From contig JAGLWJ010000120.1 in the NCBI GenBank assembly GCA_023133475.1, forward strand, positions 1 through 41,265: a stretch of DNA of 41,265 bases, in the 5' to 3' direction. Made by a program: the position numbers and the translations under genes. This DNA comes from Phycisphaerae bacterium. Its GTDB lineage: Bacteria > Planctomycetota > Phycisphaerae > UBA1845. Positions 1 to 41,265 of this stretch are shown here, piece by piece (positions within the stretch are counted from its first letter, which is position 1; every line of letters begins with the position of its first letter). Below the pieces are notes generated by a model. The model was not told the origin of the DNA. It saw nothing but the letters and a program-made list of their open reading frames with translations, and ran no database searches.

Positions 1-3000
1 TTCCGCTTCAACGGTTTGAACTGGGTGGAGGAGGCTAAGCTTCTCGCCTCCGACGGTGCGGAGGATGACAGGTTCGGCAGGTCCGTGTCCATCTCCGGTG
101 ACACCGCCGTTATTGGGGCACCCGCGACCTACGGTTACGCCTCCGGTTCGGCATATGTGTTCCGCTTCAACGGTTTGAACTGGGTGGAGGAGGCCAAGCT
201 TCTCGCCTCCGACGGTGTGGCGGGTGACTATTTCGGTCGCTCCGTGTCCGTCTCCGGCGACACCACCGTTATTGGGGCATGGGCTGACGACGATAACGGT
301 GACGACTCCGGTTCGGCGTATGTGTTTTCCGGCTGGGATGTGCTGTTCGTCGATGCTACGGCCACGGGTGCGAACAACGGGACGACTTGGGCCGACGCCT
401 ACACCGAGCTTCGCGATGCGCTTGCCGAAGCCGGCACCAGCGAGTGGATCACGGCGATCTGGGTGGCGGCAGGCACGTACACGCCGGCTGAGGCGGGCGG
501 GGACCGATCAGCCTCCTTTGAGCTGCTCAACGGTGTGGCCATCTACGGCGGATTTGCCGGCGGGGAGACCGGCATCGACCAACGCGACCCGGTGGCGAAC
601 AAAACCATCCTGAGCGGCGATCTCAACGGGGATGACGTAGAGTTCCTCTACCAGGACGAAAACAGTTACCACGTTGTTATCTCTTCCTATGCTGACACTG
701 CCGTTCTCGATGGGTTCACCATCACTGCGGGAAATGCCGATGGGACACCAGGGAACGATACATCTGGCGCGGGAATGTCCAACATCGGCGGCAGCCCGAC
801 GCTGAAATCCTGCACGTTCCTCTGGAACAGGGCGAACACCGCCGGTGGTGGGATGTCCAATGCCTTTGGAAGCCCAACGCTCAGCGACTGCGTATTCATC
901 TCAAACTATGCTCTAGAGGACGGTTCAGGAGGTGCGATATGGACCTTTGAGAGCGATCTGACACTGAACAATTGCACGTTCTTGTGGAATTCCGCCGACA
1001 AAGACGGAGGCGGGATGTATATCTCCAGCGGGAGCCCTACGCTGACCGGCTGCACCTTTGAGTCCAATGTTGCTGACTTCGACGGTGGAGGGATATATGT
1101 CTTCAGCGGCGGGAGTCCCACGCTGACCAATTGCAAGCTCTCGTGGAACTTCACGGCTATCGGCGACGGTGGGGGAATGTACAACGGCTGGATTCCGACG
1201 TTAGTCAACTGTCAATTCAGCGACAATGTCGCAGTAAATGGTGGAGGAATATACGACGAGGCAGGCCTGCCCACCCTGGTCAACTGCTCCTTCAACGGAA
1301 ACGCGGCGGACGATAGCGGCGGTGGGATGTTCAACAACGAGAGCGATCCGCTACTGATCAACTGCGCTTTCAGCGGCAACTCAGCCCGGAGCGATGACGG
1401 CGGTGGGCTGTACAATGACGACAGCACCCTGACGCTGACCAACTGCACGTTCAGCAAGAACTCGGCCCACAGTAGCGGAGGTGGGGTATACAACCTGGGT
1501 GACGGTATCCCCTGGGTCACCAACTGTGTCTTCTGGCAGAACACCCGCAACGCCGGCACGGAGACGGACGAGTCAGCCCAGATCGATACTGGCAGTGCGG
1601 CAACAATTGTCAACTACAGTTGCGTGCAGGGCGGCTGGTCGGGTGTGGGCGGGATCGGCAACATTGACGCTGATCCCATGTTTGTGGACGCTGACGGGCC
1701 TGACAATATCGCGGGGACCGAAGACGACGACCTGCACCTGTTTGGTGGGTCACCCTGCAATGATGCGGGCAACAACTACGCCGTCCCACCGTGGATTCTC
1801 CATGACCGCGACGGCAACACACGCTTCAGCGACGATCCTGCGGTGCCGGATACCGGGGACGGCACTCCTCCCATAGTTGACATGGGTGCCTACGAATTGC
1901 TGCTGGACTGCAACACCAATGGCGTGACCGACGATCAGGACATCAGCAGCGGAACAAGCCAGGACTGCAACGGCAACGGTATTCCCGATGAGTGCGAGCG
2001 GGATTGCAACGCCAACGCGGTGGCTGACGAGTGCGACATCGCCGCCGGCACGAGTGTTGACTGCAACAATAACGGCATCCCCGACGAGTGCGACCTGGCC
2101 GCCGGCACCAGCGAGGATTGCCAGCCCAACGACATCCCCGACGAATGCGACCTGGCCTTGGGGACCAGCCAGGATTGCAACAGCAATAACATGCCGGACG
2201 AATGTGACTTGGTTGGATACATGACGTCCTCGATTACAAACGGCGCGTTTGAGACAGAAGACTGGACCGGCTGGCAGAGGGGAGGCACTGGCGATTGGTA
2301 TATCACTCTGGTGGAAGACTTTAGCGGTAACGCCTGCACCAACGATCTTTCACCAATTCCGCCGGAATCGAAGTCGGTTCGGATGTATAATGGTGGGCCG
2401 GCTTCGATGTATCTGTGCCAGACGATTGATATTCCTGCCGGATTGGTGGACCCGACGTTAGCCTGGGCGGACGTTATCTGCTCCGCGGGGGATTTCAGTG
2501 AAAATCAACGATTCAGCGTCGAAATCGGCAGCGACTGCTGTAGCGGCCAGGCGGAAGAAGTGCTATTTGAAACCCAACGCGGCGATCAGTTGGTTAGTGA
2601 AGAATGGGCGTTTCGTGAGGTTCCCATCGAGGCCTTCGCCGGGCGCACTGTTGATCTGGCCTTTAAGGTGATTGCACAGGGAAATTGTTTTGATCTCTGG
2701 CTGGACAACATCCACATTTTTGAGAATCGCTCACCCGATTGTAACACCAACAGCATCCCCGACGAGTGCGATCTGACAGCCGGGACCAGCAACGATTGCA
2801 ACACCAACGGCATCCCCGACGAGTGTGACATTGCGGCTGCGACGAGTGGCGACTGTAATATCAACACCATTCCGGACGAATGTGACCTGGCTGCCGGGAC
2901 CAGCGAGGATTGCAATAGTAACGACACACCCGACGAATGCGAGATCGACCAGAACAGCTCGGCACCCAACGGGCCGCACTACTGCACCGAGGACTGTGCC

Positions 3001-6000
3001 GTGGATTGTAACAGCAACGGCATCCCCGACGAGTGCGATCTGGCAGCCGGGACCAGCAACGATTGCAACGGCAACGCCGTGCCCGACGAGTGTGACCTGG
3101 CGGTTGGGACCAGTGCGGACTGCAACTCAAACGTGATACCCGACGAATGCGACGTGGCTGGCGGGACGAGCGCGGATTGTCAGCCCAACACTATCCCCGA
3201 CGAGTGTGAGGCAGACTGCAATGCCAACGGCACCCCCGACGAGTGCGACCTCGCCGCGGGCACCAGCGCGGATTGCCAGTCCAACGGTATTCCGGATGAA
3301 TGCGACATCGACCCGAGCGACCCGGACGACAACGGGCAGGTCAGCCCGGACTGCAACACCAATGGTGTGCCTGACGAATGCGAAACCGATTGCAATACCA
3401 ACGGTGTCCCGGACGATTGCGACATAGCCGGCGGCACCAGTGACGACTGCAACGGCAACGGCACACCTGACAAATGTGAGATTGATCAGAACAGCCTCGC
3501 ACCCAACGGGCCGTACTACTGCACCGAAAACTGCGCCGAAGATTGCAACGACAACGGCATCCCCGACGAGTGCGATCTGAGCGCTTGCCCGGCAGGCAAC
3601 CCGTCCTGCGCCGATTGCAACAGCAACAGTATCCCGGACGAATGCGACATTGACTCGGCGACGAGCACCGATTGCAACAACACCGGTGTTCCGGATAAAT
3701 GTGAGTTGTGGTCCGGCGATTGCAACATGAATGGCTTCCCCGACGATTGTGACGTCGCCGAGGGCACCAGCCCAGATGTCAACGGCAACGGTGCCCCCGA
3801 CGAGTGCGAAGCCGATTGCAATACCAACGGTGTCCCCGATGATTGGGACGTCGCGATCGGCACGAGCTGGGACACCAACTCCAACGCACTCCCGGACGAA
3901 TGTGAGGCGGCTCTGCATGACAGCCTGTTGGCTGCCGACGCGGAGGTAAACGGGCTAGACGTTATCTCCCTGGACACCCTGGCCGGCGGTCTGGCTGGGC
4001 TGCTGGTCGGTGTGAGTGACAGCGCGGTGCTGGATAATGTTGCCTACGAACCGGTCAGCGGGATGGCCTATGTCGCGCTGCACGATCCGGCTGATGACGA
4101 CAACCTGTCGTTGTACCGGGTGGCGTTGTCGATGTGGTGGGCGTTTCCGTTGACCAATTACAACGAATCACCGCAGCGTGGGGCCGGTGTGGCCTGCGCG
4201 CTGGCGTTCGATGCCAGCGAAATCCCGCACGTGTTGTACCTGGGATACCGCGACGAGGCGGCTGGCGGCCCACCGTATGTGCAGCACATCCAGGTGGTCA
4301 ACGCCCATGCCGGCGACATCGATCTCGGCACAGTGATCGCGGACTATGCGTTGGACATCGGGAACATCCAACTGCGCGGTCTCGCCCATCACTTGGTGCA
4401 TGACGATTTATATGCGGTGTGCTCGGTGGGGGCACAAGGCCGGCTTTACCGGGTTATGTTGAACGCATTGCGGCAGGAAGCGTCGCTCGAATTCATCCGG
4501 GCCACGTCGCAAGTCTTCGACAACCTCGCCTACGACTCCACGCGGAACCGGCTTGTAGCGGTGGCTGACAGCCGACTCTACGAGGTTGAACCGACGGCTG
4601 ACGGTGTTGACCTTTGCGTCGGGGGCGGCTTCGTCAGCAATGTGGATCCGCCGGGTCTAGCCTACCGCGACTCGGGCATAACGATGATTGATCCTTCACC
4701 ATGGGAGGAGATACCAGAGGGCTCGGGAACAGCCCGGGGCATGGGGATCAGCAGCAGTTGTGCCGGGGCGCAGTATCCCAGCGTGGCGATCGACGCCGAA
4801 ACCCTCGCGCCGGTTGTCGCCTGGTCGGACGGCTCGGTGATCCACGTGCGTAGGTACGCGCCGCAGACGCCGGACGCCGAAGGCGAGGAGCCGGATATGG
4901 CACCCTGGAAGGATGTTCCTCCCACAAGCACGGGCATCAGTGAGAGCGGAGCGCACACGCCAGCCATTACGATCGTTCCGGAAGCCGTTGCGGAGATTGA
5001 CGGCAACAATGTGTACGTTGTGGCGTGGAGCCAGGAGACGTTCTCGGGGGCCAGAGAAATCTTCGTCAAGGGCTTTGACGGGAGTGGCGACACCGCTTGG
5101 GAAGAGATCGGGCTTTGGTCCGCGAACCCATTCGGCTTCGGCATTAGTGGCACGGGGGTCGATTCGCTCGATCCGGTGATTGCATCCGACCGGGCTGGTA
5201 CGCCGATCATCGCCTGGAACGAGATGGATGACGAGTGGTATGACTTCCGTCAGGTGTACGTCCGTCGGTGGGATGCTATCGCCGAGGATTGGGTGGAGAT
5301 GGGCGCGGGGTCCGCGGTCGGCGGGGGCATTAGTGATAGCCTCCTGGGCGCAACCGACGTCGCGCTGGTGATGGATGTTTTTGACCGGCCGATCATCGCC
5401 TGGGCCGACCTGGACGGCGATACTGGAGAAGAAGGTGAAGACGAACAGTACGAGATTTACGTTCTCCGCTGGAACGGGCTGAATGCGTGGGAGGAACTCA
5501 GCCTGGGTTCAGCCGGCGGCGGCGGAGTATCCAATTCCCCGTTGCACGACCGTTATCCGGCGCTGGCGGCTGACCAGTTGGGCAACGTGTACTTGGCCTG
5601 GTCGGCCTGTGCGGAGGAAGACTGCTCCTGCACCCCGCCCGGCCCCTGTTCGCAGATCAAAGTGAGGCGGTGGAACAGCAATACCTGGAGTGAGTTGGCT
5701 GAGTCCATGGCCGATTCGGGGATCAGCGACACGCCGGGGGCATCGCTATGGCCGGCGGTGACGGTCAATCCCGCCGGAAACCTGGTGGTGGCTTGGCGTG
5801 ATGAGAGCACCGCCTCGGCGCAGATTCTCGCGCGGGCGTGGGACGGGGACAATCAGGAATGGATCGAGGTGGGTGCGGGGTCGGCTGTCGGAGGCGGCAT
5901 CAGCGCGACGACGCACTCGGCCGATGCCGGGCCGGTGACGCTGGCCGCCGCTGCGGATAACATAATAGTTGCCGCGTGGCACCATGAGTTGAATGACGCG

Positions 6001-9000
6001 GGGGTGGACCAGGTCTTCGTGCGTCGGTACACCGAACTCATCGGCCCCCCCGTCGTCGGCGAGGCCTACGATCCGATCCCCGAAAGCGGGGCGCAGTTCA
6101 ACACGAACGGCGTAACGCTGGCCTGGAGCGCGGGCGTCAACGCGGCAAAGTTCGACGTGTACTTCGGCACGGACCGGATACAAGTAGCGGCTGCCACCCG
6201 CGACGACGATCCTTATGGTCTGCGGATCGCAACAGACCTCACCGAGATGTGGCATGGCCCGGTGACGGGCCTGGATTCAAACACCTGGTATTACTGGCGA
6301 GTTGACTCGTGGGGGTTTGGCAGCGTAGCGCCGACCAAGGGTGCGATCTGGAACTTCTACGTTTTCTCCACCGAGCAACTGCAACCGGAAACCAGGCTCA
6401 TCGCCGCGGTGGCGGACGTCTCGCCGATACAGGGTGTGGTCGGGTTGGAACTCCAAGGGGACCAGAACCGCGGCGTCGACGAACGGCTCGCTGTCGGCTT
6501 GGAGGAGGGACAAGGGCAAATCCGGCGTGCGCTGATCAAGTTCGATCTGTGCGACTTCGCCTCCACCAACGGCATGCTGATCACTCATGCCGACCTCGAG
6601 TTGTACGTCGCCATCGGGCCGATGCAAGACGAGGAGGTGGAAGTGTACCGGATGCGGCATGAGTGGCAGGAAGGGACACAGCAAGCCAAATATGGGAATA
6701 TCCGCGGCGAACCGGACGGTGCAAGCTGGAATACCTCCGACGGGGTCACCCCCTGGCCCCAGCTCGATGCGGAGAATGGTATTTACGGTGCGGGCTACGT
6801 GGAGAATGCGTCGGACCTGCTGGGCAGCAAGATTCTGCCGGCTGGCACTAACGGTTTGGTGCGAATCCCCCTGGACACCGCCAAGGTTCAGGAATGGGCA
6901 CTGCTCGATTTTGTCAACAATGGGATACTCGTAAAAACCTCGAATACCGCGGAGGCGCGTGCCGGCAGTGCCATGTACTTTCACAGCATCAATGCCCAAG
7001 AGCCAGGCGCAATGCCGCCACAGTTGCTACTGGAGTATTTCTCCTCCGTAGGCGAGCCGCGCCCGTTCCTGGAGTGCGTGGACGGTTTCGCGGATGCCAC
7101 CTGCAACGGGCCAACACAGGGGCATCTGGCCGATACCCCATATCCGGTCACGCTGGCCGGAGAAGGCTTCACCCAAGGCATGACCATCACTGTCGAGGGG
7201 CATGATCATTCGGTAATCGTCCCGTCCGAACTATTAGACGTGAGTTCCAACGGCCAGGAAGTGACCTTTCCGCTACCACCGTTCCCGCCTGGTGAGAATT
7301 GTGCGCTGGAGGATTCCTTTGAGGTTAAGATCACGGTCAGCAACGGCTGCGAAACCAAACCGGACCAGCCTTTGGTGTTCACCTATAACGTATCCAGTGT
7401 CCACGTCTTCCCCGGCCAAGACCTGCAGGCAGTTATCAACGATGCTCCCGCCGGGACATGTATTGTGCTCGAACCGGGCGTCCACGACGGGCCGATCAGC
7501 TTCGTGTCCGGCAAGTCGGCGATTACGGTGACGAGCACCATCCCGACCCAGCCGGGATTCACCAAGATCGACGGTCCCTATCAGGGAGATGTGATTCCGG
7601 ACAATCCGGCTGTCAAGTTCGACAACTGCGGCGGCCGCATTGAGTTCGACCCCGTCAGTGGCACTGGCTCGGCGACTATTCCCGGTGCGCCGATCGTTCT
7701 GCGTGGGATCAATGTGCGCCTTGGCAACGGTGGCATTGTGATCGAGAACGCTTCACCGTTGATCATGGACTGCCGTGTGGACGACAACTTCGCCAGAGCT
7801 CCTCACGCGGGAGGAATCACCATAGAGGCTGGTTCGCATCCGGTGATCGTCGACTGTGCCGTGGAGGGCAACTACATCATGGAGGGCCCTTGCAACGAAC
7901 CGCGTTATGGCGGCGGAATCCGTGTTAATGCGGGGGCTGTGCCCACAATCGTCGGTTGTAGCATCGCCAGCAATACCATCAAATCAGGAGGAATAGAGCA
8001 AGCCGGCGGAGGGGTCTACTTTGAGAACACACCATCGAGCATGATTGTTGCCAACAATGCCATCCGAAGCAATAAGATTGAAGGCTCAGGAAATGGCGGA
8101 GGTGTCTGCTGGGCAGAGACGGCGGCGGGGCGTTTCTTCCTGAACATTGTGGAGGAGAATACCGCCCCCGGCGGCAGTTCCTGCCACGATCCCTGGGACG
8201 ACAACAGCCACGGCCATGGCCCAGGAATCTATTGCAGCTCAGGGGCCAAGCCATCGCTCGACAACAATCTCATCGATGGGAACGGCGACCTCCAGCACTT
8301 GAACAAGGGAGGTGGAATCTATATCGCCGATTTCAACACTCACAGCATCTCGATTCGGGAGAATGTCATTCGCAACAACGTTGCACAGTATGGCGGCGCC
8401 ATGTACCTCGCACGGAAAACCGCTCCTGAAGTAGTCCGGAACATCATCGCGGACAACGTTGCACACCAGCCTTACGATTCCTCGGAACAATGTCCACAGC
8501 CTCCGCTCTGCCCGATCGACGCCTACGAATCAGGGATCATCGCCATCGACGCTGAACCTGATCTAATCAACAACACGATACATGGAAATGAACGCGTGAT
8601 CATTTGCCCGCATTCATGCCTTCTCGATGACGATGAACAAGGCAGCGGTTTCCATGGCCAACTGCTGGTTACGGGCGATCTGATAATAGCGAATAACCTG
8701 GTCACCGACAACGAGAATGGATGGGAACTCTTCGCCGACACAGCCACGACGGCTGCACATGTCGTCTACAACTTGGCCTACGATCCCAACGAGTCAAGCT
8801 GGCTGATATCGTCGCACTTCAATGACCAGCATGACAACCTGGATACTGGCTACGATGATCCTCTCTATGAACAGGATCCCCCGGACGTGAACGAAGTAAC
8901 TTGGCCACGCGATGCGAACTATCCCAATGACTTCCGCCTGCAGGCCGGTTCGCCCGCCATCGGCAGTGGCCAAGGCGGTGTCGACATGGGCGTCATCAAA

Positions 9001-9636
9001 TTTGATGCGTTCATCGACGCCAACGGGGGGTTGGTTGGCGACGGCGCTTCCTATGCCACGCTCGACATTCCTTACGCCACCACCAGCGGGTTGACCGAAC
9101 GAACCGGCATCAGCATCGAGGTGCACGACGAGCCCGCAGTCAACACGAACGGCCGTTACGTGTACGTCGCAGCCCGCGATCTGAACAGCAATGGCAGCAT
9201 CGAATCTGCCGAAATCGCCTCGTTCCATGCGCTGTATGAATTTGAACCAGCCCTACAGACGGTCTCCGACGTAACCATCGAGATGCCGTTGCTGCGGCCA
9301 ATCACCCCCACGAGCCCATTCAGGCTGTATTATTACAGTGGCGGCACGTATGCTCGGGTTGACGGGGTTGCCGCGGGCAAGGTGGATCACTTCCGGCAGG
9401 TGGTGGTGTTCGAGTCAGTGACTATTGGGGAATCGGTGTTGCTGCGCGGGGATGTAAACAACGACGGAAAGGTGGACCTGGACGACTACGCAATCGTCCA
9501 TGCGTGTCTGGGGGGGCCGGACCGTACAGGCGGTCTGCTACGCCGGGAGTGCGCGATCTGTGACTTGGACAACGACGATGACGTTGACCTTGTAGACTAT
9601 GCCGTACTTCAGCAAGCCTTCACGGCAGCGCCGTGA
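1..9636 (+). CDS. Giant modular secreted protein with FG-GAP, beta-helix, DCNxNG repeats and C-terminal dockerin (5' partial)
   Basis: The frame is open to the first base, so the start and any signal peptide lie outside the window; at least 3211 residues are present. Visible modules, by nucleotide: FG-GAP-like beta-propeller repeats (1-330, with a near-identical unit containing NGLNWVEEAKLLASDG twice); right-handed beta-helix built of GGGMYN..SPTLTNCTF units (about 345-1890); Cys/Asp-rich 19-residue repeats (1906-2208 and 2737-3909) split by a jelly-roll-like insert; a propeller-like stretch (3910-4690); repeats with GIS..PxIAW..EIYVRRWNG (4690-6050); an FN3-like module with YYWRVDSWGFG (6050-6365); a DNRLRE/CBM96-like module (6370-7050); a second beta-helix (7405-8990); and a dockerin-type pair of calcium loops (GDVNNDGKVDLDDY and DLDNDDDVDLVDY, 9445-9633). 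It is probably exported and surface or matrix located. No catalytic residues can be named, and the ligand is unknown. Confidence 0.85.
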   Translation, partial: FRFNGLNWVEEAKLLASDGAEDDRFGRSVSISGDTAVIGAPATYGYASGSAYVFRFNGLNWVEEAKLLASDGVAGDYFGRSVSVSGDTTVIGAWADDDNGDDSGSAYVFSGWDVLFVDATATGANNGTTWADAYTELRDALAEAGTSEWITAIWVAAGTYTPAEAGGDRSASFELLNGVAIYGGFAGGETGIDQRDPVANKTILSGDLNGDDVEFLYQDENSYHVVISSYADTAVLDGFTITAGNADGTPGNDTSGAGMSNIGGSPTLKSCTFLWNRANTAGGGMSNAFGSPTLSDCVFISNYALEDGSGGAIWTFESDLTLNNCTFLWNSADKDGGGMYISSGSPTLTGCTFESNVADFDGGGIYVFSGGSPTLTNCKLSWNFTAIGDGGGMYNGWIPTLVNCQFSDNVAVNGGGIYDEAGLPTLVNCSFNGNAADDSGGGMFNNESDPLLINCAFSGNSARSDDGGGLYNDDSTLTLTNCTFSKNSAHSSGGGVYNLGDGIPWVTNCVFWQNTRNAGTETDESAQIDTGSAATIVNYSCVQGGWSGVGGIGNIDADPMFVDADGPDNIAGTEDDDLHLFGGSPCNDAGNNYAVPPWILHDRDGNTRFSDDPAVPDTGDGTPPIVDMGAYELLLDCNTNGVTDDQDISSGTSQDCNGNGIPDECERDCNANAVADECDIAAGTSVDCNNNGIPDECDLAAGTSEDCQPNDIPDECDLALGTSQDCNSNNMPDECDLVGYMTSSITNGAFETEDWTGWQRGGTGDWYITLVEDFSGNACTNDLSPIPPESKSVRMYNGGPASMYLCQTIDIPAGLVDPTLAWADVICSAGDFSENQRFSVEIGSDCCSGQAEEVLFETQRGDQLVSEEWAFREVPIEAFAGRTVDLAFKVIAQGNCFDLWLDNIHIFENRSPDCNTNSIPDECDLTAGTSNDCNTNGIPDECDIAAATSGDCNINTIPDECDLAAGTSEDCNSNDTPDECEIDQNSSAPNGPHYCTEDCAVDCNSNGIPDECDLAAGTSNDCNGNAVPDECDLAVGTSADCNSNVIPDECDVAGGTSADCQPNTIPDECEADCNANGTPDECDLAAGTSADCQSNGIPDECDIDPSDPDDNGQVSPDCNTNGVPDECETDCNTNGVPDDCDIAGGTSDDCNGNGTPDKCEIDQNSLAPNGPYYCTENCAEDCNDNGIPDECDLSACPAGNPSCADCNSNSIPDECDIDSATSTDCNNTGVPDKCELWSGDCNMNGFPDDCDVAEGTSPDVNGNGAPDECEADCNTNGVPDDWDVAIGTSWDTNSNALPDECEAALHDSLLAADAEVNGLDVISLDTLAGGLAGLLVGVSDSAVLDNVAYEPVSGMAYVALHDPADDDNLSLYRVALSMWWAFPLTNYNESPQRGAGVACALAFDASEIPHVLYLGYRDEAAGGPPYVQHIQVVNAHAGDIDLGTVIADYALDIGNIQLRGLAHHLVHDDLYAVCSVGAQGRLYRVMLNALRQEASLEFIRATSQVFDNLAYDSTRNRLVAVADSRLYEVEPTADGVDLCVGGGFVSNVDPPGLAYRDSGITMIDPSPWEEIPEGSGTARGMGISSSCAGAQYPSVAIDAETLAPVVAWSDGSVIHVRRYAPQTPDAEGEEPDMAPWKDVPPTSTGISESGAHTPAITIVPEAVAEIDGNNVYVVAWSQETFSGAREIFVKGFDGSGDTAWEEIGLWSANPFGFGISGTGVDSLDPVIASDRAGTPIIAWNEMDDEWYDFRQVYVRRWDAIAEDWVEMGAGSAVGGGISDSLLGATDVALVMDVFDRPIIAWADLDGDTGEEGEDEQYEIYVLRWNGLNAWEELSLGSAGGGGVSNSPLHDRYPALAADQLGNVYLAWSACAEEDCSCTPPGPCSQIKVRRWNSNTWSELAESMADSGISDTPGASLWPAVTVNPAGNLVVAWRDESTASAQILARAWDGDNQEWIEVGAGSAVGGGISATTHSADAGPVTLAAAADNIIVAAWHHELNDAGVDQVFVRRYTELIGPPVVGEAYDPIPESGAQFNTNGVTLAWSAGVNAAKFDVYFGTDRIQVAAATRDDDPYGLRIATDLTEMWHGPVTGLDSNTWYYWRVDSWGFGSVAPTKGAIWNFYVFSTEQLQPETRLIAAVADVSPIQGVVGLELQGDQNRGVDERLAVGLEEGQGQIRRALIKFDLCDFASTNGMLITHADLELYVAIGPMQDEEVEVYRMRHEWQEGTQQAKYGNIRGEPDGASWNTSDGVTPWPQLDAENGIYGAGYVENASDLLGSKILPAGTNGLVRIPLDTAKVQEWALLDFVNNGILVKTSNTAEARAGSAMYFHSINAQEPGAMPPQLLLEYFSSVGEPRPFLECVDGFADATCNGPTQGHLADTPYPVTLAGEGFTQGMTITVEGHDHSVIVPSELLDVSSNGQEVTFPLPPFPPGENCALEDSFEVKITVSNGCETKPDQPLVFTYNVSSVHVFPGQDLQAVINDAPAGTCIVLEPGVHDGPISFVSGKSAITVTSTIPTQPGFTKIDGPYQGDVIPDNPAVKFDNCGGRIEFDPVSGTGSATIPGAPIVLRGINVRLGNGGIVIENASPLIMDCRVDDNFARAPHAGGITIEAGSHPVIVDCAVEGNYIMEGPCNEPRYGGGIRVNAGAVPTIVGCSIASNTIKSGGIEQAGGGVYFENTPSSMIVANNAIRSNKIEGSGNGGGVCWAETAAGRFFLNIVEENTAPGGSSCHDPWDDNSHGHGPGIYCSSGAKPSLDNNLIDGNGDLQHLNKGGGIYIADFNTHSISIRENVIRNNVAQYGGAMYLARKTAPEVVRNIIADNVAHQPYDSSEQCPQPPLCPIDAYESGIIAIDAEPDLINNTIHGNERVIICPHSCLLDDDEQGSGFHGQLLVTGDLIIANNLVTDNENGWELFADTATTAAHVVYNLAYDPNESSWLISSHFNDQHDNLDTGYDDPLYEQDPPDVNEVTWPRDANYPNDFRLQAGSPAIGSGQGGVDMGVIKFDAFIDANGGLVGDGASYATLDIPYATTSGLTERTGISIEVHDEPAVNTNGRYVYVAARDLNSNGSIESAEIASFHALYEFEPALQTVSDVTIEMPLLRPITPTSPFRLYYYSGGTYARVDGVAAGKVDHFRQVVVFESVTIGESVLLRGDVNNDGKVDLDDYAIVHACLGGPDRTGGLLRRECAICDLDNDDDVDLVDYAVLQQAFTAAP
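1906..2208 (+). repeat. 57-bp coding tandem repeat (DCNxNGxPDECDxxxGTSx), block 1
   Basis: About six units of a 19-residue motif sit in tandem within the giant protein. The Asp/Asn spacing (DxNxNGxxDECD) resembles thrombospondin-type-3 or EF-loop calcium sites, and the paired Cys residues suggest disulfide links. Calcium binding is inferred from the spacing only. Confidence 0.85.
2737..3909 (+). repeat. 57-bp coding tandem repeat, block 2
   Basis: About twenty more units of the DCNxNGxPDECD motif follow a roughly 520-bp insert that separates them from block 1. Two units carry an identical type of extension (CEIDQNS.APNGP.YCTE.CA), which points to duplication of multi-repeat blocks. The last units lose Cys (PDDWDV, DTNSNALPDEC), which suggests decay at the C-terminal edge. 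Confidence 0.85.
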
Positions 9637-9683
9637 GAACCTCGTCTTTCGAGTGGCAGACAAACGGCAGCAAAGGAGTGAAG

Positions 9684-12600
9684 ATGAAGCCCATCCGCGT
9701 GATCAGGTTAATCGTTGTCCTGTTGTGGGGCGTGGCGTTGTCGTGTCCGCCGAGCTTCGGCCAGATTACAGCAGATACTCTCACCAACAACGATCTAGTT
9801 CTGAACGCCCGCTATGTGGGCGACATTGATTCGTTGCGGAAATGCACTGAAGACGTCCCATACGGTGAGATCTATAACTTCGCCATTCCCACACCGGGGT
9901 ATGCCGACTGCGGCACCTGCACGGTAGGCGCCATTCCACTGCAAACGTACGCTTGCACTGGTGGATCGTTAACCTATGCGGGCGGCAGTGTGTGCTTCTC
10001 GACAGGCGACGTCTCATGGGACAGGAGCATGATACGGCTGTATGAGGGCTTCAACGCTTGTGGCAGAGAGTTGGATCCGAACGACTCGGAAACGTATGTC
10101 GATTTGATACCTCTGTCGTCCTTCCCCTATCCGGTCTTCTCTATCAAGGTGCTAAGCACCAGAGGATTGGGCGAGTTGGAGCTTGAGTTGTCCTATGAGG
10201 GGAGCGTCGACTTCAATGTGGAGGACTGTGTTCCCTGGCTCGGCTGTCACAGTCCCTGCACGGGACAGGGTATGAATGATTTCCACGTTGAAGGGAGCAA
10301 GACCATTAAGGTCCAGCCCACGGCCGGATCGGGCTGCGGGCTGGGCGGCCTGAGTGAGGCTTTTCATCTGGCCACACCCCTGCTCGCGGTGGAAGTTGGG
10401 GCGGCGGGACTGGAGGTGATAGCCGGTGAAACGGCCGACATGATTGGCATGAGCTTCTACCACAGGGGGGAGCAGACAACCGAACCGCTCTACGACGTGC
10501 GCCTGCCAGGCTGGGCGGAGACGTTGTTCATACCCAACCAGTCTCAATTCAGTCCCATCCTTGGCACGCCCTGGTGCGGGCTGATGATCGGCTACCGGGT
10601 AAGCTCGCAGAACGTCGAAGGTCCGGCCGGTACAACGTATGTCTTTGACGTGGAGCAAAACACCGGGCTCCTCGAACATATACGTCCGCCTTCGATCGAC
10701 AACAACACCCATCCTGCGGTGCAGTCGTACCAGTACACCGGTGCCGGCGAGGAGAAACGCGTCTGGCTGATCACCGATCACGCCGGCTTCCCCAACTGGA
10801 TCCGGCTATGGCGCTATCCTGTTTCGCCTGACGATCCGGATCCGCCGAGTCCGGCGGCTCCGCCGGACAAGGGCGGAGTAGTCTACCGGATTACCACGTC
10901 AGACGAGCGCCGCTGGGACCTGGAGACTAACTACTGCGTAGAGGTCGAGGACGAGAAGTACTGGTACGTGACCGCAGTGATCCCTTTGGACCGCAAAGGC
11001 GCCCGCTATTACGGCCGCAACTCCGCCGGCCGCATCACCACAGTGGCCGACGCCTGGAACCGGACCATGTACGCCTTTGACTACGCCCCGGACGCTTCCG
11101 CCCGCCCGGTCATTCTCACCAATGAGTATCACTACATCAACGAGCCGCAACCCTCCACCGCAGGAGCCCTGCAGCGTGTGGCGGCCCATACTTACGAAGA
11201 GCACCGGATCACCAAGAACCTCTATGTCGAACCGGGCAAGTTCCGCCGGGTGGTCTATGAGTTTAACACCAACGGGTTGGATCACGAACTGGAAGCCATC
11301 AAGACCTACACCGACGTGTTCAACGGCCCGCAAGACAATGGCGGAACGGAGATCGCCGTCCGCTTCGAACACGATGTGGAAAACGTCGCGGGCAACATGC
11401 AAGTGACACAGATTACCTTGCCCGATCCCGAGACCGGTTCTGCCACCGGTATGAAGATCAAACACACCTACAATGATGAAGGTTTCCGAACTCGTACGGT
11501 GCATGAAGCTCCGAATGGTGAACAACTGGTAGTTTACGACGTCGAGTATGAAATGTACTATGGCGGCTCGGAGCCTGTCGAGCCGGAGGATTTCTGCGAC
11601 CTGACCGACGACTTTGGGGAATGGACGCTACGACTGGCCGACGTGAATACCAGCCAGGTTGGTTGGCTGGATTCCTGGTCCATCCTGATCGAGGGAGAAG
11701 GCGACGCATTCCAGATTCAAAGCCAACTGCTTACTTCTGAACCACAGGGCAGGCTGTACATACCCGATCTGGATCCCCTGGGCGTTATCGATGTTATCTA
11801 TGCGCCGCCGTTGTTGGAGAACATTCGGCGGGTGACCGTTGGATTGTGCGTGGATCATCCCCGACCGCGGGACTTGCACATCACCTTGACCCACCGCGGT
11901 ATCACCGAAGACCTCAGCGACGTGCTGGAGCCCACGGAGAAGAGGTCTCCCACCGTGGAGCAGCAGAACGACGCCGGCGGCGCGGTTGCCACTGCCTCAG
12001 AACCACCGCCCGCCGCACCGCGCCGGCAATGCGTCGAGTACGTAATCTGCTCCACCATAGGCCGCCGGGAGACAGACCGAGTAGCTACATTCTACCATCT
12101 GCCTCGCATCATTAAGTCTTCTGATGCCCGTGGCAATGTCACCCGGTTTGATTATGAGAACGGCGGGGAGGATGAAAACGGCGACGGGGTCAAAGGGGAA
12201 GTCAGCAACAATCTACTCAGTATCACCGGTCCGACCGTGTACCAGGGGCCTTCCGCCCCACGCTACGCGGAGATGCTCTTCGAGTACGACGGCACCTTGG
12301 GCGTGATGACTCGCGCCAAGACGCGCTTTGCAGATGGTCCGGACGACTTCCTGGAAACCGCGTACGAGTACGATTCCCTGCGGCGGCTGACCAAGGAGAC
12401 TGACGATCCACAGGGGCTGGCCATTGCCACCGCCTACCGCTACGACCAGGCCAACCGCTTGGTCACCGTTACCGATCCGGCCGGTTACAAGACCCGCTAC
12501 ACCTACGACAACGACGGGCGCGTGCTCGCCGAATACACCTACCTGACGGAAGACGTGGAGGGAGAGTTCTACGGCTCGACGAACGTCTATAACTCCAACG

Positions 12601-15600
12601 GCCGGCTGTCGGAGTCTTATTACGAGAACGAAGACCAGACCGGCCAGCCCGTCCCAGGCCAACAGGCGACCATCGACGCGTACTTCTACTATGACCGCAT
12701 AGGAAGGATGACCAAGGCCGCCCTGCTGCCCGCCGGGGTCGCTCAAACCATGGATTACCACCTTAACTGGCAAGGGGAGGTCTTACAGGCGTTTGACACC
12801 AGCGGACGCGGGTATCGCCTGACTTATGATGGACGTGGGCTGGTCAGTTCGGAAGTGCCCCTGGCTCAGGGCGTCTCCCCAGTGGCTGATCTGATCACCC
12901 AATACGCTTACGACTTTCGCGGCGCCCTCACCTCCGCCCTCAGTCCCACCCAGGTGGAACTGAGCCAGGAATACGACGACTTCGGCCGGACCACGAAAGC
13001 GATCCAGAAACCCCGCAGCCAGGAGCCGCAGCAAGCGGAAATCGTCTCGAACTTACTCTATGACCCCGACGGCAACGTAACCCGCCAGACCACCAAGCAA
13101 GGCGAGCAGGTGTTCGACGACGCCGGCGTCTTCTACGACGAGGAAGGCAGGCCCTTCGAGATGCGCCAACATATCGAGCCCGACTCCGGCGGTCTGTACG
13201 ACGAGATAGCCAGGATTTCCTACGATTACGCCGGCAGGGTGGTGGAGAGCAGGAGGTTGGGAGATCAGACTCCGGTGGAGATCGGCGGGGGGAGGGATGC
13301 CGTGCAACTCACCCAAGGCGGCGACGCCTTTCAGCAACTCCACTACGACAAAGCCGGACGGCTTACCAAACGCACCGACTCGGAGAATGGCCAGGTAATC
13401 TTTGGCCGGGATCCGCGGGGACAGATCACCACCGCCACCATCCGCACCTCGGAGCGGCACGACATCACCTTGAGGGTCCAGTACGACGCCCTGGGCCGGG
13501 CGACCAAGACGGTTGACGGAGAGGGATACGAGAAACGCATGGACTACGATTCCCGCGGCTACATGAGACGCATGTCTCTGCAGAGCAGCCGGGGGGAATG
13601 CCTGGAAAGCTACGCCAATGTTTTCGATGAGGCCGGCAGACTGGTTCGCACCGCCAAGATGGCCGAGTGCGAACAGACCACGCCGGATGAAACCCGCGAC
13701 TGGGTGGTGGACTACGCCTACGACGCCGACGCCCGATTGCTCGCCAGGGGATCTTACAACAACTTCTCCACCGAACCAATCGTCACCTACTACACCTACG
13801 ACCCGCTGGGCAGGACGTCCCGAGTGAATACTCCTTGCGGCGGATCCTCGGAGCACCAATACGCTCCCAACGGCCTGGTGCAACGCTATGGTGTGGCCGA
13901 TGGGCTGGGCACGCGCATCTTCAACCTCGGCTACGATGGGCATAACCGGGTCACCACACTCACCGCAGATGGCAACCCGCAACTGGTCACTCAAGTGCAG
14001 TATGACGGCCTGGGGCGGCGCGTCGCCTCGGTTGACCCGGCCGGTAAGGTTGTTCAGGTCCAGTACGACCTGGGGGGACGGGTCACGCAGTTGCTGGAGG
14101 ACCCCGGCGGAATCGCCCGCCGCACTGACTTCAGCTATGATAGTAAGGGTCTGCTGACCTCCCAGACTGCTTACACCAGTTTCCTGGGCACACCTTATGG
14201 TACGCAGACCACCAACTACGTCTACGACTCGGTGGGCCGCCTGCGCTACTTGGCCTATCCCGACAGCACCGGGACAACCGGACCTTCCGGCCAACTCGAC
14301 ATGGTGGAACTCAAATACGATGACGTTGGCAGACTCACCCAGCATGTCGACCAGCGCGGCTGGGAGACTTCCTACGCTTATGACGACCGCGGTCTGCTGA
14401 CCGCCAGACAGACCGATACCGCCCGGGAGCGCTTCAATGTGATGGACAACTTCGACTACGACGGGGCCGGCCGGCTGACCCTGGCCACCCGGGGACCGCC
14501 GGGTAATCCTGGCGGCATCGCCCGCACCGAGCGCCACTACAACAACCGGGGCGATCTGCTCGAAGAAAGTCAATGGGTCGGCGCCGGACAGGCTTACACC
14601 ACGTCTTACGCTTATGACCAGGGCGGCAACGTCATCGGCGTGCTCTATCCCGATGGACGGCAACTGGTCCAATCCTACAACTCCGCCGACCAACTCATCG
14701 ATATCCGTGATGTAAACGAGGCGGGCTTGGCCTACGAATACGATGGTTGCGTTCTGACCAAGCGGCGAGTCAGTACGTGTGACGAGTTCGGCAACAAATA
14801 CTACGATAGGTACATCCAGTACAACGACCACCGTTGGGTCTCACGGTTGATCACCAACTTCGTCAGCGGGCGGGGCACGACCACGATCGCCGACTTCACC
14901 TATACAAGGGACAACGCCGGCAACCCGCTCGCCGTTCTGGCCCACGGGACCGGCGGCTTCGCCGACCTGGACCGCACCTTCTCCTACGATTCTCTTCATC
15001 GGCTCACCTCCATCCAGTATGCCGGCGGAGATACTGAGGCGACCATCCTGGACGAATTGGGCAATCGGATCGGTCATGCCGACCGCGACGGCCAGTACAC
15101 CGCATACGCCTTGGGCAGCGCCGCCAACGAATACGCATCCGTCGGGCTGCACCCCGTGACCTACGACGCAGCCGGCAACCTGACCGTCGATGAGGACGGA
15201 CACCGCTTCGAGTACGACGAGCTTGACCGCTTGGTGGAGGTCCGGGCCGAAGACGGAACCGCGCTCGCCGAGTACACCTACGACGCCCTGGGCCGACGAG
15301 TCGCTTTCGACCGCCCGGACGCCGACAGCACCATCCGGTACTACTACGACCGCATTTCGGCTGTCGAAGAACGCGCCGAGGATGGGGAGCTATTACGCAG
15401 CCACGTCCTGGGCGGCCAGTACATTGACGAGCGGGCCTACTCGTACGACGCTGCCACCGGAGAGTGCCCGCAGTACATCCTGGGCGATCTGTACTCGGTG
15501 GCAGGCGTAGGCAATGCCGACGGCACCGAGGTGGAAGCCTGGGACATGTCCCCCTACGGCACCTTCACGGCCGGAACCGCCGAGTGCCAACCCATGGACA

Positions 15601-17108
15601 TCAACTGCGACACGGTGGTGGACGCGGCCGACATCCAACTGGTCAACATGTCCTTGGACACCACTCCCGCCGACCCCGACTGGCTGGAGCGCGCCGACCT
15701 GGACGGTGATAACCTGGTCGAGTTGGAAGACGACCTGCGCCCGGTGCGCAACGCCCTGGGCTACTCCTACGGCGGCGGCACAGCCGACATCCAGGACAAC
15801 ATCTTCACCCTCCACGGCCGAGAGTTGGACGTGTTATCTGACGGCTTGGTCCTGCAGTATCACCGCGCCCGGCATTATATACCCCAACAAGGCCGTTGGC
15901 TACAACGAGACCCCAAGAACTATGTCGACGGCATGAACCTATACGAAGCTTTCGGCGCCAATCCAGTCAGTCTCGTCGATCCGCGCGGCACTGTTATCGA
16001 GGAGTTCTTCAACTGGCGGTACAACGACAAATGGGCCTCAACTGAGGAACTCAGAACAGCCCTCGACTTAGGGATGGACTTCTCCGAAGTTACCGGTGAA
16101 GAGGTGCGAATGATACGCGATGCTGGTGAAGCCCTCTTCGCTCTCACGAATCCCGGACTAGCCGCCAGCATGGGCATAACCGTTGACCCCTTGGATGTAG
16201 TTAGTGAAACAGGCAAGACCACAGCGCGTATGTACAACAACGCCGTGGAAAGCAGCACAGAGCGAATGATAGCCGTTGCAGAAGCTCAGATGGAGGCCGG
16301 AGTTTCCTTGGAAGAGGCTACTTCAGGTGTCTTCCTGTCAGCCGTGGTGATTGGCGACAAGGTTGGTGTGACGCCCGCCCTGGAGGCACGATATGACGTT
16401 GATTTAGCTACGAATGAGCAACTAAGCACCATCGAAGTGGATTTCGGCCTCTTCGTGGCGAGTGAGCGCTTCCGGCGAACTCTTCAAGGTGGTGGCCAAC
16501 TCGGGATCATCATCGGTACAGCCGGGATGCGATCTAATAGCGCCCTGGCGAGACGGGGTAGTTTCACACGGAAGCTGCGAGCTTGGGAACTGCGGAAGGT
16601 GCGAGCATTCCGGCGGGGGCGCGGGAATGTGGGTTCTACTGCCGCACGCGGTGGCGTGAGCGGCGTCGCCCCGAACAATGCGGTCAGTTCACAGTTCAGT
16701 CGTATGCGGACAGCTGCTCGTTATCTGAAGGATGGACGATACTTCGATGGATCGAAGTGGAGGGTGCTCACCCGAGCTAACCGTCGAACGATCCTGTCGG
16801 GTATCGATTTTACGAAGGGCGTCCGCGTTGTGAACTTACCTCGAGGTACTAATCTGATACAGTACGTGCGACGAGGAGGACGGCTTGGCCCGTGGTTTAC
16901 TGTCCCTGGTACACCAGCCAGCAGAGTTGGGTTGTTCGGTGGTGGCCGGAATCTTGTTCCTTTCCGTACTTCCCTGCCAACTCAGGTATTGGAGACTACA
17001 GCTAAGCCGATCATGGATACATGGTCCGTACCAGGGTTTGCAGTCCCAACAGAGGGTGGTGGAGTGCAGTACTATATCTTCCAGAGCTATAAGGTGTTTC
17101 CAAAATGA
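9684..17108 (+). CDS. RHS/YD-repeat polymorphic toxin-like protein with C-terminal TNT/Tse6-like effector tip
   Basis: The ATG at 9684 is chosen because AAGGAG lies 5 nt upstream and the protein then opens with a signal peptide (MKPIRVIRLIVVLLWGVALS, cleavage near SFG-Q). The product is 2474 aa. After a Cys-containing N-terminal region come YDxxGR repeats (from about nt 11000, dense at 12130-15420). The conserved RHS-associated core ends in NLYEAFGANPVSLVDPRG at about 15990. Two P-domain-like pieces (about residues 638-744) and a dockerin-like pair (about 1971-2027) interrupt the RHS part. The last 372 residues are variable-tip sequence. The final segment, with RGTNLIQYVRR, GPWFTVPGTP and a terminal GGGVQY (2458-2463), resembles NAD-degrading TNT/Tse6-type or ADP-ribosyl-transferase-fold toxins. 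The toxin class is an inference. The stop codon overlaps the next gene by 4 bp. Confidence 0.85.
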   Translation: MKPIRVIRLIVVLLWGVALSCPPSFGQITADTLTNNDLVLNARYVGDIDSLRKCTEDVPYGEIYNFAIPTPGYADCGTCTVGAIPLQTYACTGGSLTYAGGSVCFSTGDVSWDRSMIRLYEGFNACGRELDPNDSETYVDLIPLSSFPYPVFSIKVLSTRGLGELELELSYEGSVDFNVEDCVPWLGCHSPCTGQGMNDFHVEGSKTIKVQPTAGSGCGLGGLSEAFHLATPLLAVEVGAAGLEVIAGETADMIGMSFYHRGEQTTEPLYDVRLPGWAETLFIPNQSQFSPILGTPWCGLMIGYRVSSQNVEGPAGTTYVFDVEQNTGLLEHIRPPSIDNNTHPAVQSYQYTGAGEEKRVWLITDHAGFPNWIRLWRYPVSPDDPDPPSPAAPPDKGGVVYRITTSDERRWDLETNYCVEVEDEKYWYVTAVIPLDRKGARYYGRNSAGRITTVADAWNRTMYAFDYAPDASARPVILTNEYHYINEPQPSTAGALQRVAAHTYEEHRITKNLYVEPGKFRRVVYEFNTNGLDHELEAIKTYTDVFNGPQDNGGTEIAVRFEHDVENVAGNMQVTQITLPDPETGSATGMKIKHTYNDEGFRTRTVHEAPNGEQLVVYDVEYEMYYGGSEPVEPEDFCDLTDDFGEWTLRLADVNTSQVGWLDSWSILIEGEGDAFQIQSQLLTSEPQGRLYIPDLDPLGVIDVIYAPPLLENIRRVTVGLCVDHPRPRDLHITLTHRGITEDLSDVLEPTEKRSPTVEQQNDAGGAVATASEPPPAAPRRQCVEYVICSTIGRRETDRVATFYHLPRIIKSSDARGNVTRFDYENGGEDENGDGVKGEVSNNLLSITGPTVYQGPSAPRYAEMLFEYDGTLGVMTRAKTRFADGPDDFLETAYEYDSLRRLTKETDDPQGLAIATAYRYDQANRLVTVTDPAGYKTRYTYDNDGRVLAEYTYLTEDVEGEFYGSTNVYNSNGRLSESYYENEDQTGQPVPGQQATIDAYFYYDRIGRMTKAALLPAGVAQTMDYHLNWQGEVLQAFDTSGRGYRLTYDGRGLVSSEVPLAQGVSPVADLITQYAYDFRGALTSALSPTQVELSQEYDDFGRTTKAIQKPRSQEPQQAEIVSNLLYDPDGNVTRQTTKQGEQVFDDAGVFYDEEGRPFEMRQHIEPDSGGLYDEIARISYDYAGRVVESRRLGDQTPVEIGGGRDAVQLTQGGDAFQQLHYDKAGRLTKRTDSENGQVIFGRDPRGQITTATIRTSERHDITLRVQYDALGRATKTVDGEGYEKRMDYDSRGYMRRMSLQSSRGECLESYANVFDEAGRLVRTAKMAECEQTTPDETRDWVVDYAYDADARLLARGSYNNFSTEPIVTYYTYDPLGRTSRVNTPCGGSSEHQYAPNGLVQRYGVADGLGTRIFNLGYDGHNRVTTLTADGNPQLVTQVQYDGLGRRVASVDPAGKVVQVQYDLGGRVTQLLEDPGGIARRTDFSYDSKGLLTSQTAYTSFLGTPYGTQTTNYVYDSVGRLRYLAYPDSTGTTGPSGQLDMVELKYDDVGRLTQHVDQRGWETSYAYDDRGLLTARQTDTARERFNVMDNFDYDGAGRLTLATRGPPGNPGGIARTERHYNNRGDLLEESQWVGAGQAYTTSYAYDQGGNVIGVLYPDGRQLVQSYNSADQLIDIRDVNEAGLAYEYDGCVLTKRRVSTCDEFGNKYYDRYIQYNDHRWVSRLITNFVSGRGTTTIADFTYTRDNAGNPLAVLAHGTGGFADLDRTFSYDSLHRLTSIQYAGGDTEATILDELGNRIGHADRDGQYTAYALGSAANEYASVGLHPVTYDAAGNLTVDEDGHRFEYDELDRLVEVRAEDGTALAEYTYDALGRRVAFDRPDADSTIRYYYDRISAVEERAEDGELLRSHVLGGQYIDERAYSYDAATGECPQYILGDLYSVAGVGNADGTEVEAWDMSPYGTFTAGTAECQPMDINCDTVVDAADIQLVNMSLDTTPADPDWLERADLDGDNLVELEDDLRPVRNALGYSYGGGTADIQDNIFTLHGRELDVLSDGLVLQYHRARHYIPQQGRWLQRDPKNYVDGMNLYEAFGANPVSLVDPRGTVIEEFFNWRYNDKWASTEELRTALDLGMDFSEVTGEEVRMIRDAGEALFALTNPGLAASMGITVDPLDVVSETGKTTARMYNNAVESSTERMIAVAEAQMEAGVSLEEATSGVFLSAVVIGDKVGVTPALEARYDVDLATNEQLSTIEVDFGLFVASERFRRTLQGGGQLGIIIGTAGMRSNSALARRGSFTRKLRAWELRKVRAFRRGRGNVGSTAARGGVSGVAPNNAVSSQFSRMRTAARYLKDGRYFDGSKWRVLTRANRRTILSGIDFTKGVRVVNLPRGTNLIQYVRRGGRLGPWFTVPGTPASRVGLFGGGRNLVPFRTSLPTQVLETTAKPIMDTWSVPGFAVPTEGGGVQYYIFQSYKVFPK
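15595..15765 (+). other. Dockerin-like calcium-loop pair inserted in the RHS core
   Basis: Within the RHS coding frame, the sequences DINCDTVVDAADIQLVNM and ADLDGDNLVELEDDLRPV form two dockerin-type calcium loops. They lie between the AWDMSPYGTF motif and the LQYHRARHY motif of the RHS core, two elements that are normally almost adjacent. The frame stays open throughout, so this is an in-frame module insertion. Confidence 0.6.
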
Positions 17109-17431
17109 CCGACTTATGGCAGGCCAAACTACAATGGACACTCTCGGAGCTTAAGAAGCTGAGGGAGAAGCACCCGGACGATCGCCTCATTGTGTCAGGC
17201 ATCACGCAGTTGCAGTACCTGCTTGCTCTGGCTGAGGGAACGGAGTCTGACGATTCGTCTCTCGAAAAAATCGACATCGGATACCTTGCGGTTTATTCCT
17301 TGGCGGACGTCGTTTCATATGACTTGTCTGTTGCTATGTGTGACATCTCTGAAGGGGTACGACATATCCTGCGTCGTCAGGGCCGCAAACCGAATATCGA
17401 TCGTACTGGTGAGCTTGGTAGGTCAGGTTGA
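17105..17431 (+). CDS. Tsi6-like immunity protein for the RHS C-terminal toxin
   Basis: This small, mostly helical protein of 108 aa starts on an ATG that overlaps the RHS stop codon (ATGA), so the two genes are probably translationally coupled. The pattern ELKKLREKHPDD...GITQLQYLLAL...DSSLEKIDIGYLAVYSL...LSVAM agrees with what I remember of Tsi6, the immunity protein of the NAD glycohydrolase Tse6: an N-terminal helix, a QLQY motif, then D-x-S-x-L followed by a (I/L)xxGxxAV motif. Its position directly after a polymorphic toxin tip is the standard place for the cognate immunity gene. The Tsi6 relationship is from motif memory and needs a profile search. The stop codon lies inside the first REP-like hairpin. 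Confidence 0.65.
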   Translation: MTDLWQAKLQWTLSELKKLREKHPDDRLIVSGITQLQYLLALAEGTESDDSSLEKIDIGYLAVYSLADVVSYDLSVAMCDISEGVRHILRRQGRKPNIDRTGELGRSG

Positions 17432-17525
17432 TAACCTGACGCGATAGCGAGGTAGGTCAGGCTAAAAACCTGACGTGATAAGCTGGAGCAATATGACAAG
17501 ACGATTGGCAGGTTTGCAACCTGCC
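17422..17525. repeat. Three REP-like short palindromes
   Basis: Three hairpins share the core CAGG/CCTG. Hairpin 1 is GTCAGGTT-gat-AACCTGAC (17422-17440), hairpin 2 is GTCAGG-7nt-CCTGAC (17456-17474), and hairpin 3 is GGCAGGTT-tgc-AACCTGCC (17507-17525). The first two share the flank GGTAG just before the stem. They fill the gap between the immunity gene and the next giant gene and could act as mRNA 3' stabilisers or weak terminators, or be mobile REP elements. None is followed by a clean T-run. Confidence 0.7.
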
Positions 17526-17577
17526 CTACGGGTCTAGCGTCCACTCTTTGTCATCACTTTTTCGAGGAGATACGCTA

Positions 17578-20500
17578 ATGTGTCACCATAAGGCATCGTC
17601 GGATGTCCAAATCCAGCGCCGGCTGGCGGTGTCTGCCGTCTGGTGGTCGCGGCGTAAGTGTATCCACTGCCGGGTGCGTATCGCAGTCTGGATTACGCTG
17701 GGGGCGGCGGCTATAGGGTGTGTCTGGCCAACGGGGCAGGCAATGGCTACTGACGATGAATATGCGTATACACTGCACCTCCAACCATCGACGCCGGTCA
17801 CGGGCAAGCTGGTCGTCGCGGAGGGCAATACGTTCGACGTAGACGTAGCCCTCTTCGTTGATGAGGCTGACCCGGACGGCAACGCTGACAACAACTTCAT
17901 CGCCGCTCTGGTAGCCTGGCTGCGGAGCGATTCGGACGCATACCCGTTTCTCGTCACCAACGTTGTCTGGCTGCCCTATGGTCCGGCGGGCATCGACTGG
18001 CTCGATTTCAACGATGACGAGGAGGTGGGTTTTGCGCCCCCCCCGACATCGGGTTACCCGCAAGACCTGACAGCTACAGAGCGGCTTCGCCTGGTTGGGA
18101 TGTTTGCTCCGGACGAAACCACGCATCTGAGTGTCGACGACATCGGCGCCGGTTTGGTCGTGGCCCGGATCACGATGCAGGCTCCTACAGGCTCGGAGGT
18201 CGTAGGGCAGGAATTGACCCTGTCTTTCCTGACCGGCGGCGGCTATGCCCCCAGTGCAGCCAACAACCTGGGCGAGAGGCAAATCGCCACAGCCTCGTCA
18301 ACTCTGCTCACCGTCCTGATCGTGCGGCCGGACTGCATCGGCGGGCCCAACGATTGCAATAACAACGGCATCGCCGACCACTGCGACATCGAGTTCGGCC
18401 TCAGTGACGACTGCAACGAGAACGCCGTCCCCGATGAGTGCGACATCGCCGGCGGAACCAGCGGGGACTGCGATGCGAACGGCACACCTGACGAATGCCA
18501 GAGTTTCGACGACTGCAACCACAATGGCATCGTCGACTTCTGTGACACAGCCGCCGGCACAAGCGAAGACTGTGACGGAAACCACGTGCCCGACGAGTGT
18601 CAGGTCTTCGACGACTGCAACAACAACGGCACACCCGACCCGTGTGACATCCGCGACGGCGTCAGTGAAGATTGCAGCAGCAACGGCATCCCGGATGAGT
18701 GCGAGCCGGACTGCAACAACAACGGCATAGCGGACACCTGCGATATCCTGGAGGGCACCAGCGCGGATTGCAGTGGCAACAACATCCCCGACGAGTGCGA
18801 ACCAGACTGCAACGGCAACAACATAGCCGATAGCTGCGACATCGTGGCAGCCACCAGCCAGGACTGTGACCTCAACGGAATCCCCGACGAGTGTGAGGAC
18901 ACGTTGCCCGATTGCAACAACAACGGAATCTGGGACGCCTGCGACATAGTTAACGGGTCCAGCACGGACTGCAACGCCAATTGGATTCCAGACGTATGCG
19001 AAATGGGCTGTGGCGGAACCGCGGATCAGGATGGCACGTGCTCGCCGTCCGTGTGTTCGGCAACGGGATACGGCAACGGCATCACCGGGGTCTGCGACTG
19101 CAACAACAACGGAGCACCTGATGAGTGCGACATCGCCGGCAGCACGTCACACGACTGTGACGGCAACCACGCTCCCGACGAATGTGCGATCAGCGGCAAT
19201 CCGTTTCTGGATCGGAACATCAACGGTCTCCTCGACGTGTGCGAAGACTGCGACTCGAACGGCATCCCCGATACATGTGACTTAGATTGCAGTAACTCCG
19301 GGTGCAGCGGCATAGGGGGTTGCGGGTTGGCCCGGGATGACAACGCCAATGGCATCCCTGACGAATGTGAGATCGGCGCGACTGACGACGTCCTGTCTGC
19401 CGGCCCGGAAGCACAAGAGTTATACGTGATTGATCTGGCGACCCTGGAGGGCGGCCGATCCGGCGGCATCTATGGGATCAGCGGCACCAGCGCGATCACC
19501 GGCATGGCGAGCGACCCTACCGGTGACGTCGTGTATGTCACGGTCGATCCCGGCACGCCAAGAACGTATATCTATCGCGTTCACGTCTCCGACGGGCAAG
19601 CCGAGCAGGTCGCGGTCATCCAGTCGAGGTCCGCTCGGGCCGTCGCCTTCGAAGCCAGCCTCGGGCTGGAGACCCTGTACGTCGGCGTAACGGCGTACCC
19701 CGGTGATGAGCCGCTGCTATTGGTGATCGATCCGCAAACCGGGGAGACTGTCTTCGAGAATCCCCTGGATACGGGCGACGAATACCCGACGGGTTTCGCC
19801 TACGATTCTCGGCACGGCTTGCTTTACGGCGTCTTCTCCCAGGGATCGCTGTATTCGTTCGTTGTAAACGAGCTGTCTGGCCGGATCGTGAGCACTACCT
19901 GCGTAGGCCGGGTCCCTCAGCCGTTGGGCAACTTGGCCTACGACCCGGCACGTGACCGTTTGCTGGCAGTAGCCGAAGGTTATCTATACACCGTTGACCG
20001 GGCGACCGCCGATGTGGGCTGTGTCGGTGCGGGTTTTGTGGACCCGCCGCAGGTGGCCGGGCTTGCATACTGTCCGTCATCCGAGCCGCTGGTGGACATC
20101 TCGTCGTGGCCGGAGTTCCCCATCGGCTCAGGACGCGGCGCGGGGCTTAGCGGCAGTTGTGTTGCTGCCTCGGCTCCGGACTTGGCCATCAATCCATCCA
20201 CAGGCCGCCCGCTCGTCGCCTACGCCGAGGATGGAGCCATCGCCGTGCTTCGCTACGAGGAGCGGCTTTGTGGCGGAGAGTTGATCCCCTGGCGCGAGGT
20301 GACCGGCACGCGGGTATCGAGGATCGAAGACGCAGAGGCCAAGACACCAGCCGTAGCCATCATCACCGCCGGAGACCCGGTCCCCGTGGTGGTCTGGAGT
20401 CAAACCTTTGATAATCCACCCGGTGGACCGGACGAGATATACGTTCGCCGATTGAATGCGACCATGGGCGCATGGGAGGAGATGGGAACAGCCTCCGCCA

Positions 20501-21861
20501 GTGCCCGAGGGATCAGTAACACTTTGGCCAACTCTTGTGACCCGGTGCCGGCAGTCATGCCCTCCGGCGACCCCGTCATAGCGTGGGTTGACAAGAACGA
20601 CATGTTTGACTTTGAACAGGTCTATGTCCGCCAGTGGTCTTCAATCGTGAGCGATTGGGTTGAAATGGGCAGCGGCTCAGCCTCGGGCTACGGCGTCAGT
20701 GCCAGCGCTGGGCGGGCGACCGACGTTGCTCTCGTGATAGACGGAACCAGCCAGCCCGTCCTTGCCTGGGCCGACACCAGTCCCGACACGGGTGGCGACT
20801 ATAACATCTACGTCCTCCGTTGGAACGGTGTCATCTGGGATGAGTTGGGCACCGGCTCCGCCGGCGGTGACGGCATCACCGGCACATCGCCGTATGACAA
20901 CTTTGACGACCGTCAGCCTGCGTTGGCCAGTGACAGCCAAGGAAGTGTTTATGTCGCCTGGTCCTCCTGCGTGACAACTGGTTGCGCCGGCCCTCGCCAG
21001 ATCAAGGTGTTGAAATGGGACGGCGCCGCTTGGGCCGCCCTGGGGCAATCGATTGGCATATCGGGGATAAGCGGTACGCCTGGCGTTTCCGTGAATCCAT
21101 CGGTCATTGTGGATGCCAACAGCCACGTGGTGGTAGCGTGGTGTGACGAGACCACGTCACCTTCCCAGATACTGGTGCGCAAGTGGAACGGTATGCACTG
21201 GGTTGAAGTGGGAGCCGGCTCTGGCATTGGGGCAGGCATAAGCGGGACTTTGTATTCCGGCGATGCCCGCCAACCCGTATTGGCGGTCGCCGGCAATGGC
21301 GGCCTGTTGGCCACATGGGCCCAGTGCCCGACTGGAGACAGGGAAGATGCCCAGTCCGCCAGCCAGATACTGGTTCGCGGATATGGGTTTTCGGTGGATG
21401 ATCCGTGCCTCGACTGCTTGGACGACGGCGATTGCGATGACGGTCTGTTTTGCAACGGAGCGGAGACGTGCGACAGCGGAGGTATCTGTCAGCCGGGCGA
21501 CGATCCGTGCCCGGGTGGAACATGTGACGAGGGCACGGACAGTTGTCTGCCTGATTGCAACACAAATGGCATTCCGGATAACGACGATATCGCCGGCGGA
21601 ACCAGTTTGGACTGCAACAACACCGGCGTTCCGGACGAATGTGAAACGATCGGCAGCGGCGATATCGATGGTGATGACGACGTCGATCTGACCGATTTCG
21701 CCGCGTTTGTGGACTGTCTTGCCGGCCCCGCCGCACCACCCAACCCACAATCACCCGAATGTGTCCAGATATGCCTTGATGCTTTCGACTTTGACAGCGA
21801 CGGAAACCTGGACCTAAACGACTTCAGCGGGTTCCAGGCGGCATTCACAGGACCACGATGA
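17578..21861 (+). CDS. Large secreted repeat protein with DCNxNG repeats, propeller-like region and C-terminal dockerin
   Basis: The start is the ATG at 17578, which has GAGGAG 8 nt upstream. The product is 1427 aa. A long basic n-region precedes a hydrophobic stretch (VWITLGAAAIGCVWPTG) ending near AMA-TDD, consistent with export. Residues of about 60-250 form a beta-rich module that may be cohesin-like (weak). DCNxNGxPDECD repeats follow (nt 18352-19374). A region of SGT..VAW and EIYVRRLN/IYVLRWNG repeats (about 19400-21390) closely matches the corresponding region of the giant protein at the window start. A short Cys-rich segment (CDDGLFCNGAETC) and a dockerin-type pair (GDIDGDDDVDLTDF, DFDSDGNLDLNDF) close the protein. 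It is probably a cell-surface or extracellular-matrix protein of unknown ligand. Confidence 0.85.
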   Translation: MCHHKASSDVQIQRRLAVSAVWWSRRKCIHCRVRIAVWITLGAAAIGCVWPTGQAMATDDEYAYTLHLQPSTPVTGKLVVAEGNTFDVDVALFVDEADPDGNADNNFIAALVAWLRSDSDAYPFLVTNVVWLPYGPAGIDWLDFNDDEEVGFAPPPTSGYPQDLTATERLRLVGMFAPDETTHLSVDDIGAGLVVARITMQAPTGSEVVGQELTLSFLTGGGYAPSAANNLGERQIATASSTLLTVLIVRPDCIGGPNDCNNNGIADHCDIEFGLSDDCNENAVPDECDIAGGTSGDCDANGTPDECQSFDDCNHNGIVDFCDTAAGTSEDCDGNHVPDECQVFDDCNNNGTPDPCDIRDGVSEDCSSNGIPDECEPDCNNNGIADTCDILEGTSADCSGNNIPDECEPDCNGNNIADSCDIVAATSQDCDLNGIPDECEDTLPDCNNNGIWDACDIVNGSSTDCNANWIPDVCEMGCGGTADQDGTCSPSVCSATGYGNGITGVCDCNNNGAPDECDIAGSTSHDCDGNHAPDECAISGNPFLDRNINGLLDVCEDCDSNGIPDTCDLDCSNSGCSGIGGCGLARDDNANGIPDECEIGATDDVLSAGPEAQELYVIDLATLEGGRSGGIYGISGTSAITGMASDPTGDVVYVTVDPGTPRTYIYRVHVSDGQAEQVAVIQSRSARAVAFEASLGLETLYVGVTAYPGDEPLLLVIDPQTGETVFENPLDTGDEYPTGFAYDSRHGLLYGVFSQGSLYSFVVNELSGRIVSTTCVGRVPQPLGNLAYDPARDRLLAVAEGYLYTVDRATADVGCVGAGFVDPPQVAGLAYCPSSEPLVDISSWPEFPIGSGRGAGLSGSCVAASAPDLAINPSTGRPLVAYAEDGAIAVLRYEERLCGGELIPWREVTGTRVSRIEDAEAKTPAVAIITAGDPVPVVVWSQTFDNPPGGPDEIYVRRLNATMGAWEEMGTASASARGISNTLANSCDPVPAVMPSGDPVIAWVDKNDMFDFEQVYVRQWSSIVSDWVEMGSGSASGYGVSASAGRATDVALVIDGTSQPVLAWADTSPDTGGDYNIYVLRWNGVIWDELGTGSAGGDGITGTSPYDNFDDRQPALASDSQGSVYVAWSSCVTTGCAGPRQIKVLKWDGAAWAALGQSIGISGISGTPGVSVNPSVIVDANSHVVVAWCDETTSPSQILVRKWNGMHWVEVGAGSGIGAGISGTLYSGDARQPVLAVAGNGGLLATWAQCPTGDREDAQSASQILVRGYGFSVDDPCLDCLDDGDCDDGLFCNGAETCDSGGICQPGDDPCPGGTCDEGTDSCLPDCNTNGIPDNDDIAGGTSLDCNNTGVPDECETIGSGDIDGDDDVDLTDFAAFVDCLAGPAAPPNPQSPECVQICLDAFDFDSDGNLDLNDFSGFQAAFTGPR
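18352..19374 (+). repeat. 57-bp-type coding repeat array in the second giant protein
   Basis: Roughly 18 units of the same DCNxNGxPDECD motif are present, here less regular than in the first giant protein (many DDCNNNG and DACDI variants). Sharing this array and the downstream propeller-like region shows that the two dockerin proteins are modular paralogues. Confidence 0.8.
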
Positions 21862-22165
21862 TCACCGAGAGGACGATTCTCTGGAGCCGCCGATATTGCC
21901 GGATATCCAGGCTAAGTATGTACATCTGCTTAGGTATTTGCGAGGCGTGGCCGGATCATAGAGAATGCGGGTGTGCCGCTGGTGAAACCGCAGCCTCGAA
22001 CGCCCTCACGCAAATCGCCGGATATTCCGTTCACCCCGTCGGCGACAACGACGGTTGCGCGGAGTGCTCCGCGCAACGCCTTGCAAACGGCTACAAAATT
22101 CGTTATCGTTGCAATAGAAATCGCGGCTGGCGCGTAGAAAACCGCGATCATCGAAACGCGCTGCC
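21862..22165. other. Intergenic stretch with an 11-bp perfect dyad
   Basis: I see no convincing gene here. The notable structure is GTTGCGCGGAG-tg-CTCCGCGCAAC (22054-22077), a perfect 11-bp inverted repeat with a 2-bp centre, which looks more like a protein-binding or recombination site than a hairpin. A weaker CTAAG...CTTAG pair lies near 21912-21933. The stretch abuts the tRNA remnant. Confidence 0.5.
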
Positions 22166-22210
22166 TGCCTCATAACCCGGAGGCCGCAGGTTCGAGCCCT
22201 GCCCCCGTTA
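22166..22210 (+). tRNA. tRNA-Met(CAU)-like 3' half (att-like remnant)
   Basis: The sequence has an anticodon loop CT-CAT-AA (22169-22175), a T-arm GCAGG-TTCGAGC-CCTGC (22186-22202), an acceptor 3' strand CCCCGTT (22203-22209) and discriminator A. No matching AACGGGG 5' acceptor strand or D-arm exists upstream, and the anticodon stem is broken on its 5' side. Homology therefore starts at the anticodon loop, which is the usual crossover point of tRNA-targeting tyrosine integrases. This is best read as an attachment-site remnant and not a functional tRNA. Confidence 0.65.
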
Positions 22211-22222
22211 TTCATGTAAAGC

Positions 22223-22264
22223 CAGCAGAGACAACCACTTAGGCGTCTCTGCTGTTTCGCTTTT
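22223..22264 (+). terminator. Rho-independent terminator after the tRNA remnant
   Basis: The perfect 10-bp stem CAGCAGAGAC...GTCTCTGCTG (22223-22232 and 22245-22254) with a 12-nt loop is followed by TTTCGCTTTT. It lies 12 nt after the tRNA 3' end, where a native tRNA terminator would be expected. Confidence 0.75.
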
Positions 22265-22383
22265 ACGGACCCGGCTGGCGGAATGTCAATAAATTGTGTC
22301 TTTCCGGCTAGCGTGTATGAACAGACTTGGCCGGCTTGGTATCGTCAGCCGTCGACCGATGGTGGTCGTCTGGAGGACAGCTG

Positions 22384-22790
22384 ATGACATCCAGAGGCAC
22401 AGGCATGGTTCTGGCTCGGCTTGAGGCCGTTCGTCGGCGTTTCGATCGTTGGCGCGTGACACGCGAGGGCAACTCGCGTATCCCCGAGCCGCTGTGGAGT
22501 CGGCTGTGAAGCTCGCGGAGGCCTACGGACTATACAGGACCGCACGAACGCTTGACCTTGACTACAACACCCTGAAGCGGCGCGTTGCGTCGAACGCCCC
22601 ATACGACTCACCCTGGCCTAACGCCCGTGGCAAGCACAGTTTACCAGGAAAATGGGCCACAACAAGTCGAGGTTTTGGCCGGACCCATAGCGTGTGAGGT
22701 GCCCAGGCTCGCTCACTGGGGAACCGCGATGGCCCCATCTACACCCGACTCAAACGAAACAAAGTCTTGGAGCCTTCCTGGCATGGGTTG
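22384..22790 (+). pseudogene. Frameshifted HTH gene resembling an IS66-associated accessory protein
   Basis: The ORF starts at ATG 22384 with GGAGGA 6 nt upstream and reads LARLEAVRRRFDRW...RIPEPLWSRL before a stop at about 22507. Adding one base near 22505 joins it to the frame reading AVKLAEAYGLYRTARTL and LDYNTLKRRV, a helix-turn-helix segment typical of planctomycete proteins linked to IS66-type elements. A second shift near 22620 leads to a frame with QVEVLAGPIACEV, which fits the downstream FVEVL-type segment of the same family. The gene is therefore broken at least twice. The family assignment is from motif memory. Confidence 0.5.
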
Positions 22791-23941
22791 GTGGTGATGG
22801 TGTTGGACGGCCATGAATCCAGCACCAGCTACCGACGTTGCTGATCGGGCTGCCTCCAACCGTGGATCACGTTGCTGATCGGGTCACCCTGATGGTAACG
22901 TGGATCGAAGGCGGTGATGATGGCTGGCGACAAGGGTAGCCGCCAAGCGAGAGTGACCAACGGGACACCCCTTGGCCAAAGGGACGCAAGCACCCCCGGT
23001 TCGGCCAGTTCACCCAGTACCGCACGCATGAACTCCGCATGGAGCCATAGAGCCGTTTAGGCCTGACGTGAAGCTGGCTGGTCCCGTTGTTCAGCATAGT
23101 GCCATCGGGTTCGGTAGGCAGCCCTGCTCGATGGCGCCCCGGACATCACGAACCTGGACCAGCAGTAGGCTATGTTGGACCAGCATCTGGTTCATCGCGA
23201 ACCTCAACAAATCATCGACCGTGAGGCCGTCGTTGATGGCACCCCTGAGGAAGGGCACGTCAAGAGGGCTTGGGCTTGGCTCGGGGGATCGAGGCTTCAG
23301 CGATGGCACGGATAGATGCTGGAATTGACCTAGACGTTGGTAGAGCGGAGATACCCTCTTCTGAGGCCACATATCACGTTTCAACCTGGAAAGAACATAA
23401 CGAACGGTACGCATGTCGCAGGGAGATAGTTTATCGTAGAGAAGTCCAATGTGACGGTCGATGATGTCTCTCAACCTGTTACGTCGAAGGATGAGGTCGT
23501 GTTGTCTCTTGTGAGTGGGTGAATCGGAAAGCACTCTATAGCTCAGGATACTGCTCATGTGTATTTTGTTTTCATATATGTAGGGTGTTTCGACCAAGGA
23601 AAAGCATGGACCAATGCAAGCCTCGCCCTTGGAATCCGGCAGTCTGTTTCCCCCTACAAACTTCGCTCGATCCACCACAGGACGACGAATGCTCTGCCGT
23701 GTTCGCAACTGAATCCAGAGGTGAGATCGCCATCACGTACCTCTCATGATGTTCCACAGGGAGAACCCGCTGTTTGGGTTGTTTCATGCGGCACTGCCCC
23801 CAGTGACCCGCATGGAGCCATGCAGGCGAGCGAACCCCAGATGCCACGGCGGCAACGGGATCGCTTACCAAGCAAGCGACGCTCAGTGGGACATCCCGAC
23901 CATCTGGGCCGCCACGAGAATAGACGGAGCAGTCTCCCATA
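22791..23941. other. Stretch without a supported gene
   Basis: No recognisable product is encoded on either strand. A leftward 205-codon open frame (23091-23708) contains plausible helical text (GLTVDDLLRFAMNQMLVQ) but has no good ribosome binding site or family resemblance, and may be a decayed gene. A 15-bp direct repeat (ACGTTGCTGATCGGG) occurs at 22835-22849 and 22869-22883. The stretch looks like decayed mobile DNA. Confidence 0.4.
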
Positions 23942-24061
23942 TCAGGTTTCTCCGTGGACCCGATGGCTGTCGCTGGACTGACGTTCTGCCCATCCCCGTA
24001 GGGTGTTGGGCCTGATCCGTAGGTGTTCCGCCAGTTCCTCGGCGGTCATGAACTTCCCCAT
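23942..24061 (-). CDS. Short helix-turn-helix (excisionase-type) ORF, probably truncated
   Basis: This 39-aa ORF begins MGKFMTAEELAEHLRIRPNT and continues LRGWAERQ, a clear MerR/excisionase-type HTH start. A strong AGGAGGT lies 5 nt before the ATG at 24061. The family is usually 60-80 aa, with a basic wing (R.xAIRxGGxWRF) after the HTH. Here the frame ends early at HGET, so a frameshift or truncation is likely. It may be a remnant of an element control gene. Its small size makes it easy to overlook. Confidence 0.45.
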   Translation of the reverse strand: MGKFMTAEELAEHLRIRPNTLRGWAERQSSDSHRVHGET

Positions 24062-24573
24062 TACGCACCTCCTCATCTCAACAGATACCGAAAGGAATCA
24101 ATACATATCCATATATACCGTTCCGGATGTGAGGGCTGATTCCGTAGGTACGCTTGTGGGTTGGACGGATTGTCTTGCCAGGCGAGAGGGCCGCCGTCAG
24201 CCGGTGCAAGATGCGACCGACTGACGGCACCTATTCCTCCTGCCGCGACCGCGTGAACACCTGCTATGTCGCACAACGATGCTTCAGAAGTCCTCGTAGC
24301 CCAAATCGTCCGTCCCGGCAAACTCATCCCCGGGGGGGCCATCCGTATCGCCGCCTGCCGAGTCGTTTGATTCCAGCGGTGTCTCGGGTTCGAGCTCGTC
24401 CTCCCACAGAGTAGCGTCCGCGTTAGTCTTGTTACCTGTCCAGGTGACTAACGATTACCGCAAGGAAATCGCCAAGAATGTTCGGAGACAGGTTGACGAG
24501 GCCGCGAGAGCGAGATAACCTGTTGGCAGGAAAGAGGTTAGAGATGATCGTTTTGCTCCGCGTGCCCCGAGGT
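24062..24573. other. Stretch without an intact gene; acidic C-terminal remnant and a nested palindrome
   Basis: On the minus strand, 24284-24449 encodes an acidic tail (ATLWEDELEPETPLESNDSA and onward to GYEDF, stop at 24284) that reads like the C-terminus of a real protein, but an in-frame stop lies just upstream and there is no start. It overlaps the nested inverted repeat CGTTAGTC...ACCT-gtcc-AGGT-GACTAACG (24421-24453). Confidence 0.35.
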
Positions 24574-24720
24574 CATGATGTGTGGCAAGGATAGTACGTC
24601 AAGTCGGAAGGATGCCCCGCCTCGCAAGGATCAACACCGCCGAAGGTACGGGATCAAGTGATCGACTATGTGCGATATTGGTCAGATAAAACCGAATTGC
24701 CGGCGAAACGTTCCAAGACA
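24574..24720 (+). pseudogene. IS3-type transposase N-terminal remnant, frameshifted
   Basis: One frame from ATG 24574 reads MMCGKDSTSSRKDAPPRKDQ and stops at 24661. The neighbouring frame, starting near 24648, reads VRDQVIDYVRYWSDKTELPAKR. Joined, they resemble the N-terminus of a planctomycete/deltaproteobacterial IS3-group transposase (DYVRxWSDKTELPAK is a typical opening). Sequence after about 24720 is unrelated, so only the head of the gene survives. Assignment is by motif memory. Confidence 0.45.
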
Positions 24721-25073
24721 AGTGATCCAAGTCACGGCGAAGTGTTCTTGACGGGCTGGCAGAAGATGGAGACCATGTTATCAGCCGGTGAAACGGAAGC
24801 GGGTTCTGCTGGGGAGCAACCCGCCAGGGATAGCCGGTGGTGTGTGCGATGAATGGTCATGGTGGCGAACCTCAGGATTTGCCCTCACAGCCTTTCCTTA
24901 CCATTCGGAGCATTCCCCCCATGCCGAAAAAACCCCCTTGCCGAAGGCAAGGATTGTCGCTTAACGGACGAGGGCATTTGCCCAATTCACGCTGAACCAG
25001 TACAGTGTGATGGCGTTTGGAGCGTAAGCTGTTCTCAGCCTGCGAGTACGGTGCCTAAATCGGAGGATGTGTC
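24721..25073. other. Upstream region of the Liv/radical SAM operon
   Basis: No gene is supported here. A stable hairpin CCTTGCC-gaa-GGCAAGG lies at 24936-24952 without a T-run. The operon's ribosome binding site, GGAGG at 25062-25066, is 7 nt before ATG 25074. Confidence 0.5.
24978..25006 (+). promoter_or_regulatory. Possible sigma70-type promoter for the Liv/radical SAM operon
   Basis: TTGCCC (24978-24983) and TACAGT (25001-25006) are separated by 17 bp, each matching 4 of 6 consensus positions, about 68 bp before the first start codon. This is a weak prediction by eye. Confidence 0.2.
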
Positions 25074-26240
25074 ATGATGTCGAATCTCCGTCGATTCCGC
25101 TGGGGCTTGGTTGGTGCACTGGCGCTGCTGTTGGCGCCTGCTTGCAAAGAAAAAGAGACGCCCACAGCCGAGCCTGAAGCAAGCGCACTGGCCGTCGCTG
25201 AGCCAGTGAGAATGGGGGCCGTGTTCCCGCTGACCGGTGACGTCGCTTCCTACGGGCAGAAGGCCAAGCGGGGCATCGAATTGGCTGTGGCTGAGATCAA
25301 CGAGAAAGGCGGCGTTCTCGGCCGGCTGGTCAGCGTCGATTTCCAGGACGACCGCCACGACAGCAAAGAGGCTGTGGGCATCACCACGAAGTTCGCGACG
25401 ATCGACAAGGTGCCGGTGATCTTCGGCTCCGCCGGGAGCAGCGTTTCCCTGGCGATCGCCCCCGTTGCCAATCGGCACAAAGTCGTGCTCATGTCGCCGA
25501 TCTCGTCTTCGGGCAAGCTCTCGACGGAGGGTGGTCCTTACTTCTTCCGCACCGTGCCCACCGACGACCTGCAAGCGGAAGTCCTCGCCGACTGGGTGCG
25601 CGAGTCCGGTGCGAAGCGCGTTGCCATCGTCTACACGAACAACTCATGGGGAAAACCGCTGGCGGATGGATTCGAGCAGAAGTTCACAAGCCTCGGCGGA
25701 ACCGTCTTGCTAAGCGAAGGTGCAGCCGAGGAAACAAGTGATTTTCGCACGATCATCGCCAAGCTGAAGGGCCTTGAGGGCCTCGACGCCGTCGTGTCAC
25801 CGACGTACCCGAAAGAGGGCGGCACGTTTGTCCGGCAGACCAAGGAACTTGGCTTGGCAAAGCCTCTGTTCGGCGGCGACAACTGGGGCTCGCCGGAGTT
25901 CCGCACTATCGCCGGCGATGCGGCCGAAGGCGTCTACTACACGGCCCCATCCGAGATCACGACGCCGCAGTATGAACAGTTCGCAAAACGGTACGAGGCC
26001 AAGTACGGCGAGCAACCGGACGTTTTCGGGGCCTACTCGTACGATGCCGCCAACGCCGTCTTCAAGGCGATCGAGAGTTGCAAGGCCACGGAGGGTGAGA
26101 AAATCCGGAAGGCCTTGCTGAAAACGTCGTTCCCGGGCGTCTCGGGACAGATTGCGTTCAAGCCAAACGGCGACGTGAAGTCCGAGGCGTTTGCTAGATT
26201 CACGATCCACAACGGCGAGGCGAAGCCCGCTCAGCCATAG
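25074..26240 (+). CDS. Branched-chain amino acid/amide-type ABC transporter substrate-binding lipoprotein
   Basis: The 388-aa product has a signal peptide ending in a lipobox (LLLAPAC-K), so it should be a membrane-anchored periplasmic binding protein. The mature part shows the Peripla_BP_6/LivJ pattern: RMGAVFPLTGDVASYGQKAK near the start, GIELAVAEINEKGGVLGR, a GSAGSS loop, ISSSGKL, YFFRTVPTD and FGAYSYDAANAV. Its length is normal for the family. GGAGG is 7 nt upstream of the ATG. The ligand cannot be read from the sequence; family members bind Leu/Ile/Val, other amino acids, urea or amides. It opens the operon, and the modified peptide or a breakdown product is a possible ligand here (inference). 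Confidence 0.9.
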   Translation: MMSNLRRFRWGLVGALALLLAPACKEKETPTAEPEASALAVAEPVRMGAVFPLTGDVASYGQKAKRGIELAVAEINEKGGVLGRLVSVDFQDDRHDSKEAVGITTKFATIDKVPVIFGSAGSSVSLAIAPVANRHKVVLMSPISSSGKLSTEGGPYFFRTVPTDDLQAEVLADWVRESGAKRVAIVYTNNSWGKPLADGFEQKFTSLGGTVLLSEGAAEETSDFRTIIAKLKGLEGLDAVVSPTYPKEGGTFVRQTKELGLAKPLFGGDNWGSPEFRTIAGDAAEGVYYTAPSEITTPQYEQFAKRYEAKYGEQPDVFGAYSYDAANAVFKAIESCKATEGEKIRKALLKTSFPGVSGQIAFKPNGDVKSEAFARFTIHNGEAKPAQP

Positions 26241-26252
26241 AAAAGGAAACGA

Positions 26253-26453
26253 ATGCTCAATCAAGAATTCCGTGCGCCAGCAGAACAGGAACCGAACTGT
26301 TCAACGACGACTGAGCCGCAAGAGACCTCTGCCGAGGAGTGCCGGCGACGAATGCTCCAGTGGCCCAATCCGGTCGAGTACGTCAACGACATGTACGGCT
26401 GTCACCCCGGCGGAGGGGACACCGAATACTTCCGCACGGTGTTCGGGAAATGA
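26253..26453 (+). CDS. Small peptide, candidate RiPP precursor or modified-peptide substrate
   Basis: The 66-aa ORF has AAGGA about 6 nt before the ATG, begins 12 nt after the binding-protein gene, and overlaps the radical SAM/SPASM gene by 4 bp (ATGA). The N-terminal half is acidic and Gln/Thr-rich (leader-like). The C-terminal half is distinctive: WPNPVEYVNDMYGCHPGGG followed by DTEYFRTVFGK, with Tyr, Cys, His and three Gly. Three Cys are present (about positions 16, 30 and 50). It has no signal peptide and no membrane segment. I do not recognise the family. Placement and size fit a precursor for the adjacent radical SAM enzymes; a small regulatory or chaperone protein is the alternative. 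Confidence 0.6.
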   Translation: MLNQEFRAPAEQEPNCSTTTEPQETSAEECRRRMLQWPNPVEYVNDMYGCHPGGGDTEYFRTVFGK

Positions 26454-27565
26454 GCCTGACCGCTCAGGACGAAGAGCTATTCGAGCGCTGGCGCGAACGG
26501 ATGGAGGCGCTTATCCGCGAGCACCCGCTCCAGCTCATCAGTTGGGAATCCACCCGCCGGTGTAATCTGCGATGTTTACATTGCGGTTCGCCAGCCGAGG
26601 ATGTTGACCTCGACGCAGAGCTAACCGCAGACGAGGTCGTCGGCGCCTTCGAGCAAATCGCCGCCGACTTCGACATGAGCCAGTTCCGCCACGTCAACGT
26701 CACCGGCGGCGAACCATTCGTTCGGCGGGATCTGCTGGACATTCTACGACGCATCAGCCGCAACCCACACTTTCGCAACACCGACATCCAGACCAATGGC
26801 ATTATCCTGGCCGATCATCCCGAACTGTTCGACGAGCTGGATCGTTACGGAGTGACCGGCCTCGGCATCAGCATCGACGGCCTGGAGGCGACGCACGACG
26901 CGTTCCGCCGTATCCCCGGCGGCTTCGCCAAGTCCTTCGAGGCGGCCCGACTCTCGGTCGAGCACGGCTACGTGACGACCGTCTCCGTCGTCGCCCACGC
27001 GAAGAATATCGACGAGATTCCCGCCCTGTTCGAGCTGTCCCGTCGCGAGATACGCCCACGGGTTTTCCGCATCATGACGATCGACCCCATCGGCCGGATG
27101 GACTTCGACTCGGAGTACATGCTCTCGCCCGATCAGGTCCGGCAGGTCATCGACTTCCTGAAGACCGAGTACGGGCGAGGCTGCGCCACCTACGCTGACC
27201 AGAGTACGACGATGGTCGAACTGGGCTGCGGCGGCTGGCTAGGCCGCGACCTGGAGGGCCTCGTCCGCCCCTTCATCTGGCACTGCATCGCCGGCATCAA
27301 TAACCTCGGCATTCTCTACGACGGCAAGCTCGCTTCATGCAGCAACATCTCACGCGAGTTTATCGAGGGTGACCTGCGTACGGAACGGATCAAGGATGTC
27401 TGGCAGAACCGCTACGAGCGGTATCGTGACTCCGATTGGAAAAGAACCGGCCCGTGCGTGACTTGTGGCGAATGGGCCTATTGCTACGGTGGGCCGCTGC
27501 ATGGTCGTTTACCGGACCACACTGATTTCCGCTGTTTATGGAACGACACCGATGGATTTGCCTGA
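26450..27565 (+). CDS. Radical SAM/SPASM-domain enzyme, probable peptide maturase
   Basis: The start is the ATG at 26450 inside the ATGA overlap with the peptide gene; a longer upstream extension exists but reads through the peptide in another frame. The product is 371 aa. The radical SAM CX3CX2C motif is Cys38, Cys42 and Cys45 (TRRCNLRCLHCG), followed by a GGEPF motif and a TNGI strand. The C-terminal part is a SPASM-type cluster domain: CIAGINN...DGKLASC, then a CVTCGEWAYC motif and a last Cys in FRCLWND. SPASM enzymes such as AlbA, PqqE and MftC modify ribosomally made peptides. Its coupling to the 66-aa peptide supports that peptide as substrate. The reaction (thioether, C-C link, decarboxylation or other) cannot be predicted. 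Confidence 0.88.
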   Translation: MSLTAQDEELFERWRERMEALIREHPLQLISWESTRRCNLRCLHCGSPAEDVDLDAELTADEVVGAFEQIAADFDMSQFRHVNVTGGEPFVRRDLLDILRRISRNPHFRNTDIQTNGIILADHPELFDELDRYGVTGLGISIDGLEATHDAFRRIPGGFAKSFEAARLSVEHGYVTTVSVVAHAKNIDEIPALFELSRREIRPRVFRIMTIDPIGRMDFDSEYMLSPDQVRQVIDFLKTEYGRGCATYADQSTTMVELGCGGWLGRDLEGLVRPFIWHCIAGINNLGILYDGKLASCSNISREFIEGDLRTERIKDVWQNRYERYRDSDWKRTGPCVTCGEWAYCYGGPLHGRLPDHTDFRCLWNDTDGFA

Positions 27566-29492
27566 AGCAATTGACAACGACGCGGCCCAAGGTACGCCAA
27601 CGCCCCTTCCGCCTACGTCAAACATCGCGTACGCCTTTTTGCAGAGCCTTGCCAAGAAGAGGGATGCTGGTCGCGGGACCGTGGGATGGTGGATCGTCTT
27701 TCACTTCCTTCTGTTCCCAAGGTTGCCCTTCGAATACTGGCTGTATTGTGTCGACACTACATCCGGCACTCCACGCGATATCGACTCCACCGGTCCCAGC
27801 ACAACCGACCCGCCGTTCACAAAGACCTCTTTGTTGAGGCGGCTTTCTGGGCTGTTGCGGCACAAACGAGTGCCAGCCATTCTATCCTTTCTCTCTGTCG
27901 TTCTCGTGCTTGTTGTCTACTTCCTTGCCAAGCGCTCCTTACCTCGACTCCTACCGGATGGCTTCACTTCTGCGCTATGTTGGATATCTTTCTCCATCTT
28001 CTGCAACACCGTCACTCTGCTTCTCATTTCGCTATTCGCCTTTCCTTCTGATGCCGCCGCGAGCATGCTTCGGCGCGACCTTCGACACACCCTAAACGAG
28101 AACTCCCTCAACCTATCGAATAGCTTGTCGAATAAGCTCCTTGAGCACGTGCTCTGGTCGCACGCGAAAACGGGCACGCTGCTCAAGGAACTCGCCACCC
28201 GCGATCCAGGAAAACGAGGGAAGTGGTTCCTCGTGAATTTCCTCGCTCATGTTGCTGAGGAACGCATTGATGTCCAGAAGAAACCGGCTGGCCAGATATA
28301 TGTCCTCGGCACGGGTAATAATGTCTGGCCGGTGTGCAGATACTCGCGCTTCCTCGCGACGAACATGGATCACGCGGATAACAGCATTCTCTGGCTAGTC
28401 GATCCAAACGACTTCTTCGGCCTTCTCCTTCCTGAATTCGTGCGATACTTTGTAGCCTGCCATGCGATTTCAGCTTACGGCGAGATGCGGCCAAGTGCGT
28501 CGTACACTAATCGCACCAAGGCTTCGGTCCAGTCCGTCTTCGAATGCTATAAACACTCTCCTCAGACGATTAGCGTTGACAAAGCGGCTTGGGCAACGCA
28601 CTATGACTTCATCGTGCCCGCACCTATTCGTGACAAAAACGTTGATACCGATCCGGAGGGCAGCACGAACAGTACGTATGAACGGCGATGGACTGAGTTT
28701 CATCACTACATTCTTCCGACGATTGTGCGATGCGGACAGGTGTTGCGCAAGCACTTCGGCACGACAGTTACACATGAGGAAGTCAGCAAGTCCTTTAGAT
28801 TCCTTTCACATAACTTCCTAGACCATATCTTCCCTCACTTGATGGCGTTCAAGAAGACCCACGGCATTCGTGAGAAATGCCGAGTCCTCTTCATGGGTTT
28901 CGATATGCCAAGTGATCACACGTTATGGCAGTCGTGGCTAAAGGAGCGGGTACTCCAGTATTGGCAGGCTAATCTCCACCGGTGGGACACAGAGACGAGG
29001 ACTGCTGCCAAGGACAGCGATGTTATACGCGAGGCCCTTGGGATGTTTGTGGATAGTTGCGGCGGGGAGGATGTGTTCGTGGCGCGCGGTTATAGCAGGT
29101 CAGAAGAGGGTGGGCGGATGCACATGGACATTGGCTGGTATGATGGGGAGTTCCTTGTACATGCGCGGCCGGCGGAGAACGCGCACAGCGCGATTGGGCT
29201 CGCCGGCGACAATGAGGATGTGTGTGTCAACGCGGGGTTGCAGGCTGGCGAGGCAAAACCCAATTCACAGTGGCGCGAAATCAGGTGGATCTATTGCTGC
29301 CCCAACGGGACGGCGGCGAAGGGCCCTCAGAACGAGTGGAAGGACGACTTGAATCCGACGCTTAAATTGGCGGTGACGATCCTAGACGAGGCCAAGGCGG
29401 GACCCAACATTAAGTCCGGCATCTTCAGTGAGACGGTCTTGAGCTGTGCGGCAGAGGTCCTTGACAGCACAGATGCGACATCATCGCCATGA
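27552..29492 (+). CDS. Membrane protein of unknown family in the radical SAM/Liv operon
   Basis: ATG 27552 is chosen because it lies 14 bp inside the upstream gene end and gives a clean N-terminus; the product is 646 aa. Three hydrophobic segments are visible: about residues 43-66 (VGWWIVFHFLLFP), 107-126 (VPAILSFLSVVLVLVVYF) and 138-164 (ALCWISFSIFCNTVTLLLIS). They are followed by a soluble domain of about 480 residues, with motifs such as IYVLGTGNNVWPVCRYSRFL and CRVLFMGFDMPSDHTLW. I recognise no known family. Codon use looks less GC-rich than in the transporter genes (visual impression). It ends in a 4-bp ATGA overlap with the next radical SAM gene, so it belongs to the operon. A membrane-bound processing or sensing role is possible but unproven. 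Confidence 0.7.
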   Translation: MDLPEAIDNDAAQGTPTPLPPTSNIAYAFLQSLAKKRDAGRGTVGWWIVFHFLLFPRLPFEYWLYCVDTTSGTPRDIDSTGPSTTDPPFTKTSLLRRLSGLLRHKRVPAILSFLSVVLVLVVYFLAKRSLPRLLPDGFTSALCWISFSIFCNTVTLLLISLFAFPSDAAASMLRRDLRHTLNENSLNLSNSLSNKLLEHVLWSHAKTGTLLKELATRDPGKRGKWFLVNFLAHVAEERIDVQKKPAGQIYVLGTGNNVWPVCRYSRFLATNMDHADNSILWLVDPNDFFGLLLPEFVRYFVACHAISAYGEMRPSASYTNRTKASVQSVFECYKHSPQTISVDKAAWATHYDFIVPAPIRDKNVDTDPEGSTNSTYERRWTEFHHYILPTIVRCGQVLRKHFGTTVTHEEVSKSFRFLSHNFLDHIFPHLMAFKKTHGIREKCRVLFMGFDMPSDHTLWQSWLKERVLQYWQANLHRWDTETRTAAKDSDVIREALGMFVDSCGGEDVFVARGYSRSEEGGRMHMDIGWYDGEFLVHARPAENAHSAIGLAGDNEDVCVNAGLQAGEAKPNSQWREIRWIYCCPNGTAAKGPQNEWKDDLNPTLKLAVTILDEAKAGPNIKSGIFSETVLSCAAEVLDSTDATSSP

Positions 29493-30940
29493 CAACACCA
29501 ATAGCGAACTTCCACGGTCATTATAGACCAGAACCGATTGCGCTGGAATCCGTCGTCAGCATGCTCATGCGTGATGCATGGCACAGTACGTGGGGCAGTC
29601 ACAACGAAGTCGAGATGTGGCGACTGGACGGCCGGCACGGCAGCCAGCGGTTCTCTTTGCTTTCAGCAATGACGAGTGAGTGGGACGAGACGCTAAGACG
29701 TGCGCTGATGGCTAAGCGGCGGGGAAACACAGTAGTGATTGGGGGGTTTCACGTCTGTGGTACGCAAGCGGTTGGCCTGCGCGCTCCATGCGATTACGTC
29801 GTTCTCGGTGAAGGCGAGGAGGGCATGAGGGAAGTGCTGCGGCGCGAGGAAGCCAGGGAGCCATTGCAGGCCAGGAAGCACGGAGACGCCTGTACGGCGC
29901 CGATCATAGTCAAGGCGGCGGTGACGGCTGACATCGACCAGTTGCCATGGCCTCAGCGCGTGCGAAGATTCCTGGAAGCATACAAGATCTCGGATCTCAT
30001 GTGGCCCGCACCGAGCGATCAACAGAACGTTGCGATGATGTTGGCGTCGCGGGGTTGTGTGCATGATTGCGATTTCTGCGCGTCGCGGACAGTCTGGGGA
30101 AAAGGTGTGCGGCTGCGGTCAGCCGACAACGTCGTGGCCGAGCTGGAAGACCTGAAACGCCGGTTTGGAACGAACACAATCGTCTTCATCGACCAGTCAC
30201 TGGGACAAGCGAAGACGTGGACGCTTGAACTGTGCAAGGTGATTGAGAACGCTCGCCTGGGCATGAGCTGGTACCATCAGAGCAACTTGACGATCAGTCG
30301 TGACGTACTTCAGGCCATGGCCGCGGCGGGTTGCACCAAGATTGGGTTTGGCCTGGAGGGGATATCGCCGCGTTCGGTCGAGCGATTCAAGCCACACAAC
30401 CCGCATGACTTCGATTTCGTCAATGACCTGTTCGACTACTGCAACTCGCTGGGGCTGTTTGTCAAGGTCTACCTGATGCTCGGCTCGCCCTGGGAGACCG
30501 AACGGGACATTGCGGAGTACCGCCGGAACATCAGCCACATCCGGGCGAACGAGATCAAAATCTCGTACTTCACACCCTTTCCGGGCACACGGGCCTGGGA
30601 CCAATACAGCGATCAACTCGTCACGCAGGATTGGGCACAGTTCGATACGGTCGCCATGCCGGTGGTACACAACCCGCGCATCTCGGTCGAGCAATACCAC
30701 GCGATCCGGGCCGGTTTATTCCAGACTTTCTACGGCTCGCAAACGTATTATGACGTCACGGCCCAGATGTTGAGGCGTTTTCCGCACTACGTGCAGAGCT
30801 ACCGCGAGTTCGCCGACTATCTGTGTGCCTTCAACATGATTTCCGGCAACGAATCGTGGCTTGACCTGCTTGGCCTTGATCGCGAATCCGTGAGCCTTGC
30901 AGACCCGGCCGGCGTCGTGAGGGCAGCATCGTGCAGTTAA
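29489..30940 (+). CDS. B12-binding-type radical SAM enzyme
   Basis: The 483-aa product starts in an ATGA overlap with the membrane protein gene. The N-terminal region has the Rossmann-like pattern VVIGGFHVCG...CDYVVLGEGEEGM seen in cobalamin-binding radical SAM proteins. The CX3CX2C motif is Cys190, Cys194 and Cys197 (ASRGCVHDCDFCASRTVWG). Further family signs are FIDQSLG, a GFGLEGIS strand with the pattern of a TIM-barrel edge, and VYLMLGSPWETERDI. The classical DxHxxG cobalamin motif is not visible and the cobalamin-binding part looks short, so cofactor use is uncertain. Relatives methylate unactivated carbons or make ring closures. In this context it may act on the same peptide as the SPASM enzyme. 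Confidence 0.85.
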   Translation: MTTPIANFHGHYRPEPIALESVVSMLMRDAWHSTWGSHNEVEMWRLDGRHGSQRFSLLSAMTSEWDETLRRALMAKRRGNTVVIGGFHVCGTQAVGLRAPCDYVVLGEGEEGMREVLRREEAREPLQARKHGDACTAPIIVKAAVTADIDQLPWPQRVRRFLEAYKISDLMWPAPSDQQNVAMMLASRGCVHDCDFCASRTVWGKGVRLRSADNVVAELEDLKRRFGTNTIVFIDQSLGQAKTWTLELCKVIENARLGMSWYHQSNLTISRDVLQAMAAAGCTKIGFGLEGISPRSVERFKPHNPHDFDFVNDLFDYCNSLGLFVKVYLMLGSPWETERDIAEYRRNISHIRANEIKISYFTPFPGTRAWDQYSDQLVTQDWAQFDTVAMPVVHNPRISVEQYHAIRAGLFQTFYGSQTYYDVTAQMLRRFPHYVQSYREFADYLCAFNMISGNESWLDLLGLDRESVSLADPAGVVRAASCS

Positions 30941-31803
30941 CCCTGAACGTGCTGGTCGCCGCGAGTACGCTCGCGCTAATGGCTGTGGGCTTCGGCCTGA
31001 TCTTCAGCACGACCCGTTTCTTCCACTTTGCGCACGCCGTTGTATACACGGGCGCGGCGTATCTGACGTACTGCGGGAGTGTCCAACTCGGTCTTCCGCT
31101 CGTTATCGCTGTCTTACTGGGTGTTGCTGGAGGCGTTTGCCTTGGCGGGCTGATGGAGGTCGGGCTGTACCGCCCCATGCGAGGGCGGTCGGCTTCGGCG
31201 TTGACGCTGCTGATCGCGTCGCTTGGGACGTACGTCGTGCTTCAGAACCTGGTCTCCATGACCTGGGGCGACGATGTGAGAATGCTCCAGTCATCTACGG
31301 TGCGCGAAGGCATCGAAATCCTGGGTGGGCGGATCACGCCAACTTCGGTGCTGGCGATCGCCGTCTGCGTTGCGCTCCTGGCGGTGGTGACGCTCGTGCT
31401 GCGGAGAACTGGGCTCGGCCGGGCAATGCGGGCGGTCGCGGACGACGCCGAACTCGCTCGCATCCGCGGCATCCGGGCCGACCGGGTCATCCTCGCGACA
31501 TTCGCGATTGGCTCCGCCTTGGCGGCGGTCGCCGGTATCCTGGTGGCGCTCGACGTGAACATGCGGCCGACGATGGGTATGAACGCCCTGATGCTCGCGA
31601 TCGTCGCGGTCATCATTGGCGGCGTAAGCAGCATCGGCGGAATCGCCCTGGGATCGTTGTTCCTGGCGGCTGCCCAGCAAGTCGCCATCTGGCAACTTGG
31701 TTCACAGTGGCAAGACGCCGTCGCATTCGCCATCCTGCTGGTTTTCCTGCTCGCTAGGCCGCAGGGCTTGTTCGGCAAGCCGTTGCGGAAGGTGGCCGTG
31801 TGA
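30931..31803 (+). CDS. livH: Branched-chain-type ABC transporter permease LivH
   Basis: The GTG at 30931 overlaps the preceding gene by 10 bp. The 290-aa protein has the repeated hydrophobic helices and loop motifs of LivH: ALMAVGFGLIFSTTRFFHFAHA near the start, GLYRPMRGRSAS, SLGTYVVLQN, GLGRAMRAVADD and the terminal FLLARPQGLFG. It forms half of the inner-membrane channel with LivM. Family membership is clear; substrate is not. Confidence 0.9.
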   Translation: MQLTLNVLVAASTLALMAVGFGLIFSTTRFFHFAHAVVYTGAAYLTYCGSVQLGLPLVIAVLLGVAGGVCLGGLMEVGLYRPMRGRSASALTLLIASLGTYVVLQNLVSMTWGDDVRMLQSSTVREGIEILGGRITPTSVLAIAVCVALLAVVTLVLRRTGLGRAMRAVADDAELARIRGIRADRVILATFAIGSALAAVAGILVALDVNMRPTMGMNALMLAIVAVIIGGVSSIGGIALGSLFLAAAQQVAIWQLGSQWQDAVAFAILLVFLLARPQGLFGKPLRKVAV

Positions 31804-31849
31804 GGCAGGGCCAGTTGGTGGCATCAACTTAACAAGGAGGATGGACCAA

Positions 31850-33052
31850 ATGGGTGACATCGACTCAACAAGGGAGCCACTCGGCTTCTTCGACGTGAAA
31901 ATGTTCGACGATGCGAGCAGAGAGGTCGAGAAACTGCGTCAACAAAGACGTCGGCCATGGCAACTGCTCCAGTGTGTGCCAAATCCAGAGCTCAAGAACT
32001 CGCTTGATTGCGTGCTGGAGTTCTTGATCGGTGATCGTCTTGTGGAAGGGATCGGCAAGGGGGGGTGGGGACACTCCCACAGGCTCTACGAGACGGACCT
32101 CTATGGCGCTAAGGCCGAAGCGGAGGCGCGCGATAGCGATAGCGTGATGACAACGATGATAGTAATTCAATCCCTCCAGGCTGCCAACCACATCTTGCGT
32201 CGGAGCACCACACGACGCGCCAAAGAGGAATGGCCGAAACGCTGGGAACGTATCAAGTTGGACGCCACCGAGTATACGCGTTCACGGTATGACTCGGTGA
32301 CTGGCGCCGCCCGTCTCCGTATGGACCATACAGGAACGCGGAGGCTAGCCCCGTCCTATCGTCACGCCGGTTGCTTCCTTCAGCTCTCACGCTACGATTG
32401 TGGGCACGTCGATGCGGCCAAAACCGCCCAGTATCTCATCGAGCAATTCGAAAACGTGAATTGGGAGAAAGAGACGGTGGCGACATCTGTCGCGACGATA
32501 TCCGCACTGGACTGCATACTTGAGGACGAGAACCTGGTTCGGTTGGTGGACGGCAAGAAAGTCGCCTCCCTTCGCGCGACCGCGGAACATGAACTCGTGA
32601 AGAAGTACTGCGATTCACTGGACGGATGGAAGTCAGGCATCCATGAAGAGCTGGGCCGACAAGTGTACACTCTCTTCGTTCTTGCCGATCTCGCGCACTT
32701 GCTTCGTGATGATAAGTCGGTGTTGACCGAGAGGATGCTTGGTGCCTACCGGGCCACGTTTCAGGGACGATGGCGCGGCACGTCAGGCAGCGGTATCCCG
32801 CGCCGATTGGTCTCAGAGACGAAGGACGCAACATCAGCCGAGGACGTATCGCTTTCTTGTCTCGCGGTCGCAGCCCTGATCGGGAAGCATCTTGTCCGGG
32901 AACTATCAGATGAAGAAAAAAGCGTGTTCGAAGAGATTCTGACGGCTCTGGTGCGGACCATCAACAGGGATAATGAGTGGACAGGTCGAGCATACGCATT
33001 GGCAGTCAGCTACTTCATGAGGAGCGTGTGCGTCCTCCTCGACGCCAAATAG
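31850..33052 (+). CDS. Unknown 400-aa helical protein inserted between livH and livM
   Basis: ATG 31850 is chosen over ATG 31841 because the AAGGAGG at 31834-31840 gives a 9-nt spacing to it but none to the other. The 400-aa product has no signal peptide or membrane segments and appears strongly helical. Segments such as DSVMTTMIVIQSLQAANHIL, APSYRHAGCFLQLSRYDCG, ATSVATISALDCIL and RQVYTLFVLADLAHLL loosely recall alpha/alpha-toroid proteins (terpene-cyclase or lanthionine-cyclase-type folds). That fold idea is weak and based on helix pattern only. No catalytic motif is recognised. Its strong ribosome binding site and position inside the operon argue that it is a real and functionally linked gene. 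Confidence 0.7.
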   Translation: MGDIDSTREPLGFFDVKMFDDASREVEKLRQQRRRPWQLLQCVPNPELKNSLDCVLEFLIGDRLVEGIGKGGWGHSHRLYETDLYGAKAEAEARDSDSVMTTMIVIQSLQAANHILRRSTTRRAKEEWPKRWERIKLDATEYTRSRYDSVTGAARLRMDHTGTRRLAPSYRHAGCFLQLSRYDCGHVDAAKTAQYLIEQFENVNWEKETVATSVATISALDCILEDENLVRLVDGKKVASLRATAEHELVKKYCDSLDGWKSGIHEELGRQVYTLFVLADLAHLLRDDKSVLTERMLGAYRATFQGRWRGTSGSGIPRRLVSETKDATSAEDVSLSCLAVAALIGKHLVRELSDEEKSVFEEILTALVRTINRDNEWTGRAYALAVSYFMRSVCVLLDAK

Positions 33053-33062
33053 AAGGCCTGCT

Positions 33063-33935
33063 ATGGAATACGCCCTGCACATTCTCGTTTTCGTCGGGAT
33101 CTACATCATCCTGGCGGCGTCGCTCGATCTTCTGGCCGGCCACACGGGGCTGCTTTCGATCGCACACGCCGCGTTCTACGGTCTCGGTGCGTACACGTCT
33201 GCGCTTCTGACCGTCAAAGCGGGGGCGCCGTTCCTGCTGGGCGTTCTCGGGGGTATGTTCGTCGCGGCGCTGCTGTCGCTTCTCGTGTCGCTGCCGTCGC
33301 TGAGACTCATCGACGACTACTTCGTCATAGCAACGTTTGCGTTCCAGATGATCCTGTTCAGTATCTTCAACAACTGGAACGAACTGACTGGCGGGCCGAC
33401 TGGCATCCCCGGCATCCCCGAACCCTCGGTGATCGGCTGGGAGGTTACGTCCCATCTCGAATTCGTGGTGCTTGCGGGCGTATTCGCGATTCTCGCCTTT
33501 TTGGTCGTCTGGCGGCTGACTACCGGACCCTTTGGCCGGGCGCTGCACGCTATCCGTGAGGACGAGGTGCTTGCGAAGTCAATCGGCAAGAATGCGCTGC
33601 GTTTCAAGATCACGGTTTTCGCGATCAGCAGCGCGCTGGCCGCGTCAGCCGGTAGCCTGTACGCCCACTACATCACCTATATTGACCCGACCAGCTTCAC
33701 CGTGATGGAGTCGATCCTGGTCATCTCGATGGTGATCATCGGCGGCGCAGGGAGCTTGTGGGGGCCGTTGCTCGGAGCATTTGTGCTGGTGACGCTGCCC
33801 GAAACGCTGCGGTTCATCGGCCTGCCAAGCGCGGTCGCGGCGAATCTGCGGCAGATCATCTACGGGAGCCTTTTGGTCGTTATGATGATGGTTCGCCCAC
33901 AGGGGCTGGTGGGTCGCTATGCCCTTGGCCGGTGA
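33063..33935 (+). CDS. livM: Branched-chain-type ABC transporter permease LivM
   Basis: The gene starts 10 nt after the unknown 400-aa gene and encodes 290 aa. LivM motifs are clear: SLDLLAGHTGLLSIAHAAFYG, GPTGIPGIP, GRALHAIREDEVLAKSIG, the GGAGSLWGPLLGAF loop and terminal MVRPQGLVG. It pairs with LivH in the membrane. Confidence 0.92.
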   Translation: MEYALHILVFVGIYIILAASLDLLAGHTGLLSIAHAAFYGLGAYTSALLTVKAGAPFLLGVLGGMFVAALLSLLVSLPSLRLIDDYFVIATFAFQMILFSIFNNWNELTGGPTGIPGIPEPSVIGWEVTSHLEFVVLAGVFAILAFLVVWRLTTGPFGRALHAIREDEVLAKSIGKNALRFKITVFAISSALAASAGSLYAHYITYIDPTSFTVMESILVISMVIIGGAGSLWGPLLGAFVLVTLPETLRFIGLPSAVAANLRQIIYGSLLVVMMMVRPQGLVGRYALGR

Positions 33936-33991
33936 CGGATTCTACCATGCGATCTACGCTTGGCGGGCTACGCTAGGCGAGAACGAGGGAC

Positions 33992-34741
33992 ATGGAAACG
34001 CTTTGCTGCGAGAGTCTGAGCAAGTCCTTTGACGGCGTGCAGGCGCTTGAGAAGGTCGGCGTGTGCTTTCCAACCTCAGGGATCGCGGCGGTGATTGGGC
34101 CGAATGGCGCCGGGAAAACAACACTCATCAACGTGCTAACTGGATTCCTCCGACCGGAGGCGGGGCGCTGCCTCTTTGGCAATCGTGAGATCACTCGGCT
34201 GGCACCGCACAGAATTGCTCGGCTGGGGATCGCCCGGACATTCCAGGATTTGCGGCTTATCCAGCAGGTGTCGGTTCTGGACAACGTGATGCTCGCCCGG
34301 CCGAACCAGCGGGGGGAGAGGCTGTTGCCGGCCCTACTGCGCTTCGGTGTGGCAGAGGAGGAGACGCGGAACCGTGAAGAGGCGATGCGAACTCTGCGAT
34401 TCGTCGGGCTGGAGGAGAAGGCCTCGGACCCCGCTGGTGAACTGTCCTACGGCCAGCAGAAGCTGCTGACGCTTGCGTGCTGTCTGGCAACCGAGGCTCG
34501 CGTTTTATTGCTTGACGAGCCTGTAGCCGGCGTCCACCCGGAAATGGTGGAGCAGATTCTTGGGCTGCTCCGGCGTCTTCGGGACGAGGGGAAGCTGATC
34601 GTGTTCATCGAGCACGATATTGCGGCTGTGCGGCAAGTGGCTGACGTCGTCATTGTGATGGACAATGGCCAAGTGATCGCCCAAGGACCCCCGAGCGAAG
34701 TGCTGGAGCGCCCGGAGATCATGGAGGCATACGTTGGATGA
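33992..34741 (+). CDS. livG: ABC transporter ATP-binding protein LivG
   Basis: The 249-aa ATPase has Walker A GPNGAGKTT (residues 36-44), the LivG-typical ARTFQDLRLI, ABC signature LSYGQQ (about 151-156, with Y in the usual LivG position), Walker B VLLLDEPVAG and the H-loop in FIEHD. All catalytic elements are intact. It overlaps livF by 8 bp. Confidence 0.93.
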   Translation: METLCCESLSKSFDGVQALEKVGVCFPTSGIAAVIGPNGAGKTTLINVLTGFLRPEAGRCLFGNREITRLAPHRIARLGIARTFQDLRLIQQVSVLDNVMLARPNQRGERLLPALLRFGVAEEETRNREEAMRTLRFVGLEEKASDPAGELSYGQQKLLTLACCLATEARVLLLDEPVAGVHPEMVEQILGLLRRLRDEGKLIVFIEHDIAAVRQVADVVIVMDNGQVIAQGPPSEVLERPEIMEAYVG

Positions 34742-35456
34742 CGGGAACGCCAAGCTCCTGAACGTTGACGGCCTGGTCACCGGCTACGGCAAGAAGCAGG
34801 TCGTCAACGGCGTGGGCCTTGACGTGGAGCCGGGGGAGATTGTGGCTCTGATCGGACACAACGGCGCCGGCAAGTCCACGCTGCTCAAGGCCATCTTTGG
34901 CCTATTGCCGGTCTGGGAGGGGAGCGTGTTTCTGGACGGCAAACAACTGGAGTCCCCCACGCCGCGCGAGCTGCTCCGCTTCGGTGTGGCATTCGTTCCG
35001 CAGGGAAATCGCGTCTTCACCGACCTTTCGGTTCGCGAGAACCTTGAAATGGGCGGTGTGACGTTGCGCGACAAGCGCGAGTTGAATGAAGGGATCGAGC
35101 GGGTCTTCACGCTCTTTCCGGCCATCAAGCCTCGTCTTCGGCAGCGGGCTGGCACGCTGTCCGGCGGCGAGAAGCAGATGCTTGCCCTGGCTAACGCGCT
35201 GGTGCTGAACCCCCGTGTTCTGCTGCTCGACGAGCCGTCGCTCGGCCTTGCTCCACCGCTGGTATCCGAGGCGCTAGGCCGCATTCGGGAAATCGCAGAA
35301 GACAAGCGCGTGGCCGTCCTGATCGTGGAGCAGAAGGTCCGTGAGGTTCTCAGGATTGCCCAACGCGTGTACGTCCTTCGCAACGGCCTCGTGTCCTTCT
35401 CGGGGCTCTCTGAATCACTTACAGATGAGGCGACGCTCCGCGAGGTGTACCTGTAG
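34734..35456 (+). CDS. livF: ABC transporter ATP-binding protein LivF
   Basis: The 240-aa ATPase has Walker A GHNGAGKST (about 41-49), FVPQGNRVFTDLSVREN, signature LSGGEKQM (about 142-149), Walker B VLLLDEPSLGLAPPL and a VEQKV switch region. The only upstream start in frame is TTG 34734, inside livG (8-bp overlap), so an unusual TTG start with translational coupling is likely. The gene ends the operon; no clear terminator follows. Confidence 0.9.
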   Translation: MDDGNAKLLNVDGLVTGYGKKQVVNGVGLDVEPGEIVALIGHNGAGKSTLLKAIFGLLPVWEGSVFLDGKQLESPTPRELLRFGVAFVPQGNRVFTDLSVRENLEMGGVTLRDKRELNEGIERVFTLFPAIKPRLRQRAGTLSGGEKQMLALANALVLNPRVLLLDEPSLGLAPPLVSEALGRIREIAEDKRVAVLIVEQKVREVLRIAQRVYVLRNGLVSFSGLSESLTDEATLREVYL

Positions 35457-35529
35457 ATGGTGTCCTTCCGGTAAGCATGCATAATCTGTTTGGGGGCGCA
35501 GGATCTGGCGTGGAGGGAGTGAATGGTTC

Positions 35530-35672
35530 CGCGTACGATCAGTGCCGAGGCTCTGTGGTTGAGAACGTCCATCAGATTCTCCTCGGCGTGCTTGCGCCCC
35601 GTGAAAAACAGCGCCATCGTGCGCCCTTCGCCGTGTGGCCAAGAAGGCTGGTATCGAATCAGGTCCTCCCGG
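35530..35672 (-). pseudogene. IS66 family transposase fragment
   Basis: Reading leftward, the frame gives YQPSWPHGEGRTMALFFTGR then KHAEENLMDVLNHRASAL. FFTGRKHAxENLxxVLxxRA is the typical text just before the DDE core region of IS66 transposases. Both ends are lost. The fragment sits directly after livF and overlaps the start of the next rightward ORF. Confidence 0.6.
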
Positions 35673-36282
35673 AACCGTACGGAAGTTTACCGGGAAACAA
35701 GTCTTGGAGTTGATAGAGTTCTGGAAGACGCGCAGGCGGTATCCGGATCGGCCTCCAAATACACTGAATGTTTCGGAGGTCGCAAGGAAACTGTGGGTGA
35801 GTCCCGATGCCATCCGAAAAGCCATCAAGCGACTTGAGGATCGTCCACCGAATGTCAAGATTCTGGTGAATCACGAAGTAACCGACTATGGCGAGAAGAG
35901 AAACATTGGATTTATTGACGCCGCCCATGTGGAATTGATCGCGTCTGTTCTCAGGAGTCCCCGAACGAAAAAACCAAAGCACTACCACAAGAATACAAAG
36001 TGGAAAAAGAAGAAGAAGAAAAAGGCGCGTGGGAAAGTTGCTTCGGTTGACCAGGCGGCGCTAGACAAGGAAAGGTCAATACTTCTGCTTCTGCGCAAAC
36101 TGATAGATGCCAAGGTGTCGGTATGTCAGCTTATTCGCCATAACGCATCAGATTCCGCTGATCTCCAATCAGCCCACGCAAGTGTACGACAACTGAACGC
36201 ACTCATAATCAAGGTTCTTCTGAGACGAGACGCAACAACTGAAGAACTGGATATGATGGAAGATAAAGGTCTACATACATGA
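35635..36282 (+). CDS. Hypothetical HTH protein with a Lys-rich tract
   Basis: The 215-codon frame contains a helix-turn-helix-like segment (LNVSEVARKLWVSPDAIRKA), a run of lysines (KWKKKKKKK) near residue 122 and a helical C-terminus. The N-terminal part up to about 35672 is antisense to the IS66 fragment, so the true start is unclear; GTG 35635 or a TTG near 35704 are options. The gene may be 5'-truncated by the IS66 event. Function is unknown. Confidence 0.4.
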   Translation: MAKKAGIESGPPGTVRKFTGKQVLELIEFWKTRRRYPDRPPNTLNVSEVARKLWVSPDAIRKAIKRLEDRPPNVKILVNHEVTDYGEKRNIGFIDAAHVELIASVLRSPRTKKPKHYHKNTKWKKKKKKKARGKVASVDQAALDKERSILLLLRKLIDAKVSVCQLIRHNASDSADLQSAHASVRQLNALIIKVLLRRDATTEELDMMEDKGLHT

Positions 36283-36299
36283 AACGCGCAAACGGTCCA

Positions 36300-36480
36300 C
36301 GAATCCAGAGGGCTGTGGCGACTCCGAGGGGCGGCTCGCGTTTGCGACGACAGCGTTGGGACGGCTGCACCTTCGTTTTCCGACGACGACGTAACTTGGC
36401 TTTGCGTTCAGCGTCGGCGTCGATGGGGCTGAACAGGTACGCCTCCCAATGCGGTGCCCGGCCAGCATCTTGGCTTGGTT
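36300..36480 (-). pseudogene. Tyrosine recombinase fragment
   Basis: The leftward frame reads GRAPHWEAYLFSPIDADAER followed by KAKLRRRRKTKVQPSQ. This matches the insert typical of a planctomycete tyrosine recombinase family (YLFSPREA...RKTKVQPSQ...). The catalytic HxxR and Tyr parts are missing. It is a separate remnant from the integrase pieces to its right. Confidence 0.5.
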
Positions 36481-36641
36481 GACGCCAATCTCTCATTCCA
36501 ATGGCGTTGTTGGCCGACGCTGGCGTGTGGGGCACGCACAACAGACAGGAGAATAGCCTGATAGGTTCCCTAGAAACATCCCTAGAATGACCAATATGGT
36601 GATCGTAACTGCTTATATGACAAGGGCTCCCGAAATCGGAT

Positions 36642-36666
36642 GGAGATTCGATTCCCCCCGCCTCCA
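36642..36666 (+). other. ssrA (tmRNA) 3'-end-like attachment site
   Basis: ATTCGATTCCCCCCGCCTCCA (36646-36666) matches the T-loop, T-stem 3' strand and acceptor 3' strand (CGCCTCC plus A) of a tmRNA. The 5' strand of the T-stem is imperfect and no tmRNA body is present upstream. ssrA 3' ends are common integrase targets, and the catalytic half of an integrase ends only about 70 bp away, so an att remnant is likely. Confidence 0.5.
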
Positions 36667-36738
36667 ATTGATAACGTCTTGTCAAAACAAGAGTTACAAG
36701 CACAAAAACAGGCGCGCCCAGTCAGTACCCAGCGATTC

Positions 36739-37302
36739 TCACTTTAATGGGCCTTTCTGGGGCAACAACGCGTCGTCGATCCCGCTGTCGAACTTGGCGT
36801 ACTCAGCATGGAAGGCGAACCGATCCAGCCCGCGATAATGGTCGTGGATTGGGTCGGCTGCGTGTCCCATAGCCACCTTGGACACCTCCCGACGTATCTC
36901 ACTGACGTGGGCCCGCGTCCGGTGATAGTGCCGAAGCCAATGCCAGCGTAGCCTCGACCAGGGTTTGCCCGTCCTGGGGTTGGTCTCCACGAGCACGCCT
37001 GCTTCCAGGGCGTATCGCTTCAGCCGATCAAGTGTCTTGTTCTCGGCTATCTGGGAGCCCACCTCGTTGAGAAACACCCAGTCCGAGGGTTGCCCGAGTC
37101 CCATCGAAGCGATAACCCGCGCCAGCCGGTCCGAAATGTGGATCGGACGGCGTGCCGCCCGGCTCTTGGGAATCCAGAGACGCTCGGCTGTGAGGCAACG
37201 CCGCTTCAGCTCCGGCCGGACCCGCTGCGGATCGGGCTTCTTGATGTCCAGGATGATCTCGCGATCCTGCAAGTTGATATCGCCTACCTGCTGGATGGCC
37301 AA
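36739..37302 (-). pseudogene. Tyrosine recombinase/integrase catalytic C-terminal part, 5'-truncated
   Basis: The 187-codon leftward frame begins abruptly at VGDINLQDREI and continues RLWIPKSRAARRPIHISDRL, then the catalytic HxxR (RWHWLRHYHRT), GH (MGHAAD) and active-site Tyr (IHDHY). The box-I Arg and the core-binding domain are absent. The reading frame is cut at about 37302, exactly where an ISAs1 tail begins on the other strand. An N-terminal integrase half lies at 39475-40103 in the same orientation, so the gene may have been split by insertions. Confidence 0.7.
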
Positions 37303-37563
37303 GACGCCCGGTCAATGCTAGGCTACATCCGCGGCCACTGGGGCATAGAAAACAGGCTGCACTGGTCCGTGGATGTTTGCTTCAACGAGGACAATCAACG
37401 CCACCGCAGCGGCAATTGCGCCGAAAACATGTCCCGTTTACGCCGCTTGGCCCTAAACCTGCTCCGCCAAAACAAAACCATCAAACAAGGCGCTCCCTCC
37501 AAACGCCTAAAAGCCTGCAAAAACCCGGATTACCTATTGAAAATCATAACCCAAAAAAATTAG
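37303..37563 (+). pseudogene. ISAs1 family transposase C-terminal remnant
   Basis: The frame reads LGYIRGHWGIENRLHWSVDV, then NCAENMSRLRRLALNLLRQNK and a terminal YLLKI. HWGIEN..HW.xDV.FxED and ENM..LRRLALNLL are hallmarks of the end of ISAs1 transposases. The upstream DDE core is missing; the frame before about 37300 is antisense integrase sequence. Confidence 0.75.
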
Positions 37564-37720
37564 ATGTGATCGCCCTGCCCCCGCAGGCAAATCACAGTCC
37601 AATCGATGGGTTATTGATAGTTGGACGGCGCTAACCTGAGGGTATCGTAACACTTGCCCTATGCGCGCCACCTAATCTCCGCCCGCCATAAAAGCATCAA
37701 AAAGCCCGGCAGTGCCATTC

Positions 37721-37732
37721 GTGGCTGTCCCC
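37721..37732 (+). repeat. REP-like motif, left copy
   Basis: GTGGCTGTCCCC is the reverse complement of GGGGACAGCCAC and matches 11 of 12 bases of the motif at 39244-39255 in opposite orientation. It sits 41 bp past the end of the HEAT gene. Confidence 0.5.
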
Positions 37733-37772
37733 GGTTTAACACCGGTTTACGACAAGACAATGTACACCCTCT

Positions 37773-39185
37773 CTACCCTTTCCCACTACTGAGCTGATCT
37801 CGCCAGTTGCTGCCCCAAAGTCGTTCGAGCGCCTTTGCAGCCGCCTCGCGCGTTTCGGTAGAAAGGTCGCCCTTCTGCGATAGCAGCTTGACAAGTGCGG
37901 TGGTTGCACTTCTATCGCCAAGTTCTCCGAGGAGTTGAACGACGTGGTGGCGGTTATAGCTCCGCACAGACTCACTGTCGAGCGCGCGAACAAGTGGCTT
38001 CACTGCCGCGCGCCCGAATTTCCTCAAGGCTTCAATTCCCCAGTCCCCCGCGTACAAACATCCGTCTCTCGTTAACCTCTGCACTAGAGGCTCGATCGCC
38101 CGTTCATCACCGAACTTGGCAAGCGCTGCTGCTGCGGCGTCGCGGGCTCCTTCCGTCAAGAGAGGAACAAGTGCCTCGACCGCTCGCTCATCGCCCAACT
38201 TGCCCAAAGCCTCCGCCGCTTTGATGAGAAAGTCATAGTCCTTATCGCTCAACGATTCTATCAGCGCGCTCACCGCCTGCGGATCCCCAAAGGTGCCAAG
38301 AGCCCACGCTGCCTCGGCTCGCACCTTCGAACTCTCGTCTCCTAATACCTCGATCAAGGAATGCAGGGCGGGGCGATATTGCATCGCGCCCAGGGCATGC
38401 GCTGCGATGGCACGAACGTTTGACGCTGCGTCGCCGAGGAGTTCGACGAACTTCGCATGCCAATGGTTGGCATCAACATTGCCCCCATCAAGTATATCGC
38501 TTAGTCTGTCCTCCGCTTTCCGCTGTACGTTGCCATCCGTAACCCGAAGCGCTTCGATAAGTGGCGGTATGGCCGCTTCGCCAGTCCGGAAGATGGCCCT
38601 CCGCGCCTGGTCGCGCGCGCGTGCGCTTTGACCCATCGACACCACCCAGTCTCCCAAAAGAGCCGTGTATGCGGCCCCAAAGTCGCGGGATTTTGCTAAT
38701 TTCTCTGCGGCAACATCTACGTCGAACGCGTCCTCCTGCGACCCCATCCCGTCTTGCAAATGACTCACTTCAGGGTCGTGCGAAATCCCTATCTCTTCTA
38801 TAGCAGCATCCACAGCAGCCCGCTCCTTCTGCGCCACCACAAGGAGAAGTGGATATACAGCCTCCGGATCCGCCAACTCGCTAAGGACATCAGCAGCACG
38901 CTCGCCGACGTAATAGTCTCTATGGGCCAACACGTATAACAGGGGCTTAACCGATCGCTTGCCGAGTCGGACCAATACCTCGGAGGCACGCTCATGTCTG
39001 TCCAGCGCTTGGATGAGTGGTACCACTGCCGCATCGCCACAGTCAACTAGATCTTCAATAGCCGCCTCAACAATGCTAGAGTTGCTATCATTAAGCGCGG
39101 CGACAAGCGGGCCGATATCTCTCTTGGGTCTGATCGTTGAGTTGAAATGTTTCCACTTTAGGCGGAAAAAATCCAAAATTCCCAT
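37773..39185 (-). CDS. HEAT-repeat (PBS-lyase-type) protein
   Basis: The 470-aa protein is built of about a dozen HEAT units of roughly 30 residues, such as AVSALIESLSDKDYDFLIKA followed by AEALGKLGDERAVEALVPLL. It has no signal peptide. A GGAG ribosome binding site precedes the ATG at 39185. HEAT solenoids are protein-binding scaffolds, and no enzyme domain is attached. It stands alone between two inverted REP-like motifs in a zone of decayed mobile DNA and could be cargo. Confidence in the repeat class is high; the partner is unknown. Confidence 0.85.
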   Translation of the reverse strand: MGILDFFRLKWKHFNSTIRPKRDIGPLVAALNDSNSSIVEAAIEDLVDCGDAAVVPLIQALDRHERASEVLVRLGKRSVKPLLYVLAHRDYYVGERAADVLSELADPEAVYPLLLVVAQKERAAVDAAIEEIGISHDPEVSHLQDGMGSQEDAFDVDVAAEKLAKSRDFGAAYTALLGDWVVSMGQSARARDQARRAIFRTGEAAIPPLIEALRVTDGNVQRKAEDRLSDILDGGNVDANHWHAKFVELLGDAASNVRAIAAHALGAMQYRPALHSLIEVLGDESSKVRAEAAWALGTFGDPQAVSALIESLSDKDYDFLIKAAEALGKLGDERAVEALVPLLTEGARDAAAAALAKFGDERAIEPLVQRLTRDGCLYAGDWGIEALRKFGRAAVKPLVRALDSESVRSYNRHHVVQLLGELGDRSATTALVKLLSQKGDLSTETREAAAKALERLWGSNWRDQLSSGKG

Positions 39186-39243
39186 GTCTATCTCCTAACT
39201 CCTAAAAACACTAAAAAACAGGGAAATTGAAATTGGTGAAATT

Positions 39244-39255
39244 GGGGACAGTCAC
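39244..39255 (+). repeat. REP-like motif, right copy
   Basis: GGGGACAGTCAC, in the wider context GAAATTGGGGACAGTCACCTATTTTT, is a motif I associate with REP-associated tyrosine transposases in planctomycetes and deltaproteobacteria. A fragment of such a transposase is encoded about 100 bp to the right. The copy at 37721-37732 is inverted relative to this one. Confidence 0.55.
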
Positions 39256-39278
39256 CTATTTTTCGACCAATTCTTAAA

Positions 39279-40103
39279 CTATCGCTCATTGCCCTGCTCC
39301 TTTGCTCCTTTGCTCTTTTGCTCCTTCGCCCCCTGTTCCGGTTGCGTTTTATTTTTCTTGGGCCGACCTACCGGTAGCGGTCTCACCTGGCGGTTTAGTT
39401 TTGTTTCGAGTTTGGCCAGCCAGGCGTCGCTTCCCAGGGGCCGGCCGGTGTGCAGATTGGTACGAATACGACCTAACTCTTCTTTTTCGTCGTGTTTTTC
39501 CAGCTCAGCCTGCCGTCCGGTAGCTGCCGGGTTGGGGGCGGACATGAGCTTGCGTTTGAAGATGACGTAGCCGAAGAAGTTATGCACGGCATCGAGGTAA
39601 TGGTTCGCCGTCGATGCTGTGACGCCGCGGTCCTTTCGCAGGTGTTCCTGGAACTTCCGCAACATGGTTGGGCTGACGTCCTGCACAAACAACAACCGTT
39701 GCTTCTCCATCCACACTCGCAGGCAGTGGAGCCTGCCCTTGAGTTTCGACAAATACTCCGTACATCGCCCGAGCGTTTCGACGTAGAACACAAAATCGTC
39801 GATGATCGGGCCCATACGTGTCCTTTGTGGCTTGCGTTCCTGGTCGGGATAGTGCCGGCGTTTGAAGAGCTCCTCGCTCTTACGGCCGGCCACTAGTCGA
39901 GCCAACGACAGATCCGTCTCGCGAGTGCTCTGGCGATGTGCCTTACGCCTTTTCCGGGAGCGTAGGGCGTTGCCGCCCGTAGTCGGTATTTCGATCTCCC
40001 AGTACATCTGCCAATACGGGCTGCGGGGGCTGATGAAGAGCGTGACCTCGCCGACGCGTTCTGATTTGGTCCATCGGTTGGACCGGACCTCCTTTCTCGC
40101 CAT
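39279..40103 (-). pseudogene. Integrase N-terminal half fused to the tail of a REP-associated (Y1) transposase
   Basis: The 274-codon frame starts at ATG 40103, whose AAAGGAGGTGA ribosome binding site overlaps the stop of the preceding gene. Residues of about 90-205 form a core-binding (SAM-like) integrase domain (RLLFVQDVSPTMLRKFQEHL; TASTANHYLDAVHNFFGYVI). No catalytic domain follows. From about residue 212 the text changes to IRTNLHTGRPLGSDAWLAKL, then LPVGRPKK, the usual C-terminus of REP-associated Y1 transposases. The last residues (GAKEQKSKGAKEQ) come from an 8-bp tandem repeat. The ORF is a chimera of two truncated genes and is not expected to recombine DNA. Confidence 0.7.
39296..39327 (+). 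repeat. Four tandem 8-bp units (GCTCCTTT)
   Basis: GCTCCTTT occurs at 39296 and 39304, followed by variants GCTCTTTT (39312) and GCTCCTTC (39320). On the minus strand it encodes the GAKEQKSKGAKEQ tail of the chimeric integrase frame. Confidence 0.8.
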
Positions 40104-40106
40104 GCG

Positions 40107-40454
40107 TCACCTCCTTTGCCGGGAGATGCGCGGCTTGCGGCGGAACTCGATACGACCACTCTTGACCCCATTGAGCCAACGAACCAGCTCGGGCACCCGG
40201 TGGTACCACCGGTTCCCGATCCGAAAACACGGGATCTGAGTGTAGTGCCTTTCCTGGCACCAGTCCACAACCGTTTTGGGCGACTTTCCCAAAGTGGCGG
40301 CGAGGTCGGCGGAAGTGCAGGGGTCGGACAGTTGACCGAGCGCGACGTGGGCGCCGCCCTCAGCATCACCGCCCTGGGCAGGCTGGCGATCGCTGACAGC
40401 ATCGCAGACGGTCGGGCGAACGGAATCGGCTGGCTCGTGCTTGTCTGGCCTCAT
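40107..40454 (-). CDS. HTH DNA-binding protein (excisionase/helix_turn_helix_17-like)
   Basis: ATG 40454 is chosen because it overlaps the primase stop codon (ATGA); the product is 115 aa. The C-terminal half contains a winged HTH: CTSADLAATLGKSPKTVVDW, then IPCFRIGNRWYHRVPELVRW. The N-terminal part looks disordered. The integrase gene starts 3 nt after its stop. It probably controls or directs excision of the element, as such proteins usually do next to integrases. Confidence 0.7.
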   Translation of the reverse strand: MRPDKHEPADSVRPTVCDAVSDRQPAQGGDAEGGAHVALGQLSDPCTSADLAATLGKSPKTVVDWCQERHYTQIPCFRIGNRWYHRVPELVRWLNGVKSGRIEFRRKPRISRQRR

Positions 40455-41265
40455 CGTGTCGGTTCCTTCGAACGGTCGCTGCCACACAACTCCTTCCGGC
40501 GCAAAGGGCACGCAGGATCGCAGTACGCGGCAACCTTGGGGTCCCCGCATCCACAACTTCGGTAGTCCTTGGAATAGGCCCCGGTTACCTGGGCGAGGAT
40601 CTCATCCTCGGCGATGACGCGCTTCTCTCCTGCGGGCCGGTTCTTCGCCGCCCAGGCCGCGAGCGCGGCGACAGCGATGTCCTCCGGCAGGCCCGCTTTC
40701 TTCAGCTGGACCGCAAGGCGGAAGCAGGTCACGCGCTGGTACTCGCTCACGCCTTCGGTGAGCATTCGCTGTGCGCACGGTGGAAGGCCAAAAACGGAAC
40801 GCGTCTTGTCCGACGGTCGTGGTGGTACCCCCCCTCGTGGCAGCCCAGCTGCTCGGCCGTTTGGCTGGTCCAGCTCGTTGATCTCGATGATTTCGTCGAG
40901 CCGCTCCTCCTTCACTCGAACGACTTCCTCGAGGAACTGCCACTGGTCTGCCGATGAAGTCAGGCCGTGACGCGGATCCAGGAACACGGTTCGGCCCTTG
41001 GTAACCAACGCGCCGAACAGCGGCGCATAGATGTAGTTGCCGTACGTGGTTCGTGTGTCGAGCCGGTCGTGTTTGGGAAACACCTCCGTGTTGGGCTGGC
41101 CGATCTCCTCCAGAATGTGCCACACAACAAGCCGTGCCTTCGCGGCGGACACGCCAGCCTCATCGAGAAACATCCACACGTCGCCCTTATCGGCAAGCAC
41201 TTCGAGAATCCAAATGTCCTTTTCATCTATGTCAGGCCGGGCAGGTAGGTCGATTGGCGTTCGAC
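40451..41265 (-). CDS. Archaeo-eukaryotic-type (AEP) primase-like replication protein (5' partial)
   Basis: The frame is open to the window edge, so the N-terminus is missing; about 271 residues are present. GDVWMFLDEAGVSAAKARLV followed by the VFPKHDRL...YGNYIYAPLF segment matches the AEP fold of plasmid and TOTE-type primases. The C-terminal part has RVTCFRLAVQLKKAGLPEDI, AALAAWAAKNRP and a Cys set (CGCGDPKVAAYCDPACPLRR), like the metal-binding PriCT-type tail. It is first in a leftward operon with an HTH protein and an integrase, so it probably served replication of an integrated element. Confidence 0.65.
   Translation of the reverse strand, partial: RTPIDLPARPDIDEKDIWILEVLADKGDVWMFLDEAGVSAAKARLVVWHILEEIGQPNTEVFPKHDRLDTRTTYGNYIYAPLFGALVTKGRTVFLDPRHGLTSSADQWQFLEEVVRVKEERLDEIIEINELDQPNGRAAGLPRGGVPPRPSDKTRSVFGLPPCAQRMLTEGVSEYQRVTCFRLAVQLKKAGLPEDIAVAALAAWAAKNRPAGEKRVIAEDEILAQVTGAYSKDYRSCGCGDPKVAAYCDPACPLRRKELCGSDRSKEPTR

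Follow-up and report, generated by a model that had tools for sequence, protein, structure and literature searches.

The question raised by positions 25,074 to 35,456 of a 41,265-nt stretch of Phycisphaerae DNA (called the window here, by which the whole stretch is meant) is what joins the genes of a Liv-type importer to those of a short peptide and two radical SAM enzymes. Ten co-directional genes had been described here in a first-pass annotation, and their place, strand and order were all borne out by the open reading frames and by Pfam/NCBIfam searches:

25074..26240, + strand: LivJ-type substrate-binding lipoprotein, 388 aa, first gene (Peripla_BP_6, E 2.5e-64)
26253..26453, + strand: 66-aa peptide, candidate substrate of the SPASM enzyme, found in 4/4 loci
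26450..27565, + strand: radical SAM/SPASM enzyme, 371 aa (Pfam Radical_SAM 4e-22, SPASM 2e-7)
27552..29492, + strand: membrane-anchored protein (TM646), 646 aa, with N-terminal TM segments, of no known family
29489..30940, + strand: B12-binding-type radical SAM enzyme, 483 aa (Radical_SAM 3e-15, B12-binding 5e-5)
30931..31803, + strand: LivH permease, 290 aa (BPD_transp_2 1.8e-38)
31850..33052, + strand: 400-aa soluble protein of no family, in the variable slot between LivH and LivM
33063..33935, + strand: LivM permease, 290 aa (BPD_transp_2 1.9e-48)
33992..34741, + strand: LivG ATPase, 249 aa (ABC_tran 2e-28; nearest NCBIfam is LivG)
34734..35456, + strand: LivF ATPase, 240 aa, whose TTG start overlaps livG (ABC_tran 1.3e-33)

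The intergenic distances range from -14 to +56 nt, and the ATGA by which the peptide stop was said to be coupled to the SPASM start is indeed present as an overlap at 26450-26453. All five subunits of a Liv/HAAT importer, that is, a binding protein, two permeases and two ATPases, were recognised by Pfam; the P-loop and signature motifs are readable in the LivG and LivF translations, and LivJ carries a lipobox-like LLAPAC with Cys24. The peptide and the 646-aa and 400-aa proteins gave nothing significant in Pfam/NCBIfam, and the 646-aa protein has no match in PADLOC or PDB either. No Rfam family was matched in the window or around the start of the operon, scans for promoters and terminators did not exceed what shuffled sequences gave, and flanking repeats of a mobile element were looked for and none were found.

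Recurrence and spread of the unit

With the SPASM protein as query, 84,980 species genomes were scanned at a sensitivity reaching close relatives only, and two orthologous loci came out: L011, in a MAG of Planctomycetaceae (best-segment SPASM identity 77%), and L010, in a MAG that is filed under Armatimonadetes (about 68-69% identical to the SPASM enzyme of the window). A further locus, L046, whose SPASM enzyme is about 60-62% identical to that of the window, was added by a class-wide profile search. With the Liv genes given by their last letters, the order in the window is J-peptide-SPASM-TM646-B12-H-400aa-M-G-F, in L010 J-peptide-SPASM-TM364-B12-H-M-G-F, in L011 J-peptide-SPASM-233aa-TM338-H-M-hydrolase-G-F, and in L046 HTH-J-peptide-SPASM-TM575-B12-H-methyltransferase-M, where the contig ends. 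All four SPASM orthologues (at least about 60% identical) thus stand in the order LivJ-peptide-SPASM with LivH and LivM downstream, and the peptide and SPASM genes overlap in the three other loci by 4, 4 and 23 nt. From these gene orders the core of the unit is taken to be J-peptide-SPASM-TM-H-M(-G-F). As judged by such comparisons, the gene set of the operon is not a chance mixture, since the LivJ-peptide-SPASM block recurs in three independent loci; the sample is four loci, all in draft assemblies, of which L010 and L011 are named as MAGs, and it is too small for covariation tests.

The co-occurrence of the five extra genes with livJHMGF, which the first-pass annotation proposed to look for in other genomes, holds for the peptide and the SPASM enzyme (4/4 loci) and fails in part for the B12 enzyme (3/4) and the 400-aa protein (1/4); a membrane protein is always there, but of two kinds without detectable relation. 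The concern that SPASM genes of this sort might exist elsewhere without Liv genes and peptide proved justified for homologues of 33-36% identity only, all four orthologues having both. Such distant homologues (about 32-36% identity over the whole set: L007, L008/L020, L009/L021 and L047, with L007 and L047 on short contigs) lack the Liv genes and the peptide, so that the association holds at the level of orthologues and not in the wider SPASM family. One of these, L021, has at 3208-9318 several B12-type radical SAM enzymes beside its SPASM enzyme, in a cluster unrelated to the Liv unit that also includes a small protein, PqqD-like by eye.

The genes around this core vary. The 646-aa protein, with hydrophobic segments at its N-terminus, is weakly homologous to the 575-aa protein in the same slot of L046 (0/2000 shuffles reach the score), and the membrane proteins of L010 and L011 are related to each other; a homology of the 646-aa protein to the latter two, suspected by eye, was not borne out by shuffle tests. 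Neither it nor the 400-aa protein has a homologue in 254 other genomes of the phylum. AF2 predictions made without alignment were poor for the 646-aa protein (mean pLDDT 38) and of low confidence for the 400-aa protein (mean pLDDT 42), which came out all-helical. The B12-type enzyme, whose B12-binding Pfam score of 5e-5 lies below the cut-off, has orthologues of 51-53% identity in L010 and L046 and none in the genome of L011. The slot between LivH and LivM is filled in L046 by a SAM methyltransferase; the slot genes differ in every locus, and the accessory genes are mostly of lower G+C.

The unit is rare. SPASM orthologues turned up in 2 of the 114 genomes belonging to the window's order, 3 of 283 sampled genomes of its class and 1 of 291 genomes of the phylum of L010, and among 392 sampled genomes of the window's phylum the sole one was the window's own, the counts from sampled sets being lower bounds. 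Plasmid and viral collections contained distant SPASM homologues only. The SPASM enzyme of L010 (68%) is closer to that of the window than is the enzyme of L046 (60%), although L046 belongs to the window's own class, which indicates horizontal transfer if L010 is not misbinned. The Liv importer, the peptide and the SPASM enzyme form one conserved unit that has apparently spread horizontally.

Various other genes lie near these operons. In the window a 2491-aa RHS-repeat protein with a C-terminal Ntox46 toxin domain is encoded at 9633-17108, and downstream of the operon are a weak phage integrase fragment (36739-37302, minus strand) and a fragment resembling the primase of TOTE conflict systems (40451-41200, minus strand). 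The LivJ gene of L046 has an XRE-type HTH gene (9339-9539) 30 nt upstream and, at a distance of about 1.8 kb on the same side, the gene of an RHS-repeat protein that carries a pretoxin HINT domain (1584-7796). Directly downstream of the Liv operon of L011 is a helicase gene (9885-13451) like HmaA of the Hma defence system, followed by a protein that by eye resembles a DNA methylase. The longest plus-strand frame adjoining the operon of L010 (8959-12300) scores as very rich in PPR repeats, which is unusual for a bacterium.

The peptide, the SPASM enzyme and the binding protein

The four peptides are about 61-72 aa long and share 19 invariant residues, the start Met included. Their conserved C-terminal part, RMLxW(P/S)NPVE(Y/F)VN(D/N)MYxxHP...EYFxxxF, corresponds to residues 33-64 in the window. 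In comparison with L011, dN is 0.13 and dS 0.81 over the C-terminal 35 codons, and dN is 0.65 over the N-terminal part, all from small counts; by this codon comparison the C-terminal 35 or so residues are under purifying selection, and the N-terminus is much freer. In L010 a Ser takes the place of Cys 50, and a Cys thioether is therefore not common to the peptides. The MYG of the peptide was considered as a splicease-type XYG motif, but the idea was dropped because L010 has MYS. The peptide matches no known family in sequence, nor any PqqD/RRE or carrier domain. With a profile built from three peptides, nothing convincing came up in 391 other genomes of the phylum; a peptide-like match in genome G079 lies inside a frame read as carB and was taken as chance, and a weak 15-aa match was seen on contig 298 of genome G000 (E 0.09).

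In the SPASM enzyme, which is 57-74% identical among the loci, the CxxxCxxC radical-cluster motif (C38, C42 and C45) is invariant in all four loci, as are seven cysteines of the SPASM region (260, 279, 297, 336, 339, 345 and 362). The Pfam SPASM match is above the cut-off; of the cysteines looked for as ligands of two auxiliary clusters, the eighth, expected 3-4 residues past C345, is a Pro, with an invariant His351 nearby. AlbA, too, has seven (PMC5682303). The best NCBIfam match is TIGR04133 with 214.7 bits over residues 15-353, the curated cut-off of 425 not being reached, and the PDB profile matches include MoaA, SkfB and PqqE.

LivJ and the SPASM enzyme are the better conserved partners (58-70% and 57-74% identity across the loci, as against 42-63% for LivH and 51-52% for the B12 enzyme), which suggests that the ligand of LivJ is fixed. 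Ser122, Ser144/145 and Asp269 of LivJ (window numbering) are kept in all four loci, and they align with the ligand-binding Ser/Thr and acidic residues of amino-acid-binding homologues in the PDB, positions that we take to be the sites binding the amino acid head group. As LivJ keeps these positions, a large peptide is unlikely as its ligand and something of amino acid size fits better. At E<=1e-10, L010 and L011 each come from a genome with a single LivJ, and the genome of the window has two, the second at 28%; as this LivJ is the sole one in two of the three genomes examined, the importer is taken to be a dedicated one.

Explanations of the unit

The explanation to which we give most weight, while holding it doubtful, is that of a self-contained, apparently horizontally moving unit of peptide maturation and uptake. 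The peptide is the likely substrate of the enzyme, because the peptide and SPASM genes overlap and because there is precedent in PQQ, mycofactocin and the SPASM RiPPs (PMC5682303); a short precursor-type ORF beside a maturase is kept as an overlapping pair in all four loci. The enzyme would modify the invariant C-terminal segment, by a C-C or C-O crosslink or a backbone change at an invariant Trp, Glu, Tyr or His, which is likelier than a Cys thioether as Cys is not invariant in this segment. The conservation of the segment suggests one fixed product, such as a cofactor, metallophore or signal, and not a diversified antibiotic. Tailoring of the product may fall to the B12 radical SAM enzyme in the loci that have it and to slot genes like the methyltransferase, and genes of tailoring type do differ among the loci. 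LivJHMGF would take up either a product of amino acid size or an amino acid that partners it, with the membrane protein perhaps monitoring the uptake. Import of the product by the Liv system is a weaker proposition than the role of the peptide as SPASM substrate. The tie between LivJ and a peptide product is a genetic one only. Against this maturation-and-uptake reading stands the lack of any RRE/PqqD domain, protease or exporter in the operon by Pfam/NCBIfam, which leaves recognition, release and export without a counterpart there; many radical SAM RiPP enzymes do act without an RRE (PMC5682303). The peptide also counts against it by having its core-like end conserved and its leader-like end variable. 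In most RiPPs the pattern is the reverse.

Import of a partner amino acid would fit almost as well, and so would a scheme in which LivJHMGF imports an amino-acid-like molecule, this molecule or LivJ itself is the substrate of the SPASM and B12 enzymes, and the peptide, in place of being a precursor, serves the SPASM enzyme as a small, structured partner, carrier or adaptor. Taken by itself this last scheme is unlikely. It would account for the amino-acid-type binding positions kept in LivJ, for the conserved part of the peptide, which resembles a small fixed domain more than a diversified core, and for the placing of the SPASM gene after LivJ and the peptide, comparable to that of the TIGR04133 gene, which in two examples directly follows a lipoprotein gene; however, the peptide matches neither PqqD/RRE nor carrier domains, and SPASM enzymes adjoining a small ORF are usually maturases of peptides or proteins (general knowledge; PMC5682303). 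An improbable alternative is a conflict or defence island, in which a peptide signal would be produced or detected by the conserved module, with the variable membrane and slot proteins acting as effectors. The rare, cross-phylum spread, the accessory genes of mostly lower G+C that differ per locus, the HmaA gene near L011 and the RHS toxin-type genes in the window and L046 would suit it, and pairs of SPASM enzymes and FxSxx peptides in VMAP ternary conflict systems set a precedent (PMC7159879). These toxin and defence neighbours are, however, not conserved across the loci, and PADLOC, run on the SPASM enzyme, TM646, the B12 enzyme and the 400-aa protein, reported only generic radical SAM similarity (viperins, PDC-M51A). 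We also know of no defence system that includes a full LivHMGF importer, which we count against the island. That an ordinary importer of branched-chain amino acids has merely picked up unrelated genes is very improbable: LivJHMGF is intact and looks normal in family searches, but the LivJ-peptide-SPASM block stands in four genomes, two of the three genomes examined have no other LivJ, and 112 of the 114 genomes of the same order have no SPASM orthologue.

Known systems and what the unit would add

Several described systems share parts of this unit. TIGR04133 enzymes (radical SAM/SPASM with an associated putative lipoprotein) also have a lipoprotein gene upstream, but two annotated TIGR04133 loci list no small peptide and no Liv genes. 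In the PQQ (PqqA/PqqE/PqqD) and mycofactocin (MftA/MftC/MftB) pathways, too, a SPASM enzyme goes with a precursor peptide that is short and conserved (general knowledge; PMC5682303), whereas the operon of the window is without a PqqD/RRE partner or maturation protease and has a Liv importer and a B12 enzyme in addition. The FxSxx/SPASM pairs of VMAP systems (PMC7159879) resemble it in joining a small peptide and a SPASM enzyme in a variable accessory setting; the unit described here has a Liv importer and lacks VMAP, MoxR and AP-ATPase parts and an FxSxx C-terminus. From other Liv/HAAT importers with five intact subunits it differs in that its genes are interleaved with the peptide, SPASM and variable genes and in that its LivJ is the sole one in two of three genomes. 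The earlier statement that no described system has this gene set agrees with our searches, which found none of this composition among protein families or open papers, and the unit appears to be an undescribed system of the SPASM/peptide kind with a putative function.

It may, as a possibility that leans towards the unlikely, represent a new class in which a small molecule (cofactor, metallophore or signal) is made from the invariant C-terminus of a peptide of about 66 aa by SPASM and B12 enzymes and is taken back up or sensed through a Liv-type importer of its own, whose genes lie in the same horizontally moving operon. Few cofactors and signals are known that SPASM enzymes make from peptides, and to our knowledge none of them comes with its own importer of the amino acid class. 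The unit consists of defined, testable parts: a single peptide whose motif is fixed, a radical SAM enzyme or two, and a binding protein that should reveal the ligand.
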